The position numbers were made by a program, and so were the translations under genes. Shown here in pieces: positions 1-64,000 of a DNA stretch of 64,000 bases. The notes below the pieces were generated by a model. It made no database searches. It saw only the letters and a program-made list of their open reading frames with translations, and was not told the DNA's origin. Numbering within the stretch: position 1 is the stretch's first letter; the number at the start of each line of letters is the position of its first letter. This stretch comes from Persicobacter sp. CCB-QB2 (GTDB lineage: Bacteria > Bacteroidota > Bacteroidia > Cytophagales > Cyclobacteriaceae): positions 1,054,001-1,118,000 of the forward strand of contig NZ_LBGV01000001.1 of the NCBI RefSeq assembly GCF_001274635.1. The letters run 5' to 3'.

Positions 1-744
1 AAATCCGTCCTTCTGGAGAAGGCCTCCATGTTTATCAATGATGCCGACAATTTTCACCCCCATTTTGGCCAGATAAAATCCTGCCGCTGCGCCCACATTT
101 CCCCATCCCTGAATGATCGCCCGTTTGCCTCGGAAATCCCCGTTCCAAATGTGGTAATAGTGCCGGACAGCCTCTGCAACGCCATAACCGGTGATCATAT
201 CCGATACCGTATATTTCCGACTCACCTCCGGTGAAAAGGCCGGATCCTCAATGACTTTCTTTACGCCCTGCCGCAATTGCCCGAGCTTTTTGATCTTCTG
301 TGGTTCATTCGCTTGATGATGCCCATTGACAATGCCTTCCTGCGGATGCCAAAGGCCATAATCTTCCGTAATCGGGATTACCTCATTGATCTCATCTACA
401 TTCAGGTCTCCGCCAGTGCCGTAATAGCTTTTCAGGAGTGGAGTCACCGCCTTGTACCAGCGCCGGAGCACTTCATCCTTTCGGGGATCTTTGGGGTCAA
501 AGTCAATGCCGGACTTCGCACCGCCAATGGCCGGGCCGGAGACGGTGAATTTGATTTCCATGGTTTTTGCCAGCGATTCCACCTCTCTTTTGTCCAATCC
601 CTTCCGCATACGAGTTCCCCCGCCGGCCGCCCCTCCCCGCAGAGAGTTGATCACCACCCAGCCTTTGGCTTCGGTTTCGGTGTCGTGCCATTCAAAAACA
701 ATTTCAGGTTTTCTTTCCTCAAATTGTGTTAAAAGTGATTTCAT
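1..744 (-). CDS. Glu/Leu/Phe/Val dehydrogenase family protein (3' end cut off by window)
   Basis: The complement reads open from an ATG at 744 to base 1 without a stop (248 codons), so the C-terminus lies outside the window. The N-terminal half contains GGGTRM and IGGAKSG, the substrate and dimerisation region of the glutamate/leucine dehydrogenase superfamily, and a later GWGNVGAAAG segment is the glycine-rich NAD(P)-binding loop. The family oxidatively deaminates an amino acid to the 2-oxo acid. Which amino acid is used cannot be read from this part. The plus-strand frames over the same bases are shadows. Confidence 0.85.
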   Translation of the reverse strand, partial: MKSLLTQFEERKPEIVFEWHDTETEAKGWVVINSLRGGAAGGGTRMRKGLDKREVESLAKTMEIKFTVSGPAIGGAKSGIDFDPKDPRKDEVLRRWYKAVTPLLKSYYGTGGDLNVDEINEVIPITEDYGLWHPQEGIVNGHHQANEPQKIKKLGQLRQGVKKVIEDPAFSPEVSRKYTVSDMITGYGVAEAVRHYYHIWNGDFRGKRAIIQGWGNVGAAAGFYLAKMGVKIVGIIDKHGGLLQKDGF

Positions 745-847
745 TTGGGTTCTGTTGATTGTTGATTTCGGCACCATTGTGCCCGTGTTTTAATCTGTGT
801 TTAATATAATTTACGGAAAAAATGGTGAAATCAGGTTAATCAACGAA

Positions 848-2116
848 TTAATCCCAGTTCGGAAGCTTGGGGGAATAGTGCAAATTTCGGTCATAAGCCC
901 GCATGCTTTCCAATTGTTGCGCCGGTTGACACTGCGAAATTTCCAATAAATTAAAGAGTTTATCCACGCCACTTCTAAGGTCAATAGGGGGATATTGGTA
1001 ATCTCTTAAAAAGTGAACATATTTTAGCGTGCGGAAGCCATCGAACCATTGAAAGAAACGCTGCTTAAAAATTTTTTTATTCGGACTGTTTTTGAGGATC
1101 TTTTGAAGCTCTTCTTCAAATTTACTTTCCACCAAAAAGGCCTGAGTGGCAGCCGGCATTTCTTCCTTCACAGCCCCGAAAGGTTGTTTGAAAAAGCCGT
1201 AAGCCTTTTCGATAAACACTTTCAATTCCTCAAATATTTCTGGGTGATAAGAATCCATCCGCTGCGTTTCCCCCGAAGCCAAAAATTCACCCACCGCTTT
1301 TCCGGTACCAAAAGGCACCCGATCTGAAGGCCTGGGAGAGGGAATCACCTGACAGGACGTGATGTCGGCGAAGTTCCCCAATGGAATAATTTTGTGCAGA
1401 AAGTAGAAGTCCTCTCCGGCTTTCCGGCGGTTCATGCCCCCTTGCTTTTGGTAAATATCCGCCCGTACCACCATGCTCGAACCGATGGTCTCATAGGCAA
1501 AGGGATGCTGGGCATATCGAAGTCCGTTGACATAATAGCGCAAATGCAATTCATAAATCTCAATCGCTTCGTACCATTGCTTTGGAAAATCACCTTCCAG
1601 CGGATGCTCAAAATGAATGGATGCCGCATTGGTTTTCGGGTAATCCTGAAAATATTGCTCAATCTCCAAAAGGTAGTTTTCAGAACATTGACTATCAGCA
1701 TCAAAGCAAATGATCGGCGCCTTGGGCTTTCCGATGGTCTCTAGTCGGAAAGCGGCCTCGTCCATCCCGATTTTTCTGGCAAGGCCTACCCCCGCATGTT
1801 TTTTGGGGAGATTGCTGACCTTAATGAATTCGAAAGAAAGGTGGGGAAGCGATTGTGCCATTGCCCAGGCCTGTGCTTCTTCCAGCGTCTGCTGATTTCG
1901 TTGAATGACTTCCTCTGAGGCATTTTCCCCATGGTTAATTACCGTTATCACCTCCGTATGTCCCTTTGTGGGCTTGCAATTGGCCAAAGATTGTAGGGAA
2001 GTCAGCAAATCCGGTTCGTTATAACAGGGAATCACCACAATCTGGCTGGTATGGGCTTGCGCTTCATTGCTTAAAAAGCGTTCCGGATAGGCGTATCTTT
2101 CTAAATAAGTATTCAT
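848..2116 (-). CDS. family 2 glycosyltransferase
   Basis: A 422-residue protein with a GT-A fold start (IVVIPCYNEPDLL at about residue 26), a DADS metal/nucleotide-sugar motif near residue 140 and a later AGEDFYFLHK segment with the Glu-Asp pair typical of GT2 enzymes. It should transfer a sugar from a nucleotide donor. Acceptor and product are unknown. It has no clear transmembrane segment or signal peptide, so it is probably cytoplasmic. It stands alone, separated from the pdxH gene upstream by a 195-bp hairpin-rich gap. Confidence 0.8.
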   Translation of the reverse strand: MNTYLERYAYPERFLSNEAQAHTSQIVVIPCYNEPDLLTSLQSLANCKPTKGHTEVITVINHGENASEEVIQRNQQTLEEAQAWAMAQSLPHLSFEFIKVSNLPKKHAGVGLARKIGMDEAAFRLETIGKPKAPIICFDADSQCSENYLLEIEQYFQDYPKTNAASIHFEHPLEGDFPKQWYEAIEIYELHLRYYVNGLRYAQHPFAYETIGSSMVVRADIYQKQGGMNRRKAGEDFYFLHKIIPLGNFADITSCQVIPSPRPSDRVPFGTGKAVGEFLASGETQRMDSYHPEIFEELKVFIEKAYGFFKQPFGAVKEEMPAATQAFLVESKFEEELQKILKNSPNKKIFKQRFFQWFDGFRTLKYVHFLRDYQYPPIDLRSGVDKLFNLLEISQCQPAQQLESMRAYDRNLHYSPKLPNWD

Positions 2117-2147
2117 GAAAATCAGAGAAGAGAATTATTTTTTAGGG

Positions 2148-2275
2148 GCTGCCCTCACAGGCTCGGTCGGGCTGGCGGGCCTCGCTCTTTTTGCCGACTC
2201 CTGAGAAGTTTATTTAAGGGTAGTCGCCGGCAAAAAGGAGCTCAGGCAAAGCCCGCTATCCCTCAGCCGGTTGGA
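2148..2275. repeat. GC-rich imperfect inverted repeat between pdxH and the glycosyltransferase gene
   Basis: The gap at 2117-2311 is richer in G+C than its surroundings. An arm at about 2175-2199 (containing CTCTTTTTGCCG) pairs imperfectly with an arm at 2222-2256 (containing CGGCAAAAAGGAG), giving a long hairpin. It lacks a clean U-tract on either strand, so it is not an obvious intrinsic terminator. It resembles the hairpin-forming intergenic repeats seen in other Bacteroidota, but only one copy was seen in this window. Confidence 0.5.
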
Positions 2276-2311
2276 ATGGAAAGTGTAGCGCAAAGTCGCG
2301 CCAACGGATGG

Positions 2312-2950
2312 TCAGGGAGCCAGGCGCTTTTTATTCCAATGCCCGTTTTCTAAAACATACAGCACGCGGTCATGCAATCGGCTTGGGCGTCCTTGCCAGA
2401 ATTCAATACGATCCGGAATGATACCAAAGCCTCCCCAATGCGGCGGGCGCGGAACATGGGTGATGAATTTGGCTGCATACTTGGCAAAGCGGCCCATCAC
2501 CACCGCTTTGGAATCGATCTCCTGACTTTGTTCAGAGGCCCAGGCGCCTACCCGACTTTTGTAGGGGCGGCTAGCAAAGTATTGATCCGAGACCTCCTCC
2601 GGCATTTTAACAACACTTCCTTCAATATTGACTTGTCGCTCCAGCTCAGGCCAAAAGAAAGTCAAAGCTGCAAATTGATTATTGCTCAACTGTTGTCCCT
2701 TGCGGCTATTGTAATTAGTATAAAATACGAAGGCGTTATTTTCAATGCCTTTCAGTAAAACCGTTCGTGCGGAAGGTCTTCCCTCAGCCGTAGCAGAAGA
2801 AACCGTCATGGCGTTGGGCTCCATCACCTCCGCTTTTATCGCCTCATCAAACCACTGGTTAAATTGTTGGATTGGGTGGGCATGGCATTCCTCAACGGAA
2901 AGTTCTTTTTTTGAGTAATCTTGACGTATATCAGCAATATTTATCTTCAT
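2312..2950 (-). CDS. pdxH: pyridoxamine 5'-phosphate oxidase
   Basis: A 212-residue cytoplasmic flavoprotein that makes pyridoxal 5'-phosphate from pyridoxine or pyridoxamine phosphate with FMN and oxygen. The sequence shows the family core: RTVLLKG and FYTNYNSRKG (FMN and phosphate contacts), YFASRPYKSRVGAWASEQS in the middle, and RIEFWQGRPSRLHDR followed by the usual ending RLAP. An ATG three codons earlier (2959) is in frame; the one at 2950 fits the family length better. It is transcribed alone toward the glycosyltransferase gene. Confidence 0.93.
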   Translation of the reverse strand: MKINIADIRQDYSKKELSVEECHAHPIQQFNQWFDEAIKAEVMEPNAMTVSSATAEGRPSARTVLLKGIENNAFVFYTNYNSRKGQQLSNNQFAALTFFWPELERQVNIEGSVVKMPEEVSDQYFASRPYKSRVGAWASEQSQEIDSKAVVMGRFAKYAAKFITHVPRPPHWGGFGIIPDRIEFWQGRPSRLHDRVLYVLENGHWNKKRLAP

Positions 2951-3056
2951 GGGTGTCATCTTGCGTCGAAAATAATGGCGAAAATAAGGGATTAGTTTGA
3001 CATTTAAACTCCTTGTGCCTTTATTCGTGAGGAATCCAACCCTAATCTTTATTGTG

Positions 3057-3637
3057 ATGAACTATTTTGACTACGGAAATATTTCCCAACCACAAAAGGG
3101 CGATCTGTTAATCTCGGAACCTTTTTTGGCGGACCCCAATTTTGAGCGGTCCGTGGTTTTCTTAGTGGAACATAATGAGGAGGGCAGTGTAGGGTTTGTT
3201 TTGAATAAGCCTTCCTTTCTGAAACTGAATGAGGTGATGCAGGGAGAAAATATCCCGCAGGAGCAAAGTCTTTTTGTGGGTGGGCCTGTGCAGCAGGATA
3301 CGCTTCATATGGTGCACCGAGCAGATTTTCTGGGGGAAGAAAGTCATCAGATCGTGGAGCATGTCTATTGGGGGGTGGTTTCGAAGAGGTGATGAGTCTG
3401 GTACGGGAGGAACAACAGCCTCACCCGCAGGTGCGGTTTTTTCTGGGCTATTCCGGATGGTCTGCTGGCCAATTGGAAGCAGAGCTTAAAGAGAAATCGT
3501 GGATCATTTTTCGGCAGGCGAATGAAAATCTGATTTTTGACACCCGTCCCGATGATTTGTGGAAGAAAGTATTGTCCCTGATGGGGGGAAGATTCAAGAT
3601 GTATTCAAATTACCCCATAGATCCTCGCATGAATTAA
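3057..3637 (+). pseudogene. yqgE: YqgE/AlgH (UPF0301) family protein, broken by a one-base frameshift
   Basis: The first part (ATG at 3057, open to 3392) has the family start QKGDLLISEPFLADPNFERS and GSVGFVLNKP. The rest continues from about 3368 to 3637 in another frame with QVRFFLGYSGWSAGQLEAEL. The break falls in a run of six G at 3370-3375. One extra G gives YWGGGFEEV, where the family has YWGGxFE, and a protein of about 193 residues, the normal length. The family function is poorly defined. The frameshift is probably a sequencing undercall; a real mutation or ribosomal slip at the G run is possible. Confidence 0.85.
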
Positions 3638-3646
3638 AAAAATGTC

Positions 3647-3654
3647 TATTTTTG
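3647..3654 (+). promoter_or_regulatory. -7 element (TATTTTTG) upstream of the DUF349 gene
   Basis: TATTTTTG matches the Bacteroidota -7 consensus TAnnTTTG. No good TTTG was found at the -33 distance. It would start a leader of about 90 bases that contains two hairpins before the ATG at 3749. Confidence 0.4.
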
Positions 3655-3663
3655 GGCATCCAA

Positions 3664-3730
3664 TCCTTCAGCAATATTTTTGAAGGAGGGTATAGATTGT
3701 GTTCGGTCCGCCGCTAACGGCGGGAATTTT
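3664..3730 (+). promoter_or_regulatory. two hairpins in the leader of the DUF349 gene
   Basis: TCCTTCA (3664-3670) pairs with TGAAGGA (3681-3687). Further on, CCGCCG (3708-3713) pairs with CGGCGG (3718-3723) across a CTAA loop and is followed by GAATTTTT. The second hairpin could end yqgE transcripts or attenuate the downstream gene. Confidence 0.45.
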
Positions 3731-3748
3731 TAAATTAATTAAAGAGTC

Positions 3749-5566
3749 ATGGAAAACGACAAATTGTTTGATCAGTCTTCTGAAGCAGAAAAGGAAAATG
3801 TACAACCTGAGCAGGAAGTGAACACTGCTGAGGAGGTGAAAGAAGAAAGCCTTACTGTAAACGAGGAAGATTTTGTCGGAAAAAGTAAGGAAGAATTGGT
3901 AAAAGCCTTATCGGACTTGAAAGAGTCTCAGAACTTCCGTTACAATGATGAAGTTTTGAAGATAGTGGGGCCAATTTTTAATGGTTTACGTCATGAAGAA
4001 CGTCAGTCGGCTTTGGAGAAATACAAGGCGGATGGCGGAGAGCCTGACGGTTTTGAATACCATGGCGAAGAGATGGATCGAAAATTTGATGAGCTCTACA
4101 GCTTATTGAAGGAAAGAAAACATAAATATTACGCTAACCTGGAGTCTAGCCGTAAAGAAAATACGGCTAAGAAAAAACTTTTGCTTCGCCAGTTGAGAGA
4201 AATTGTAAAAGGCGAAGAAACGGAGCAGAGCATTGAAGCTGTTCGTAAGATTCAGGAAGAGTGGAAAGGTATCGGTCAGGTGAATATGGCCGAAAATCAG
4301 GAGCTTTGGGCTAATTATAAAGCCCTTTTGGATCAGTATTATGATCGTCGTGGTATTTTCTTCGAGTTGAAGGATTTGGACCGTCGTAAAAACCTGACTA
4401 AAAAAGTTCAGCTATGTGAAAAAGCAGAAGAGCTGAAAGATTCGGAGATTTTGGATGCGGTTCGTATTTTGAATGAATTGCACGAAGAATATAAAAACAT
4501 CGGCCCGGTGCCTCGTGAAGAGCAGGATAAAATCTGGGATCGTTTCAAGGCGGCTTCTGATGCGGTTTATGATCGCCGTAAAGAATACAGCGATCAGATT
4601 CGGGTAGAGCAGGAAGCGAATTTGGAAACCAAAAAAGCTTTGATCGCCAAGATTCGTCCATTTGTTGATTTTAATTCCGGAAGAATTACGGAGTGGAATC
4701 AGGAAACCAAGAAATTGCAGGACCTTCAGAAGGAGTGGGATGCTATTGGGCATGTACCTCGTGAGAATGCCAAAGATATCAATAAAGAGTTCTGGGGACT
4801 TTTCAAGACTTTCTTTAATAACAAAGGACAATTCTTCAAGAACCTGGAAGAGGAGCGTACGGTAAACTTGAAGCTGAAGCAGGCTTTAGTGGAGAAGGCA
4901 GAAGCGTTGAAAGACAGCGAGGATATCGAAGGAACGGCTAATACATTGAAGTCTCTTCAGCAGGAGTGGAGAAAAATTGGCCCTGTACCAGAGAAATTCA
5001 AGGATTCTGTTTTTGAAGAGTTCAAAGCGGCATGTGATCATTTCTTCAACCGCAAGCGCCAGAAGAATGAAGCCGTGGAGCAGGAGTTTGTAGCTAATTT
5101 TGAGAAGAAGGCAGCGCTTTGTGAGCAATTGGTCGCTTTGGCCGCTGAAAAACCCAACAGCTTAGAGCCGCTTCAGGAAATTCAGGCACAGTTTGAAGAG
5201 ATTGGTTTTGTGCCTCGTAAGGAAATTAAAACCATTCAGCAAAAATGGGCCGAAGCGAATGCCACTTATTTAGAGGCAGTTGAAGGGATTGCAGAAGGGG
5301 AGAAGCAGCGCTTGGTTCTGCAGGCAAAATATCAGCGATTGAAATCGTCACCAAATAAATCTTCTTTGAATAAAGCTGAGCAGGACTTACGTCGCCAGAT
5401 TCAGGAATTGGAAGATGAGATCAATACCTGGAAAAGTAACCTGGGCTTCTTTGCCAGATCTAAAAATGCAGAGGCTTTAAAGGCGGAATACGATCAAAAA
5501 ATCGAAGAAGCAGAAGCTAAGGTAAAAGTGCTTCGTGATGAGCTAAGAATTTTGAATCAGGCTTAA
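3749..5566 (+). CDS. DUF349 domain-containing coiled-coil protein
   Basis: A 605-residue, highly charged, mostly helical protein. It repeats a unit of about 70-75 residues with the motif EEWKxIGxVP followed by a helix and a YDRR or FNRK segment (for example EEWKGIGQVNM, EYKNIGPVPREE, EWDAIGHVPRE, EWRKIGPVPE), which is the DUF349 family pattern. The N-terminus is acidic and lacks a signal peptide, and the C-terminus is a coiled coil. It is probably cytoplasmic. The biochemical function of the family is not settled. It is followed by a strong terminator and appears monocistronic. Confidence 0.85.
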   Translation: MENDKLFDQSSEAEKENVQPEQEVNTAEEVKEESLTVNEEDFVGKSKEELVKALSDLKESQNFRYNDEVLKIVGPIFNGLRHEERQSALEKYKADGGEPDGFEYHGEEMDRKFDELYSLLKERKHKYYANLESSRKENTAKKKLLLRQLREIVKGEETEQSIEAVRKIQEEWKGIGQVNMAENQELWANYKALLDQYYDRRGIFFELKDLDRRKNLTKKVQLCEKAEELKDSEILDAVRILNELHEEYKNIGPVPREEQDKIWDRFKAASDAVYDRRKEYSDQIRVEQEANLETKKALIAKIRPFVDFNSGRITEWNQETKKLQDLQKEWDAIGHVPRENAKDINKEFWGLFKTFFNNKGQFFKNLEEERTVNLKLKQALVEKAEALKDSEDIEGTANTLKSLQQEWRKIGPVPEKFKDSVFEEFKAACDHFFNRKRQKNEAVEQEFVANFEKKAALCEQLVALAAEKPNSLEPLQEIQAQFEEIGFVPRKEIKTIQQKWAEANATYLEAVEGIAEGEKQRLVLQAKYQRLKSSPNKSSLNKAEQDLRRQIQELEDEINTWKSNLGFFARSKNAEALKAEYDQKIEEAEAKVKVLRDELRILNQA

Positions 5567-5590
5567 GAAAATTGTCAGATTAAATATTAA

Positions 5591-5622
5591 AACCACAAGT
5601 TTCCGACTTGTGGTTTTTTTTG
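5591..5622 (+). terminator. intrinsic terminator after the DUF349 gene
   Basis: A perfect 10-bp stem, AACCACAAGT with ACTTGTGGTT, and a 5-base loop, followed by a T-run. Confidence 0.9.
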
Positions 5623-5770
5623 TGCATGATGGCATGAATAGTACATGTTTTATGGTTAATTTCATAAATAACATGAAAAAAAGGAGGTAAATTGTTTGAA
5701 TTATAATTTTTGGATAAAATATTTCCGCTATATTTAAAAAAAGGCTATATTTAAATAAAGTAAGACAGAA

Positions 5771-5959
5771 ATGAGAAAAAACTTAACCCGACCAGTAAAT
5801 CGTAAAATTATTGCCGGCGTTTGTGCAGGAGTTGCAGATTATTTCAATTTGGATCCTGTTATTATTCGTTTGATCTACGTGTTTTTACTTTTATTTGCAG
5901 GAACAGGACTCGCGCTGTATATTATCTTATGGATAATAATGCCCGCTGAACAATATTAA
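5771..5959 (+). CDS. PspC domain small membrane protein
   Basis: A 62-residue protein made up almost entirely of a PspC domain: a basic N-terminus, then IAGVCAGVADYFNLDPVIIRL and one hydrophobic segment ending IILWIIMPAEQY. PspC proteins sit in the inner membrane; in enterobacteria they act in the phage-shock envelope stress response. Stand-alone PspC proteins of this size are common in Bacteroidota and their role there is less clear. A leader of about 150 AT-rich bases precedes it. Confidence 0.85.
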   Translation: MRKNLTRPVNRKIIAGVCAGVADYFNLDPVIIRLIYVFLLLFAGTGLALYIILWIIMPAEQY

Positions 5960-6074
5960 AGATTCCAGATTGTGGATTAGGTTTGATTTTTTTATCGAAT
6001 GGATTTTTTTAACTAGGTAGATTATTTTTTTATATCTTTTTGTTTTAAACCACAATCACTTCTTCAATTTATCC

Positions 6075-6115
6075 AAAAGCATGCCAATTTTCATCAAGCA
6101 TGCTTTTCTTTTTAT
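6075..6115 (+). terminator. intrinsic terminator after the pspC-like gene
   Basis: AAAAGCATGC (6075-6084) pairs perfectly with GCATGCTTTT (6098-6107), followed by CTTTTTATT. Confidence 0.85.
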
Positions 6116-6204
6116 TACCAATTTTGTACGGTTTAAAGGTTGTTTGAGAATTTAATTTTTTGGAAATTATGATTTCTCCAAAAAATTATACTAATCTCTT
6201 ATTT

Positions 6205-7991
6205 ATGACTCAATCCCATACTTATGATTTCGGTATTGTCGGTAATTGTGCTTTTATGGCCTCTATCGACAAGCGAACCAATGTGGTTTGGATGTGTTGG
6301 CCTTCCTTCGATAGTAGTTTTGTTTTCGGTTCTTTATTGGATTCTAAAAAAGGGGGTGAATTTACAATTCTGCCTGTAGAAACAGCTTTCTCCTCTCACC
6401 AATACTATATGGATAATACCAATATATTGGTGACGGAAATCGAAGATGAAAATGGTAAGTATCGCGTAACTGATTTTGCACCCCGGTTTCCTCAATATGA
6501 CCGGTATTTTCGTCCGTTGATGTTAATCAGAAAGGTAGAACCGCTTTCGGGTAATCCCAGGGTGAATGTGAGATGTGCACCCAAGGGAGATTATGGTACG
6601 AAAAATCCGGAGCGGGTTTTAGGTTCCAATCATATCAAATATCTGGGAATAGGGGATGAAATGCGCCTGACCACTAACATTCCATTAAGTTATGTGATCG
6701 ATGATGAAGAGCCCTTCTTCCTGAATGAAACCAAATATTTGGTTTTAACCTACGGTGCTCCATTGGAAGCGGCATTGGAAAAAACAGCGGATGAATTTTT
6801 ACGCGCCACCCAGAAATACTGGCAGGATTGGGTGAAATCCACTTCGATTGGTTCTTTTCACCAAAAGGCGGTGATTCGTTCTGCCCTCGCTTTGAAAATT
6901 CACCAGTTTGAAGATACCGGTGCTATCATTGCGGCCAGCACCACCTCCCTTCCGGAATCCCCGGCAGTGGCCGTAACTGGGATTATCGTTTTTGCTGGAT
7001 GCGGGATACTTTCTACACCCTGCAGGCTTTTAACCATATTGGTCACTTTGAAGAATCGGAAAGGTATTTTAACTATATCGCCAATATTTCTTCAAAGGAA
7101 AAGGATCGTTTTCAACCCTTGTACAGCATCAAGGGGAAATCTAAGCTGGAGGAAAAGATTATTGATCTGGAAGGATACCTCGGAAATGGTCCTGTGAGGA
7201 TCGGAAATCAGGCGCATGAACATATTCAGAATGATGTTTATGGGCAGGTGATGATTTCACTTCTGCCCTTGTTTGCTGATGAGCGTTTTCAGCATGAGAA
7301 TCGCTTTAATTCTCATGATATGATGCGCAATATCCTGAAAATGATTGACCGGACCATTGATGAAAAGGATGCCAGTTTGTGGGAGTTTCGTGATCGGTCC
7401 AAATATTATTGCTATACCTTTTTGTTCCAGTGGGCCGGAAGTTCCGCGGCATTGAAAATTGCCTCCAGATTTGGAGATAATGAAATGATGACTACCGCTC
7501 GGGAATTAAAGAAGAAAGCATTTGAGCGTATTGAAGCCTGCTATGATGATAAAATGGGGGTTTATACGCAGGCGGCCGGATCGCCGGAATTGGATGCGGC
7601 CAATTTGCAGTTGATTATGATGGGCTATCTGGACTCTTCCAGTTCCATCGCAAAAACGCATTTAAAGGCGATGGAAAAAGAATTGCGGACCAAGGAAGGT
7701 TTATTCTATCGTTATAAACATATTGATGATTTTGGTGCGCCGGAAACAACTTTCCTGATTTGCGCTTTCTGGTACGTGGAGGCATTAGCCGTTGTCGGTA
7801 GAGTAGAAGAGGCAATCATTGAGTTTGAAAAATTACTAAAATATACCAATCATCTTGGACTATTGAGTGAGGATGTAGATGCCAAAACCGGCAGCCAGTG
7901 GGGGAATTTCCCTCAGGCCTATAGTCACGTCGGTTTAATTAATGCAGCCTATCGAATAGCGACTAAGCTCGATAAACCAATGTTCTTTTAA
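6205..7991 (+). pseudogene. glycoside hydrolase family 15 protein, broken by a one-base frameshift
   Basis: The N-terminal frame (ATG at 6205; TTG at 6160 is an in-frame alternative) begins YDFGIVGNCAFMASIDK and WPSFDSSFVF, the conserved start of GH15 glucoamylase/trehalase-like proteins. It runs to TTSLPES and then goes out of frame. The other frame picks up at once with NWDYRFCWMRDTFYTL, the family's catalytic-domain motif, and continues to 7991. One extra C in the CCCC run at 6959-6962 joins the two parts into about 595 residues, the usual size. GH15 enzymes hydrolyse alpha-glucosidic bonds in maltodextrins or trehalose with inversion. No signal peptide is visible, so a cytoplasmic enzyme is likely. 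The break is probably a sequencing error. Confidence 0.88.
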
Positions 7992-8008
7992 CATTTGCTA
8001 ATTAGATT

Positions 8009-8043
8009 AAAAAAAGCGGAGGTTGATATCTTCCGCTTTTTTT
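8009..8043. terminator. bidirectional terminator between convergent genes
   Basis: AAAAAAGCGGA and TCCGCTTTTTT form a stem with A/T tracts on both sides. It lies between the ends of the GH15 gene (plus) and the ydcF-like gene (minus). Confidence 0.85.
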
Positions 8044-8063
8044 ATGCTCAGTACTACCGGTTA

Positions 8064-8840
8064 TTATAAATATCCTTTCAGACGATAAGTGACAAAGCCC
8101 ACCCATTCCTTGATTAAAAAATTCCAGCATGTTAAGGTTTGCGCATCCGGCAGGAGGTAGTCTGTCCAAACCAGAGGGCGGTGGGAAGTAGCATAATGAG
8201 CTGAAAAGGGCAGGCAATATAAACCTGCTTTTTCAAATATTGCCAGTGATCTTCTCATGTGACTGGCGGAGGTGATTAACAACCAATCCGTATCTGATGC
8301 TACATTTTGCGCTTCTATCAGTGCTTTGGTGAAGCAGGCGTTTTCATAAGTATTTCTGGATGCATCCTCAATGAAAATGGCCGATTCGGGGACACCCGCA
8401 TCCATTAGAAACTGGGCAGTCGTCATGGCTTCTGAAGGCTCTCCTTCCATTCGGTTGACATAGCCATTTCCTCCGGTAAGAATAATTTGATGGACATAGC
8501 CACGCTGAAAGAGTTGCAGCGTATGTGTGATTCTGTCCGCGGCCCAATTAAAGTGGGTTAGTGTAAAGGGTGGGCGTCCGGTATCCACTGCTCCTCCAAG
8601 CAAAATGGCCGTCCTGGGCTTATTCAAAGAAAGGTCTTCCATTTCCAGGCTTTCTATTTGCCAACAACGATCAAAAAAATCATATAGTGGGCGGTTGGAG
8701 AATAGAATTAATAGGGAAAAGGTGGTCAGCAGGAAGGTTTTCCTTTTTCGCTTCCATACTAAAGCCAATAAAAGAAAAAGGAGTATCCAGTTGATCGGCT
8801 GGATGCAGAACACCAATGCTTTGGAGAGTAAAAAGAACAT
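8064..8840 (-). CDS. YdcF/ElyC family (DUF218) membrane protein
   Basis: A 258-residue protein with two N-terminal hydrophobic segments (about 1-28 and 36-50). A DUF218 domain follows, with AILLGGAVDTG, IILTGGNG, SRNTYENA and LLITSASHMRRS. Relatives such as SanA and ElyC act at the envelope in some bacteria, but the reaction is not established. The start is odd: the hairpin terminator of the upstream gene ends within a few bases of the ATG, leaving no room for a ribosome-binding site. Confidence 0.82.
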   Translation of the reverse strand: MFFLLSKALVFCIQPINWILLFLLLALVWKRKRKTFLLTTFSLLILFSNRPLYDFFDRCWQIESLEMEDLSLNKPRTAILLGGAVDTGRPPFTLTHFNWAADRITHTLQLFQRGYVHQIILTGGNGYVNRMEGEPSEAMTTAQFLMDAGVPESAIFIEDASRNTYENACFTKALIEAQNVASDTDWLLITSASHMRRSLAIFEKAGLYCLPFSAHYATSHRPLVWTDYLLPDAQTLTCWNFLIKEWVGFVTYRLKGYL

Positions 8841-8880
8841 AAAAAACCACTAATAATTTTGGCAATATTAGTGGTTTCCT
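8839..8880 (-). terminator. terminator after the DUF3078 gene, abutting the ydcF-like start codon
   Basis: Arms AAACCACTAAT and ATTAGTGGTTT (8844-8854 and 8867-8877) form an 11-bp stem. On the minus strand this is followed by TTTTTT and then directly by the ATG of the next gene. Confidence 0.75.
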
Positions 8881-8897
8881 TTTGAAATTGGAAAATA

Positions 8898-9827
8898 TTA
8901 ATCCTCGTGATTTTTGAATTTGTATACCAATCCAATGGCCATCACGTGTTTGTATTGCATTCGGGGCCCGGTTTTTCCTTCTTTGTCCGTAATTAGGATG
9001 TCATCATCATAAATGGTGGAGATTGCAATATTGGCAGAAAGCCAGTCATTTACCTTAAGGTCCAGTAAAGCATCCAGGTTCACGTCAATGTTTTGTGGGT
9101 TTTCCTGATAATTACTGAAGAAATTTCCATTCAGTTGAAAAGTCACATTCTGCGCAATGTCTTTTCGAAATTGAAAACGGGCATTTCCCCCCAATTCAAA
9201 ACGGAAGTTATCACCTGGATCTACTCCAAAAGCACCCTGGGCCGCCAAAACGTCGTCACGGACAAAGGTCATTTTACTGGCGATGGGTCCCAGATAAACA
9301 TAAAATAATTCTCCAAATCGATAAGTAAAGCCTAAGGAAAGTTCCAAATATCCGGGAGCCATAAAGGTCGATATTCTGGTTTCAGGGTCATTTTCCAAAT
9401 CGAAACCATCGGCAAATTGGGTCCTAAAATTGAGTAATCCGGTATAGTACCATTTGGATTCACTTATCTGACGGTTAAAGCTGGAGAGTAATTCGATGCG
9501 GTCATCGGTTTTCTCAGTATCATCTTTTCCTTTTCGAATCAATCCATAACCGACATCGAGCTTATTAGCCCAAACAATTTTTCCTTTGGAATAATTCGCG
9601 TACCAGTTCCCAAAAACATTTCCCGCGATGGAATTATCACCACCGGCCGCCCAATTGGATAGGGTTACCTGAGAAAAGTTAATACCGGCAGATCCACCGG
9701 TTTTCCATAAGGGATTTGTGCTTTCTTTGGCCGCTGGAGCAGCAAGGGTGTCAACCTGGACATCCGGAGCCTGCGCAAAGCTTTGTCTGGACAAAACTAA
9801 AGCGATAAAAAGTATAAAGTATTTCAT
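8898..9827 (-). CDS. DUF3078 domain-containing outer-membrane-like protein
   Basis: A 309-residue protein with a signal peptide (hydrophobic residues 2-18, cleavage after SFAQA). Near residue 50 is INFSQVTLSNWAAGGDNS, the hallmark of the DUF3078 family. The rest alternates short polar and aromatic strands (YYTGLLNFRTQFADG, YLELSLGFTYRFGELFYVYL) and ends in a strand (AIGLVYKFKNHED), as in an outer-membrane beta-barrel. The function is unknown. The family is largely restricted to Bacteroidota. It is divergent from the nuoI operon. Confidence 0.85.
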   Translation of the reverse strand: MKYFILFIALVLSRQSFAQAPDVQVDTLAAPAAKESTNPLWKTGGSAGINFSQVTLSNWAAGGDNSIAGNVFGNWYANYSKGKIVWANKLDVGYGLIRKGKDDTEKTDDRIELLSSFNRQISESKWYYTGLLNFRTQFADGFDLENDPETRISTFMAPGYLELSLGFTYRFGELFYVYLGPIASKMTFVRDDVLAAQGAFGVDPGDNFRFELGGNARFQFRKDIAQNVTFQLNGNFFSNYQENPQNIDVNLDALLDLKVNDWLSANIAISTIYDDDILITDKEGKTGPRMQYKHVMAIGLVYKFKNHED

Positions 9828-9988
9828 AAGTAGAGGGATGGTTATTCTTAATATCGTAATAATAGTCAGTAGGTTTGTGATTTTATTTAGAAATTTAATT
9901 TCCAGATGTTATTATTTCACTGATAAAAACTTGTTTGTTGATATTTGGCTAACTTGTTCGTAAAACAAGCTTTTGTTGGAGTGCATTC

Positions 9989-10020
9989 TTTGCGTTTTGA
10001 CAGTATTCAGTGTAATTTTG
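9989..10020 (+). promoter_or_regulatory. promoter of the nuoI operon
   Basis: TTTG (9989-9992), a 20-bp spacer and TAATTTTG (10013-10020) match the Bacteroidota housekeeping promoter TTTG-N19/20-TAnnTTTG. The start codon lies 35 bp downstream. Confidence 0.6.
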
Positions 10021-10054
10021 GTGTTACGGTTTCTGTTTCCGTTCCATAAAATCC

Positions 10055-11851
10055 ATGAGAAAACAACAATCAAATACATATTGGACCAATATTAAGGAGA
10101 CTTTTTCCACGCTAAAGGAAGGGATTGGCTTGACCATCAGTCACTTTTCAAAGGCCACGAAGTCTCATGATAACCGGGGGATTGATCAGGAAGGTTATTT
10201 CGATCAAAAGGAAGGTTTGGTGACTTTGCAATACCCGCACGAGAAGCTTGAAGTACCTGTAAACGGGCGATACAAGCTTGATTTGGAAGAAGAGGACTGT
10301 ATTGTATGCGACAAATGTGCGAAAGTTTGCCCGGTGGATTGTATAGATATCGTGTCCATTCGATCGGCGGAAGAATTAGGTAAAACTTCGGACGGCTCTT
10401 CCATCCGCTTGCATTTGGCCAAGTTTGATATTGATATGGCCAAATGTATGTTCTGTGGCCTCTGTACTTCCGTTTGTCCGACGGAGTGTTTGACGATGCT
10501 GCCGGAATATGACTATTCGGCTTTTGATTTTGAAGAGCATAACATTCCTTTTGCGACCATGACACCATTAGAAATCATGGAGGCAAAAGAGAATTGGGAA
10601 AAGGTACAAGCAGAAAAGGCGGCAGCAAAAAGTGCAAAGCCTTCTCCAACTTCTGTGAAGAAACCTGCTGTGAAAATTCCTGCAGCGGCACCTAAGGTTA
10701 GTGTGCCAAAGCCTGCAGCTAAAAAAGCAGTGGTCAAGCCTGTCGCTTTACCACCAAAATCCCCCAATGGAGAAGCTTCGGCTATGAAGCCGGCCGCACT
10801 TAAACCAGCAGTGCCTAAGAAACCGATCGTGCAACCTAAGGTAGCAAAAGATGGGGAGCAGGTGTATGAGGAGCAAAAACCAGCGGCAATGAAACCGAAA
10901 ATTTCGGGTGCCTCGAATGCGGCGAAGAAGCCGGTGATAAAACCGAAGATTGGCGGAGCTGCTGCGGAAAAAGCGGTGACGGATAGTAAAGCGTCTGCCT
11001 TGAAGCCGAAGATACCGGGCGCCTCGAATGTGGCGAAGAAGCCGGTGATAAAACCGAAGATCGGAGGAGCTGCTGCGGATAAACCGGTAACGGAAAGTAA
11101 AGCGTCGGCCTTGAAACCAAAGATTCCGGGTGCCTCGAATGTGGCAAAGAAGCCGGTGATAAAACCGAAGGTCGGGGGAGCTGCTGCGGATAATCGGGTA
11201 GCGGATAGCAAATCGGTTGCCTTGAAGCCAAAGATTTCGGGTGCCTCGAATGCGGCTAAGAAGCCGGTGATAAAACCGAAGATCGGAGGAGCTGCTGCGG
11301 ATAAACCGGTAGCGGACAGCAAATCGGCGGTCTTAAAGCCAAAGATTCCGGGTGCCTCGAATGCGGCGAAGAAGCCGGTGATAAAACCGAAGATAGGAGG
11401 CGCTGCTGCGGATAAACCGGTAACGGACAGCAAAGCGTCGGCCTTGAAGCCGAAGATTCCGGGCGCCTCGAATGTGGCGAAGAAGCCGGTGATAAAACCG
11501 AAGATTGGTGGAGCTGCTGCGGAAAAACCGGTAGCGGACAGTAAAGCGTCGGCCTTGAAGCCGAAGATTCCGGGTGCCTCGAATGTGGCGAAGAAGCCGG
11601 TGATAAAACCGAAGATTGGTGGAGCTGCTGCGGAAAAACCGGTAGCGGACAGCAAAGCGTCGGCATTGAAGCCGAAGATTCCGGGCGCCTCGAATGTGGC
11701 GAAGAAGCCGGTGATAAAACCGAAGATTCCGACGTCAAAGGCGACGGAACCAAATAAAATTTTAACTGAAAAAGAAGGGGAGCAAGAGGGACCACAAAAT
11801 GTGGCTAAAAAGCCGGTGGCCAAACCTAAAATCCCTAGCTTTAAGAAATAG
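10055..11851 (+). CDS. nuoI: NADH-quinone oxidoreductase subunit I with a long repetitive C-terminal extension
   Basis: Residues 1-170 are a normal NuoI: two ferredoxin-type clusters, CIVCDKCAKVCP (Cys 82, 85, 88, 92) and CMFCGLCTSVCP (Cys 131, 134, 137, 141). They carry electrons through the peripheral arm of respiratory complex I. The remaining 430 residues are a Lys/Pro/Ala-rich tail. From residue 280 it consists of seven full copies and one partial copy of a 37-residue unit containing GASNxAKKPVIKPK. Usual NuoI proteins have about 150-230 residues, so this one is more than twice normal length. The tail is strongly basic and probably disordered. It is the first gene of nuoI-J-H-K-L, and the frame stays open through the repeats. 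Confidence 0.93.
   Translation: MRKQQSNTYWTNIKETFSTLKEGIGLTISHFSKATKSHDNRGIDQEGYFDQKEGLVTLQYPHEKLEVPVNGRYKLDLEEEDCIVCDKCAKVCPVDCIDIVSIRSAEELGKTSDGSSIRLHLAKFDIDMAKCMFCGLCTSVCPTECLTMLPEYDYSAFDFEEHNIPFATMTPLEIMEAKENWEKVQAEKAAAKSAKPSPTSVKKPAVKIPAAAPKVSVPKPAAKKAVVKPVALPPKSPNGEASAMKPAALKPAVPKKPIVQPKVAKDGEQVYEEQKPAAMKPKISGASNAAKKPVIKPKIGGAAAEKAVTDSKASALKPKIPGASNVAKKPVIKPKIGGAAADKPVTESKASALKPKIPGASNVAKKPVIKPKVGGAAADNRVADSKSVALKPKISGASNAAKKPVIKPKIGGAAADKPVADSKSAVLKPKIPGASNAAKKPVIKPKIGGAAADKPVTDSKASALKPKIPGASNVAKKPVIKPKIGGAAAEKPVADSKASALKPKIPGASNVAKKPVIKPKIGGAAAEKPVADSKASALKPKIPGASNVAKKPVIKPKIPTSKATEPNKILTEKEGEQEGPQNVAKKPVAKPKIPSFKK
10892..11728 (+). repeat. 111-bp in-frame tandem repeat inside nuoI
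   Basis: Unit starts fall at 10892, 11003, 11114, 11225, 11336, 11447, 11558 and 11669, exactly 111 bp (37 codons) apart. The last copy is partial. Most variation between copies is third-base change or a few swaps (Ser/Pro after KPKI, Ala/Val after SN, Glu/Asp after AAA). This suggests recent amplification with the protein sequence retained. Confidence 0.95.
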
Positions 11852-11878
11852 GGCGGCAAGTCCGCGAAATAGAATCGA

Positions 11879-12388
11879 ATGCAAGCGATCAATTTTTATA
11901 GCCTGATTTTTTATGGCTTTTCCGCATTGGTGCTGGTATCAGCACTCAATATTTTACTGACAAAAAATGTGCTTTATGCCGCCTTCTCGCTCTTGGTGAG
12001 TCTTTTCGGTGTGGCTGCACTTTATGTATTAATGGGGGCGGATTTTATCGGCATCGCTCAGATCATGATTTATATCGGTGGAATACTGGTGTTGATGATT
12101 TTCGGAGTAATGTTGACCACAAAGTTGAAGGGAGAGCCTATTCTGACCCAAAACCGGAATGTGTTATCGTCTCTTTTGGTCGGTACCGGATTGAGCACTT
12201 TCCTCGGTTTGATATTTTCTCAATTTGAATGGGCGAATCGTCCGTGGATCGACCAAACGGCTTTGGCCGAAGGAAGTATTCGTAAATTGGGAATTGCTAC
12301 TATGACCGATTTTCTGTTGCCCTTTGAATTAATCGCCATCATGTTGTTGGTCGCTTTGGTGGCCGGTACTTACCTGGCTAAAAAATAA
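11879..12388 (+). CDS. nuoJ: NADH-quinone oxidoreductase subunit J
   Basis: A 169-residue membrane subunit of complex I with about five hydrophobic segments. The segment containing GADFIGIAQIMIYIGGILVL and FGVML is the conserved NuoJ core in TM3. It contributes to the proton-pumping membrane arm. It starts 27 bp after nuoI and is followed after 2 bp by nuoH, so it is cotranscribed. Confidence 0.93.
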   Translation: MQAINFYSLIFYGFSALVLVSALNILLTKNVLYAAFSLLVSLFGVAALYVLMGADFIGIAQIMIYIGGILVLMIFGVMLTTKLKGEPILTQNRNVLSSLLVGTGLSTFLGLIFSQFEWANRPWIDQTALAEGSIRKLGIATMTDFLLPFELIAIMLLVALVAGTYLAKK

Positions 12389-12390
12389 GT

Positions 12391-13491
12391 ATGGAAATCA
12401 CTACCTTTTTATTTTATCTGCCTTTTCTACTCACCTTTGCGGTAGTGGGGATTTATGCCGAGCGAAAAATTGCCGGATTTATTCAGGATCGGATGGGCCC
12501 GATGGACACCGGAAAGTTCGGTTTATTGCAAACCATCGCCGATGTCCTGAAGCTATTAATGAAGGAAGACATTACGCCTGCACGCGCGGATAAAAAATTA
12601 TTTCCCTTAGCTCCCATTATTGTCTTTTCTGCGATCGTCAGTGGATTTGCCGTTCTGCCGCTAACCTCCGGTTGGACAGGGGCAGGCGCTCAGGTAGGCG
12701 TTTTTTATTTGTTGACTATCATCACTTTTGATGTGGTGGGCATCTTGATCGCCGGTTGGGCAGCCAATAATAAGTATGCGCTTTTTGGAGCGGAAAGATC
12801 TGTTGCTCAATTGATCAGCTATGAAGTGCCCATGGGACTGTGCGTTTTAGCGGTAGTGTGTGTATGTCAGACACTGGATCTGCAGGCCATCTCTTTTCAG
12901 CAGGGAATTTTCGCTGCCTCGGCAGGGCAGGAGGAAAGCTATCTTTTTGGGATCAAAGCCTTGGGAATAGAAGTGAGTCAGTATGGCGGATTCCTGACCT
13001 GGAATATTTTCCGTGCGCCGGTATTAATTCCTGTAGCGCTGATATTTTTCATTGCCTCTTTGGCTGAAGCCAATCGGGCACCATTTGATTTGGCGGAGGC
13101 GGAGAGTGAATTGATCGCTGGATATAATGTAGAGTATTCCGGATTCAAATTCGCCATGTTGATGTTAGGAGAGTATGGTATGATGCTGTTGATGTCTATT
13201 CTGATGGCCGTACTTTTCTTTGGAAGCTGGAATACCCCATTGCCCAATATCGGAGGCTTGCCACTTGCCGAGTGGACTTCAGGGGAGCCGGGAACACTTT
13301 CTGGACATCTTTGGGGAGGTTTTTGGATATTATCCAAGGCATTGGTAGTGATCTTTTTTCAGATGGTGGTACGCTGGACTTATCCTCGCCTTCGGGTGGA
13401 TCAGCTCATGATCTTCGCCTGGAAATATTTAACGCCAGCCTCGCTGGTTTTGGTTTTATTGTCCGTGATCTGGCGCATGTTAATGATATAA
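12391..13491 (+). CDS. nuoH: NADH-quinone oxidoreductase subunit H
   Basis: A 366-residue membrane subunit with about eight or nine hydrophobic segments that forms the quinone-binding site. Conserved motifs visible are ERKIAGFIQDRMGP near the N-terminus, the KLLMKEDI loop, RSVAQLISYEVPMGL, and EANRAPFDLAEAESELIAGY. The gene sits between nuoJ and nuoK, whereas in most nuo operons nuoH precedes nuoI. It is tightly spaced on both sides. Confidence 0.95.
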   Translation: MEITTFLFYLPFLLTFAVVGIYAERKIAGFIQDRMGPMDTGKFGLLQTIADVLKLLMKEDITPARADKKLFPLAPIIVFSAIVSGFAVLPLTSGWTGAGAQVGVFYLLTIITFDVVGILIAGWAANNKYALFGAERSVAQLISYEVPMGLCVLAVVCVCQTLDLQAISFQQGIFAASAGQEESYLFGIKALGIEVSQYGGFLTWNIFRAPVLIPVALIFFIASLAEANRAPFDLAEAESELIAGYNVEYSGFKFAMLMLGEYGMMLLMSILMAVLFFGSWNTPLPNIGGLPLAEWTSGEPGTLSGHLWGGFWILSKALVVIFFQMVVRWTYPRLRVDQLMIFAWKYLTPASLVLVLLSVIWRMLMI

Positions 13492-13494
13492 GAA

Positions 13495-13782
13495 ATGATT
13501 CCAATAAGTCATATATTAATTTTGTCTGCGATATTGTTCGCCATCGGGTTGATGATCATTCTGATGAAAAAAAATGCCATTGTGGTGTTGATGGGGGTGG
13601 AGTTAATCCTTAATGCTGCCAACCTGAATATGGTAGCTTTTTCTCAGTATGATCCAAGCCTCAAGGGGCAAATGTTCAGCATGTTTGTCATGGTGATTGC
13701 CGTGTCAGAAATTGCCATCGCTCTGGCCATTGTTTTTAAATTGTACCATCACTTGCGCACTGTCGATATTGATTTTAATTAA
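13495..13782 (+). CDS. nuoK: NADH-quinone oxidoreductase subunit K
   Basis: A 95-residue protein with three hydrophobic segments. It shows the two conserved glutamates of the family in GVELILNAANLN and AVSEIAIALAIV, which take part in proton translocation. Its stop codon overlaps the ATG of nuoL by one base (TAATG), which indicates translational coupling. Confidence 0.93.
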   Translation: MIPISHILILSAILFAIGLMIILMKKNAIVVLMGVELILNAANLNMVAFSQYDPSLKGQMFSMFVMVIAVSEIAIALAIVFKLYHHLRTVDIDFN

Positions 13783-15958
13783 TGGAAGCCATTCAAACTA
13801 TAGCACCCATTCACCCCGCGATTTATGCCGCTTTGCTGGCAACGGTTCTGCCATTGCTTTCTTTTTTGGCTATTGCTTTTTTTTCCAAAAGACTGGAAGA
13901 GACGATCAGCGATAAAATTGCGATCTCGGCCATCAGTGGCTCTTTGCTATTATCCATTTATATTTTCCTTCAGGTGTTTCCCAATAATACCTTAGAGGGA
14001 AACTGGCATTGGTTCCGTGTGGGGGATTACTCCCTGAATTTTGGAGTGCTGCTGGATCAGCTGTCGGTGGTGATGCTGTTGGTCGTGAGTTTAATTTCCC
14101 TTTTGGTCCATGTGTTTTCTATGAACTATATGAAGGGGGAAAAATATTATGCGCGTTATTATGGCTATCTGGGGCTATTCACTTTCAGTATGCTTGTGAT
14201 TCTGATAGCGGATAATTTGCTGCTCCTTTTTATGGGCTGGGAATTGGTAGGGCTTTCCTCTTACCTGTTGATTGGCTTTTGGTTTGAGCGGCCATTGGCG
14301 GCGAATGCCAATAGAAAAGCATTCCTGACCAACCGGGTAGGGGATATGGGATTTTTGCTGGGACTGATGATTCTTTGGGCTTACTTCCATACTTTAAGTT
14401 TTGCTGAATTGTCCCAAATTTTTTCCAATCCTGCAATCATTAATCAAATTCCTGAGGTATGGTTGATCGTAGCTGGGCTGGGAATTTTTATGGGTACGGT
14501 GGGCAAGTCTGCTCAATTTCCTTTACAAGTCTGGTTGCCGGATGCCATGCAGGGGCCAACGCCGGTCTCCGCATTAATCCATGCGGCAACCATGGTGGCG
14601 GCGGGAATTTTTCTTTTAGCAAGAGTATTTCCATTATTAGTTCCTGAAGTATTGATGGTAGTCGCGGTAATTGGAGCCATAACCGCCATTCAGGGAGCTT
14701 ATTCCGCCCTGAATCAATTTGATATCAAAAGAGTGTTGGCTTATTCCACCAGCTCCCAATTGGGCTATATGGTTTTAGGAATGGGCGTGGGCGCTTATGA
14801 AGCCTCGCTATTTCATTTGGTAACGCATGCCTTCTTCAAAGCCGGCTTATTTTTGGCCGTGGGTGCGGTGATTCACGCCATGCATCATTTCCAGTATCAG
14901 TGTAAAAAATTGTCCATTCCGGTTCATTTTGATCCGCAGGACATGCGACAGATGGGTGATTTAATGCGCCGTATGCCTTTGATCCATGCGGGATATGTCA
15001 TTTGCGCCGCAGCCCTGATCGGGCTTCCGTTTTTTTCCGGATTTATGTCAAAGGATGCGATTCTGATGGCTTCCTGGGAATGGGCTTCAAATATGTCAGC
15101 ACATGGGCATGTATGGGCCTGGGCCATTCCTTTCCTTGGTTTTGCTGCCGCAGTATTAACCGCCTTTTATATGGCGCGCCAATGGTATTTGGTTTTTTGG
15201 TCAAAGTCCAGGGTACTGAGCAAATGTCAGGCCGCTTGTCCTTGTTATGATAATCTGAAAGATCCTTCCTGGAAAAAAACGGTGCCGGTAGGCATTTTAG
15301 CTGTTATGTCGATCAGTTTTGTCTATGGACTCAATCCATTCGACGGGCATGCCACCTGGCTTTACCATGCTTTTGAAAGACCCGCGACTGTTTTACTGAG
15401 TGGATGGCAGTTGTCTGGTCGGGAGCATTTGACGTTCATTCCATTTTTGGCGGTGCTCTCTGCGCTTGGGGCATTTTGTATGCTTATAATAAGTATGGAC
15501 GCGATGAAAAAATCTGGGAAGATTATGTGCATCGCAGACCTCAAAGTAAATTGGGCTACTACTCGCTAAACAACTTTTATATGGATCGCTTTTACCGAAA
15601 GCATTTTATGATCCGAAGTTTGCGATGGGCTTACCGATTGCATTGGTTCGATCAAAAAATTATGAGTGGTATGGTGGATGGGGTTGCCGGTTTAACGGTG
15701 AGATCTTCTAAGGCATTTGCCTGGCTGGAATCTTTGAACAATAGCATCATCAATGGTTTAGGCGTTTTTGGGGTGATCCTCGCACAGGGCACTAAAATGT
15801 TTGATCGCTTTTTTGTAGATGGATTGGTGAAGGGTCTTGGTGAATTGAGTGAAGGCCTGGGCCGGGGCTTGGCGAATCTGCAAGGAAAGCAGGTGCAGTC
15901 CTATATTACCTATGCGGTGGTGTTTTTATTATTCATTGTTTTTTGGTTTTTTATATAA
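13782..15958 (+). pseudogene. nuoL: NADH-quinone oxidoreductase subunit L, frameshifted near the 3' end
   Basis: The first frame (13782-15569) has the antiporter-like NuoL core: MGWELVGLSSYLLIGFW, FLTNRVGDMGF, LPDAMQGPTPVSALIHAATM and LVTHAFFKAGLFL. From about 15470 the homology continues in another frame (YNKYGRDEKIWEDY to the final hydrophobic segment at 15958). One base is missing in the GGGG (15468-15471) or TTTT (15474-15477) run. With it restored, the protein has about 725 residues and keeps the C-terminal lateral helix region and last TM. A loss of function in the proton-pumping arm is unlikely to be tolerated, so a sequencing undercall is favoured. No nuoM or nuoN follows. Confidence 0.9.
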
Positions 15959-15963
15959 AGGAT

Positions 15964-16410
15964 ATGAACTACGAAATTCGCCCTATCGAACCTAATGATT
16001 TTCCTGCTTTGATTGAGTTGTTTCAAGGCTTGGCCGACTTTGAAAATGCTTCCGATAAAATGTTGAATACAGTGGCTACCATGGAAGCGGAGCAGGATTA
16101 TGTTCGTGGATTTGTTGTAGAATCCGAAGACGGAACGCTTGCCGGATATGCTACCTATTTTATTACTTATCATACCTGGGTGGGGAAATGCATGTACATG
16201 GACGATCTCTTTGTTAAAGATAGCCTTCGTGGAGCAGGCCTGGGGAGAAGTTTAATGGAGGCAGTCATAAATGTTTCCAAAGCCGAAGGCTGCAAAAGTT
16301 TGCGCTGGCAAGTGACTAAGGGCAATGCTCCGGCGGAAGCTTTCTATGAGAAATTAGGAGCTACCATTACCGATGCTCAGGCTAATTGTGATTTGAAATT
16401 AGAGCATTAA
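15964..16410 (+). CDS. GNAT family N-acetyltransferase, diamine acetyltransferase-like
   Basis: A 148-residue GNAT protein. IRPIEPNDFPALIELFQGLADFE opens the fold, and MYMDDLFVKDSLRGAGLGRSLM contains the acetyl-CoA binding motif (RGAGLG). The pattern, including YFITYHTW and WQVTKGNAPAEAFYEKLGA, resembles spermidine/diamine acetyltransferases. The substrate is not proven. The ATG lies 5 bp after the nuoL stop, so it may be read from the nuo transcript although it has no link to complex I. Confidence 0.85.
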   Translation: MNYEIRPIEPNDFPALIELFQGLADFENASDKMLNTVATMEAEQDYVRGFVVESEDGTLAGYATYFITYHTWVGKCMYMDDLFVKDSLRGAGLGRSLMEAVINVSKAEGCKSLRWQVTKGNAPAEAFYEKLGATITDAQANCDLKLEH

Positions 16411-16680
16411 ACCGCGATTTTTTTTGTATTTTCTAACTGAAACAGGGCTTTATGCTCTATGGTCATTTTGAGCATGTTTAAAAGCACACCACCCGGCTGC
16501 AAATTTCGAATTATTGGAAGCGATTTAGGATAATGTCTTAACAATAGCGATGCTATTCTCTCAATATAATCCTTTATTGCTTCTGCAATAATCAAATTTT
16601 CACTAAGAATTTTTACTTTTTAACACGATTTTAATCAGGGGGTGGGGTGACGAAAAGGGTTTCCGCAGTGATTGAGTTCT

Positions 16681-16917
16681 ATTAGCCATGATTATTCATG
16701 CATTAATCCTCCTTTAGCAGCAAGGCAGGAATGTAAAGGGTTTATTTTATTTCCAGTTTTTTCCCAGCGAAGTAAATAAGTGGGGAGAAAGCAAGCTTCC
16801 CTCAATTTAGATGGTTAATCAATCAGGAAGACCATCTCTAATGTATTGAAAAGGTGTTATTTCATTTGGGTGAAATATCTTTGAAAATGGCTGTTCAGGG
16901 ATGAAATTGAAGCTAAC
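16681..16917 (+). repeat. dispersed element copy A (degenerate ends)
   Basis: The core matches the other copies: CAGCAAGGCAGGAATG, AGTTTTTTCCCAGCGAAG, and GGGGAGAAAGCAAGC. The left end, TGATTATTCATGCATTAATCCTC, fits the common left end. The right end (near 16899-16917) is only weakly recognisable. It lies between two convergent GNAT genes. The rest of the gap at 16411-16680 shows no credible gene. Confidence 0.65.
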
Positions 16918-16934
16918 CTTGATTTATCAGACAA

Positions 16935-16960
16935 TAAAAAAGGCACAGTTGCCTGTACCT
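16935..16960 (-). terminator. terminator after the RimJ-like GNAT gene
   Basis: On the minus strand AGGTACAG and CTGTGCCT pair around GCAA (one G-U pair), followed by TTTTT. Confidence 0.75.
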
Positions 16961-16991
16961 TTAGGTTTGATAAAATACCTCTCCTTAATGA

Positions 16992-17552
16992 TTAATGCCG
17001 CTTGCCGTAGTCCTCTTTTTTTAATTCAAAAGGTTTAATGGTAGACTTCAATGAGGGCTTGGCCAAGGTGTTCATGCGCATGCCCATACTGTTCAGGAAA
17101 TTAACAGAGGCAATATCGCTGCCCTCTGCACCTGCTTTAATAACTTTTGCATTCATTTCTTCAAAGGCATAGCGGAACACCACTTGTCCGGCTTCTTTGG
17201 CATAGCCCTTTAGCCAGTAGGCAGGCTGTAGCGCACAGAAAAAATGATAAGTATCCGGGTCATCATTTGGGCGAAGACCGGTAATCCCCACAAATTCGCC
17301 GTCTTCTTTTTTCCTGATCAGTAGCGTCAGGCCTTCTTTACCTTCCGGGGTTTTGAATAAAGTATAATCCTTTAGGTGCTTCGTACTTTTTAAATGCTCC
17401 AAAGTTGGCATGGAAAGAAATCGAACCACCTTGCGGTCCTCTACCAAATCGGTAAAAGGTTCGTGATCTTTTTCTACGAATGGTCTCAGTTTCAATCTAT
17501 CAGTCTCAAAATGCTTTTTCCATTCCATATTATTGGTGTTTATTGTGCTCAA
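16992..17552 (-). CDS. GNAT family N-acetyltransferase (RimJ/RimL-like)
   Basis: A 186-residue protein. An in-frame ATG nine codons in gives MEWKKHFETDRLKLRPF, the usual start of this subgroup. It shows ETDRLKLRPFVEKDHEPF, EFVGITGLRP, WLKGYAKEAGQVVFRYAFEE (acetyl-CoA region) and SVNFLNSMGMRM. This matches the Acetyltransf_3 subgroup that includes ribosomal-protein acetyltransferases. The true substrate is unknown. A monocistronic gene with its own terminator. Confidence 0.82.
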   Translation of the reverse strand: MSTINTNNMEWKKHFETDRLKLRPFVEKDHEPFTDLVEDRKVVRFLSMPTLEHLKSTKHLKDYTLFKTPEGKEGLTLLIRKKEDGEFVGITGLRPNDDPDTYHFFCALQPAYWLKGYAKEAGQVVFRYAFEEMNAKVIKAGAEGSDIASVNFLNSMGMRMNTLAKPSLKSTIKPFELKKEDYGKRH

Positions 17553-17607
17553 AAGTTAAAAAATAAAAAACAAAAATGCGATTGCTTCAATTCTTATCAG
17601 GCCATCA

Positions 17608-17830
17608 TAAGCCGAATTATTCCTCCCTGGATTTATTGACGCTCCTCATGGTCTTTGTTATCAATTCATTACAGATGTTTGGCTTTGGATATTAATAGTC
17701 CAAATTTGAGTAAAACTGCTTTCCATGCGTTCCTCTGCTTTGCGGAAAAAAATAGCAATAGGGCTTTATTCCTTTATTTTTTCGGCCCTGCAGCCAATCC
17801 AGGGTTTTTAAGAGTGTGATTTAAAGCCAA
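17608..17830 (-). repeat. dispersed element copy B (minus orientation, possible extended or nested end)
   Basis: The + strand begins AAGCCGAATTATTCC (one terminal repeat). Inside it carries the reversed core: CAAATTTGAG, CTCTGCTTTGCGGAAAAA, TCCTTTATTTTTTCGG and CCTGCAGCCAATCC. A matching outer end, TGAATAATTCGGCTGAA, occurs only at 18078-18094. So either the element is interrupted by about 250 bp or a second remnant lies there. The rest of 17831-18150 shows nothing recognisable. Confidence 0.65.
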
Positions 17831-18077
17831 TATTTGCAGCCGGATGGTCTGCTTTTAAACACGCTCCATTGATGTGAAATTTGGATTTTGCCTAAAATGC
17901 CTTGAAATAAGGGGATTCATTGCTTATAGATAATATCAAAGAGATGATCTTACAACTGATTTTTTAGCGACTTACTTTTTTAAAAATTTCCTTGAATGTC
18001 TAGCACTTATTTTTTTGCCGGAAAGGCGATAACTTTCTGTCCGATAAGTGGAAATAAATCAAAATAAAGGGCATGCT

Positions 18078-18094
18078 TGAATAATTCGGCTGAA
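18078..18094. repeat. isolated terminal repeat of the dispersed element
   Basis: TGAATAATTCGGCTGAA matches the 17-bp terminal repeat TGAATAATTCGGGTTAA at 15 of 17 positions, without an adjacent core. It is possibly the far end of copy B. Confidence 0.5.
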
Positions 18095-18153
18095 TTGTCG
18101 TAGGTAAAATACAATTTGCTGCCTGTGATCATTTATCCCCTTCAAAAAAAGCT

Positions 18154-18161
18154 TATCTTTG
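18154..18161 (+). promoter_or_regulatory. -7 element of metG
   Basis: TATCTTTG fits TAnnTTTG and lies 20 bp before the ATG at 18182. This makes the in-frame upstream extension to 18116 unlikely to be translated. Confidence 0.45.
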
Positions 18162-18181
18162 GGGCGAATTTTAAATACGCT

Positions 18182-20227
18182 ATGACAAAGCAATCCAAAT
18201 ATACCATTACGGCGGCTTTACCGTACGCCAACGGACCAGTGCACATCGGGCACTTAGCAGGGGTTTATGTTCCTGCGGATATTTTTGTACGTTATCTGCG
18301 CTCAAAAGGTGACGATGTAGTTTTCGTTTGTGGAAGTGATGAGCACGGCGTGCCGATCACGATTCGTGCCAAAAAAGAAGGCGTAACGCCACAGCAGGTA
18401 GTAGATAAGTATCATGGAATCATTAAGAATGCTTTCAAAGATTTCGGAATTTCCTTCGATATTTACTCTCGTACTTCCAGTAAAACGCATGCAGAAACGG
18501 CTTCGGAATTTTTTAAAAAAATGTACGAGGAAGGGAAATTTGTAGAGCAAACTTCCGAACAGTACTACGACGAGAAAAACAATCAGTTTCTGGCCGACCG
18601 CTACATCATGGGTACTTGCCCGAACTGTGGTAATCCGGATGCCTATGGTGATCAGTGTGAAAAGTGTGGATCCACTTTGTCTCCAAGAGAATTGGGCGAC
18701 CCTCGCTCAACTATTTCCGGTGAGAAACCTGTTTTGAAAGAAACCAAACACTGGTATTTGCCATTGGATCAATATGAGCCATGGTTGAAGGAGTGGATTT
18801 TGGAGCAAAATAAAGACTGGAAATCCAATGTTTACGGGCAATGTAAGTCCTGGTTGGATGCTGGTTTGATGCCTCGCGCGGTAACCCGTGATTTGGATTG
18901 GGGTGTTCCTGTACCGGTAGAAGGTGCTGAAGGAAAAGTGTTGTACGTTTGGTTCGATGCCCCAATCGGTTATATTTCGGCGACTAAAGACTGGGCGACT
19001 GAAAATAACCAAAACTGGGAAGAGTACTGGAAAGGCGATAACTCCAAATTAGTACACTTCATTGGTAAGGATAATATCGTATTTCACTGTATTATCTTCC
19101 CATCCATGCTGAAGGCGGACGGAACTTATAATATTCCGGAAAATGTACCGGCGAATGAGTTCCTGAACCTGGAGGGCGATAAAATTTCTACCTCCAGAAA
19201 CTGGGCAGTTTGGTTGCACGAATATTTGGAAGATCTTCCGAATAAGCAGGATGTATTGCGTTACACTTTGTGTGCAAATATGCCCGAGACCAAGGACAAT
19301 GATTTCACCTGGAAAGATTTCCAGACGAGAAATAATTCCGAATTGGTGGCTATCCTTGGGAACTTTGTGAACCGTGCGGTAGTGTTGACCAATAAATATT
19401 ATGAGGGGAAAATTCCGGCACGTGGAACTTTAGAGGCGATCGATAAGGAAACCATCGCGACGATGGAAGCTATTCCTGGGCGTGTGGGTGCTTCTTTAGA
19501 GAAATATAAATTCCGCGAAGCATTGCAGGCGATGATGGAATTGGCGCGTTTGGGGAATAAATATCTGGCAGATACCGAGCCATGGAAATTGCAGAAAGAA
19601 AATCCGGCTCGCGTTGAAACCATTATGAACATTGCCTTGCAGATTTGCGCAAATCTGTCCATCGTGGCGGAGCCATTCTTACCATTTACTGCGCAGAAAT
19701 TGGTGGAGATGTTGAACATTGATACCTTAAAGTGGGCAGATGCGGGTAGATTAGACATCTTAGCCGATGGCCACCAAATTAATAAGCAACAGTTATTATT
19801 CGAGAAATTGGAAGATCAGGTAATCGACGCACAAGTGCAGAAGCTGGAAGATACGAAGAAAGCGAATGAGGCGGCAAATGCGCCGGTGGAGCCTTCTAAG
19901 GATTTGTGTACCTTCGATGATTTCATGAATTTGGACATCCGCGTAGGGCATATCCTGGAAGCGGAGAAATTGAAGAAATCTAAAAAACTATTGAAGCTGA
20001 AAGTGGATGTAGGTTTTGAAGAACGCACGATCTTGAGCGGTATTGCTCAACATTTTTCACCGGAAGAGGTGGTGGGTAAAAAAGTAGCCGTATTGGTGAA
20101 CCTGGCCCCACGTAAGATGATGGGGATTGAGTCGGAAGGAATGGTCTTAATGGCGGAGACCAAAGACGGATCTCTGAGATTTATGGAGCCTTCCGAGGCG
20201 GCAGAAGCCGGAAACATGATCAGTTAA
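18182..20227 (+). CDS. metG: methionine--tRNA ligase
   Basis: A 681-residue cytoplasmic class I synthetase that charges tRNA-Met. It has [20 protein letters not shown] with the HIGH signature near residue 20, a zinc knuckle [18 protein letters not shown], and KISTS as the KMSKS equivalent. An anticodon-binding domain follows, and a C-terminal tRNA-binding (EMAP/Trbp111-like) domain begins near residue 570 ([17 protein letters not shown]). The longer frame from 18116 is rejected because a -7 promoter element lies inside it. Ends with a strong terminator. Confidence 0.97.
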
Positions 20228-20246
20228 GTCAGTATTCAATAATATA

Positions 20247-20282
20247 TAAAAACACGGTTCTTTCAGGGCCGTGTTTTTTTTG
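20247..20282 (+). terminator. intrinsic terminator of metG
   Basis: AAAACACGG pairs with CCGTGTTTT around a TTCTTTCAGG loop, followed by a T-run. Confidence 0.9.
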
Positions 20283-20306
20283 AATGTTGATTTTTAATTA
20301 AAACCT

Positions 20307-20529
20307 TTAACCCGAATTATTCACCGCTAAATTAAGTAATTCACCTTAACTGATTTATTATCAACTCAGTAGACTCATTTTACTGATTTTTTCATAGGCC
20401 AAATTTGGGCAAGCTTGCTTTCTCCTCATTCATCTGCTTCGTTGGAAAAAACTCGAAATAGGAGACTATTCCTTCATTTTTCCCGCCTTGCAGCTAAAAG
20501 AGGATTGAAGCATGAATAATCCGGGTTAA
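20307..20529 (-). repeat. dispersed element copy C (reference copy, 223 bp)
   Basis: It is bounded by TTAACCCGAATTATTCA (20307-20323) and TGAATAATCCGGGTTAA (20513-20529), which are near-perfect inverted repeats. Inside are the palindromes CCAAATTTGG and GCAAGCTTGC and the conserved blocks CTTTCTCCTCATTCATCTGC and TTTTTCCCGCCTTGCAGC. There is no open frame of note. It starts 25 bp after the metG terminator. The best-preserved copy in the window. Confidence 0.88.
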
Positions 20530-20565
20530 TGAAGTTTACATAAGATGGTAATTTAAGTCTAACAA

Positions 20566-20597
20566 TTTGGTGTAATTTTTTCTTTCCTTTATCTTTC
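20566..20597 (+). promoter_or_regulatory. promoter of the first secreted paralogue
   Basis: TTTG (20566-20569), 20 bp, then TATCTTTC (20590-20597), one base from TAnnTTTG. The start codon is about 40 bp downstream. Confidence 0.45.
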
Positions 20598-20638
20598 CGT
20601 CTTTAAGTTGCGCAGCCGTTTTCTTTAATTTTTGCTGG

Positions 20639-21679
20639 ATGAATTTTCGAATGAAGATCCCTGTTTTTTTCTTTTTGAGTTTTTGGTTCATCCATTTTAC
20701 TCATGGACAATCAATTCCTTCTGAGATTGATACTTCGGCCATAAGGGATTTGGTGGATAAGGAAGGCTTCAGGCTTTTTTTTGATGCGCAGTCAGTCACA
20801 ACGGATACCGTTGATTTTTCTCAGATTATTTCCGTTGATTTCAGAAAAAACAAAGAAATTCATTTATTCTCTCAAGAGTTTGTATGGCGAAGAGATATTG
20901 TTGGAGGCTGGACACGCACAAGCCCTCATACTTATCTTCAGGGTTATTTTGATGAGGAGCGTTTCGGAGGTATTTACTATGATTCCGAAAGCAGAAAGCG
21001 CCTTTTTGAACAATTTTATTATTATAAAATTTTAGGGGATTCCCTTTACCTATATTCTGCGGAAGACAAAAGTCGCCTGAAATGGGTGCTGAAGATTCTG
21101 GAGCTGAATGACTCCTTCATGAAATTTCGCAGTAAACAGTTTGGTGATTTAAAATATGATCGAACGGATTTCGTTATGACCTCTATGCTGGGCGAGAACG
21201 TGAACCGTTTTGCGCAAAAAAATGGAAAATTACTATGCGGTGATTATCCGGAAACACCAGAGAGTTGCGATGCCTGTTTACAATTGAGTGCAGATTTGGT
21301 GATGGGAATGTCGGCTCGTTTTTTAAAGCAAAATGTTGATACGACCTATTTGCATGAAAAGGCACCGGATAAATGGATCCTTAATGATGAGCAAAGCAGA
21401 ATTGTTTTGGAATTTGAAGATGGCCGCCTGAATCGCTTGCGCTGGGTGGGGGTGGCCGGAAGCGGCAAATACCATTTTTCAGAAGTTTATTTGGGAGATG
21501 TTCAGACTTATGTGGAAAAAAAGTTTGGAAAACCATCTAAAGTGGTTTCAATAGATCGATTGCCTAATGCCGAATGGTGGCATTATGATCCATTCCCTTT
21601 TAGAATCCAGATCCGTGATGAGCGGGTGCATATCATTGAATTATTTTGGGCTGAAAACTATAAATATCAAACGGACTGA
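20639..21679 (+). CDS. secreted protein of unknown function, paralogue of the next gene
   Basis: A 346-residue protein with a signal peptide (hydrophobic stretch PVFFFLSFWFIHF, cleavage after THG or GQS). The ATG at 20651 would also serve and gives a more typical signal. No known family recognised. It shares with the neighbouring gene a C-x9-C-x2-C cluster (CGDYPETPESCDAC), DLVMGMS, PDKW, YVEKKFGKP and a C-terminal block WWHYDPFPFRIQIRDERVH. The three cysteines could bind metal or form disulfides in the periplasm. A duplicated pair, probably envelope-associated. Confidence 0.8.
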   Translation: MNFRMKIPVFFFLSFWFIHFTHGQSIPSEIDTSAIRDLVDKEGFRLFFDAQSVTTDTVDFSQIISVDFRKNKEIHLFSQEFVWRRDIVGGWTRTSPHTYLQGYFDEERFGGIYYDSESRKRLFEQFYYYKILGDSLYLYSAEDKSRLKWVLKILELNDSFMKFRSKQFGDLKYDRTDFVMTSMLGENVNRFAQKNGKLLCGDYPETPESCDACLQLSADLVMGMSARFLKQNVDTTYLHEKAPDKWILNDEQSRIVLEFEDGRLNRLRWVGVAGSGKYHFSEVYLGDVQTYVEKKFGKPSKVVSIDRLPNAEWWHYDPFPFRIQIRDERVHIIELFWAENYKYQTD

Positions 21680-21857
21680 TAATTTGCTAGTCCGGCTGTA
21701 GTGAGAAAGGGATTAATTTTTTTCGCCTTTTTTCATCGCAATTAGATTAATTTTAGAGCGCGGTTAAATTGTATTGAGAGCCCTCATTTTCCCCCTGAAA
21801 CAGTGGTCTGTTGTATTTGAATGTCCTATATTTTGAATCAAAAACAGATTAATTACA

Positions 21858-22892
21858 TTGAAGCACTCTCCATCATATCTCATTTTTTTTCTTTTATGGC
21901 TCGGTTTTAAGCCGCAGGCTTTTTCTCAATCGTGGAGGGCAGATTTAGATAGTGCAGAAATGATTGCGGTCTTATTAAGGAAGGATCAGGTATTTTTGGA
22001 CGGTATTATTTACCAAGAATGTCCCACCAATATGAGGGTTTCCGAAATAGCATCTGTTTCTTTTCAAAAAAATACTGCTCATTTATGGAGTGAGGAGGGA
22101 TATTTTCACAGGCTGCTGCAGGGCGGTTGGAGCGGTGGCGATAAAACCACTTACCTGGAATGTGTCTTTGCCGAGGGGAATTTTTTCGGAGTTTATTTTG
22201 ATCGTTCCACCATGAACCATCTCTATGAGCAGCAATATTATTATGCCATTGCAAGGGATTCTCTCTTTTTTTATTCAGATGCTCAAAGGAAAAATTTTAA
22301 ATTCAGTTTTCATATTGATGGTCTGAACGATGAATTCCTGAAAGTCTCCAATAAGTTAGTGAACGACAGAATGTATACCCGAATGCCGGTCTATGATATG
22401 AATTGGAGTGCTAATATTGGTCATCAGTTTTTGTATCAGGAAGGACGATTACAATGTGGGAACTCACCGGATTATTCTGATGATTGTGCCGAATGCCTGC
22501 GTTTGGGGGATGATTTGGTGATCGGCCTGTCCAAGGCTGCCTTGCGTTCCTATCTGGCAGAAGTGGATTATAAAGAAACCAGCCCGGATAAATGGGTGAT
22601 TTCAGACGGCCGTAATCGGGTGGTGTTATTTTTAGAAAACGATCGCTTAAAGAGAATAAAATGGATTGGTTTTGCCTCTAGGAGTAGCCTTAATTTTTCA
22701 GGAATCAGCCTGGGGGATATGGATCTTTATGTAGAGGAAAAATTCGGTAAGCCGATTCGAGTGGAGGTGGATCCTCAAAACCCGGAGAAGGAATGGTGGT
22801 ATTATGGACCCTATCCTTTTCGCCTGCAGTTGCTTTCGGACAGGGTCCATATCATAGAAATTAATGGATTAGATACGCCACTCCATTATTAA
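21858..22892 (+). CDS. secreted protein of unknown function, paralogue of the preceding gene
   Basis: A 344-residue protein. No ATG fits; the TTG at 21858 places the signal peptide (YLIFFLLWLGF, cleavage after AFS or SQS) at the right spot compared with the paralogue. Shared features are the C-x9-C-x2-C cluster (CGNSPDYSDDCAEC), DLVIGLS, SPDKW, LGDMDLYVEEKFGKP and WWYYGPYPFRLQLLSDRVH. It lies 178 bp after its paralogue on the same strand. Its last 24 bp overlap the 3' end of the convergent aminotransferase gene. Function not known. Confidence 0.8.
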   Translation: MKHSPSYLIFFLLWLGFKPQAFSQSWRADLDSAEMIAVLLRKDQVFLDGIIYQECPTNMRVSEIASVSFQKNTAHLWSEEGYFHRLLQGGWSGGDKTTYLECVFAEGNFFGVYFDRSTMNHLYEQQYYYAIARDSLFFYSDAQRKNFKFSFHIDGLNDEFLKVSNKLVNDRMYTRMPVYDMNWSANIGHQFLYQEGRLQCGNSPDYSDDCAECLRLGDDLVIGLSKAALRSYLAEVDYKETSPDKWVISDGRNRVVLFLENDRLKRIKWIGFASRSSLNFSGISLGDMDLYVEEKFGKPIRVEVDPQNPEKEWWYYGPYPFRLQLLSDRVHIIEINGLDTPLHY

Positions 22893-23951
22893 ATCTACCA
22901 AATATTCAATTTGCTCCTTAGAATGAGTCGGGAAGTTGGCAATCCGGATCTGGGAGGCTTTGGCCTTACCATAACCCGCACCAATGACCATTTGCTTACT
23001 TTTGAGGTATTCAATCAATGGGGCGGAACCACCCTCTACATTGGCCACCGCGACCGTGTCGGATTGTAGGTCTGCTTCAGTAACCAAAGGGCTGAGCTGG
23101 GGGTGATCCGTGAAAAGCTTTTGCAAAAGGGTCTTTTTATAAAGCGCTTCTCTTCTGATTTGTGTTACGCCCTTGCGCAACATATCCTCCGCGACTTTCC
23201 CCAAAAGGTAAATGTTTAATGTATTGGGCGTTTCTATGGTTTGATAGACCTTGCTTTTTTCGACTAATTCTAACAGCGGGTGGTAACTTGGGTAAACTTT
23301 TCCATCGGCAGTTAACTGCTCGGCCTTTTGAATGGCTTTAGGACTTACTATCCATACACCCAAACCGGAAGGCAAACCGAAGCATTTTTGTACCGAAAAA
23401 TAAACGGAGTCAAATTGCTGAAAATCTATAGGAGTGGTTGGGGTGGCCGACACCACATCCAGTGCCATTAGTGCGTTTGGAAATTGCTCACGGGCTTTTT
23501 GCATATCCGCATAAGGGTGTTTTACCCCTGTTGCCGTTTCATTAAGGGTGAAGTGGATTAATTCCGGAGTTTGCCGGATATTGGCCCCCTCGAATTTGGC
23601 GCATTTTCCTGCCTCCGCGGTGATGATTTCCGCTTTTTTCCCTAATCGTTGGAAGGCTTTAGCGCATTTGTCCGAAAAAGAACCATGCACGAAGTGAAGG
23701 CTGGTTTCGTCTACTAAATTTTCGGCCATACGATCCCATACTTCGGTTGCAGAAGTGGTGAAAACGATTTCATATTCTGCCGGAATTTCAAGTAGCGAAC
23801 GTAAATTTTCCTGGGTGTTTTGGTATAAATCCTTAAAAGCCTGGGAGCGGTGACTGATCGCCATGACCTGTTCTTTTAAAGCACTTTTGAGGTGATCTTC
23901 CAGCGTAAAATAGGTGGCCGAAGGGCCCGGAACAAAAAATAATTGAGGCAT
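22869..23951 (-). CDS. class V aminotransferase, phosphoserine aminotransferase-like
   Basis: A 360-residue PLP enzyme. FFVPGPSATYF and ISHRSQAF open the protein as in SerC-like class V enzymes. ALDVVSATPTTPIDF holds the aspartate that contacts the PLP ring nitrogen, and FSVQKCFGLPSGLGVW contains the lysine expected to form the Schiff base. It may make phosphoserine for serine synthesis, but alanine-glyoxylate or related activities cannot be excluded. It overlaps the tail of the convergent secreted-protein gene by 24 bp. Confidence 0.82.
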   Translation of the reverse strand: MPQLFFVPGPSATYFTLEDHLKSALKEQVMAISHRSQAFKDLYQNTQENLRSLLEIPAEYEIVFTTSATEVWDRMAENLVDETSLHFVHGSFSDKCAKAFQRLGKKAEIITAEAGKCAKFEGANIRQTPELIHFTLNETATGVKHPYADMQKAREQFPNALMALDVVSATPTTPIDFQQFDSVYFSVQKCFGLPSGLGVWIVSPKAIQKAEQLTADGKVYPSYHPLLELVEKSKVYQTIETPNTLNIYLLGKVAEDMLRKGVTQIRREALYKKTLLQKLFTDHPQLSPLVTEADLQSDTVAVANVEGGSAPLIEYLKSKQMVIGAGYGKAKASQIRIANFPTHSKEQIEYLVDLIMEWRI

Positions 23952-24141
23952 ATTGGATAAGATGTTAAAGTCAAAGGTTTTGTTGTTCTTTGCTGAAAAA
24001 GGATATTTTTTCGGCCTTTCAAATTAATGAGAAATCTTCATTATTTTTAGTTTATTCAGGAACAAGCTCTGTATTATTCTTTATATTTCCGTTTCAACGG
24101 CATTATGGCACTAATTTTCAATAGCCAGCATTAACAAAATT

Positions 24142-26094
24142 ATGATTAGAAAAATATTTGCGATTATCACGTTGATGTTATTCGGAGGCATAAACCTTTA
24201 TGCCCAGGGACATCAGGGATTTTCCACTTCCTCCAAAAAAGCAATTAAACTTTATGACCAGGCAACAGTCCTGCTGAAGGCCCGACAGTTTCCGGAAGCA
24301 GAGCGAAAGCTTTTTGATGCCCTGAAGAAAGATCCGGATTTCATTGAGGCTCACCTTCGTCTGGCGAGTATCTATAGTTTATACCGTAAGCCTCAATATG
24401 AAAAGGAACATTTAGAGAAAGTGGCCACCATAGCGAATGGCAACCCGAAATACGCTAAAGTCTATGGTAAATTGGCCGGTGTCTATTTTAATGAAGGGCG
24501 ATATGATGATGCTTTGGCCATGGGGAAAATGCATATGCAGGCCCGGCCACCAGAGCGGGAAGCAAAGCAAACCGAATGGGTGATGGAGTGTGCGGCTTAT
24601 GCGAAGGAATTAATGAGCGAACCGGTGCCCTTTGTGCCAAAGGAGATGGACACCAATGTGAATCAGTTTGCTTTGCAATATTTTCCGGTAGTTACAGTGG
24701 ATGAAAAAACCTTGATTTTTACACGTCGGGTTGGCAATGGCCGCACAGATACGGAAGATATTGTGATTTGTAATAGAAGGGAAGACGGCAGCTGGTCGGA
24801 TCCGGTGTCTATTTCTGACCGGATCAATACCGAGATGAATGAAGGGACTTGCACTATTTCCTCGGATGGGAAAATGTTGATTTTTACCTCTTGCAGTGGA
24901 GAAAGAAAGAGCTTCGGGAGCTGTGATTTATACGTGACCTATAAAGTTGGAGAAGAATGGAGTGAACCGGAGAATCTGGGGAAAACGGTCAATTCAAGTG
25001 CCTGGGAATCTCAGCCAGCCTTAAGTGCAGATGGGCGGGAATTGTATTTTGTCTCTGATCGCCGGGGAGGTTTTGGGAAGCGAGACCTATTTGTGACCTA
25101 CCGTACGCCGAGAGGCATCTGGACGCCCGCTACCAATTTAGGGAAAGAAATCAACACGAATGGAGATGAAGTCGGGCCTTTTATTCATGTGAATGGGCAG
25201 CGCTTGTATTTCTCTTCCAATGGGCATAAAGGTATGGGCGGTTATGATTTCTTCTATTCCGATAGAAAATCTGATGGCACCTGGGGGGAAGTGAAAAACC
25301 TGGGGTATCCGATTAATGATCATAAAGATCAGTCCTCTTTGGTAGTGAATGCCACCGGAACTACGGGCTATATCTCTATAGATGATTTGCATGGAGAGCA
25401 TCCGGAATCCAAACTATATACTTTTGATATTCCGGAAGATCAGCGCATTCCGAACCGAAGCAGCTATGTGGCCGGTACCGTCTTTGATCTAGACACCAAG
25501 CAACCATTGGATGCAAAAGTGGAGCTGTATAATGTGGCCAATAATACCATGATTAATACCGTGGTATCAGATCCCGAGAATGGGGGCTACCAAATTGTAC
25601 TGACCGAGGGAGAGCAATATGCTTTGTTTGTTTCCCGTAAAGGCTATTTGTATAAATCTATTCCATTCGATTATAAAAGGGTAGAAGGAGAAACGCCTAA
25701 GCCGGTGCATCAGGATATTTACCTGGAGCCGATCCGTACTGGAACGGTTACCCGACTGGAAAATGTCTTTTTTGATTCGGATTCCTACCAATTGCGTGAA
25801 GAGTCTAAGTCAGAGTTGATGAAGGCAGTGAAATTCCTGGAAGAAAACCCGAAGCTGGTCATGGAAATTTCCGGTCATACGGATGATGTCGGAAATGCCA
25901 ATTATAATAAGGAGTTGTCAAAAAACAGAGCAAAGGCGGTTTATGAATTCATGGTGTCGGAAAATATTGATGCCAACAGGCTTCGTTATAAAGGCTACGG
26001 CATGGATCAGCCGGTGGTGGATAATGACTCTGATGTCAATCGTCAAAAAAATAGAAGAATTGAGTTTAAGGTCATTGGTGACCAATATAATTAA
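24142..26094 (+). CDS. PorE-like OmpA family protein (TPR, PD40 propeller, CRD, OmpA)
   Basis: A 650-residue protein with a signal peptide (cleavage after LYAQ). Domains in order: TPR-like helices (about 30-150); PD40/TolB-like beta-propeller blades (about 165-430, with repeated LxADGRELYFVSDR-type strands); a carboxypeptidase-regulatory-like domain (about 435-530, YVAGTVFDLDTKQPLDAKV); and an OmpA C-terminal peptidoglycan-binding domain (about 540-645, ISGHTDDVGN and NRRIEFKV). This order is that of PorE, the peptidoglycan-linked part of the type IX secretion system. Paralogues with the same order exist, so the assignment is probable. A 12-bp gap to the next gene. Confidence 0.85.
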   Translation: MIRKIFAIITLMLFGGINLYAQGHQGFSTSSKKAIKLYDQATVLLKARQFPEAERKLFDALKKDPDFIEAHLRLASIYSLYRKPQYEKEHLEKVATIANGNPKYAKVYGKLAGVYFNEGRYDDALAMGKMHMQARPPEREAKQTEWVMECAAYAKELMSEPVPFVPKEMDTNVNQFALQYFPVVTVDEKTLIFTRRVGNGRTDTEDIVICNRREDGSWSDPVSISDRINTEMNEGTCTISSDGKMLIFTSCSGERKSFGSCDLYVTYKVGEEWSEPENLGKTVNSSAWESQPALSADGRELYFVSDRRGGFGKRDLFVTYRTPRGIWTPATNLGKEINTNGDEVGPFIHVNGQRLYFSSNGHKGMGGYDFFYSDRKSDGTWGEVKNLGYPINDHKDQSSLVVNATGTTGYISIDDLHGEHPESKLYTFDIPEDQRIPNRSSYVAGTVFDLDTKQPLDAKVELYNVANNTMINTVVSDPENGGYQIVLTEGEQYALFVSRKGYLYKSIPFDYKRVEGETPKPVHQDIYLEPIRTGTVTRLENVFFDSDSYQLREESKSELMKAVKFLEENPKLVMEISGHTDDVGNANYNKELSKNRAKAVYEFMVSENIDANRLRYKGYGMDQPVVDNDSDVNRQKNRRIEFKVIGDQYN

Positions 26095-26106
26095 TGCATA
26101 ACCTTT

Positions 26107-28173
26107 ATGAATAAGTTTTTTATCACCCTTGGATTGGCGGCCGCTTTGGTGGGTTTGCAGTCCTGTGGCGGGAATACTCCGGAAAATAAAGCCAGCACGG
26201 AAGTGGCGGAGGAAGCTTCGGATTTTAAATATAAAGTGGATCAGTTTGCGGATTTATCCATTTTGCGCTATAAAGTACCGGGATTTGAAGCGCTTAGCCA
26301 GCAGCAAAAAGTATTTGTATATTACCTTTCTCAGGCCGCTTTGGCCGGGCGCGATATTATTTACGATCAGAACTATAAGCACAACCTGTCAGTGCGCAAA
26401 ACACTGGAAGCCATTTTGTCGGCGGAAGGAATGGATAAAAATACGGAAGAATGGAAAGGATTTGAAACCTATGCCAAGCGGGTATTCTTCTCCAACGGTA
26501 TCCACCATCATTATTCTTCCGATAAATTGAAACCGGCCTGTTCTCAGGCGTATTTCGAAGGTTTATTGGCCAATATTTCGGAGGATCAGTTGCCTTTAAA
26601 TGGGAAATCGAAGGCGGATTTCGTCTCTTTTATTGCGGAAGTGATTTTCTCGGATATAGACAATAAGCGGGTGAGTGCTGATCCTAAGACCGATTTGATT
26701 CAGTCTTCTGCGATGAATATGTACGCAGATGATATCACGCAAAAGGAGGTTGAGGAATTTTATAAAGCCAAGAAAAGCCCCAACCCGGATCGACCATTGA
26801 GTTTTGGATTAAACTCCAAGCTGGTGAAAGAGAATGGGGAAATTGTGGAGAAATTCTACAAAGTAGGCGGCTTGTATTCGGAGTCCCTGGAGCAAATGGT
26901 GTATTGGCTGGAGAAGGCCAAAACGGTTGCGGAGAATGAAGGGCAGAAAGAATGGTTGTCGCTTTTGATTCAGTACTATCAGACCGGTGACTTGCAGACT
27001 TTCGATGATTTCTCAGTAGCCTGGACCAAGGCCACTGAAGGAGATGTCGATATGATTCACGGTTTCATTGAAGTATACAATGATCCGATGAGTTACCGCG
27101 GCTCCTTTGAATCCATCATCGAAATCAAAGATCCGGAGGCCTCTTCCCGCATGGCGGCTTTGGCGGAAAATGCACAGTGGTTTGAAGATCATTCCCCAAT
27201 TGATAAGGCTCATAAAAAATCAAAAGTAGTGGGGATTTCCTATAAAGTAGTGAATGCTGCCATGGAGTCTGGTGATGCAGCTCCTTCCACGCCGGTAGGG
27301 GTGAATTTGCCAAATTCAAACTGGATTCGAAAAGTATATGGCTCGAAGGCGGTTTCTTTAGGGAATATCAAGAATGCTTACGAAGAAGCCGGCGGTCCCG
27401 GAATGCTGGATGAATTTGCCTGGTCACAGGAGGAAAAAGAGCGTGCGATTAAATATGGCGTTCTATCGAATAATATGCGCACCGCTTTGCATGAGGTGAT
27501 TGGTCACGCTTCCGGTCAATTGGAGCAAGGGGTAGGCACGCCTAAAGAAACACTGAAAAACTATTCAGATGCTTTAGAAGAGGCCCGGGCAGATTTGGTG
27601 GCGCTTTATTATCTGATGGATCAGAAATTGGTGGACATTGGCGTGATTCCGAATCTGGAAGTTGGAAAAGCGGCTTATGATGCATTTATGAGAAACGGCA
27701 TGATGCTCCAATTGCGCCGCCTGGAGCCGGGAGCGATCATTGAACAAGCGCACATGCGTAACCGCGCCATGATTTCTCATTGGATTTTTGAAAAAGGGCA
27801 GGCGGAAGGCGTCGTGACGGAAGAAAAGCGCGATGGTAAAACCTTCTTTGTGATTAATGATTATGAAAAAATGCGTACCCTGTTGGGGCAGTTGCTGAAT
27901 GAAGTGCAACGCATTAAATCTCAGGGAGACTATAAAGCTGGACAAGCCTTAATTGAAAATTATGGTGTACAAGTAGACGCCAGGATTTATCAGGAGGTGA
28001 TTGATCGCTATGCACATTTGGATAGTGCGCCTTATGGAGGCTTTATTCAGCCAAAGTATACGGTTATCAAAGAAGGTGATGAAATTAAAGATGTTGAAAT
28101 TTCTTACCCGGACGATTTTATTCAGCAGATGCTGGAATATGGGAAAGATTACGCCTTTTTGCCAGTGAATTAA
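26107..28173 (+). CDS. dipeptidyl peptidase III (M49) lipoprotein
   Basis: A 688-residue zinc exopeptidase that removes dipeptides from peptide N-termini. It has the M49 HExxxH signature HEVIGH at residues 462-467 and the second zinc motif EEARAD at 491-496. The N-terminus has a lipobox (LQSC, Cys about residue 20), so it is likely anchored in the envelope. This fits uptake or turnover of peptides. It follows the PorE-like gene after 12 bp and is probably cotranscribed, and has its own terminator. Confidence 0.93.
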   Translation: MNKFFITLGLAAALVGLQSCGGNTPENKASTEVAEEASDFKYKVDQFADLSILRYKVPGFEALSQQQKVFVYYLSQAALAGRDIIYDQNYKHNLSVRKTLEAILSAEGMDKNTEEWKGFETYAKRVFFSNGIHHHYSSDKLKPACSQAYFEGLLANISEDQLPLNGKSKADFVSFIAEVIFSDIDNKRVSADPKTDLIQSSAMNMYADDITQKEVEEFYKAKKSPNPDRPLSFGLNSKLVKENGEIVEKFYKVGGLYSESLEQMVYWLEKAKTVAENEGQKEWLSLLIQYYQTGDLQTFDDFSVAWTKATEGDVDMIHGFIEVYNDPMSYRGSFESIIEIKDPEASSRMAALAENAQWFEDHSPIDKAHKKSKVVGISYKVVNAAMESGDAAPSTPVGVNLPNSNWIRKVYGSKAVSLGNIKNAYEEAGGPGMLDEFAWSQEEKERAIKYGVLSNNMRTALHEVIGHASGQLEQGVGTPKETLKNYSDALEEARADLVALYYLMDQKLVDIGVIPNLEVGKAAYDAFMRNGMMLQLRRLEPGAIIEQAHMRNRAMISHWIFEKGQAEGVVTEEKRDGKTFFVINDYEKMRTLLGQLLNEVQRIKSQGDYKAGQALIENYGVQVDARIYQEVIDRYAHLDSAPYGGFIQPKYTVIKEGDEIKDVEISYPDDFIQQMLEYGKDYAFLPVN

Positions 28174-28190
28174 GTCAGGATAATGCTAAA

Positions 28191-28228
28191 GAAAAAAAGG
28201 TTACCAAATTTATTGGTAGCCTTTTTTT
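28191..28228 (+). terminator. terminator after the DPP III gene
   Basis: AAAAAGGTTACCAA pairs with TTGGTAGCCTTTTT (one mismatch), followed by T-rich sequence. The remaining gap to 28794 is AT-rich and shows no gene. Confidence 0.85.
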
Positions 28229-28794
28229 ATGTACTTTATTTAAAATTTTTTAGTCAAGATTTTCTGTCAGTGTATACGATTTGGCTTTACCTTCTTATTG
28301 AGATGCGATTATAAAAATTTATAGGCAAGACGAAAAATCAAAAAACCTTGTAAGAATTTTGCAAATTCTGGATAAAAATCAATGATTTTAGATGGAAAAT
28401 GATTTTTTTTGAACCTTGAATGGCAAAAGGGATATTTCATGTAAATATTTTGATATTTATTGGACAAAAAGGAAATTTTCTCTTTTTTCATTCATGAGTG
28501 CTGTTTCTGACTTTTCTGTATTATTTTTTTGATTATTATTAGAAAGACTTTGTGTTTTTTCTAATATTTCAGACCGTATAATGCAGTAAGTACGCTAAAC
28601 ACGAACAAAAGAAGTTTTCTTGTGGGATTTGGACACAGATATTTCGATGTAATGTTTCGTGTGAGCCGGCAACAGCTTTAAGGGATAAGGCCGCTGTGTG
28701 GTACTTTTAGCCTCTTATTTAGATTAACTAATCAAAATATATATGGTTAATGAAGCCTAGGGGCGCCTTGTACAGCCCAAACCAACATCATCCT

Positions 28795-29831
28795 ATGCAT
28801 CGAATTTTACGCTTTATATTTATATGCCTGTCATTGATTTTTATTGACAAGCATTGCCAGGGGCAGGACTTTATGTTCTCTCAATTTTATAACGCGCCCT
28901 TTTATGTTAACCCTGCTTTTGTAGGGGCTACCCCTTATCATCGGATAACGATGAATAACAGGATTCAGTGGCCACAGCTTCCGCAAGCGGTGCAAACCCA
29001 TGCGGTCTCCTGGGATTATAATGTCCGCAAACTGAATTCCGGATTTGGGGTAATGGCCTCTTCGGATAGAATTGGTACCGCCAATCTATCCACCAATCAG
29101 ATGGCCTTTATGTATTCTTATATGCTACGCATTCAGAATAAGTTGATTGTTCGGCCCGGACTCTCCTTTGTGGCGGGAAACAGAAGCCTGGATATGGATA
29201 AATTGCTGTTTTCAGATAATAATGGGGTGCAACCCATCCCGCCTAATATCAAGAATGAGTTGGGGATGCATAATATCTTCGATTTTAACACGGGCTTGTT
29301 GGTGTACACTCGAAATTATTGGTTCAGTGCGGCGGTTTACCATTTGGCAACGCCTACCTTGACTTTTCAGGAAGATGGTACAGGAACTATTCCGATTAAA
29401 TATACTTTCGCAGTAGGAGGGAATTTCAAGGTAAAGCAGAACGTATTTAATGCCAAATTGCGTAGTCTGGCTTTTTCTCCAAGTTTGATGTATGAACGTC
29501 AGGGGGATTTTGAAACGCTTTCCGCCGGGGTAAAGTATTACCACTATCCGTAACCATTGGTCTCTGGTACCGAGGGGTGCCTATTCCAATTTATCCGGAG
29601 GCCGTGACGAACAATCAGGCTTTTGTGTTCACAATGGGACTGACTTACGATATTTTTGAATTTGGTTACTCTTATGATTTCGGCTTAGGGGGAACAGGTT
29701 CCAAAAGTTTTGGTGGAGCGCATGAGCTTTCGATCAAAATCCTGATCAAACGCCATCCATTGAAACGAAGTAAGGATCATTACAAATCTTTACCGTGTCC
29801 GGCCTTCTATAAAGAAGAATTATTCTACTAA
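28795..29831 (+). pseudogene. PorP/SprF family type IX secretion protein, broken by a one-base frameshift
   Basis: From the ATG at 28795 there is a signal peptide (cleavage near HCQG), then FMFSQFYNAPFYVNPAFVGA, the family's hallmark start (QFY..P...NPA..G). A beta-barrel follows. The frame stops at 29553 just after KYYHYP. The other frame continues with IGLWYRGVPIPIYPE to the C-terminal strand at 29831. One base is missing at the CCG/TAA junction (29548-29551). Restored, the protein has about 345 residues, the family size. PorP/SprF proteins work with type IX secretion and gliding adhesins. Usually this is a partner of a large adhesin gene, but none is next to it here. Confidence 0.88.
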
Positions 29832-29850
29832 GAATGGCTTATGCATTTAA

Positions 29851-29887
29851 AAAAAAGATCGCTTTACCGGCGATCTTTTTTATTTTT
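29851..29887 (+). terminator. terminator after the PorP/SprF gene
   Basis: AAAAGATCGC pairs with GCGATCTTTT around TTTACCG, with flanking A- and T-runs. A -7-like TATTTTTG (29881-29888) overlaps its end and could start the next gene. Confidence 0.85.
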
Positions 29888-29892
29888 GCAAA

Positions 29893-30411
29893 ATGGAAAT
29901 AAGACAAAATCGGGATTGGAAAAATAAAGTCTGGACCATTTCTCAGGGAAAGAAGAGTTGTTTGGTTTTTTCATTAAAAGAACTCGCGCTGTTTGAAAGG
30001 CTACAGCAGCAAGGCGGCTTTTCTGCGGATCAATGCTATTTACTGGTCAATGAGATCGGCTTGTTGAATATTTATTTTCATGAAGTTCCGGAGACCTCGC
30101 TGGATATTCTGGAATTTACCGATCGGCCGGTGGCACTGAGATTAAATGGAGGGCGTAATGTGCCTGCAGGGATGATGGCCGAAGACGATCGCTTAAATGC
30201 CTTTTTTATGAAAGCCGAACATTTTGGTGCGCTGGCCAGAGTGCAGCACCCCTTGGTGTTGGTGGAGCTGAAAGGAGGAATATCCGGGCAGGCATGGTTG
30301 CAGGCTGAGCAGAATCTGTTAATTTTGCAGGATGATAGTCTGCGGTTCCCTTTTAAGCGCCGGGAAGTGGCCATGGGGACCAATGGGGACATCAAGATTA
30401 AAGATCTTTAG
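29893..30411 (+). CDS. hypothetical protein, possibly a degenerate YrdC/Sua5-like protein
   Basis: A 172-residue protein with no clear signal peptide. By eye, its middle and C-terminal parts follow the pattern of threonylcarbamoyl-AMP synthase (Sua5/YrdC): LLVNE, EVPETSLDILEFTDRPV, NVPAGMMAEDD, EHFGALARVQHPLVLVELK and ISGQ. Sua5 has EVPE.A.D..E...P, N...NL.AEDG and SANISGQ in the same order. The N-terminal PTDT.WG motif and the SAN motif needed for nucleotide and threonine binding are missing or changed. It is thus either a diverged non-enzymatic relative or a chance likeness. It sits 17 bp before cca, another tRNA gene. Confidence 0.55.
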   Translation: MEIRQNRDWKNKVWTISQGKKSCLVFSLKELALFERLQQQGGFSADQCYLLVNEIGLLNIYFHEVPETSLDILEFTDRPVALRLNGGRNVPAGMMAEDDRLNAFFMKAEHFGALARVQHPLVLVELKGGISGQAWLQAEQNLLILQDDSLRFPFKRREVAMGTNGDIKIKDL

Positions 30412-30428
30412 TATCCAAAAGGGATTCA

Positions 30429-31844
30429 ATGAATTATAAGTCATATTTAGACCAAATTCCGATTTTTGCTAAAATCGGTGCGTGCGCAGATGCTTTGGGG
30501 GTAGAAACCTATGTGATTGGTGGATTTGTACGCGATATTATATTAAATCGTCCGAGTAAAGATATAGATATTGTTTGTGTGGGTTCAGGTATTGAACTGG
30601 CACAGGAGGTGGCCAAGGCCGTTGGAAATGTGAAAGTGAATGTTTTCAAGAACTTTGGTACTGCCATGCTGAAAGATGGCGACTGGGAGGTAGAGTTTGT
30701 GGGGGCGCGTAAGGAGTCCTATAACCGTGACTCCCGCAAACCGATAGTGGAAGACGGTACTTTGGAAGATGATCAGAATCGTCGGGATTTTACGATCAAT
30801 GCCATGGCGATCCGTCTGAATGCCGATCATTTCGGGGATTTGATTGATCCTTTTGACGGTATGGGGGATATCGAAAGAAAGATTATCCGTACGCCGCTAG
30901 ATCCGGACATTACTTTTTCGGATGATCCTCTGCGGATGATGCGCGCGGTGCGTTTTGCTACTCAGCTTAATTTTGATATTGACGCGGATACCTTTTTTGC
31001 TCTGAGCAAAAATTCGGAACGTTTGTCGATCATTTCCCGCGAACGCATAGCGGATGAAATGAACAAAATGATTCTGGCCAAAAACCCTTCTTACGGCTTC
31101 AAATTACTTTTTCAGTCCAGGCTTTTGCATCAGTTTTTTCCAGAGATGGTAGCTTTGCAGGGTGTGGAGGTGAAAAACGGTCGCAAGCATAAAGATAACT
31201 TTTACCATACGCTGCAGGTGTTGGATAATGTGGCCGAAATGAGTGACGACCTTTGGTTGCGCTGGGCGGCGATTTTGCACGATATCGCCAAGCCACCAAC
31301 GAAGCGTTTTCACCCTAAAGCAGGCTGGACATTCCACGGGCATGAGGATAAAGGGGCACGCATGGTGCCGGCTATTTTCCGTAAGCTGAAATTGCCTATG
31401 AATGAAAAGATGAAGATGGTGCAGAAGTTAGTGCGCCTGCATCTTCGTCCGATTCCATTGGTGAAAGAGGAAATCACGGATTCGGCCCTTCGTCGTTTAC
31501 TGTTCGAAGCAGGGGAAGACCTGGAGCGTTTGATGATGCTTTGCCGTGCGGATATTACCTCTAAAAATGAGCGTAAGGTCACACAGTATCTGAAAAATTT
31601 CGACATTGTGGAGGAAAAGCTGCGCATAGTGGAGGAGAATGATCAGGTACGAAATTTCCAGCCACCGGTATCGGGAGAGGATATTATGGAATATTTTGAT
31701 TTAAAACCTTCCCGTGAGGTAGGGCTTATCAAGGATGCGATAAAAGAAGCAGTTTTGGAAGGCGAAATCAAAAATGACAAAGAAGAAGCTTTTGCTTTGA
31801 TGATTAAATTAGGAGATGAAATGGGGCTGAAAGCCGCAAAATAA
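30429..31844 (+). CDS. cca: CCA-adding / poly(A) polymerase family tRNA nucleotidyltransferase with HD domain
   Basis: A 471-residue class II nucleotidyltransferase. YVIGGFVRDIILN and KDIDIVCVG hold the GG-R and DxD catalytic motifs, followed by RRDFTINAMAI and DPLRMMRAVRFATQL. In the C-terminal half an HD-type phosphohydrolase domain is visible (HTLQVLDN, ILHDIAKPP, FHGHEDKGA). The enzyme adds or repairs the CCA end of tRNAs. It follows the Sua5-like gene closely and ends with a terminator. Confidence 0.92.
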   Translation: MNYKSYLDQIPIFAKIGACADALGVETYVIGGFVRDIILNRPSKDIDIVCVGSGIELAQEVAKAVGNVKVNVFKNFGTAMLKDGDWEVEFVGARKESYNRDSRKPIVEDGTLEDDQNRRDFTINAMAIRLNADHFGDLIDPFDGMGDIERKIIRTPLDPDITFSDDPLRMMRAVRFATQLNFDIDADTFFALSKNSERLSIISRERIADEMNKMILAKNPSYGFKLLFQSRLLHQFFPEMVALQGVEVKNGRKHKDNFYHTLQVLDNVAEMSDDLWLRWAAILHDIAKPPTKRFHPKAGWTFHGHEDKGARMVPAIFRKLKLPMNEKMKMVQKLVRLHLRPIPLVKEEITDSALRRLLFEAGEDLERLMMLCRADITSKNERKVTQYLKNFDIVEEKLRIVEENDQVRNFQPPVSGEDIMEYFDLKPSREVGLIKDAIKEAVLEGEIKNDKEEAFALMIKLGDEMGLKAAK

Positions 31845-31848
31845 ATGG

Positions 31849-31871
31849 AAAGGGGTATGATCCCCTTTTTT
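31849..31871 (+). terminator. terminator of cca
   Basis: AAAGGGG pairs with CCCCTTT around TATGAT, followed by TTTTC. Confidence 0.8.
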
Positions 31872-31940
31872 CTTGTTAAATACTGTTAATTTTTATCTGA
31901 TGGGTGATTTTTTCACTTATCTTCAAAGAAAATTTTTTTT

Positions 31941-32651
31941 ATGAAAAGAATATTATTGGTGTTCGCCTTGATTTTGGGATGGAACGGCGTGCAGGCACAG
32001 GAGGTAGCAACAGATACACAAGATGAGCTTCCGAAAATTAATATTGCCGATTTTTATCATATTAATGATGCGGTTTATCGCCGTGCCATGCAGTATAATG
32101 ACATGGGAGTGGCCAAGGATGCCCTTTACCGATTGATTACTGTTGATCCGCAGAATGATTCGCTTTTGGTGAATCTGGCCAATATTTATTTTGAGCAACG
32201 CCAGTGGATTTCAGCCGTTTTGGCTTCCAAAGATGCAAAAATGGTTAACCCGAATAATGTGGCGGCGCTACAAATTGAGGCGTATGGTTTACAGTATTTG
32301 GGGGTGAAGGATAAGGCAGCCGAAGCTTTTGAGGCCTGGTATTTAAAGACTACCGAGAAGGAGGCCCTTTATCAGTTGGCTCTTTTGCAACTGGAGTTGA
32401 AGAAATATGCCGAATGTGAAACCAATGTGGATATTCTGTTAGCAGATGCGGAATACATCAAAAATACTGCTCAGGTAGAGGGTACCGAGGGGAACCAGGT
32501 GACCATTCCGATGGAAGCAGTTCTTTATAACCTGAAAGGAGTAGCAGAATCTATTCAGGGCAATAAGGCAGAAGCTAAAAAGCTGATCGGAAAAGCAGTG
32601 GAGATCGCTCCGGAATTTAAAATTGCCAAAGATCGCCTAGCGACATTGTAA
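31941..32651 (+). CDS. secreted tetratricopeptide repeat protein
   Basis: A 236-residue protein with a signal peptide (MKRILLVFALILGW, cleavage after VQAQ). It is followed by TPR-like helix pairs, with the Ala/Leu/Tyr pattern clear in LLVNLANIYFEQRQWISAVL, AALQIEAYGLQYLGVKDKA and ALYQLALLQLELKKYAECE. Probably a periplasmic scaffold. No partner can be named from context, as the gene is flanked by its own terminator and a convergent gldC. Confidence 0.78.
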   Translation: MKRILLVFALILGWNGVQAQEVATDTQDELPKINIADFYHINDAVYRRAMQYNDMGVAKDALYRLITVDPQNDSLLVNLANIYFEQRQWISAVLASKDAKMVNPNNVAALQIEAYGLQYLGVKDKAAEAFEAWYLKTTEKEALYQLALLQLELKKYAECETNVDILLADAEYIKNTAQVEGTEGNQVTIPMEAVLYNLKGVAESIQGNKAEAKKLIGKAVEIAPEFKIAKDRLATL

Positions 32652-32674
32652 ATAGACACGCGTGGCTTGCGTAT

Positions 32675-32711
32675 AAAAAAGGGATGAAGTTGGAGCTTCA
32701 TCCCTTTTTTG
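32675..32711. terminator. terminator between the TPR gene and gldC
   Basis: AAAAAAGGGATGAAG pairs with CTTCATCCCTTTTTT, symmetric enough to work in both directions. Confidence 0.9.
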
Positions 32712-32825
32712 TTTTCCGGGGAAAATGATGGAATAATTTCCTGTTTTAAGTTTTTCCCAAGGCAGCAGATAAAGCCGGAAAATGGCAATTCACCTAAGCC
32801 TGGGTTATTATGAAATCAGTAGCAT
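32712..32825 (+). repeat. dispersed element copy G (degenerate remnant)
   Basis: Directly after the terminator it shows the core order: CCGGGGAAAATGATGGAAT, AAGTTTTTCCCAAGGCAGCAG and ATGAAATCAGTA. Terminal repeats are not recognisable. It lies in the gap before the gldC end. Confidence 0.5.
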
Positions 32826-32891
32826 CCATCACCATTGCACAATAGAGTGCTTTTTAGTGTAACTCCTAAATATATAGGGGAATAATTTGGG

Positions 32892-33242
32892 CTAGGCTTC
32901 TTTCTTGCCGTTTTCCATTTCTTCAATATGGCGGCGCATCATTTTATCTGCCAGGGCTTTGATGTCACTGGCCATTTCTTCGTCTCCCGTCGAGTTGAGC
33001 AGGGTTTGGGCCATGCCACCAAGGGTATCAATGCAAAATCGTTTCATTTGATCTACCGGCATTTCTTTGTCCCAAAGATCAATTCGCAGCGTATTCAGCT
33101 GATTCGGATCCCAGATCGACAGGCTGAAGGCATGGGTTTCCTGCATTTGATCAAATGGGCCGTCTGTGGCATCCCAAAGGATTTTTTCGGGTACGTTGTT
33201 TTCATCCAGTTCAACGTCGATTTTTATGCTTGATTTTTTCAT
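32892..33242 (-). CDS. gldC: gliding motility protein GldC
   Basis: A 116-residue protein with no signal peptide. It starts KKSSIKIDVELDENNVPEKI and has WDATDGP, LRIDLWDKEMPVDQMKRF and GGMAQTLLNSTGDEEM, which match GldC along its length. gldC lies in many gliding Bacteroidota and also in non-gliding relatives. Its molecular role is not settled. Here it stands alone, without gldB next to it. Confidence 0.9.
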   Translation of the reverse strand: MKKSSIKIDVELDENNVPEKILWDATDGPFDQMQETHAFSLSIWDPNQLNTLRIDLWDKEMPVDQMKRFCIDTLGGMAQTLLNSTGDEEMASDIKALADKMMRRHIEEMENGKKEA

Positions 33243-33403
33243 GGTTTCAGGTCTTATTTGATTAAAATTCCAAAAAAATTGAACGACTAGGCTGCCGTTT
33301 GCTCTTTTGTGCTGGCAATAATATTGAAATTTTCCTCTAAAAAAAATTGTTGACCCGCGAAGGTATCCGAATGTCTGCTTAATGATTTTCGTATCCCGGG
33401 AGA

Positions 33404-33624
33404 TTAAACCGGATTATGCACACTTAATTTTTTCTTTAGCTGCAGAACGGGATAAATAAAGGAGTTTTTCTGTTTCGAGTTTTTTCCAAAGAAGCAGGTG
33501 AATGAGGAGAAAGCAAACTTGCCCAAATTTGGTTTATCCATAAATGAAAAAGAACGGTCTTATCGGCCTGAAAACAAATGATTTAAATCCGGATAATGAG
33601 TTTTGTGGTGAATAATTCGGTTTA
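33404..33624 (+). repeat. dispersed element copy D (221 bp)
   Basis: The left end TTAAACCGGATTATGCA (33404-33420) and right end TGAATAATTCGGTTTA (33609-33624) are inverted repeats. The core has TTTAGCTGCAGAACGGGA, CGAGTTTTTTCCAAAGAAGC and GAATGAGGAGAAAGCAAAC. It lies in the gap between gldC and tas (33243-33945). The remainder, 33625-33880, shows nothing recognisable. Confidence 0.82.
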
Positions 33625-33888
33625 CTGGATTAAAGTCAGTGACCTGTTTCGAATTTGGCAGCGAAAGGATTTTAGTGATAGTGTGATCGGTCATTTATGC
33701 CTGAATAAATTGAAAGACCACTCTTTTGCCCGAATGATTGCAACAGGGGGGAGGAATAGGGGGATTATAGGCATATCCGAAAAGTGCATTTGTGGGCAAG
33801 AACCTCAAGGTGGGTTAATCTGATCATTTTCCTGTATTGAATCATATAAAAAAACAATAATAATTGTCTTCTGTCGCACTTTTTTTCC

Positions 33889-33919
33889 CTTGTGGGAATT
33901 AATTTGCTTGGTATATTTG
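33889..33919 (+). promoter_or_regulatory. promoter of tas
   Basis: CTTG (33889-33892), 19 bp, then TATATTTG (33912-33919), an exact TAnnTTTG. The ATG is 27 bp downstream. Confidence 0.5.
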
Positions 33920-33945
33920 AGCGCTTGTTAAATCTTCATCAATTT

Positions 33946-34980
33946 ATGAAATACTCCAAATTAGGAAATACGTCGCTCAAGGTGTCTAAGATATGCTTAG
34001 GAACCATGACCTTCGGGCAACAAAATTCTGAAGCAGAAGGCCACGAACAAATGGATTACGCCCTGGATCAGGGGGTGAACTTTTTCGATACCGCCGAGCT
34101 GTATTCCATTCCTCCCAAGGCCGAAACGCAGGGATCTACCGAACGCATAATCGGAAGCTGGTTCAAGAAAAACGGGAATCGTGATAAAGTGATATTAGCT
34201 TCGAAGGTGGCGGGTCCGAATCCAAATTTTAAATGGTTCCGTGGAGGCGCTGATTTTTCCCGTCAACAAATTCGGGAGGCTGTAGAGGGTAGTCTGCAGC
34301 GCTTAGGGACAGATTATATTGATTTGTATCAATTGCATTGGCCGGATCGCTCCACCAACTTCTTCGGCCAATTGGGTTATGAACATCAATCGGATGATGT
34401 GACGGACTTTTCCGGTATTTTAGAGACCATGCAGGAGTTGATTTACGAAGGGAAAATCCGTTATGTGGGCATTTCCAATGAAACCCCTTATGGCTTTATG
34501 AATTATCTGCATTTAGCGAACAGCAAAAAAATGCCCAGGGTCATGTCCATTCAAAACCCTTACAATTTGCTGAACCGTTCATTTGAAGTCGGTAATGCGG
34601 AAATTGCCATTCGGGAACAGGCCGGTTTGCTGGCTTATTCACCTTTGGGTTTTGGCGTACTTTCCGGCAAGTACCGGAATGGTCAAAAGCCGGAGAATGC
34701 CCGAATCACCATTTGGCCGCATTATAGCCGATATTCTTCGGAGCAATGTGTTCAGGCAGTGGAAGGCTATGCTCAGGTGGCCGAAAAGTATGGTTTAAGC
34801 CTTACGCAATTGGCTCTGGGATTTGTAAATACGCGTCCTTTCCTGACTTCCAATATCATTGGTGCCACGACATTGGAACAGTTAAGAGAAAATATTGCCA
34901 CTGTTAATGTGGAGATTACGGAAGAGATCATGGCGGATATCAATGCCGTGCATCAACAGTTTCCGAATCCTGCGCCATGA
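33946..34980 (+). CDS. tas: aldo/keto reductase, Tas type
   Basis: A 344-residue NADPH-dependent oxidoreductase with a TIM barrel. It begins MKYSKLGNTSLKVSKICLGT and contains MTFGQQNSEAEGHEQMDYA, FFDTAELY with the catalytic Asp-Tyr, KVILASKV (Lys) and LYQLHWPDR (His). The ETQGSTE, IQNPYNLLNRSFEVG and SPLGFGVLSGKY blocks match E. coli Tas closely. The physiological substrate is not known. The start at 33892 is rejected because the promoter overlaps it. Ends at a UUCG-loop terminator. Confidence 0.9.
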   Translation: MKYSKLGNTSLKVSKICLGTMTFGQQNSEAEGHEQMDYALDQGVNFFDTAELYSIPPKAETQGSTERIIGSWFKKNGNRDKVILASKVAGPNPNFKWFRGGADFSRQQIREAVEGSLQRLGTDYIDLYQLHWPDRSTNFFGQLGYEHQSDDVTDFSGILETMQELIYEGKIRYVGISNETPYGFMNYLHLANSKKMPRVMSIQNPYNLLNRSFEVGNAEIAIREQAGLLAYSPLGFGVLSGKYRNGQKPENARITIWPHYSRYSSEQCVQAVEGYAQVAEKYGLSLTQLALGFVNTRPFLTSNIIGATTLEQLRENIATVNVEITEEIMADINAVHQQFPNPAP

Positions 34981-35004
34981 TGGTTCGGGGGAAATAAAAT
35001 ATAT

Positions 35005-35027
35005 TAGGAGCTTCGGCTCCTTTTTTA
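35005..35027 (+). terminator. terminator of tas
   Basis: AGGAGC pairs with GCTCCT around a TTCG tetraloop, followed by TTTTTT. Confidence 0.88.
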
Positions 35028-35062
35028 TTGCCCCACAGATTTTCTATTGCCCTACTTTCCGC

Positions 35063-35070
35063 TATTTTTG
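35063..35070 (+). promoter_or_regulatory. -7 element of holA
   Basis: TATTTTTG matches TAnnTTTG. It lies 57 bp before the ATG at 35127. The upstream -33 box is weak (TTTC). Confidence 0.4.
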
Positions 35071-35126
35071 TGAATTAAGGAGGGGTGTTCCCTTCAAAAA
35101 CTTGTCTGAATTCAGCCTTTACCTGT

Positions 35127-36149
35127 ATGCCATATAAAGCCGAGGACGTTCTGAAGCAACTTCGGAAAAAAGAATACGCCCCAGTTTACTTTCTGCAGGG
35201 CGATGAGCCTTATTTTATCGATCAGATTGCGGATTATATTGAAAAAAATGCCCTTCAGGAGCATGAAAAATCTTTCAATCAGATGGTGCTTTACGGGAAA
35301 GATGTTGCGGTGAGCGATATCCTTTCTCAGGCAAGGCGATTTCCCATGATGGCAGAGCGTCAGGTAGTGATCGTCAAAGAGGCACAGTCTATTAATGGCT
35401 TCACCAATAAGGAGCCTTCAGAGCTGATGGTGAATTACTTGAAGCAGGTGGTCCCTTCTACCATATTGGTTTTCTGTTTTAAAGGAAAATCTCTGGATAA
35501 GAGAAAAGCAATTTATAAGGCTTTTGAAGAATATGGTATTGTGGTGGATGCCAAAAAGATGTACGATAATCAGCTGCCGGCTTGGGTAGGCCGATATGTT
35601 CAGTCTTTGAAATGCACCATTACCGAAGAGGCCAGCTATTTATTGACGGAGCATATTGGAAATGATTTGGATCGGTTGACCAATGAAATCGCTAAGATTC
35701 AGACCAACTTCGAAGGGCCGGTCAACATTACGCCTGAGCTTATTGAAAAATATGTCGGCATTTCCAAAGACTATAATGTATTCGAAATGCAGCGGGCCCT
35801 GGCCTCCAGAGACGTATTGAAAGCCAATAAAATTGCACAGTATTTTGCAGCGAATCCTAAAGAGCACCCTTTGATTCCTCTGATTTCGGTCCTATTTGGT
35901 TTTTACTCCAAATTATTAATTGCTTCCCGTCAGCAGGATAAATCGGAGGCCGGACTGGCCCAAGTACTTCGATTGCCTCCTTTCGTGGTCAGGGAGTATA
36001 AGCAGGCCCTGCATTTGTATAATGTACAACAGCTGATGGGTAGTATACAAGCCCTTCATCTGGCGGATTTACAATCCAAAGGGGTGGAGAGTGGACAAAA
36101 AGACGAAGGGGCTATCCTGACGGAGTTGGTCTACAATATTTTACATTAA
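35127..36149 (+). CDS. holA: DNA polymerase III subunit delta
   Basis: A 340-residue clamp-loader subunit that opens the beta sliding clamp. It starts MPYKAEDVLKQL, then APVYFLQGDEPYFIDQIAD, the typical delta N-terminus. RRFPMMAERQVVIVKEAQ, a degenerate AAA+ fold, and a C-terminal helical collar (YNVFEMQRALASRD, LIPLISVLFGFYSKLL) follow. An extension to 35085 is in frame but precedes the family start. It is monocistronic. The 36150-36343 gap holds a small hairpin (TTGCTTT/AAAGCAA at 36180-36197) without a U-tract. Confidence 0.9.
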   Translation: MPYKAEDVLKQLRKKEYAPVYFLQGDEPYFIDQIADYIEKNALQEHEKSFNQMVLYGKDVAVSDILSQARRFPMMAERQVVIVKEAQSINGFTNKEPSELMVNYLKQVVPSTILVFCFKGKSLDKRKAIYKAFEEYGIVVDAKKMYDNQLPAWVGRYVQSLKCTITEEASYLLTEHIGNDLDRLTNEIAKIQTNFEGPVNITPELIEKYVGISKDYNVFEMQRALASRDVLKANKIAQYFAANPKEHPLIPLISVLFGFYSKLLIASRQQDKSEAGLAQVLRLPPFVVREYKQALHLYNVQQLMGSIQALHLADLQSKGVESGQKDEGAILTELVYNILH

Positions 36150-36343
36150 ATAAAGGGGTAGTGGACTTTAAACCAGCTTTGCTTTCTTCAAAGCAAGGTC
36201 GAAAAAAATCCCCTCCTCTATCGGATAAGCGCACAAATATGCTTATTAAGTCAATTCTTTGATGTATTTTGAGGAATATTTTGTGCTTTATGAATTTTTC
36301 CTGATCAGTTTATGATGATCAGCTAACTTAGATGGCAATCTAA

Positions 36344-39300
36344 ATGATGGTGAAAAAATTGCTTATGGCGGCAATGTTGCTTAGTGCTACAGAAGCAACC
36401 TATGCCCAAACTTCGGAAGGTCAGCAGGCCCCTCACCGAAAATACTCCCGCGGACTGGAATTAATGCAGCAGGGGAATTTCGTGGCGGCGCGATTGGCCT
36501 TTGAGTCCTACTTAAAAACTCAGAATGCGGCTTATCGAGCGGAGGCCGCCTATGGTCAGGCCAAAAGTGCCATTCAGGTGGAGGACATCGACGGCCTGCC
36601 ACTGATGGAAGGTTTTATTAAAGAATACCCGACGCATCCTAAGCATCATTTTGCGCTGAAGGAGGTCGGGGATTATTACTACCGCAAGAAAAAATACCCT
36701 CAGGCGCTCAATTATTACGAGCAGGCGGATACTTATCAATTAGATGAAGCGGCGGCGCTGGAAGTAAACTTCCGCAAGGCATACGCCTATTTTTCCCAGG
36801 AAAATTTCGATCAGGCATTTCCACTGTTTGCAAATATCAAGCGGGTATCCGGACCACACCAGCATCAGGCGGCTTATTATGCCGGAGTGATTGCCTATCA
36901 GCAGGAGAAATATGATCAGGCCATCAGTGATCTCAAACTGGCAGCGGAAGATGATCAGTATAAGGCACAGGTGCCTTATATGGTGGCGAATATCTACTAT
37001 CAGCAAAACCGCTATGAAGAACTGGTGGCCTATGTGGAGGAAAGCAAAAAGATTCCCCGTTTGGCCAATAAGCGGGAGATGATGTTACTTTCCGGCGAGG
37101 CTTATTTCCAGATGGGGCGTTATGAAAAAGCCGGAGAAGCATTTGATGCTTATTTGAATAATAACAGATCCACGCTTTCAGCGGACGTTTTATACCGTAT
37201 CGCCTATACCTATTACAAATTGGGCGAAACGGAGAAAGCGGTAAACGCCTTCAAAAAGGTTGCGGCATCTGCGGATGAATCTGCGGTTTTGGCATCTTAT
37301 TACTTGGGGCAATTGTACCTGAAGCAGGGTAATGATACCTATGCGTTGACGGCTTTTAACCAGGTGAGACAGGCAGAGGTGGAGCCTGCCCTGAAAGAAG
37401 AAGCAGAGTTTCAGTTCGCGTATTTGAATTATAAATTAGGCCGACTGGATGTGGCAGTTGAGGCACTGCAAGCCTTCGCAGCGAATTATCCAAGGTCAAG
37501 ATATATACATCAGACCAACGATTTGATTGGAGACGCTTATCTGCATACCCGAAATTATGAGAAGGCGCTGAATTATTTTGATCGTATCCCTAATAAATCC
37601 GCCAAGGTGCGTCAGGCTTATCAGGAACTGGCTTATAAACGCGGGGTGGAATTGTTTAATGATAATCAGCCGGCAGAGGCCATACAGCTTTTTGAGCGAT
37701 CACTGACTTATCCCTTGGATCCCGAATTTGAAAATCAGGCTTATTACTGGATAGGGGAAGCAAAATCGATTCAAAAGGAATGGGGCGATGCGATCAATGC
37801 TTATGCTCGTGTATTTGTCATTACAGCGCCAAACAGCCGCCTGTATACCAAGTCCAATTATGGAATGGGTTATGCTTTTTTTAATTCGAAGCAGTATAAA
37901 AAAGCAATTCCGCATTTCAAGGATTATACCCGTAGTCTGAGAATGGCCAGTGATAAAATGTTCTATAACGATGCACTGTTGCGTTTGGGAGATTGCTATT
38001 ATGTGACCAAGGATTATTCTCAGGCGAAGAAAACCTATCAAATGGCCATTGATGAACATTTGACCACCCAGGACCATGCCTGGTTTCAGAAAGGAGTGGT
38101 GGCACAGCTGACCGGAGATGTGAAAACAGCTGAGCGTTCTTTTGATTATCTGATTAATTTGAAGCCTCAGAGCACTTATTACAGCAAAGCCTGTTTGCAA
38201 AAAGGGCAATTGTATTTGGAAAATACCCAGTATCAAAAAGCCATTGCTTCTTTTGATGAACTGATTCAGAATAACCCACAGAGTGCCTATGTGCCGTTGG
38301 CTATTTTGAAAAAAGCCGGCGCACAATACAACCTGCAGCAATATCAACAGGCATCGAAAAGTTATATTTCTATTATAGAGCAGTATCCACAAGACCCTTT
38401 GTCGGAAGAGGCCTTGATGGCCCTTCAGGAATCTTTGGCCGCAGCAGGTAAGCCGGAGGATTTCGGGAAGTATTTATCCGCTTATAAAGCACAACATCCG
38501 GATGGTAATCTGACGGATGTAGAACTGGAATCTGCCAAAAGTCTATATTATGCGCAAAAGTATGAAGCAGCCAAAGAGCAGCTAGAGAAATTCCTGCAGC
38601 AGTATGACAATACCGCAGCGGCTTCGGAGGCCCGTTATCTGATGGCGGAAATTTACTATCGTACAGACCAACTGCCGCAGGCATTGGAATGGTATAACAA
38701 GGTGGTGAAAGACGGTAAGAATAATTATATCAATAAATCACTTTACCGTCTGACGGATTTATACCGAGAGCTGGGAGATTATCCCCAGGCCATTACTTAT
38801 GGTCGTCAGTTTGCTTTGAGAAGTAGCACGAAGAAAGAGCGTTATAATGCCTGGTCTGGCTTAATGCGATCATATTTCGAATTGCAGAACTATGATTCGG
38901 CGGTATTTTTTGCCTATCAGGTGAAAGAAAAAGCAGCCGTGAATGTGAATGCTTCCAATTTGGCAAATCTTTATATCGGAAAGTCATTATTGGCAGAAGG
39001 AAAACGACCAGAAGCCATGGATATGTTTGTGGAGTTAATGAATTCTGCTAAAGATGAAAATGGGGCAGAAGCACAATATTTACTGGCGGATATTTTCTAT
39101 CAGCAAAAGCAACATAAGCAGTCGGTGGAGACGCTTTATGATCTCTCTCAAAACTTCGGTATTTATCCAAAATGGGTAGGTAAAGCTTATTTGTTGATGG
39201 TAGACAACTATGTGGCAATGGATGAGCTGTTTCAGGCAAAAGCTACGCTGACCTCTATAATAGAAAATGCCAATGATCCTTATTTGGTGAGGGAAGCACA

Positions 39301-39457
39301 GGTGAAGTTGGAGTCTGTGGAAAACCTTTTGGCTAAGCAGGTGGCGGTTAAGGATACTACTAAAGTCCAAATTGCCGAGCCGGATAGTGTGGTGGAGTCC
39401 GGAGATATTGTGGATGCTGATGGTGCCCGTAGCGCTTTAGAAACTGAAATCGATTAA
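36344..39457 (+). CDS. large periplasmic tetratricopeptide repeat protein
   Basis: A 1037-residue protein with a signal peptide (cleavage after TYAQ). It consists almost wholly of TPR/Sel1-like helix pairs, with repeated patterns such as YYAGVIAYQQEKYDQAISDL, ADVLYRIAYTYYKLGETEKA and EARYLMAEIYYRTDQLPQAL. It is the first gene of a cluster with a beta-barrel gene 13 bp downstream and SPOR, ExbB, ExbD and TonB genes beyond. It may act as a periplasmic scaffold for outer-membrane assembly or energised transport. No enzymatic domain is visible. Confidence 0.88.
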   Translation: MMVKKLLMAAMLLSATEATYAQTSEGQQAPHRKYSRGLELMQQGNFVAARLAFESYLKTQNAAYRAEAAYGQAKSAIQVEDIDGLPLMEGFIKEYPTHPKHHFALKEVGDYYYRKKKYPQALNYYEQADTYQLDEAAALEVNFRKAYAYFSQENFDQAFPLFANIKRVSGPHQHQAAYYAGVIAYQQEKYDQAISDLKLAAEDDQYKAQVPYMVANIYYQQNRYEELVAYVEESKKIPRLANKREMMLLSGEAYFQMGRYEKAGEAFDAYLNNNRSTLSADVLYRIAYTYYKLGETEKAVNAFKKVAASADESAVLASYYLGQLYLKQGNDTYALTAFNQVRQAEVEPALKEEAEFQFAYLNYKLGRLDVAVEALQAFAANYPRSRYIHQTNDLIGDAYLHTRNYEKALNYFDRIPNKSAKVRQAYQELAYKRGVELFNDNQPAEAIQLFERSLTYPLDPEFENQAYYWIGEAKSIQKEWGDAINAYARVFVITAPNSRLYTKSNYGMGYAFFNSKQYKKAIPHFKDYTRSLRMASDKMFYNDALLRLGDCYYVTKDYSQAKKTYQMAIDEHLTTQDHAWFQKGVVAQLTGDVKTAERSFDYLINLKPQSTYYSKACLQKGQLYLENTQYQKAIASFDELIQNNPQSAYVPLAILKKAGAQYNLQQYQQASKSYISIIEQYPQDPLSEEALMALQESLAAAGKPEDFGKYLSAYKAQHPDGNLTDVELESAKSLYYAQKYEAAKEQLEKFLQQYDNTAAASEARYLMAEIYYRTDQLPQALEWYNKVVKDGKNNYINKSLYRLTDLYRELGDYPQAITYGRQFALRSSTKKERYNAWSGLMRSYFELQNYDSAVFFAYQVKEKAAVNVNASNLANLYIGKSLLAEGKRPEAMDMFVELMNSAKDENGAEAQYLLADIFYQQKQHKQSVETLYDLSQNFGIYPKWVGKAYLLMVDNYVAMDELFQAKATLTSIIENANDPYLVREAQVKLESVENLLAKQVAVKDTTKVQIAEPDSVVESGDIVDADGARSALETEID

Positions 39458-39470
39458 CCCGCTGACCGAA

Positions 39471-41117
39471 TTGAAAATGAAAAAGACGATATTTTTATTC
39501 ACAGGGATGATGCTGGCCGCCGGATGGGTGGCTGCACAGGAACAGGAGCAAATACAGGATGCTCGCATTGTGATTGAAAAAAACAGAACCAATGAGGTGC
39601 AGGTGGAGGAACGTTCCTTCGAAAAAATTGCGCCTCCGCGCCAGAATCGTAATGCGCCTATAGAATTAAATTACCAACCAGTGGAATTCCAGGCGGAATT
39701 AAGTGCCCTTGATCCGAGTATTAGGGTGTTAGGGCTGAAAAGTCCAAAATTACCGAAATCCTCCAGTAATTTCTTTCGGGCAGGATTCGGGAACTATATC
39801 ACGCCATTGTTGGAGGGATATGTGAATACGGTTCGGAATAAGAATATGGATGCAGGTTTGTATTTACGCCATTATTCTTCCCTTCAGGGCCCGGTAGACA
39901 AAAAGAACTCTGCCAGCTCTGAGAATATTTTGGGTGGGCAATTTAATTATTACGGTAAGGGTGCCAGCCTGAATACCCACATTGATTATCAGCGTTGGGG
40001 TAATCGTTTCTATGGTTATCCGGCAGGGACAGAAGTGGTATTGGATGATATCAAACAAAACATCAATTTCTTCAATTTAGGCTTTGACCTGAAGAATACC
40101 ATTGAAGATGCTAATTTGGATTATAAATCCAGTCTGAATTACCATTATACCGGAGACCGCTTTGAGGCTTCAGAAAATTGGGTGGAATTTGACGGTGACT
40201 TCCTGTACAATTCCGGTGATGTCTGGCAGGCGGGCGTAATGGTGGAGCTGGATTTTGCTGCTCGTCAGGATTCTTTGGTGAGTGATAATCGTTTGGGCTT
40301 GCAGATTATTCCAAATGTGAAAATGTCTTTCGATCAGTTTGATCTACGTTTGGGGCTGAATTTTGCTTATCAAAACGACACCACAGATCATCTGGACAAT
40401 TTTATGGTATTCCCTCATTTTGAAGGAATTTACCATATGGGAGAGTATTTTGAAGTATTTGCCAGCCTGAAAGGAGATTTGCATTTCAATACTTATCATA
40501 ACGCGATTCGCTATAATCCATGGATGGCCGCTAACTTTGCGCTTTATAATTCTGCCACACCCTACGATTTTACTGTTGGGGGAAGAGGGAAATTTTCTCA
40601 CTTTCTAAGCTATGAAGCCCAGGTGGGTATCGGGCAGGTGAGTAACCTGATGACGGTAGTGAATAATCCCTTGGATCAGGCCGGCTTTTACACCCTTTAC
40701 GACGGAGGGAAAACGACCCTGTTTCATATTGAAGGGCATTTGACTTATGAAGGAAATGGGATCAATGCCGGTACAGATTTGCGATTGAATACTTATGGAA
40801 CCGATCAGTTGGAAGCGGCTTACCATTTGCCCAAGCTGGATTTAGCTTTATGGGGAAATTATCAATTCAATGATAAACTTTCTTTTGGGGCAGACCTTAA
40901 AGTATTAGGGGGAATAACCGCAGCCAATGTTGAAACCGGTGCTAACGAAAATCTGAAAACCATTATTGATTTGGGTGCAAAGGCTGATTATAAAATTACG
41001 GAGCAGTTTGGAGCCTTTGTGACTATCGACAATATGCTGGCACAAAAATATGAGCGTTTTCAGCATTATCCGGTAAGAGGTTTTCAAATGATGGTGGGCG
41101 CTACCGCTCAATTTTAA
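39471..41117 (+). CDS. outer-membrane beta-barrel protein, TonB-dependent-receptor-like without plug
   Basis: A 548-residue protein with a signal peptide (MKKTIFLFTGMMLAAG, cleavage after VAAQ). A short Gln/Glu-rich segment is followed by amphipathic beta-strands to the last residue (GFQMMVGATAQF, ending in Phe as outer-membrane proteins do). There is no recognisable plug domain, so it is a barrel of the TonB-receptor kind rather than a complete receptor. It is closely coupled to the TPR gene (13-bp gap). Confidence 0.8.
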   Translation: MKMKKTIFLFTGMMLAAGWVAAQEQEQIQDARIVIEKNRTNEVQVEERSFEKIAPPRQNRNAPIELNYQPVEFQAELSALDPSIRVLGLKSPKLPKSSSNFFRAGFGNYITPLLEGYVNTVRNKNMDAGLYLRHYSSLQGPVDKKNSASSENILGGQFNYYGKGASLNTHIDYQRWGNRFYGYPAGTEVVLDDIKQNINFFNLGFDLKNTIEDANLDYKSSLNYHYTGDRFEASENWVEFDGDFLYNSGDVWQAGVMVELDFAARQDSLVSDNRLGLQIIPNVKMSFDQFDLRLGLNFAYQNDTTDHLDNFMVFPHFEGIYHMGEYFEVFASLKGDLHFNTYHNAIRYNPWMAANFALYNSATPYDFTVGGRGKFSHFLSYEAQVGIGQVSNLMTVVNNPLDQAGFYTLYDGGKTTLFHIEGHLTYEGNGINAGTDLRLNTYGTDQLEAAYHLPKLDLALWGNYQFNDKLSFGADLKVLGGITAANVETGANENLKTIIDLGAKADYKITEQFGAFVTIDNMLAQKYERFQHYPVRGFQMMVGATAQF

Positions 41118-41274
41118 CCCATTGATATATGGTATATTGAAGTGATCTCCTTAAAAATTCAGGCTTGAATTTGTCCGTTTTATGATAAAAAAGCAGGATT
41201 TTTTAGGGAGATTTCTTTTAATTTCATTTAATTACAAATAATTAACCTTTTTTTCACTTTAGCGGCTTAAAAGA

Positions 41275-42020
41275 ATGGCTGACATCAACGACTTAAACAA
41301 CCCAAATGAGGAGAATGAACGCAAAGATGAGTTCGATGCGGATAATTTTGGGCTTCCAAATGTGAATTTTGACAATAATGAGGATCAGGGCTCTACTTTT
41401 GAAAGTGATCCCCTCAGAATGAATTTTTCTCTCACTATCAGGAGGAAACACCGGAGGAAGAGCCTGAGGAAGAGTTTTCTTTCGCTGAAAATCAGGATTT
41501 TACTTCAGATTTTGATATCGATGAGGAAGAAGAAGAAAGTAATAAGAAAACCTGGATTTGGATTTCTGTGATCTTAGTTCTTTTAATAGGGGGTGGGGTT
41601 ATGTTTTGGTTATTGAGCGGAGAGGAAGAACCTGTCGTTGCTGAAAAACCAAAAGTGGAAGAAACAAAACCTGTTCAGCCGGAACCAAAACCAGAATCAG
41701 AGCCAGTAGTAGAGGAGCCGGAGCCATTAGAAGCTAATGTTGACAACGATGGTGTTTCGGGGATTGAGCGATTAACTTCACTTTCAGGAAATTTCCATGT
41801 AGTAGTAAAAAGTTTTCTGGATGGAGATTTAGCATTGGATTTTGCTAAATCATTAGAAGCAGAAGGTAAGATGGTTTACTTATTCCGCTCTCCAAAGAAA
41901 AATGGCATTAGCTATCACCGTGTTTCTTTAGGGAAATATGCCACAGAAGAGGAAGCGAATGAAGAACTGGATCTTTACAAATCCAATTTTGGTGAGGATG
42001 TGTGGATCAAAAAATTCTAG
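41275..42020 (+). pseudogene. SPOR domain membrane protein, broken by a one-base frameshift
   Basis: The N-terminal frame is acidic, starting MADINDLNNPNEENERKDEF. It runs into basic nonsense after ESDP (41410). The other frame continues with HYQEETPEEEPEEE, a transmembrane segment (WIWISVILVLLIGGGVMFWL), a Pro/Glu spacer and a C-terminal SPOR domain (NFHVVVKSFLDGDLALDFAK to the end). One base missing in the CCCC (41410-41413) or TTTTT (41424-41428) run repairs it to about 248 residues. SPOR domains bind denuded peptidoglycan, and the protein would link the inner membrane to the wall. Probably a sequencing undercall. Confidence 0.85.
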
Positions 42021-42049
42021 ACTCAAAATAGCTTAAACGTTTTAAAATA

Positions 42050-42089
42050 AAAAAGCCTCGGTAATGTACATTGCCGGGGCTCTTTTTTT
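42050..42089 (+). terminator. terminator between the SPOR gene and exbB
   Basis: GCCTCGGTAATGT pairs with ACATTGCCGGGGC (with G-U pairs), followed by TCTTTTTTT. It separates the SPOR gene from the exbB transcript. Confidence 0.88.
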
Positions 42090-42225
42090 GCGCTCAGGCA
42101 TCACAAAGCGAAGATTTTATTTTATATTTCGCATTAAACGCATACAGGAAAAGTGTTTCCTGTTGCCGGGTTTTTGAAAATTTCACAGGCCCTTATTGAT
42201 CAATGAAATACAACCGTAACCCCAT

Positions 42226-42933
42226 ATGTTACCTATGCTTTTACTTCAAATCTCTACGACTACCACTGAGCAAGTGATGACGGATGTGGCGACTGAGCCG
42301 GCAGCTTCCATCAACCTTTTAGAATTATTGTTTAAAGGAGGCTGGATGATGCTTCCGCTGGCGCTTCTATTAGTCGGAGCCATTTACATTATTTTGGAGC
42401 GTTGGTTCACCCTGAAGAATGCCTCTAAGCTTCCCAAAGATTTTAATGAGACGATTCGCGCTTTGGTGGCAGAAGGAGAAGTACAACAGGCTTTGATGGT
42501 TTGTCAGCAGAGTGATTCACCGGTGGCAAGGATGATAGAGAAAGGCATCAGCCGTATAGGAAGTTCTTTGAAAAATATCGAGGCCTCTATTGAAAATGTA
42601 GGCAAGATTGAGATTTACCGATTAGAGAAAAACCTGAGCGTTTTGGCAACCATCTCCGGAGCAGCGCCTATGATGGGTTTCCTGGGGACGGTAACCGGGA
42701 TGATTTCCGCCTTTATCGCCATTGCACAGGAGGAAGGATCGGTAAGTCCGAAATTACTTTCTTCCGGTATTTATGAGGCCATGATCACCACTGCTTTTGG
42801 TTTGTTGGTAGGCTTAATCGCTTATTTGGGTTATAACTTTTTGGTGGCAAAAGTGCAGAAGCTGATTCAATCAATGGAGTACAATGCTATTGATTTTATT
42901 GATTTGTTGCAGGAGCCTCAAAACAAAGTTTAA
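42226..42933 (+). CDS. exbB: MotA/TolQ/ExbB family proton channel protein
   Basis: A 235-residue protein with three transmembrane segments (MMLPLALLLVGAIYIIL, ATISGAAPMMGFLGTVTGM and AFGLLVGLIAYLGYNFL) and the family core GAAPMMGFLGTVTGMI. With ExbD it forms the proton channel that powers TonB. It could equally be a TolQ-type unit, but the tonB-like gene at the end of the operon favours ExbB. 19 bp to exbD. Confidence 0.88.
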   Translation: MLPMLLLQISTTTTEQVMTDVATEPAASINLLELLFKGGWMMLPLALLLVGAIYIILERWFTLKNASKLPKDFNETIRALVAEGEVQQALMVCQQSDSPVARMIEKGISRIGSSLKNIEASIENVGKIEIYRLEKNLSVLATISGAAPMMGFLGTVTGMISAFIAIAQEEGSVSPKLLSSGIYEAMITTAFGLLVGLIAYLGYNFLVAKVQKLIQSMEYNAIDFIDLLQEPQNKV

Positions 42934-42952
42934 TCCTCCAAAAAGAAAAGCG

Positions 42953-43348
42953 ATGCCTTTACAATCAAAAAATAAAATTAATGCCGCTTTCAGCATGTCT
43001 TCCATGACGGATGTGATCTTTTTGTTGTTGATCTTTTTCATGCTGACTTCTAACTTCATTACGCCTTCCGGCCTGCCGGTGAATTTGCCCTCCAGTAAAA
43101 AAGCAGAAATAGTGATGCAGAAGTTAAGTGTCACGGTTACATCTGATTTGAATTATTTTGTGAATGACCGCAAAGTAGATCGTGGAATGGTAGAAAGTGC
43201 TCTGGCGGCCGAATTAAAAGGAAAGGAAGGAGTTGTGGTGCTCCATATTGATAAGAGTGTACCGACCGAGCATTTAGTTTATGTGGCAGGAATTGCCGCA
43301 AAGTTAAAAGCCAAAGTTTCTATTGCGGCCACACCGGAAAACAGATAG
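42953..43348 (+). CDS. exbD: ExbD/TolR family biopolymer transport protein
   Basis: A 131-residue protein from the ATG at 42953. It begins MPLQSKNKINAAFSMSSMTDVIFLLLIFFMLTS, with the conserved Asp of the family at the start of a single transmembrane helix (MTDVIFLLLIFF). A periplasmic domain follows, ending VLHIDKSVPTEHLVYV. This is the proton-binding partner of ExbB. The next gene begins 2 bp later. Confidence 0.9.
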   Translation: MPLQSKNKINAAFSMSSMTDVIFLLLIFFMLTSNFITPSGLPVNLPSSKKAEIVMQKLSVTVTSDLNYFVNDRKVDRGMVESALAAELKGKEGVVVLHIDKSVPTEHLVYVAGIAAKLKAKVSIAATPENR

Positions 43349-43350
43349 AT

Positions 43351-44199
43351 ATGAAGGATGCAAAGCAAAAGAAAAGAGAACAACTCAGTGGCATCCTGAC
43401 GGCAATACTGACCATCGCTTTGGTGGTGTGTTTTTATTTTATTTCCGTCTGGCAGGCACCGGATCCACCTTTGCCAGTGTATGGCTTAGAACTTAGCCTG
43501 GGCATGGATGAAAGTGGGAGTGGAGAACCTGTACAGGAAATTCAGGCGCAGGCCCCAACGCCCAATAACCCGGAGCCTATTCAACCCGAGCCATTGCCGG
43601 AAGTAGAAGAAGTGCCCCAAGAAGTAATGGAGGAAGTTCCTGAGCAGACGGAGCCGGTAGAGGAAACGGTGAAAACGCCGGTAGAAGATATACAAGAGGA
43701 ACCGTCCTGGGTGGAAGAAAAGCCGGAAGAGGTCGTGAGTGAGCCAGAAGAACCGAAAAAGGAAAAATTGCCGGCTTATGAATTCCCTTCGGATAAAAAG
43801 ACGGAAGATCAAAGCAATGCTTCAGCGGCTTCCTCGGGTGATGATGATCATGCCACCGGAACCAAAGGAAAAGAAGAGGGAAAGATTGACGAAAGAGGGA
43901 TTTATTCCGGAAGCTTTGGTGCTAAGGGTGCGAGTCTGGACATGAAAGGCTGGGCCTGGGATGCTGCGCCTAGACCTTCGGATAATTCCAATGAAAGTGG
44001 GAAGATTGTCTATCAGATCCGCATTGATGAGGATGGGGAGATTCAGGAAGTGCGAAGATTAGAATCCACGGTGCGCCCGGAAGTAGAGGCCCGTTATCGA
44101 AGAGCCGTCGAGCAGTTAACCTTTAGCCGTTCGGCGGATAATCTGCGTCCGGCACCCTTTACCACAGGTAAGATCACCTTTATCATTAACGCCAATTAA
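43351..44199 (+). CDS. energy transducer TonB-like protein
   Basis: A 282-residue protein with one N-terminal transmembrane segment (LTAILTIALVVCFYFISVW). A long Pro/Glu-rich spacer follows (about 50-150). The C-terminal domain (GKIVYQIRIDEDGEIQEV to TGKITFIINAN) has the beta-alpha-beta shape of TonB. It would carry the energy from ExbBD across the periplasm to outer-membrane receptors. It closes the exbB-exbD-tonB operon, with a terminator right behind. Confidence 0.85.
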   Translation: MKDAKQKKREQLSGILTAILTIALVVCFYFISVWQAPDPPLPVYGLELSLGMDESGSGEPVQEIQAQAPTPNNPEPIQPEPLPEVEEVPQEVMEEVPEQTEPVEETVKTPVEDIQEEPSWVEEKPEEVVSEPEEPKKEKLPAYEFPSDKKTEDQSNASAASSGDDDHATGTKGKEEGKIDERGIYSGSFGAKGASLDMKGWAWDAAPRPSDNSNESGKIVYQIRIDEDGEIQEVRRLESTVRPEVEARYRRAVEQLTFSRSADNLRPAPFTTGKITFIINAN

Positions 44200-44212
44200 G
44201 ATTTTGAATAAG

Positions 44213-44241
44213 AAAGCCGCTGGAGACAGCGGTTTTTTTTG
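44213..44241 (+). terminator. terminator of the exbB-exbD-tonB operon
   Basis: CCGCTG pairs with CAGCGG around GAGA, followed by TTTTTTTT. Confidence 0.9.
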
Positions 44242-44249
44242 TTTGGGAT

Positions 44250-44491
44250 TTAACCTGAATTATACATACCTGAACCGGACTATTCATGATTATATCCTCG
44301 ATAAGCTGGAAGGCGGGAAAAATGAAGGAACTTTTCCATTACGAGTTTTTTCCAAAAAAGAAGATGAATGTGGATATAGTAAGCTTTCCCAAATTTGGGT
44401 AATTAAAAAATCAGTCTAAATGAATGTACTTCACTGATAATTAGTTGATTAAAGTAAGTTTCTGAATCTGACGGTGAATAATTCGGGTTAA
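44250..44491 (+). repeat. dispersed element copy E1 (242 bp)
   Basis: It starts TTAACCTGAATTATACA, 9 bp after the operon terminator, and ends TGAATAATTCGGGTTAA. The left end is doubled: a second partial copy, ACCGGACTATTCATG, lies about 22 bp inside. The core has AAGGCGGGAAAAATGAAGGA, CGAGTTTTTTCC and AAATTTGGG. Confidence 0.85.
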
Positions 44492-44725
44492 TTCGAATTA
44501 TACATACCTGAGCCGGACTATTCATGATTATATCCTCGATTAGCTGGAAGGCGGGAAAAATGAAGGAACTTTTCCATTACGAGTTTTTTCCAAGAAAGCA
44601 GATGAATGAGGAGAAAGTAAGCTTTTCCAAATTCGGGCTATTAAAAACCAAAAAATATCGACTATAATACATTGATAGTAAGTGGTTTGAGTTCTGTCAA
44701 TGCATCAGTTGGTAATAATCCTAGA
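44488..44725 (+). repeat. dispersed element copy E2, directly following E1
   Basis: It begins TTAATTCGAATTATACATACC and shares the TTAA at 44488-44491 with the end of E1. The core is nearly identical to E1 including the doubled left end. The right end is degenerate (GGTAATAATCCTAG near 44711-44724). Immediately downstream is the toxin-antitoxin promoter region. Confidence 0.78.
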
Positions 44726-44770
44726 TGAGGGGATGTAATATTGGGGATTAAACAACTGACTTAAAATATG

Positions 44771-44802
44771 TTACGCAATTCGTAATAAATTATTTATTTT
44801 GT
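44771..44802 (+). promoter_or_regulatory. possible operator and -7 region of the toxin-antitoxin pair
   Basis: TTACG-CAATT-CGTAA (44771-44785) is a perfect 5-bp inverted repeat with a 5-bp spacer. It lies just before a TATTTTG -7-like box (44796-44802) upstream of the toxin gene, where an antitoxin HTH protein commonly binds. Binding is inferred. Confidence 0.4.
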
Positions 44803-44813
44803 AACTTTCTGTA

Positions 44814-45116
44814 ATGAGAAGGGTTCATATTATTAGCAGGCCGGTATTAAAGGCTTTTGTAGTGAAATATCCGGACAGCAAATCGGCTTTGGATTCCTGG
44901 TGGCAAATCAGTTCTCATTCTTATTGGCAAAACTGGTCGGAATTGAAATCAGTTTTTCCTCAGGCTGATAAGGTGGGGGATAAAGTGATTTTTAATATTG
45001 GAAGAGCGTATCGGCTTATTTGCAGATTAAAGTTCGGAACCAATAGAACCACCTTGTTTGTGTTGTGGTTGGGTCACCATAATGCATATGATAAATTGGA
45101 TATTAAAAAATTATGA
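44814..45116 (+). CDS. higB: HigB-type type II toxin
   Basis: A 100-residue protein with the pattern of HigB mRNA interferases: AFVVKYPDSKSALDSWW, KSVFPQADKVGDKVIFNIG, YRLICRLKF and LFVLWLGHHNAYDKLD. Such toxins cleave mRNA at the ribosome. The stop overlaps the antitoxin start by 4 bp (ATGA), with toxin first as in other HigBA loci. Confidence 0.85.
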   Translation: MRRVHIISRPVLKAFVVKYPDSKSALDSWWQISSHSYWQNWSELKSVFPQADKVGDKVIFNIGRAYRLICRLKFGTNRTTLFVLWLGHHNAYDKLDIKKL

Positions 45117-45475
45117 TGGATTACGAACAATATCAGGCTGCATTAGAGAAGGTTGATCAGTTTATGAAATGTCAGGAACTGGATTTTATGGAGGAGACTT
45201 TGATGGATAGTTTAGTAGACAAAATTGAGGCTTATGAGGAAGTGCATTATCCTCAAATTCCTGCAAGTCCGCAGCAGGTGATGCGTTTAATCATGGAAGA
45301 GCGGGGATTGAAACAAAAAGATTTAATTCCTTTATTTGGGTCAGCCCCAAGAGTGTCGGAATTTTTCTCCGGAAAATTACCTACGGTGGAAACCATTGTA
45401 AGCCTGTCAAAAGCCTTTAATTTATCTTTGGAGATATTTTTAAATGAGCACACCGTAAAGGTGAGGGAGCTGTAA
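45113..45475 (+). CDS. higA: HigA-type HTH antitoxin
   Basis: A 120-residue protein with a C-terminal helix-turn-helix of the Xre/HigA kind: MRLIMEERGLKQKDLIPLFG, RVSEFFSGKLPTVETIVSLS and AFNLSLEIFL. It should neutralise HigB and repress the operon, possibly at the inverted repeat at 44771-44785. A second ATG at 45116 would serve equally as start. It is translationally coupled to the toxin gene. Confidence 0.85.
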   Translation: MMDYEQYQAALEKVDQFMKCQELDFMEETLMDSLVDKIEAYEEVHYPQIPASPQQVMRLIMEERGLKQKDLIPLFGSAPRVSEFFSGKLPTVETIVSLSKAFNLSLEIFLNEHTVKVREL

Positions 45476-45548
45476 AGTTTTTTCAGGAGCTTATTTTATG
45501 GTCGCTCTATTTTGCTTTAGATTTTTAATAACATCCGATGCCCTTATT

Positions 45549-45580
45549 ATTGATGCTGCTGGAAATATGGCTTAACTTTG
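45549..45580 (+). promoter_or_regulatory. promoter of the LamG-SARP-like regulator gene
   Basis: ATTG (45549-45552), 20 bp, then TAACTTTG (45573-45580), an exact TAnnTTTG. The ATG at 45602 is 22 bp downstream. Confidence 0.5.
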
Positions 45581-45601
45581 TGTTTTTGAAAGAATTTGAT
45601 C

Positions 45602-47581
45602 ATGCCCAAAGGATTCCATTTTTCTTTTTTGACCATGCTGCTGTTACTTCCTGTGGGGAAGGGTTTTGCTAGCGAAGCAATTCTTAATTTTTCACATCCT
45701 TTGGCAGATACCACCTTGCTTTGGGCTGACCGGCATATTCATCTGAAAAAAGAGGGAAGTCAGCTCTTCCCCTATACCCTTGAACAGGCCCGAACGGGAC
45801 ACCTGACCTTTCTGGATTTGGATACCCTTTCTAAAAATGCAAAAGCTTATATTTTAAGAACTTGGAGGAAATCCGGCAAGCCACCCGTTTTTATAAAGGG
45901 TAAAGATGCCCAATCCCTGGTTAGCTGGGTAAATTCACAAGAACGTGCGCAAGTTAATTTACAGTCAGAAGACGGAGTTTTGCCCGAGCACATTCTTTGG
46001 GAGGGGGCACCGGATTTAATAACGGGTGCGAGGTGGACTTACCCATGGGGAAATAAACGTACCTTAAAAGTTAGCCCCCAGAGTCCCTCCTGGTCCTTTA
46101 GTCCTGAAAATTTACTTTTATTAAAAAGTCGCCCCGGTTTAAAAGTGATTTCGGCTTTTAGGAAATCCTTAGAGGAAGATTTAATAGTGAAATGGTCCAT
46201 TAATAACCGTTTTAGTGCCCTTGGCGCAACTACCAATCATCATCAATGGCGCCCGCAACATATTGAGGAAAGCAAGGAGGGCTGGCATTTCAATGGGAAA
46301 AATGCCAGCGTGCTGGTGAATGATCCACCGATTGATGATGCCAAGGCTCCCTTTTCGGTGTTGATCACCTTCCGGCCGGAAGAAATTAAGGCGGATCGTA
46401 TGAGTCTGTTAAACCAGGGAAGGGTATTTGACATCAAGTTGATTGATAATCATTTGGTATTCAATCATCATTATGATTACAAATTCGAAAAGGTGGCGCT
46501 AGTGCCTTATCAATGGTATGAATTAGTGGTGGTATTTTTTCCCGGTAAAAAGTTTGAGTACTACCTCAATGGTGAACTTCTTTTTGAAAGGGATTTAGTT
46601 GCACATCAATATGTGGGGCAGGCCTGGGTAGTCGGAAGTAATATTTGGGGCGAGTATTTTAAAGGGACAATTCAACATTTTCTGGTGTGGGACAGGCCAC
46701 TCAGCAAAGAGGAAGTAAGCCGCTTATATGAATTTACCAACAGTCCTTTATTTCGACCCTATATTTATTGGGGGCTGATGGTCTTGGGTTTCTTTTTAAT
46801 ATTGGCGTTTTATTTATATAAAAAACCCAAGAAAATGCCGGTGTTTAAGCAGCATCGTCCTGGTCCTGTTTCAAAGTGGCAATTGATCGGGGGCTTTCAA
46901 ATATTGGATGCCGCCGGAACATTACAATCTCACCATTTTTCTGCTTTGCAAAGAGAGTTTTTAATCAGTCTGTTTTTATGTCAATTACAAAATAAACCAT
47001 TGACAACTAAGCGGATGAATCAGATATTCTGGCCTGATAAATCCACAGATCAGGCTAAGAATTCCCGAAGTTCCCTTTTGTCACGCCTCCGAAAGGAAAT
47101 AAAGGCTATAGGGATGGGAAGTATTGAACAACGCGATGGCCATTGGTTTTTTGATGTCAGTGAAAATTTTCAGGTTGACGCGCAGGAGCTGGAAAATTTG
47201 TTAAATACGGGGAATTGGGAGCGAAAAGATGCGAGGGTCCTTTTGCAGTCCCTTGCCAATGGAAATTTAGTGGAGGAAGATGCTACAGACTTTATTCATC
47301 AGGAGGTCCTTCATATAGAGCGAAAATGGTGGGCTAAACTTCAGGCACAGTTGGAACATATTCCTTCTCCTTTACGGAGCCTTGCCTTTGATGCCCTACT
47401 GCGTTTAGATCCTTTAAATGAAGAGGTCTTTGAAAAGAAAACAGCCTTTCTCTTAATGGAAGGAGAATTTCATTTGGCCGAAAAGGGATACCAAACGTTT
47501 GTAGCGAACTATTTCCAACAGTTAGAAATGGAATTTCCGATAAAGTTTAGCGATTACGTAAATCGGTTTGCTAAGCGTTAG
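45602..47581 (+). CDS. membrane-tethered LamG / SARP-like transcription regulator
   Basis: A 659-residue protein from the ATG at 45602 (TTG at 45596 also in frame). It has a signal peptide (1-22), then an unassigned region (about 25-220). A LamG/concanavalin-like jelly roll follows (about 227-378: GWHFNGKNASVLV, WYELVVVFFPGKKFEYYLNG, GTIQHFLVWDRPLS). One transmembrane helix (387-407) is followed by basic KKPKK. The C-terminus is a winged helix (430-525: LQREFLISLFLCQ, MNQIFWPDKSTDQAKNSRSS, LLSRLRKEI) plus a BTAD-like helical domain (about 530-655: FDALLRLDPLNEEVFEKK). The last two domains are the SARP-regulator pattern. A periplasmic glycan-binding sensor controlling DNA directly is inferred. 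The GH3 gene follows after about 120 bp. Confidence 0.82.
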   Translation: MPKGFHFSFLTMLLLLPVGKGFASEAILNFSHPLADTTLLWADRHIHLKKEGSQLFPYTLEQARTGHLTFLDLDTLSKNAKAYILRTWRKSGKPPVFIKGKDAQSLVSWVNSQERAQVNLQSEDGVLPEHILWEGAPDLITGARWTYPWGNKRTLKVSPQSPSWSFSPENLLLLKSRPGLKVISAFRKSLEEDLIVKWSINNRFSALGATTNHHQWRPQHIEESKEGWHFNGKNASVLVNDPPIDDAKAPFSVLITFRPEEIKADRMSLLNQGRVFDIKLIDNHLVFNHHYDYKFEKVALVPYQWYELVVVFFPGKKFEYYLNGELLFERDLVAHQYVGQAWVVGSNIWGEYFKGTIQHFLVWDRPLSKEEVSRLYEFTNSPLFRPYIYWGLMVLGFFLILAFYLYKKPKKMPVFKQHRPGPVSKWQLIGGFQILDAAGTLQSHHFSALQREFLISLFLCQLQNKPLTTKRMNQIFWPDKSTDQAKNSRSSLLSRLRKEIKAIGMGSIEQRDGHWFFDVSENFQVDAQELENLLNTGNWERKDARVLLQSLANGNLVEEDATDFIHQEVLHIERKWWAKLQAQLEHIPSPLRSLAFDALLRLDPLNEEVFEKKTAFLLMEGEFHLAEKGYQTFVANYFQQLEMEFPIKFSDYVNRFAKR

Positions 47582-47701
47582 TCTTGTTTTTATTGTGTTT
47601 TTTTGATCATTTTTTAAACACAGTACACCCTCGCTACACGCTCCAATACCCATTATTTCCCATTTTCGAGCATTATGTTTTTTGATTTAAAATATGCTGA
47701 A

Positions 47702-50353
47702 ATGAAAAAATGGTTGCTCTTATTTTTAATGTGGATACCCGCTTTTTTAGGGAAGGCGCAGGACTTTCAAAAACCGGATATTCCGTTTTACAATCATCAA
47801 CTGAGTGTTGAGGAACGGCTGGATGATATTTCCAATCGCCTGACCAATTCTGAAAAAGGTCATATGATCACCCTTTGGAATAAGGGGGTGCCTCGCCTGG
47901 GCTTAAAAAGCTTTATGCCTGGAGAAGCTTTACATGGGCTTGCGGCACCAAGACATAATGCTGCTACTGTTTTTCCGCAATCCATAGGACTGGCGGCAAG
48001 CTGGAATCCGGATCTTATGAAGGCCATTGGGGATGCCGTTTCAGACGAGGCCCGGGCGCAGTATCACAATGGGCCGGTGATTAAGAAAGGGAATGAAAAA
48101 GGGAAAAAAGGTCCTTTATTTTTTTGGTCGCCGGTAATTAATATTGGTCGGGATCCACGCTGGGGGCGTAACCAGGAAAATTATGGAGAGGATCCGCTTT
48201 TAACCAGTCAATTTGTAAGTCATTATTTAAAGGGCCTCCAGGGGGACGATCCAAATTATTTGAAAGTAGCGGCAGGTGCCAAGCATTTTGTTGCGAATAA
48301 TGAAGAACATAATCGCTTTAATGGGAATGCTGATGTCTCCGAGAAACAATTGCGTGAATATTATTTCCCTGCTTATAAGGCAGCGGTTCAGGAAGGGGAT
48401 GCCAAAATTATCATGACCGCATATAATGCGCTGAACGGTTTGCCTTGTGTGGAAAATTCCTGGTTGGTGAATGACGTGCTGCGTAAAGAGTGGGGCTTTG
48501 ATGGTTTTGTGATTGGAGATTATGGCTCCGAACTCATGTTGACGCAAGGGTGGAAGGAAAGAGGTTTCCAGGGGCATGAAAAATATGCTGATAATGTGGC
48601 CTCAGCTGCAGCCGTAATGAATGCGCAGACTTTGGATATGGGGAATACCCGTTTATTCCGAAAAGAGTTGATGCAGGCGATTGAGGAAGGAAAGGTAGAT
48701 GAAAAAGAACTGGACCGTGCTTTTCGAAATGTGATGCGGGTAGGTTTACGTTTGGGAATGTTTGATCCGGAGGAATTATCTCCCTGGAAAGACTTGCCTT
48801 TCGAAACCATGTGCGCTGATGCACATAAAGCTTTGGCATTGAAAGCTGCTGAGGAAAGCCTGGTGCTGTTGCAGAATAATCCGGTGGATGGACAGCCCAT
48901 TTTGCCCTTTCAAAAGGAAAAAATAAAAAAAGTGGCCATTGTGGGTCCAAATGCAGACGCCCTGAATTTTGGAACATACAGTGGTGTAGCGAAAGATCCC
49001 GTGAGTGTGTTAAATGGTTTACGTCAGTACCTAGGAGAAGACATTGAGGTGGTATATGTTCCCTGGAAGAAAAAAGACCAGGAATTGGTTGATATCCCAA
49101 TGGACCGCATTATTTCATTGGATAATCAGGGGATGGGTGTTTGGAAAGCCCGCTATTATAATAATAAGCAGGCGCATGGAAAGCCTATTGCCCAAAATAC
49201 CGTAGCGAATATTGATCAGCATTGGAATGAAAAAGCCCCCCATGCAAAATTGAAAGGCCAGAATAGATATTCAGTGGTTTATTCCTCTACTATAGCCCCA
49301 ACCAAATCAGGTTTATACACCCTGGGTATTGAGTCCGCGGGAGCGAACGTAACCGTGAAAGTGAATGGAGCCCCATTGATCAGAACGCACGGGGATAAAG
49401 AGAATGTAGAGCATCTGGCTAAGGCGATCCGATTTGAGGAAGGACAAAACTATGAGTTGGAAGTGTTGTATATGAAAAATACCAATGCTCAGCTTAATCA
49501 ATTGCGTTTCGGCTGGCAGTTGCCCGTGGATGAAATGGCATATGAAGGAGGAGAAATGGAGCTAGCCGCTAATGTGGATGCCGTAATTGCGGTCATGGGA
49601 TTAAGTGTGGAATATGAAAGAGAAAGTATAGACCGCTCTTTTGAGGGTTTACCAAGAGAGCAAGTCGCTTTCCTGAAGGAGTTATTGCAGGTAAATAAAA
49701 ATACGGCAGTCGTTTTGCAAAATGGTAGTTCTATTGAAAGCGAATGGCTTAAGCAGCATGCTCCGGCTATTTTAGAAGCCTGGTATCCGGGAGAACAGGG
49801 TGGTCTGGCCGTAGCTAAGGCACTTTTTGGAGCGGTGAACCCTGGGGGTAAATTACCGATGACCTTTGTGAAAAGCTGGAATGATCTTCCGGGACAAGAC
49901 GATTATGATATCGCGAAGGGAAGAACTTATTTGTATTTTGAGAAGGAGCCGCTTTTTGCCTTTGGCCATGGCTTGAGTTATACCGATTTTGAATTTTCCC
50001 CAATGGAAATCAATGCGGAATCTTTCGCATTAGAAGATGAAATCGTGGTGAGTTTCTCTGTCCGCAATACGGGTGACCAAAGTGGTGATGAGGTGGCACA
50101 GCTTTATGTCAAAGAGCTATTTGAGCGAAATGAAAAGCCCATTCAAAGATTAAAGGCTTTCCAGAGGGTGCATTTAGGACAAGGTGAGGACGCCAATGTT
50201 CAATTGAGCATTCCGGTAAAGGATTTAGCTTATTGGGATGAAAATGATAAGCAATGGAAGGTGGGGAATGGCCCAATTGAACTGCGTCTTGGAAGTGCTT
50301 CCGATAAAATTCATTTGACTAAGACCGTGAATATTGTAGGAGGGGCCTTGTAA
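47702..50353 (+). CDS. glycoside hydrolase family 3 beta-glucosidase with PA14 domain
   Basis: An 883-residue secreted enzyme with a signal peptide (cleavage after LGKA). The GH3 N-terminal barrel contains SPVINIGRDPRWGRNQE, KHFVANNEE and GFVIGDYGSE, whose Asp273 is the expected nucleophile. A PA14 domain (about 475-615) is inserted in the second domain. The acid/base Glu lies in EYERESIDR near residue 641. A fibronectin-like C-terminus follows (YTDFEF, VRNTGDQSGDEVAQLYV). It should release glucose or xylose from beta-glycosides. It lies just downstream of the LamG regulator, its likely controller. The ATG at 47675 is in frame but leaves a poorer signal. Confidence 0.94.
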   Translation: MKKWLLLFLMWIPAFLGKAQDFQKPDIPFYNHQLSVEERLDDISNRLTNSEKGHMITLWNKGVPRLGLKSFMPGEALHGLAAPRHNAATVFPQSIGLAASWNPDLMKAIGDAVSDEARAQYHNGPVIKKGNEKGKKGPLFFWSPVINIGRDPRWGRNQENYGEDPLLTSQFVSHYLKGLQGDDPNYLKVAAGAKHFVANNEEHNRFNGNADVSEKQLREYYFPAYKAAVQEGDAKIIMTAYNALNGLPCVENSWLVNDVLRKEWGFDGFVIGDYGSELMLTQGWKERGFQGHEKYADNVASAAAVMNAQTLDMGNTRLFRKELMQAIEEGKVDEKELDRAFRNVMRVGLRLGMFDPEELSPWKDLPFETMCADAHKALALKAAEESLVLLQNNPVDGQPILPFQKEKIKKVAIVGPNADALNFGTYSGVAKDPVSVLNGLRQYLGEDIEVVYVPWKKKDQELVDIPMDRIISLDNQGMGVWKARYYNNKQAHGKPIAQNTVANIDQHWNEKAPHAKLKGQNRYSVVYSSTIAPTKSGLYTLGIESAGANVTVKVNGAPLIRTHGDKENVEHLAKAIRFEEGQNYELEVLYMKNTNAQLNQLRFGWQLPVDEMAYEGGEMELAANVDAVIAVMGLSVEYERESIDRSFEGLPREQVAFLKELLQVNKNTAVVLQNGSSIESEWLKQHAPAILEAWYPGEQGGLAVAKALFGAVNPGGKLPMTFVKSWNDLPGQDDYDIAKGRTYLYFEKEPLFAFGHGLSYTDFEFSPMEINAESFALEDEIVVSFSVRNTGDQSGDEVAQLYVKELFERNEKPIQRLKAFQRVHLGQGEDANVQLSIPVKDLAYWDENDKQWKVGNGPIELRLGSASDKIHLTKTVNIVGGAL

Positions 50354-50426
50354 GCTTTCCTAATACAACATTATCTGCCACTTTCCTCTATTCAAAAGGA
50401 GCGGAAGGCGAGCAGGTGATCAAACA

Positions 50427-50466
50427 AAAATAAGCCGGGGATTCAGTTTTCCGGCTTTATTTTTTA
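50427..50466 (+). terminator. terminator of the GH3 gene
   Basis: AAAATAAGCCGG pairs with CCGGCTTTATTTT, followed by T-run. Repeat copy F begins inside its T-run. Confidence 0.88.
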
Positions 50467-50686
50467 ACCCGGAATATTCATGCCTAAATCCCCGTTAAGC
50501 TGCACGGCGGAAAAAATGAAGGAATAGCCCCCATTTTGATTGTTTTTCAACGAAGTAGATGAATATGGAGAAGGCTAGCTCGCCCCAATTTAGGCTATTA
50601 AAAATGAAAGAAAATTACTCCTAATAACCTGGTGGCAAGCTATTGGTCATTAGCTAGTGGATTTAGCGGTGAATAATTCGGGTTTA
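50464..50686 (+). repeat. dispersed element copy F (223 bp), reaching into the methyltransferase gene
   Basis: The left end TTAACCCGGAATATTCA (50464-50480) and right end TGAATAATTCGGGTTTA (50670-50686) are inverted repeats. The core has AAGCTGCACGGCGGAAAA, TTCAACGAAGTAGATGAATA and CAATTTAGGC. Its last 37 bp (50650-50686) are the 3' end of the methyltransferase gene on the minus strand. Confidence 0.85.
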
Positions 50687-51510
50687 ATCGCAGAATATAT
50701 GCCATAAGCCCAGAGGTCCTGTTCTAATGCTTTATGTTGGGCAATCACACTTTCAATCCGGCTTTTTGGTACCCGCATTTTTTTTGGAAACAGCCATTGA
50801 AGAGGAAAAGTCCATTGGCCCATTTTTCCGAAAAAATAGAGTCTTTTGGAAGAGGGAAGGATGTGAGGGGTAAAATCTTCCCAGGAAAGTGCTCTGAAAT
50901 CCCAATTTTTTAATTGGTGGCTGAAATCTTCCACTTTGCATAATTCCTGTATATGGTAACCCGTAAACCATTGTTTTAATAGGGCTTCCCGGCCATCGGT
51001 TTTACCCCAATAATCAGAAATCACCATTCGCCCGCCGGGGCAGAGTACTCTGGCGGCTTCCCTCAGAAATTTGGCTTTGTCCTGAATGTGAAAGGCACTT
51101 TCCAAAGCCAGATAATGCGTAAAATGCTGATCCGGAAAAGCTAAATGATGGTAATCCCCTAATTCAAACCGGCATAAATGGGCCACCTCATGTTCAAGGG
51201 CTAATTGTTTAGCTTTTTCAATTTGCCGGGGAGAAAGGGTAATACCGGTGATACGGCAACCATATTTTTGAGCCAGCCAAACGGCCGTGCCGCCATAGCC
51301 GCAGCCTGCGTCCAGAAGGTGAGCACTAGAATTTAGTTGCAGACGCTCCGCAATTTTTGTCCTCAGATTGATTATGGCTTGACGGATAGTTTGCGTGTCC
51401 GCCTCCCAATAACCATAATTCATGGACCATTCCTTCCCCAATCCCCAAACCAATTTATACAGCCATTCAGATTGATCATAGGCAGTGGCTATCTCCTGCT
51501 TAGGATCCAT
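50650..51510 (-). CDS. SAM-dependent methyltransferase, tocopherol/cyclopropane-type
   Basis: A 286-residue class I methyltransferase from the ATG at 51510. An extension to 51579 is in frame but would overlap the upstream gene further. It has motif I LLDAGCGYGGTAV (about 65-77), GCRITGITLSP, and the later GGRMVISDYWG. It resembles gamma-tocopherol or small-molecule C-methyltransferases. It overlaps the upstream gene by 11 bp, so coupled translation is likely. The last 11 residues (KPELFTAKSTS) and the stop come from repeat element F. The original C-terminus may have been lost. Confidence 0.82.
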   Translation of the reverse strand: MDPKQEIATAYDQSEWLYKLVWGLGKEWSMNYGYWEADTQTIRQAIINLRTKIAERLQLNSSAHLLDAGCGYGGTAVWLAQKYGCRITGITLSPRQIEKAKQLALEHEVAHLCRFELGDYHHLAFPDQHFTHYLALESAFHIQDKAKFLREAARVLCPGGRMVISDYWGKTDGREALLKQWFTGYHIQELCKVEDFSHQLKNWDFRALSWEDFTPHILPSSKRLYFFGKMGQWTFPLQWLFPKKMRVPKSRIESVIAQHKALEQDLWAYGIYSAIKPELFTAKSTS

Positions 51511-52234
51511 GCTTTTGAATTTTTTGGGCCATTTGTTTTCTGGCCTCCTGATAGTCCATTTCCCAATGGGCTTGCCCATTCCAATCCCAAAGTGGAACCG
51601 GTATCATACCATGGGCAAAAAGCTGCCGCATCAAACTTTCCTCATTTTCGGGATCCCTTTGATAGGAGAATGGATTCCGAAATCCTTGTTGTGGTTGGAG
51701 CTGGTGGTATTTTTGATCATTGATTTTTATCAATTCCAGCATTTCTTTTCCACGATTGACCATCGCTTTCAGAAATTCCGGATGAAAAGGCGGGATTTGC
51801 TTTCTTTCCTGCGGATTTTTGGCCACCCATTTTGCCCAGTCAAAACCATAGGTGAAATCATGAACAAATTGAAAATTGATGGTAGTGTTACCTCCAAAAA
51901 TCCCCATTAATTGTACCAATAACTCATCCATTTTCCGGAGAAAATGAGTGGGGTGATCAGATGCAAATGTCATTTTCACGATTTCTCTGACCATCAGATC
52001 ATAATCGTAAAAGATATTTTGGGGGTAATGTTGATACTGACTTTGAATAAGGTCCCGGCAAAGCAGGGCAAGCTCCTGGAAATGGTGAAAATCGGGAAAT
52101 TCCAACGCTGTTTTTTCAGCTAATGCAGCAAAGGAAGTGGCGGTATTTTTTCCCGGATCTACCGATTTAAATTCAATGCCCTGATGGGAGATCCATTGAT
52201 CAATGGGTGTAAAAAGTTGTTGGGGTTCTCGCAT
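51500..52234 (-). CDS. hypothetical protein between prenyltransferase and methyltransferase genes
   Basis: A 244-residue protein with no signal peptide and no family I can name. It is helical and rich in aromatic residues and His, with HFQELALLCRDLIQ, NIFYDYDLMVREIVKM, FVHDFTYGFDWAKWVAKN and PLWDWNGQAHW. Its place, 28 bp after a UbiA gene and overlapping a methyltransferase gene, suggests a role in the same pathway, for example handling the prenylated product. That is inference only. Confidence 0.7.
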   Translation of the reverse strand: MREPQQLFTPIDQWISHQGIEFKSVDPGKNTATSFAALAEKTALEFPDFHHFQELALLCRDLIQSQYQHYPQNIFYDYDLMVREIVKMTFASDHPTHFLRKMDELLVQLMGIFGGNTTINFQFVHDFTYGFDWAKWVAKNPQERKQIPPFHPEFLKAMVNRGKEMLELIKINDQKYHQLQPQQGFRNPFSYQRDPENEESLMRQLFAHGMIPVPLWDWNGQAHWEMDYQEARKQMAQKIQKHGS

Positions 52235-52262
52235 AAGCTTATCAAAGCAGGAATTTAGGGAT

Positions 52263-53207
52263 TCATGGGGAGGCTAACAAGAGTAAACCAATAATTAGCA
52301 TGCTGGCCCAAATGCCAATATGCAACTCCTGTTTGAAGGCATTTATGGCTTTGAATTGGTTGGTTTGTGCAAATGGGGAAAGTTGTAGCACTTTTCTGCC
52401 GTACCATAATATGATGACAGCACCGATGAGGTGGATAATAAACGGAAGATGCCAGCTAAAGAAATAACTAATAATCCAAAAGGCTAAGGCCATTATCCAA
52501 AGCCAATGTATAGCTTGCCGAACACGCTGATTACCAAATAGCGTGGTAAAAGTGTTCTTTTTTCCTTTAATATCCGATAATTCGTCCGATAAACCACTGG
52601 CCAGGGCGCTACTAAGAGAGAGCAACAGGGTCACCGGAAGGATGATGCGTGCCGAGGGAATGGCTAGTGTGCCAGCTTGTAGGTAGGCCGAAAACAGGGG
52701 CAATAGCGCGCCTACACCTAACATCTCCAGTATTTCCCCTCCACCTCTGTAATTTAGTTTAATCGGAGGGAGGGTGTAGGCAACAAAGGTCAGGCAACAG
52801 ATGATCGCCATGAGAAAAGCTTCTTTTCCCAATGCGATATGTTTCCCCGCCAAAAATGCCGCGGAAAACCCTATGATCATGCTTAGTGCTGCGGCCATTT
52901 TCAATTGTCGGGCACTGAGAATATTATCGGGTAAAGTTTTGGGCGAACAGCCCTCCGGGAACATTTGTCGCTTTATTTTATCCACTTTAAAGTCCCCCAA
53001 ATCATTTACGACCACAATAAATATGACACCGGAAACGGCAAATATACTTCCAAATAGCAAGGGAGTCCATAAGATTTGTCCACTGTAATGAATTCCCATA
53101 AGCTGACCTAAAATGAAGGGGACTAGTATTTTGGGCCAGGAGTTGATTTTCAGGACTTTGATCCAGGGAGTGTAGCTGTTCAGATATTTGGCTTGTTTGT
53201 AATTCAC
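52263..53207 (-). CDS. UbiA family prenyltransferase
   Basis: A 314-residue protein with about eight or nine transmembrane segments. It has the two Asp-rich motifs of the UbiA superfamily: NDLGDFKVDKIK (about 68-80) and SDELSDIKGKKNT (about 205-220). It attaches an isoprenoid chain to an aromatic or other acceptor in the membrane. The family includes MenA, UbiA and chlorophyll and tocopherol prenyltransferases; the acceptor here is unknown. It starts a three-gene minus-strand operon. Confidence 0.85.
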   Translation of the reverse strand: MNYKQAKYLNSYTPWIKVLKINSWPKILVPFILGQLMGIHYSGQILWTPLLFGSIFAVSGVIFIVVVNDLGDFKVDKIKRQMFPEGCSPKTLPDNILSARQLKMAAALSMIIGFSAAFLAGKHIALGKEAFLMAIICCLTFVAYTLPPIKLNYRGGGEILEMLGVGALLPLFSAYLQAGTLAIPSARIILPVTLLLSLSSALASGLSDELSDIKGKKNTFTTLFGNQRVRQAIHWLWIMALAFWIISYFFSWHLPFIIHLIGAVIILWYGRKVLQLSPFAQTNQFKAINAFKQELHIGIWASMLIIGLLLLASP

Positions 53208-53280
53208 AAAAGAGGTTTTTCAATAAATATAGTTAAAGAAAGGATAATCTTTATTTTTCAACGAAAAGGTACAAAAGTAA

Positions 53281-55128
53281 ATGTGCTTTCCTCAGTCCCC
53301 CACAAAATCCTTATTATCGGCTTCAACGGTTTATGGAATCATTTTGTCCTTACTATTGTTGTTATTTTTTCATACGGATTTATGGGCCCAGGCAACGAAA
53401 AGAGATTCACTGGCGCTGAAAATATCAGAAAGGATAGAGCAGCTTATCCTTCAGGATTCCCTGAATAGACTGCAATTGCAACAGGCTTTAGTCGAATATC
53501 AGCAGTTGGGGAATGCTGCCGTCCCGCTTGCATCTCCGACCGAAATAGATTCGCTGACACAGGAACATATTCATCAAAAGGAAAAAAATCAGCTGGTTCG
53601 CTTGCCGGTGATTCCTTTCGAAGAGGATACTATATTTTTTCTGTTGGATACCAGTATCACCCCTGCTCTGGAAAGGCGAAAAGATCTGATTGAAGGGAAT
53701 ATTCAATATGTGGTGGATCATTATTTGTATTTTGAAGATTCTCTAAAGATCATACATGAGCCTCATTTTAGTCAAATTGTATATCATGACACCGTGTTAA
53801 TGGTCTTAAATGAGTATGATGCCCTATTGGCCGATACCTTATTGCAGCCATTAGCAGAAACCTACCGGTCAGCGATTGATCATTCCATTAGTGCAAATGT
53901 GTCTCAGCGTAATTTGCTGTCCATTGCCATGGCTTTAGGTCTCTTGGTGGGGCTTTTCTTTCTGGTAAAGCTTATCCGACGTTTTTTCCGCTGGATGACC
54001 AAGAAAATATGGGACCATCGGGAGGACTGGTTTAAAACCATAAAGTACAAGGGCGTAGATTTTTTGAATGCAGAACAGCAGGAGACTATTGTGAAGCGCC
54101 TTTTGACTCTAGTGGAATATGCTTTCCTGTTTCTGGTAGTTTATCTCTGCCTGCCCTTATTGTTCAGTGTGTTCCCTCCGGCTCAGCGCTTTGCAGATAA
54201 GTTGTTTGCCTTTATTTGGGATCCGATCAAAGCGGTTTTCCTGGCTGTTTTGGATTATTTGCCCAACCTCTTTTTTATTATGGTGATAGTAGTCGTTTTT
54301 CGGTATTTGATTCAGGGAACACGGGCTATTTTTAACGAAATCAAGGTGGGCAAAATTAAGATTAGCGGTTTTTATCCTGAATGGGCAAAGCCTACATTGA
54401 AGATTATTACTTTTCTGCTTTATTCCTTCATGCTGGTGTTAATCTTTCCTTATTTGCCCGGTGCACAGTCCGAGGCTTTTAAAGGTATCTCTGTATTTGT
54501 CGGGGTATTGATTTCTATCGGTTCCAGTTCGGCGATTACCAACTCTATCGCCGGCATCGTCATCACTTATATGCGCCCGTTTACCATTGGGGATTGGGTG
54601 GAAGTTGCCGGTATCCGTGGCGAGTTGATCGAGCGCTCTATGTTTGTAATTCGCATGCGAACCAATGAAAATAAGATTATTACCATTCCGAATTCTTCTG
54701 TACTTTCCAATAATTCTATTAATCTAAGTGTCAGTAACCAACGGTTCAAGCTGATTATTCATACAGAAGTAACGATCGGTTATGATGTGCCCTGGAGAAG
54801 GGTTCGAGACTTGTTGATTAGGTCTGCGCAGGAAACGGATGGTATTTTGCAGGATCCTACGCCTTTTGTCCTCACTACCAAACTGAATGATTTTTATATC
54901 GAATACAGTATCCGATGCTGTACCAATTATCCCGGGAAAATTCCCAGAACCCTGGCGTTATTGAATCAGAATATTCTGGACAATTTTAATAGAGGAGGAG
55001 TAGAGATTTTATCTCCCCACTTCAGGGCGCAGCGCAGCGGGGAGGATATTACCATTATCAACCAAAAGGAGTATCCGGAAATGTGGGACATAGGAGATAA
55101 AGGGGAAGAGGATAAACCTCAGCATTAG
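53281..55128 (+). CDS. MscS family mechanosensitive ion channel
   Basis: A 615-residue protein with a signal peptide (cleavage after LWAQA). A long periplasmic region of about 170 residues follows, then several transmembrane segments, ending in the MscS pore helix and beta domain (GVLISIGSSSAITNSIAGIV, RPFTIGDWVEVAG, IPNSSVLSNNSI). It is a large MscS-type channel that releases solutes at hypo-osmotic shock. It ends 1 bp before a convergent GNAT gene. Confidence 0.9.
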   Translation: MCFPQSPTKSLLSASTVYGIILSLLLLLFFHTDLWAQATKRDSLALKISERIEQLILQDSLNRLQLQQALVEYQQLGNAAVPLASPTEIDSLTQEHIHQKEKNQLVRLPVIPFEEDTIFFLLDTSITPALERRKDLIEGNIQYVVDHYLYFEDSLKIIHEPHFSQIVYHDTVLMVLNEYDALLADTLLQPLAETYRSAIDHSISANVSQRNLLSIAMALGLLVGLFFLVKLIRRFFRWMTKKIWDHREDWFKTIKYKGVDFLNAEQQETIVKRLLTLVEYAFLFLVVYLCLPLLFSVFPPAQRFADKLFAFIWDPIKAVFLAVLDYLPNLFFIMVIVVVFRYLIQGTRAIFNEIKVGKIKISGFYPEWAKPTLKIITFLLYSFMLVLIFPYLPGAQSEAFKGISVFVGVLISIGSSSAITNSIAGIVITYMRPFTIGDWVEVAGIRGELIERSMFVIRMRTNENKIITIPNSSVLSNNSINLSVSNQRFKLIIHTEVTIGYDVPWRRVRDLLIRSAQETDGILQDPTPFVLTTKLNDFYIEYSIRCCTNYPGKIPRTLALLNQNILDNFNRGGVEILSPHFRAQRSGEDITIINQKEYPEMWDIGDKGEEDKPQH

Positions 55129-55129
55129 T

Positions 55130-55594
55130 TTATTGGGCAGCCATATTATCTAAATCTAATTTGAGGCGTAGCATATCCTTATGTTGGATTCCTAATTCAA
55201 AAATGGGGGCGGGGTAATTGTTTAGAAAATGATCCTTCAGAATTTTATCCACTCTGAATCCTGCCTTTTGGTAAAAGGCGAGCTGATAGCCAAAGGTGCC
55301 CGTGCCCAATTCTATGGAGGAGAAACGATGAAGCAGTGCCCATTGAATACTTTCCTTCAGTAGCTGGCTGCCAATACCTTTTTTTTGGTATTGTGGGTAT
55401 ACTGCGATGTTCATTAACTCCAACTTACTTTCGCTGGTTTCCAGAAAGACTATGATGCCTTCAATATTTCCCTCAGAAATGGCGGCCAAAATTTTACTTT
55501 GAGGCAAATATTCCTGAACCACAGATTCATCGGGATCTGCTAAAAGCAGGAGATCCATGGGCGTTTCATTGGGTTGTAAAAATTTGAATTCCAT
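55130..55594 (-). CDS. GNAT family N-acetyltransferase
   Basis: A 154-residue GNAT. LELMNIAVYPQYQKKGIGSQLL contains the acetyl-CoA loop (QKKGIGS), and ELGTGTFGYQLAFYQKAGFR the C-terminal motif. The substrate cannot be told; some close relatives with this AFYQKAGF tail are aminoglycoside-like or peptide acetyltransferases. Its end meets the MscS gene end with a 1-bp gap. Confidence 0.83.
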   Translation of the reverse strand: MEFKFLQPNETPMDLLLLADPDESVVQEYLPQSKILAAISEGNIEGIIVFLETSESKLELMNIAVYPQYQKKGIGSQLLKESIQWALLHRFSSIELGTGTFGYQLAFYQKAGFRVDKILKDHFLNNYPAPIFELGIQHKDMLRLKLDLDNMAAQ

Positions 55595-55610
55595 AACTAA
55601 GTATAAGCAA

Positions 55611-55647
55611 AAAAATAAAAAAAGGCACCCCTCAGTGGAATGCCTTT
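55611..55647 (-). terminator. terminator after the downstream acetate kinase gene
   Basis: On the minus strand AAAGGCATTCC pairs with GGGGTGCCTTT around ACTGA, then T-run. Confidence 0.82.
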
Positions 55648-55669
55648 CTGAAATATTTTTAGGAATTTA

Positions 55670-56872
55670 TTACAAATTAGAAACGATATTTTCCGTATCC
55701 CTTGCAATCATGTATTCTTCATTGGTTGGTACCACCATTACATCTACTTTAGAATCTTCTGTAGAAACAATGGTTTCCGTTCCAAAGGTTTTAGCGTTCA
55801 ATTCTTTATTGATCTCCAAACCTAAGTAACCAAAGTTGCTGCTTACGTCCTCACGAACATAGAAAGCATTTTCACCAATACCTCCGGTGAAGATGATCAA
55901 ATCAACCCCATTCATTACGGCAGTATAGGAACCAATGTATTTGGCAATTCGCTGACAGTACATATCATAAGACAATTTCGCCTGCTCATTACCGTCTTTC
56001 ATAGCTGCTAAGATATCGCGCATATCCGAGGATACACCAGATACACCCAACATACCAGAGCGTTTGTTAATTAAACTATTGGCTGTATTGGCATCAATAC
56101 CTTCCTGAATCATGATGTAAGTCAAAACACCCAAATCCACATCACCGGCACGGGTACCCATGATCATACCTTCGGTTGGGGTCATCCCCATGGAGGTATC
56201 CACAGACTTACCATACTGGATAGCGGTTACCGAGGCACCACCACCCAGGTGACAGCTGATGATTTTCTTAGTGGTAATATCCCAACCGCGAATTTCACAA
56301 GCACGTTCTGCTACATATTGATGAGAGGTCCCGTGGAAACCGTAACGACGAATACCATATTTCTTGTAAAGCTGATATGGAATGGCGTACATATAAGATT
56401 TCGCCGGCATGGTCTGGTGGAAAGCGGTATCGAATACTGCCACCTGAGGTACCTCAGGAAGAAGGGTGTCGATAGCGCTGATTCCCATCATATTGGCCGG
56501 GTTATGCAATGGCGCTAAGTCAAAAAGCTTGTTAATGCTCTTTCTGACCTCATCATTGATCAGGGTAGAAGTTTTGAAGCGCTCACCACCATGCGTTACA
56601 CGGTGACCCACCGCATTGATTTCGTTCAGACTCTTAATTACGCCGTGTTTCTCGGAAGTGATGATTCCCAAAACGTACTCAATACCCTGAGTGTGGTCGT
56701 TAATTTCTCCGTCAAAGACTACTTTATCCCCATTAGGTTTTTTAATGGTTAAAAAAGCCCCTGCTAATCCTACTTTTTCTACCAATCCCGTGATTTTCAC
56801 CTCGCGTGAATCAGTGTCGAATAATTGAAACTTGATGGATGACGATCCACAGTTTAGGACAAGAATGTTCAT
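55670..56872 (-). CDS. ackA: acetate kinase (downstream copy)
   Basis: A 400-residue ASKHA-family kinase that interconverts acetate plus ATP with acetyl phosphate. It has LNCGSSSIKFQL, GHRVTHGGE, FDTAFHQTMP, RRYGFHGTSH, CHLGGGAS and FTGGIGENA, all as in AckA. Full length. It is the last gene of a minus-strand pta-hbd-ackA-ackA group. Compared with the neighbouring copy it differs throughout (for example VSGVSSDMRD versus ITGISSDMRD), so the duplication is old. Confidence 0.95.
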   Translation of the reverse strand: MNILVLNCGSSSIKFQLFDTDSREVKITGLVEKVGLAGAFLTIKKPNGDKVVFDGEINDHTQGIEYVLGIITSEKHGVIKSLNEINAVGHRVTHGGERFKTSTLINDEVRKSINKLFDLAPLHNPANMMGISAIDTLLPEVPQVAVFDTAFHQTMPAKSYMYAIPYQLYKKYGIRRYGFHGTSHQYVAERACEIRGWDITTKKIISCHLGGGASVTAIQYGKSVDTSMGMTPTEGMIMGTRAGDVDLGVLTYIMIQEGIDANTANSLINKRSGMLGVSGVSSDMRDILAAMKDGNEQAKLSYDMYCQRIAKYIGSYTAVMNGVDLIIFTGGIGENAFYVREDVSSNFGYLGLEINKELNAKTFGTETIVSTEDSKVDVMVVPTNEEYMIARDTENIVSNL

Positions 56873-56949
56873 GTATTATGAAGGATTTGTTAATTACTAT
56901 ATTATCATTTGAAAATAAGTATTAAGCCAAAGCGGGGTTGATCGTCGGG

Positions 56950-56980
56950 AAAGCAGGGCCTGAAAATCAAGCCCTGTTTT
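56950..56980 (-). terminator. hairpin between the two acetate kinase genes
   Basis: CAGGGC pairs with GCCCTG around a TTGATTTTCAG-type loop, with a weak T-rich tail. It could partly end transcription after the first ackA. Confidence 0.55.
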
Positions 56981-56983
56981 CAT

Positions 56984-58204
56984 TTATGAACTTACACTTA
57001 AAACCTGTTCAGAAAGACGGTAGGTGTCTTCGGCGATGACCAACTCTTCGTTAGTCGGTACTACCATAACCGTAACTTTGGAGCCTGGTTTGGTAATTAC
57101 CTTTTCTTCTGCCCGGAATGATTTATTGATCTCGTGGTCAAAATCCACGCCCATAAATTCTAATCCCCGGCATACTCCTTCCCGGGTGGCATCTCCATTT
57201 TCGCCCACCCCTCCGGTGAAAACGATGGCGTCAACGCCTCCCATGGCTACCGCATAAGCACCAATATATTTCTTGATACGATAATCATACATGTCCAAAG
57301 CCAGCTGGGCACGGTCATTACCTTTTTCAAAGGCTTCCAATTCTATATCTCTCATGTCTGAGGAGATGCCCGTAATGCCCAAAACGCCGGAGCGTTTGTT
57401 GATTAACGTATTGGCGGTATTGACACTGATGTCTTCTTTCTTCATGATAAAGGTTAACACCCCAAGGTCCAAATCCCCGGCACGCGTTCCCATAATCATG
57501 CCCTCTACAGGCGTCAGTCCCATAGAAGTATCGACGGATTTCCCACCATCAACCGCAGCGACAGAAGCTCCACCGCCTAAATGGCAGGTGATAATCTTCG
57601 CCTTACTGTAGTCCAGCCCCAAGATTTCACAAGCCCTACGTGAAACGTATTTGTGTGAGGTCCCATGGAAACCATATCGTCGAATTCCATACTTCTTATA
57701 TAATTCATATGGAATAGCGTACATATAGGCATGTGCCGGCATTGATTGGTGAAAAGCAGTGTCAAAAACCGCTACCTGAGGTGCTTCCGGTAAAAGTTCC
57801 ATCATAGAGCGAACCCCTAAAAGGTTCGGCGGATTGTGCAAAGGAGCCAAATCGATACATTTCTCAATTTCTGCCAATACGCTTTCGTCTATCAAAGCAG
57901 AATCTTTAAAAGCTTCTCCTCCGTGGACTACGCGATGGCCGATCGCATCAATTTCATTTAATTCCTTCACCACACCATATTTCTCACTCTTCAGCACGCC
58001 GAGTATGTACTCGATGCCGATTTTGTGATCCATGATGTCGCCTTCCAAAATGACTTTATTGCCGTCTTTATCCTTGGTTTTTAAGAATGCTCCGGTCAAT
58101 CCAATTTTTTCTACAATCCCGTTGGCTAACTCTGTAGCCTTCGGCATCGCAAGCAATTGGTATTTGATTGAGGAGCTTCCGCAGTTTAATACTAAAATTT
58201 TCAT
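56984..58204 (-). CDS. ackA: acetate kinase (upstream copy)
   Basis: A 406-residue acetate kinase with LNCGSSSIKYQL, GHRVVHGGE, FDTAFHQSMP, RRYGFHGTSH, CHLGGGAS and FTGGVGENG. All active-site motifs are intact, so both copies look functional. It lies between the dehydrogenase gene (43 bp upstream) and the second ackA (111 bp downstream). Butyrate or propionate kinase specificity for one copy is possible but not visible in sequence. Confidence 0.95.
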   Translation of the reverse strand: MKILVLNCGSSSIKYQLLAMPKATELANGIVEKIGLTGAFLKTKDKDGNKVILEGDIMDHKIGIEYILGVLKSEKYGVVKELNEIDAIGHRVVHGGEAFKDSALIDESVLAEIEKCIDLAPLHNPPNLLGVRSMMELLPEAPQVAVFDTAFHQSMPAHAYMYAIPYELYKKYGIRRYGFHGTSHKYVSRRACEILGLDYSKAKIITCHLGGGASVAAVDGGKSVDTSMGLTPVEGMIMGTRAGDLDLGVLTFIMKKEDISVNTANTLINKRSGVLGITGISSDMRDIELEAFEKGNDRAQLALDMYDYRIKKYIGAYAVAMGGVDAIVFTGGVGENGDATREGVCRGLEFMGVDFDHEINKSFRAEEKVITKPGSKVTVMVVPTNEELVIAEDTYRLSEQVLSVSS

Positions 58205-58247
58205 TGTTTGTGTGATTGTGATTGGGGTAAAGTCTTGCGACCCTTAT

Positions 58248-59204
58248 TTAGTCATGGATCTTGGATCCGTATTTGTCGTATTTATAGAATCCTTCACCCA
58301 CTGAACGGCCAGTCTTACCTGCTCTCATCAATTTTTTCAACATTGGAGAAGCTTTGTAGCGGGTGTTACCGAATTCGTTGTAAAGGTTATCCAACCAGCG
58401 GGTTACGCGATCAATACCAAAAAGATCTGCCGCCTCGAATGGCCCCATGGAGTTCCCCATGCCTAAACGCATCGTGGTATCGATATCTTCTTTGGTCGCT
58501 ACTCCTTCCATCAAAATGGAACAAGCCTCGTTGATCATCGGTGCGATCAGACGGGTAGAAATGATGCCTGGAGATTCTACTACAGGAATTACGGTTTTCT
58601 TTAACATTTTTGCAAAACGCTGCACACGCTCATATGCGGCTTCGGAAGTGTGCAAGCCACGGGCTACCTCCACGATTTCTGCATCTTCTACCGGGAAAAT
58701 GAAGTGTAGGGAGGCACAACGCTCCGGGTGATCCAATTCAGCGGCAAGCTCAGTGATCACCAAAGTAGTGGAGTTCGTAACGATTAAGCACTCCTCAGAA
58801 ACTACTTCTTCCGCTTTTTTGAAAATGGATTTGCGATCCGGAACACATTTCTCACGGGTGCGAGACTTGATCGCTTCAATAACGATATCGCTTTTTGCTA
58901 AGTCAGCATAAACGGTAGTTCCGGAAATGCGGGAAAGGATGGATTTCTTTTCAGAATCTGTTAAACCCCAACGTTCGATTTCCAAATCCAATGCGTGAGA
59001 CATGCCGTCCATCGCCTGGTCCACACGCTGTTGGCTCAATTCCAAGAAAACGACATCGAAACCACGGCGCGCACATAATAAGGCGATGGCTTGCCCAAGG
59101 AAGCCGCAACCTACGATACCTACATGGGAAAAGATGTTGTTCTTAGGAGCATCATTTCCTGCATGTAGGCCATATGATGCAATTGATTCTCTAATTTCAG
59201 ACAT
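58248..59204 (-). CDS. 3-hydroxybutyryl-CoA dehydrogenase
   Basis: A 318-residue short 3-hydroxyacyl-CoA dehydrogenase. An N-terminal extension of about 25 residues precedes VGIVGCGFLGQAIALLCARR (NAD loop GCGFLG). ASLHFIFPVEDAEIVEVARG holds the catalytic His, and PGIISTRLIAPMINEACSIL and GMGNSMGPFEAADLFGID follow. It oxidises 3-hydroxybutyryl-CoA to acetoacetyl-CoA or the reverse. It lies between pta and ackA, so a link between C4-CoA and acyl phosphate metabolism is suggested. Confidence 0.88.
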   Translation of the reverse strand: MSEIRESIASYGLHAGNDAPKNNIFSHVGIVGCGFLGQAIALLCARRGFDVVFLELSQQRVDQAMDGMSHALDLEIERWGLTDSEKKSILSRISGTTVYADLAKSDIVIEAIKSRTREKCVPDRKSIFKKAEEVVSEECLIVTNSTTLVITELAAELDHPERCASLHFIFPVEDAEIVEVARGLHTSEAAYERVQRFAKMLKKTVIPVVESPGIISTRLIAPMINEACSILMEGVATKEDIDTTMRLGMGNSMGPFEAADLFGIDRVTRWLDNLYNEFGNTRYKASPMLKKLMRAGKTGRSVGEGFYKYDKYGSKIHD

Positions 59205-59248
59205 TATTGATATAAAAGGATAAATATTTCGATAACTGTATTAACGCC

Positions 59249-59272
59249 AAAAGCCCGAGGATTTCCCCGGGC
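59249..59272 (-). terminator. terminator after pta
   Basis: GCCCGGGG pairs with CCTCGGGC around AAAT, followed by TTTT. It lies between pta and the dehydrogenase gene. Confidence 0.8.
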
Positions 59273-59282
59273 CAGTGCTTTA

Positions 59283-60284
59283 TTAAGCTTCTGCAGCCTG
59301 ATTTGCCGTAATGGCCACCAGGTTTACGATGTCATTCACGGAACATCCACGTGACAAATCATTGATTGGTGCTGCCATACCCTGAAGTACCGGGCCGATG
59401 GCTTCCGCACCTGCTAGTCGCTGTACCAATTTGTAACCAATGTTACCTGACTGTAGATCCGGGAATACCAAAACGTTGGCCTGACCGGCAATTTCAGAGC
59501 CCGGCGCTTTAGAAGCCCCCACTGCTGCTACAATGGCAGCATCTGCCTGCAATTCACCGTCAATTTTTAAATCAGGCGCTAATGCTTTTGCCAATGCCGT
59601 AGCTTCCGTTACTTTGTCTACAAATTCGTGTTTTGCTGAACCTTTAGTAGAGAAAGACAACATGGCCACTTTAGGGTCGATTTTAGCAATCGCTTTCGCA
59701 GTTTCCGCAGAAGAAACCGCAATTTGCGCCAATTGCTTCGCATCCGGGTTTGGTGTTACGGCACAATCCGCAAATACCATTAGCCCATCCTGACCATAGG
59801 TGTCATTTGGTAAAATCATTACAAACGCTCCTGATACAACAGAAATACCAGGTTTGGTTTTTACGACCTGGAAAGCAGGGCGCAATACATCGCCAGTGGC
59901 ATTTTGTGCGCCGGCAACCTCACCATCAGCATCACCCGCTTTAATCATAAGTGTCGCCAGGTATAATGGGTTTTCAACCAATTTGGAAGCTTGTTCCTCG
60001 GTCAAGCCTTTAGATTTTCTTAAATCTAATAGTAATTCGGTGTAAGCCTGTTTCTTGTCATGATTCGTAGGATCGATGATCGTCACCTTGTCCAAATTGT
60101 TTAAACCTAATCTTCCGGCTTCTTCCTGAATGGTATTCGGGTTTCCAATTAGGATGATATGTGCCAGACCTTCGGCAGCAATTTGGTCCGCTGCTTGCAA
60201 AGTACGTTCTTCCTCGCCTTCAGGAAGGACGATTCTTTTATTGTACTTTTTTGCGTTTTCCTTAATCTTCTCAATCAAACTCAT
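59283..60284 (-). CDS. pta: phosphate acetyltransferase
   Basis: A 333-residue short-form Pta that interconverts acetyl-CoA and acetyl phosphate. It starts IEKIKENAKKYNKRIVLPEGEEERT. It has AGDADGEVAGAQNATGDVLRPA, LSFSTKGSAKHEFVDKV, and APGSEIAGQANVLVFPDLQSGNIGYKLVQRL in the C-terminal half. With AckA it forms the acetate overflow/uptake pathway and makes ATP. First gene of the group; the 60285-60640 region upstream has no other gene. Confidence 0.95.
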   Translation of the reverse strand: MSLIEKIKENAKKYNKRIVLPEGEEERTLQAADQIAAEGLAHIILIGNPNTIQEEAGRLGLNNLDKVTIIDPTNHDKKQAYTELLLDLRKSKGLTEEQASKLVENPLYLATLMIKAGDADGEVAGAQNATGDVLRPAFQVVKTKPGISVVSGAFVMILPNDTYGQDGLMVFADCAVTPNPDAKQLAQIAVSSAETAKAIAKIDPKVAMLSFSTKGSAKHEFVDKVTEATALAKALAPDLKIDGELQADAAIVAAVGASKAPGSEIAGQANVLVFPDLQSGNIGYKLVQRLAGAEAIGPVLQGMAAPINDLSRGCSVNDIVNLVAITANQAAEA

Positions 60285-60642
60285 AACGGGCTTAACTTAT
60301 TTTTATTGTTAATCAAATGTTTCTTTATTTAAAAGTCGGGTATCGACTATTTTGCTTCGAATGTAACAAATTATTCCATTAATCGCTGTTTTTTGGCAGA
60401 CCAAAAATGATTTTGATCAAAGAAAATTTGTTATTCCTGCTGATCTGTGTTTCAGAATATGATAGATGTCTGCATTACGCTTGATTTTGTATTATTTCAA
60501 TCAGGGCTTTGCGTGTGTTTTGGTTAACCAATATAAGTAAAGGTCAATGTATTTATCCAAATTTGCAATTATTTAGGGCTTTATTCTAATGTAATTTTAC
60601 TTAGCCTTAAACATGATGATTGTCATGTAATTGCGCAAAATG

Positions 60643-60679
60643 TCAAAAAAAAGCCCATCCAGTCGGATGGGCTTTTTTC
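60643..60679 (-). terminator. terminator of yidC
   Basis: AAAAAAGCCCATCC pairs with GGATGGGCTTTTTT around AGTC. It is symmetric and could act on both strands. Confidence 0.92.
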
Positions 60680-60696
60680 AATAGTTTAATATTTAA

Positions 60697-62508
60697 TTAT
60701 TTCTTTTTCTTATTCTGGTCAGCAGTGCGTTGCTTTTGCATTTCCTGAGATTGCTTCATGGCTTCCTGAAGACGAGCCTGGAATCCGGTTTTCTTGCGGT
60801 TGCCGGCATTCTTTTTTGCTTCCTGTAATTTTGCATGGATGGCATCGTCATCTACAAATTTACGGATGGCGTAAGTCTGACCAAAAGTAATGATGTTAGA
60901 CAGGAAGTAGTAGTACGTCAAACCAGCAGGGAAATCATTCAGGAAGAAAATCATCATGATCGGCATCATGTACTGAATGCTTTTCATAGGTCCTTCCAAA
61001 TTCGTGTTTTGGTTCGTTGCCTTGGTGTAAAGGATGGTGGAAACCGTCATCAACAAGGTGAACAAGGAAACGTGATCTCCATAAAATGGGATAGAGAATG
61101 GAAGATCTAAAATACTATCAAAAGTGGATAGGTCATGTGCCCAAAGGAAAGATTCCTGACGTAATTCCACGGAGTTCGGGAAGAATCGGAACATCGCGAA
61201 CAGAATAGGCATCTGAAGCAGCATCGGGATACAACCACTTAGTGGGTTTACGCCTGCTTTAGAGTACAATTCCATCTGTGCGGATTGTTGTTTCTGCATG
61301 TCGTCCGGATGCTGTTCCTTGATTTCAGCAAGTTCCGGCTGCAACACCCGCATTTTTGCCATGGACAGATAAGACTTATAAGTCATCGGGAACAACAACA
61401 TCTTAATCACCAATACCAGCATCAGGATGATCAATCCGTAGTTGGAGGTGAATTTCTCAAAGAAGTGAAAGATATTGATGATGATGTATTTGTTGACATA
61501 CTTGAAAATGAACCAGCCCAGGTTGAGGTTTTGGTCAAAACCAGGCGCTACTTCTTTCAGGATATCGTACTGGTTAGGTCCAAAGAAGAATTCAATGGAC
61601 TGATCTGCATTGTAGTCAAAAGTCGCGCGGCCAATTTTCACCGTCGTGCTGTCATTCGCAGGCGTTTCAATACTGACTTCCGAAACTTTTACCGCAGTCG
61701 ATGGAATTACAGAAGATGTGAAAAACTTCTGCTTAAAAGCAATCCAGCTGATTTGTTCCGCCGGAGAAGCAATTTCTTTATCACTGGAAGACATGGAAAG
61801 TTCTTCGAAGTCCCCACCGGCAGTGTAATAATGTGCAGTGGTGTTCATACGAGCACCAGCACGGCTATCCAAATCAGGCTCTACTCTTTTGAGGCGGTTG
61901 GTCCAGTCAAAAGCAATGGTTTGTGAATTCAGGGAGCTCCCCAAATTGTTTAATTTGGTGTCAGCGTTTAAGGTATAACCTTCTTCCGACAGGGTGTAGC
62001 TTTGCTGAATGCTACCATTTCCCACTTGCAAATTAAAAGTAATGGTGTTGCCATTAAGCTGAGGAGTGGAAAAGTATAATTCCGAAAGGTTTACATTGCG
62101 ACCTTCAAACTGAATCGTACGATTGAGTTGAGAAGATTCCTCATCTAAAAGAATTAAAGGCTTTTGGTCGTAAGTTTTATATTTTTTCAATTCCACAGAA
62201 GCAATGCTTGCGCCTTTGGAAGAGAAAATCACTTTAATGTCTTCGTTTTCTAAAGTGGCATTAGTGGCAGTTCCGGTAGTGGCCTCTGCTAAATTGCCAA
62301 ATTTTTGCTGGTTGATAAGGGCTTGAACGGAGTCCGGAAGTGCCGGCGTTTCCGCTGGTTGGGAAGGCTGAGTAGTCGTCTGCTCGACTTTTGCTGCTTC
62401 AACGGCTTGCTGTTTTGCTAAATCCTCTTCGGATGGTGCAAAAAAGTAGCCGTAGGCGAGAAGTAGGGCAGAGATAAGTACTAAGCCTGTTACTTGATTT
62501 TTGTCCAT
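60697..62508 (-). CDS. yidC: membrane protein insertase YidC
   Basis: A 603-residue protein with an N-terminal transmembrane helix (VTGLVLISALLLAYGYFF) and a large periplasmic beta-domain. The C-terminal five-helix insertase core shows YGLIILMLVLVIKMLLFPMT, the cytosolic coiled hairpin, and PMMMIFFLNDFPAGLTYYYFLSN. The tail is Lys-rich. It inserts and folds inner-membrane proteins with or without Sec. It follows pyrG on the same strand, with a terminator between. Confidence 0.96.
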   Translation of the reverse strand: MDKNQVTGLVLISALLLAYGYFFAPSEEDLAKQQAVEAAKVEQTTTQPSQPAETPALPDSVQALINQQKFGNLAEATTGTATNATLENEDIKVIFSSKGASIASVELKKYKTYDQKPLILLDEESSQLNRTIQFEGRNVNLSELYFSTPQLNGNTITFNLQVGNGSIQQSYTLSEEGYTLNADTKLNNLGSSLNSQTIAFDWTNRLKRVEPDLDSRAGARMNTTAHYYTAGGDFEELSMSSSDKEIASPAEQISWIAFKQKFFTSSVIPSTAVKVSEVSIETPANDSTTVKIGRATFDYNADQSIEFFFGPNQYDILKEVAPGFDQNLNLGWFIFKYVNKYIIINIFHFFEKFTSNYGLIILMLVLVIKMLLFPMTYKSYLSMAKMRVLQPELAEIKEQHPDDMQKQQSAQMELYSKAGVNPLSGCIPMLLQMPILFAMFRFFPNSVELRQESFLWAHDLSTFDSILDLPFSIPFYGDHVSLFTLLMTVSTILYTKATNQNTNLEGPMKSIQYMMPIMMIFFLNDFPAGLTYYYFLSNIITFGQTYAIRKFVDDDAIHAKLQEAKKNAGNRKKTGFQARLQEAMKQSQEMQKQRTADQNKKKK

Positions 62509-62572
62509 AATTAAACGTCAATTCTAAAAATTGATCCTGGTTATTTCGATTTTAAGAAACGCGAATTTAATG

Positions 62573-62612
62573 AAAAAAAACACCTCGATGAACCATCGAG
62601 GTGTTTTTTAAA
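62573..62612 (-). terminator. terminator of pyrG
   Basis: AAAAAACACCTCGATG pairs with CATCGAGGTGTTTTTT around GTTC. A perfect stem followed by T-run. Confidence 0.93.
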
Positions 62613-62628
62613 AGCTATATTAATGCTA

Positions 62629-64000
<1,372 letters not shown>

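Follow-up and report, generated by a model that had tools for sequence, protein, structure and literature searches.

A stretch of 64,000 nucleotides from Persicobacter sp. CCB-QB2, here called the window, holds a gene for a protein that joins a LamG domain, one membrane helix and a C-terminal half related to the SARP regulators, and this gene is followed by one for a glycosidase of family GH3. SARPs are known as activators of antibiotic genes. The question raised by this locus is whether such a protein can act as a transcription factor from within the membrane, what it responds to, which gene it serves and how far the arrangement departs from regulators already described. The answer developed below, which we consider reasonably probable, is a one-component activator in the inner membrane that switches on the GH3 gene in response to a periplasmic ligand, probably a glycan.

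Domain layout of the regulator and identity of its C-terminal half

The regulator gene (P0001; 45602..47581, plus strand) is open from the ATG at 45602 to 47581 and encodes 659 amino acids; the program-called reading frame begins with a TTG 6 bp upstream of this ATG. A signal peptide read by eye (about residues 1-24, 45602..45673, with cleavage near FAS/EA) precedes an N-terminal extracytoplasmic domain delimited by alignments with relatives (about residues 25-230, 45674..46291) and a LamG domain (PF13385, residues 231-373, 46292..46720) that Pfam recognizes with E 4.8e-12 and 46.7 bits, above the gathering cut-off of 27.6. The only helix in the hydropathy scan follows at about residues 383-402 (46748..46807), and the protein ends in a SARP module of winged helix and BTAD-like helical domain (46865..47578), assigned by profile, fold and DNA-contact residues. 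The helix is followed by the stretch KKPKK, and by the positive-inside rule the C-terminus should be located in the cytoplasm.

The LamG domain lies above the Pfam cut-off in all six relatives scanned, and a LamG profile built here matches 11 of 11 LamG-type proteins, seven of which had contributed to the profile. The original prediction had named LamG, helix and SARP part correctly and had overlooked the separate N-terminal domain at about residues 25-230. This domain is common to the relatives and is shorter in P0001 than in relatives of 765-792 amino acids. Pfam matches on it and on its counterparts in relatives all stayed under cut-off, and the PDB gave no significant match to either of two profiles made from it (A2 and A6), the best E being 0.08 and 0.25. 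A ZNRF_3_ecto match on the N-terminus of the regulator (E 0.0027) is under cut-off and recurs in none of the eight members of A6, a set that does not include the query. A PI-PLC-like fold (PF00388, E 0.045 in one relative) was considered and dropped, since just one of eight profile members matched and the PDB profile searches were null. A search of the regulator's own genome at E 10 or better returned a single match, the regulator itself, and hence no second copy.

As judged from profile and fold comparisons, winged helix and BTAD domain together make the C-terminal half a SARP module. Taken as a single sequence, its 238 residues found no match in Pfam, NCBIfam or the PDB sequences. When the SARP halves of ten relatives were combined into a profile (A3), a search of the PDB matched AfsR (8hvr) with E 5e-4 over positions 33-221, that is with the helix-turn-helix included and on through the BTAD domain, and EmbR weakly (E 0.66). 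Ahead of AfsR, A3 has its top match in the designed TPR protein 7obi (E 1.8e-7), with the alignment confined to the BTAD part. This counts against the assignment, and helical-repeat likeness therefore explains part of the SARP signal. The Pfam BTAD model is likewise weak, being matched by three of the ten A3 members with a best E of 0.029 and the query not among them. An AlphaFold model of the C-terminal half (pLDDT 51.8) shows three strands, three helices, two strands and then helical repeats, the order expected when a winged helix precedes helical repeats; the low pLDDT of the full-length model (34.5) counts against our reading. With the weak C-terminal model as query, Foldseek placed three AfsR chains on top (E 1.2e-3, 2.0e-3 and 5.4e-3, TM about 0.3, 236-239 columns) and EmbR at ranks five and six, with no match at E 0.001 or better. 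Among the 50 matches listed by VIA-align, which mostly cover residues 104-238 and of which many are TPR-like, AfsR is absent; we weigh this list neither in favour of the assignment nor against it.

Residues that touch DNA in AfsR provide a further line of evidence. Seven of the twelve contacts taken from PMC10936776 are identical in P0001 (S46, W74, Q81, S91, R92, R94 and K95), and the other five are changed (Q48, P79, S80, R87 and T88), which again speaks against the preferred reading. The recognition helix corresponds to about residues 483-502 of the regulator and carries the motif SRLRK. In the clade to which the regulator belongs (see below), all 39 members have W74, position R94 is always R or K, and position R92 is always K, R or H. 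It might be argued from the changed contacts, from the designed TPR protein at the head of the profile matches and from the TPR proteins that fill the fold lists that the protein has decayed or been repurposed, its SARP-like part being a TPR-like scaffold that does not bind DNA and its position next to the GH3 gene a matter of chance. We regard this as highly unlikely, as the frame is intact across all 659 residues and both the SRLRK stretch and W477 have been retained. A membrane-anchored DNA-binding regulator, on the other hand, is a very probable assignment: profile and fold matches point to the DNA-binding wing for which a structural check had been proposed, weak as both models are, and the LamG-membrane-SARP order in one chain, claimed in the original prediction, is borne out by the Pfam LamG match, the hydropathy helix, the A3 match to AfsR and the AfsR chains on top of the Foldseek list.

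The adjacent GH3 gene and the block that contains it

The GH3 glycosidase gene (47675..50353, plus strand) starts 93 bp downstream of the regulator gene at 47675 or, at the ATG at 47702, 120 bp downstream, in agreement with the distance of about 120 bp first given for it. The latter is the likely start and gives the better signal peptide as read by eye. Pfam identifies Glyco_hydro_3 (E 2e-41) and Glyco_hydro_3_C (E 2.4e-46) together with Fn3-like and PA14 domains. Among NCBIfam models, xylosidase_Xyl3A fits best and, with 640 bits, stays below its cut-off of 1250. In 59 genomes near that of the window (own included), matches to this GH3 protein at E 1e-150 or better occur in five others, all with 37-40% identity. 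A putative promoter region extends over 47582..47701 (plus strand). Direct repeats at 11 or 22 bp are characteristic of SARP target promoters. Pairs of 11-bp direct repeats in the putative GH3 promoter are not above chance, which counts against the preferred reading: at an offset of 11, up to 9 of 11 positions match, and at least 8 are reached by 6% of all 120-base stretches of the window and by 9% of the AT-rich ones. A TACAC repeat 11 bp apart, suggested by eye as the SARP site of the GH3 promoter, was rejected for the same reason. Scans for promoters and terminators gave sites no commoner than in shuffled sequences, and Rfam found no match over 44150-50750.

Regulator and GH3 gene are part of a block (44200..50649) that two genomes of the same genus (G001 and G002) lack at this place. 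In both, only about 200 bp at most separate tonB from a methyltransferase gene downstream of it (50650-51579 in the window), and the corresponding 9-kb stretches are free of matches to HigB, HigA, the regulator and GH3. The block also includes plus-strand genes for a HigB-type toxin and an HTH antitoxin (44814..45475; HigB_toxin E 5.3e-18, HTH_3 E 1.3e-5). Repeat comparison revealed two copies of an interspersed repeat on its left side (44275..44409 and 44513..44647, plus strand) and a third copy in the same orientation on its right side (50469..50604). The block could be gained or lost through recombination between such copies. Its GC content is 41.6%, compared to about 43% in the surroundings. 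It is likely that regulator and GH3 gene were gained or lost together, and their joint presence or absence at this place argues against an adjacency by chance. We consider it fairly likely that the regulator controls the adjacent GH3 gene. The repeat itself is about 150-220 bp long, has further copies in the window at 20307-20524 and 33436-33545, and its left copies have at least 46 further matches in the genome, with 40 of 361 candidates scored.

Relatives of the regulator and the genes that surround them

Among the 59 genomes mentioned above, 16 have a match to the regulator at E 1e-3; in the same-genus genome G001, it lies on contig C6 from position 127123. Full-length LamG-type relatives are encoded at six loci (L033, with 31% identity, and L034, L035, L036, L037 and L038). 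The N-terminal-domain profile added two genomes with two copies each, and four of 390 genomes of the order sample (own included) matched it. At 1e-6, 27 of the 395 phylum genomes searched, that of the window among them, contain a match to the SARP half, and Bacteroides fragilis S82 carries a relative of this half (L031; L032 is a near copy and the two are counted as one). Through the SARP half, two relatives, L031 among them, were found in a collection of genome contigs and one record in a plasmid collection. Viral contigs yielded no relative of the regulator.

In a maximum-likelihood tree of 52 SARP halves, a branch with 100/100 support separates 39 of them, P0001 included, from the other 13. 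A helix is predicted before the SARP part in 36 of the 39 clade members, the exceptions being L043, L096_9 and L097. Most members bear a Kelch head instead of LamG: 11 of the 39 are LamG-type, and in 25 of the other 28 the ectodomain matches that of the Kelch-positive proteins L031 or L040, with Pfam Kelch present in 21 of 26 proteins scanned. The window protein pairs with L033 (93/85). As the most divergent row of the tree, with the longest end branch (2.43), it lends some support to the decay discussed above and counts against the preferred reading, as does its position outside a supported group (99/98) of five LamG-type proteins encoded upstream of 3-keto-disaccharide hydrolase genes. Three of the 13 SARP-like proteins outside the clade also have a predicted helix, and in two of these (L070 and L084) the order is reversed, with the SARP part N-terminal and the helix behind it. 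Within the clade, two tandem genes for proteins of 853 and 646 amino acids share a few bases at their junction in each of two genomes (L100 and L101) and perhaps encode a paired regulator. The nearest relative of the window protein is present in two copies in one genome (L039, 1-400, and L033, 199-2250), 91% identical over 134 residues. The near-orthologous locus pairs are L089/L090, L091/L092 and L100/L101.

The part between helix and winged helix bears on how a signal might leave the membrane. This linker comprises about 20 residues in P0001 and is poorly conserved and of variable length among the relatives, as may be expected if ligand or envelope stress led to a cut near the helix and the released, soluble SARP half acted as the activator. 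In fact, the clade member L096_9 has 259 amino acids and no predicted helix, so a SARP half lacking the membrane part does exist in the clade. Signalling by proteolysis nevertheless appears unlikely to us: no protease family was found among the neighbours scanned, which are part of all neighbours, and no cleavage motif is recognizable by eye in the linker.

Genes for glycan metabolism recur next to the relatives. Of 12 LamG-type loci, nine adjoin such genes (GH3, GH109, GFO/IDH/MocA or 3-keto-disaccharide hydrolase), and in eight of the 11 complete loci, the GH3 gene of the window included, they follow directly downstream on the same strand. These are GFO/IDH/MocA and two 3-keto-disaccharide hydrolases (L034), a GH109-type gene (L035), a 3-keto-disaccharide hydrolase (L036), GFO and two hydrolases (L037), DUF6807, ThuA and two GFO genes (L038), and, at both L089 and L090, a gene for 247 amino acids (glucosamine-isomerase-like in L089) followed by GFO and two hydrolases. 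The twelfth locus (L039), a fragment at a contig end, is divergent from a set of GFO, 3-keto-hydrolase and GFO genes. Against these stand L033, the nearest full relative, where no glycan gene was seen on a stretch whose contig begins 198 bp upstream, and L091 and L092, where there is none among the neighbours examined. Five of 11 LamG-type genes have a 3-keto-disaccharide hydrolase gene on their own strand no more than 5 kb downstream, compared to an expectation of 0.06, with four regulator ends rounded in this count. Both this expectation and that for GH92 given below presuppose evenly placed genes and use rounded genome sizes.

For Kelch-type relatives, SusC/D-like, GH92 or GH38 genes are present at 12 of 24 distinct annotated loci, GH38 being seen in the Pfam scan of one neighbour (L052) only. 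The 24 do not count L104, which the tree groups with the 13 sequences outside the clade. All 12 positive loci are among the 15 that stem from the window's family, order or class or from Bacteroides; in three other families (f54, f36 and f50), none of nine Kelch-type loci has SusC/D or GH92 nearby, the scope of that count, and this speaks against a general association. In genomes that possess GH92, nine of 20 Kelch-type genes have it within 10 kb where 0.44 would be expected. This figure contains one doubled match and one doubled miss, G001 and G002 being near-orthologous, and includes L011, L023, L026 and L030, which are outside the 24 annotated loci. On plasmid pPP5 of Persicobacter psychrovividus (NZ_AP025297.1), a gene annotated as 'hypothetical protein' (WP_338399197.1) is followed by genes for GH92, a TonB-dependent receptor and SusD. 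This protein has no Pfam match, and its ectodomain matches that of Kelch-positive L040 at 1.6e-40. A link with glycan genes in relatives had been suspected from the start, and the survey of neighbours shows that homologues often lie near them, as the counts of nine of 12 and 12 of 24 loci illustrate.

Two neighbouring observations deserve mention in their own right. At L041, a Kelch-type membrane SARP (7216-9900) is encoded one gene away from a type I polyketide synthase of 2426 amino acids (11250-18530), which echoes the use of SARPs in Streptomyces. At L047 (8376-10091), a gene between two DUF2961 genes encodes a protein of 571 amino acids (L028) in which two LamG domains and a membrane helix are combined with an AraC HTH at the C-terminus, a one-component LamG-membrane-AraC layout.

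LamG domains bind many types of ligand, not always sugars, and a glycan as the ligand of the LamG domain studied here is a tentative assignment with a chance close to even. This versatility would also suit a protein that senses the state of the envelope, the cell's own glycans or a protein partner and not a food glycan, with the GH3 enzyme serving the envelope or its turnover; the lack of any transporter-size reading frame in the block apart from regulator and GH3 fits as well. Such a role seems improbable given that the relatives often adjoin catabolic genes for GH92, SusC/D, 3-keto-disaccharide hydrolases and GFO/IDH/MocA proteins.

Proposed mode of action and comparison with known regulators

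In the reading that we prefer, a one-component activator of the GH3 gene, the N-terminal domain and LamG would lie in the periplasm and recognize a ligand there, with an oligosaccharide or glycoconjugate the most likely candidate. The single helix would relay the change across the membrane, probably through dimerization or rearrangement of a dimer, and the cytoplasmic winged helix and BTAD pair could then occupy direct repeats in the promoter in the manner of an AfsR dimer. By aiding the binding of RNA polymerase, this SARP dimer would switch on the GH3 gene 93-120 bp downstream. SARPs characteristically activate transcription through contact with region 4 of the sigma factor. It is also possible, and we put it forward with reserve, that membrane-anchored SARPs form an undescribed class of glycan-locus regulators in Bacteroidota, gut Bacteroides included, with exchangeable heads matched to the substrate: Kelch at alpha-mannan/N-glycan loci with GH92/GH38, and LamG at 3-keto-glycoside and GH3/GH109 loci. 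If this is true, a SARP has been turned into a transmembrane sugar sensor and the range of SARPs extends to transmembrane signalling. An extra regulator type, found in B. fragilis next to GH92 and SusC/D, would then explain loci that lack the three known types, and a compact sensor made from one gene would be available for engineering.

The output half resembles AfsR/SARP from Streptomyces (8hvr, 8k60), with winged helix and BTAD across the whole C-terminal module. AfsR, however, has its SARP domain at the N-terminus, ahead of NOD and TPR (PMC10936776), whereas in the regulator it is C-terminal and comes after signal peptide, ectodomain and helix. The main text of that AfsR study has no word that starts with 'membrane', 'transmembrane' or 'bacteroid' (PMC10936776).

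Three main types of regulators are described for polysaccharide loci in two sources, namely SusR-like proteins, hybrid two-component systems (HTCS) and ECF sigma/anti-sigma pairs (PMC3878776, PMC13088901). SusR from Bacteroides is a membrane protein of glycan loci whose sensor binds maltose in the periplasm and whose C-terminal DNA-binding domain is cytoplasmic (PMC3878776). As far as its predicted topology goes, the regulator fits this membrane-spanning one-component layout. It is set apart by description, as the DNA-binding domain of SusR is reported to lack significant similarity to those of other known factors (PMC3878776); the A3 profile matched none of 48 reading frames in three GH97 regions of B. 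fragilis, where no SusR was recognized. HTCS, too, are single chains that sense carbohydrates in the periplasm and contact DNA in the cytoplasm (PMC3878776), but P0001 has no Pfam match to histidine kinase, receiver or AraC domains at E 1 or better.

A close likeness also exists to the Kelch-headed membrane SARPs (B. fragilis L031; WP_338399197.1), which share the helix-SARP half and the clade and are often encoded next to glycan genes; they differ by a Kelch propeller as ectodomain in place of LamG. Activators of the ToxR/CadC type have their cytoplasmic winged helix N-terminally, before the membrane helix. The regulator does not match them, as its winged helix is C-terminal, after ectodomain and helix.

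The original prediction had called the layout undescribed, and this holds in part. In the open-access full texts covered by our literature search, no description was found of a SARP module that serves as the output of a LamG or Kelch head. SusR, a described one-component glycan regulator of the membrane, already unites sensing in the periplasm with DNA binding in the cytoplasm (PMC3878776), and the general layout is therefore not new. What is new is the SARP output combined with LamG and Kelch heads on a plan for which SusR is the precedent.
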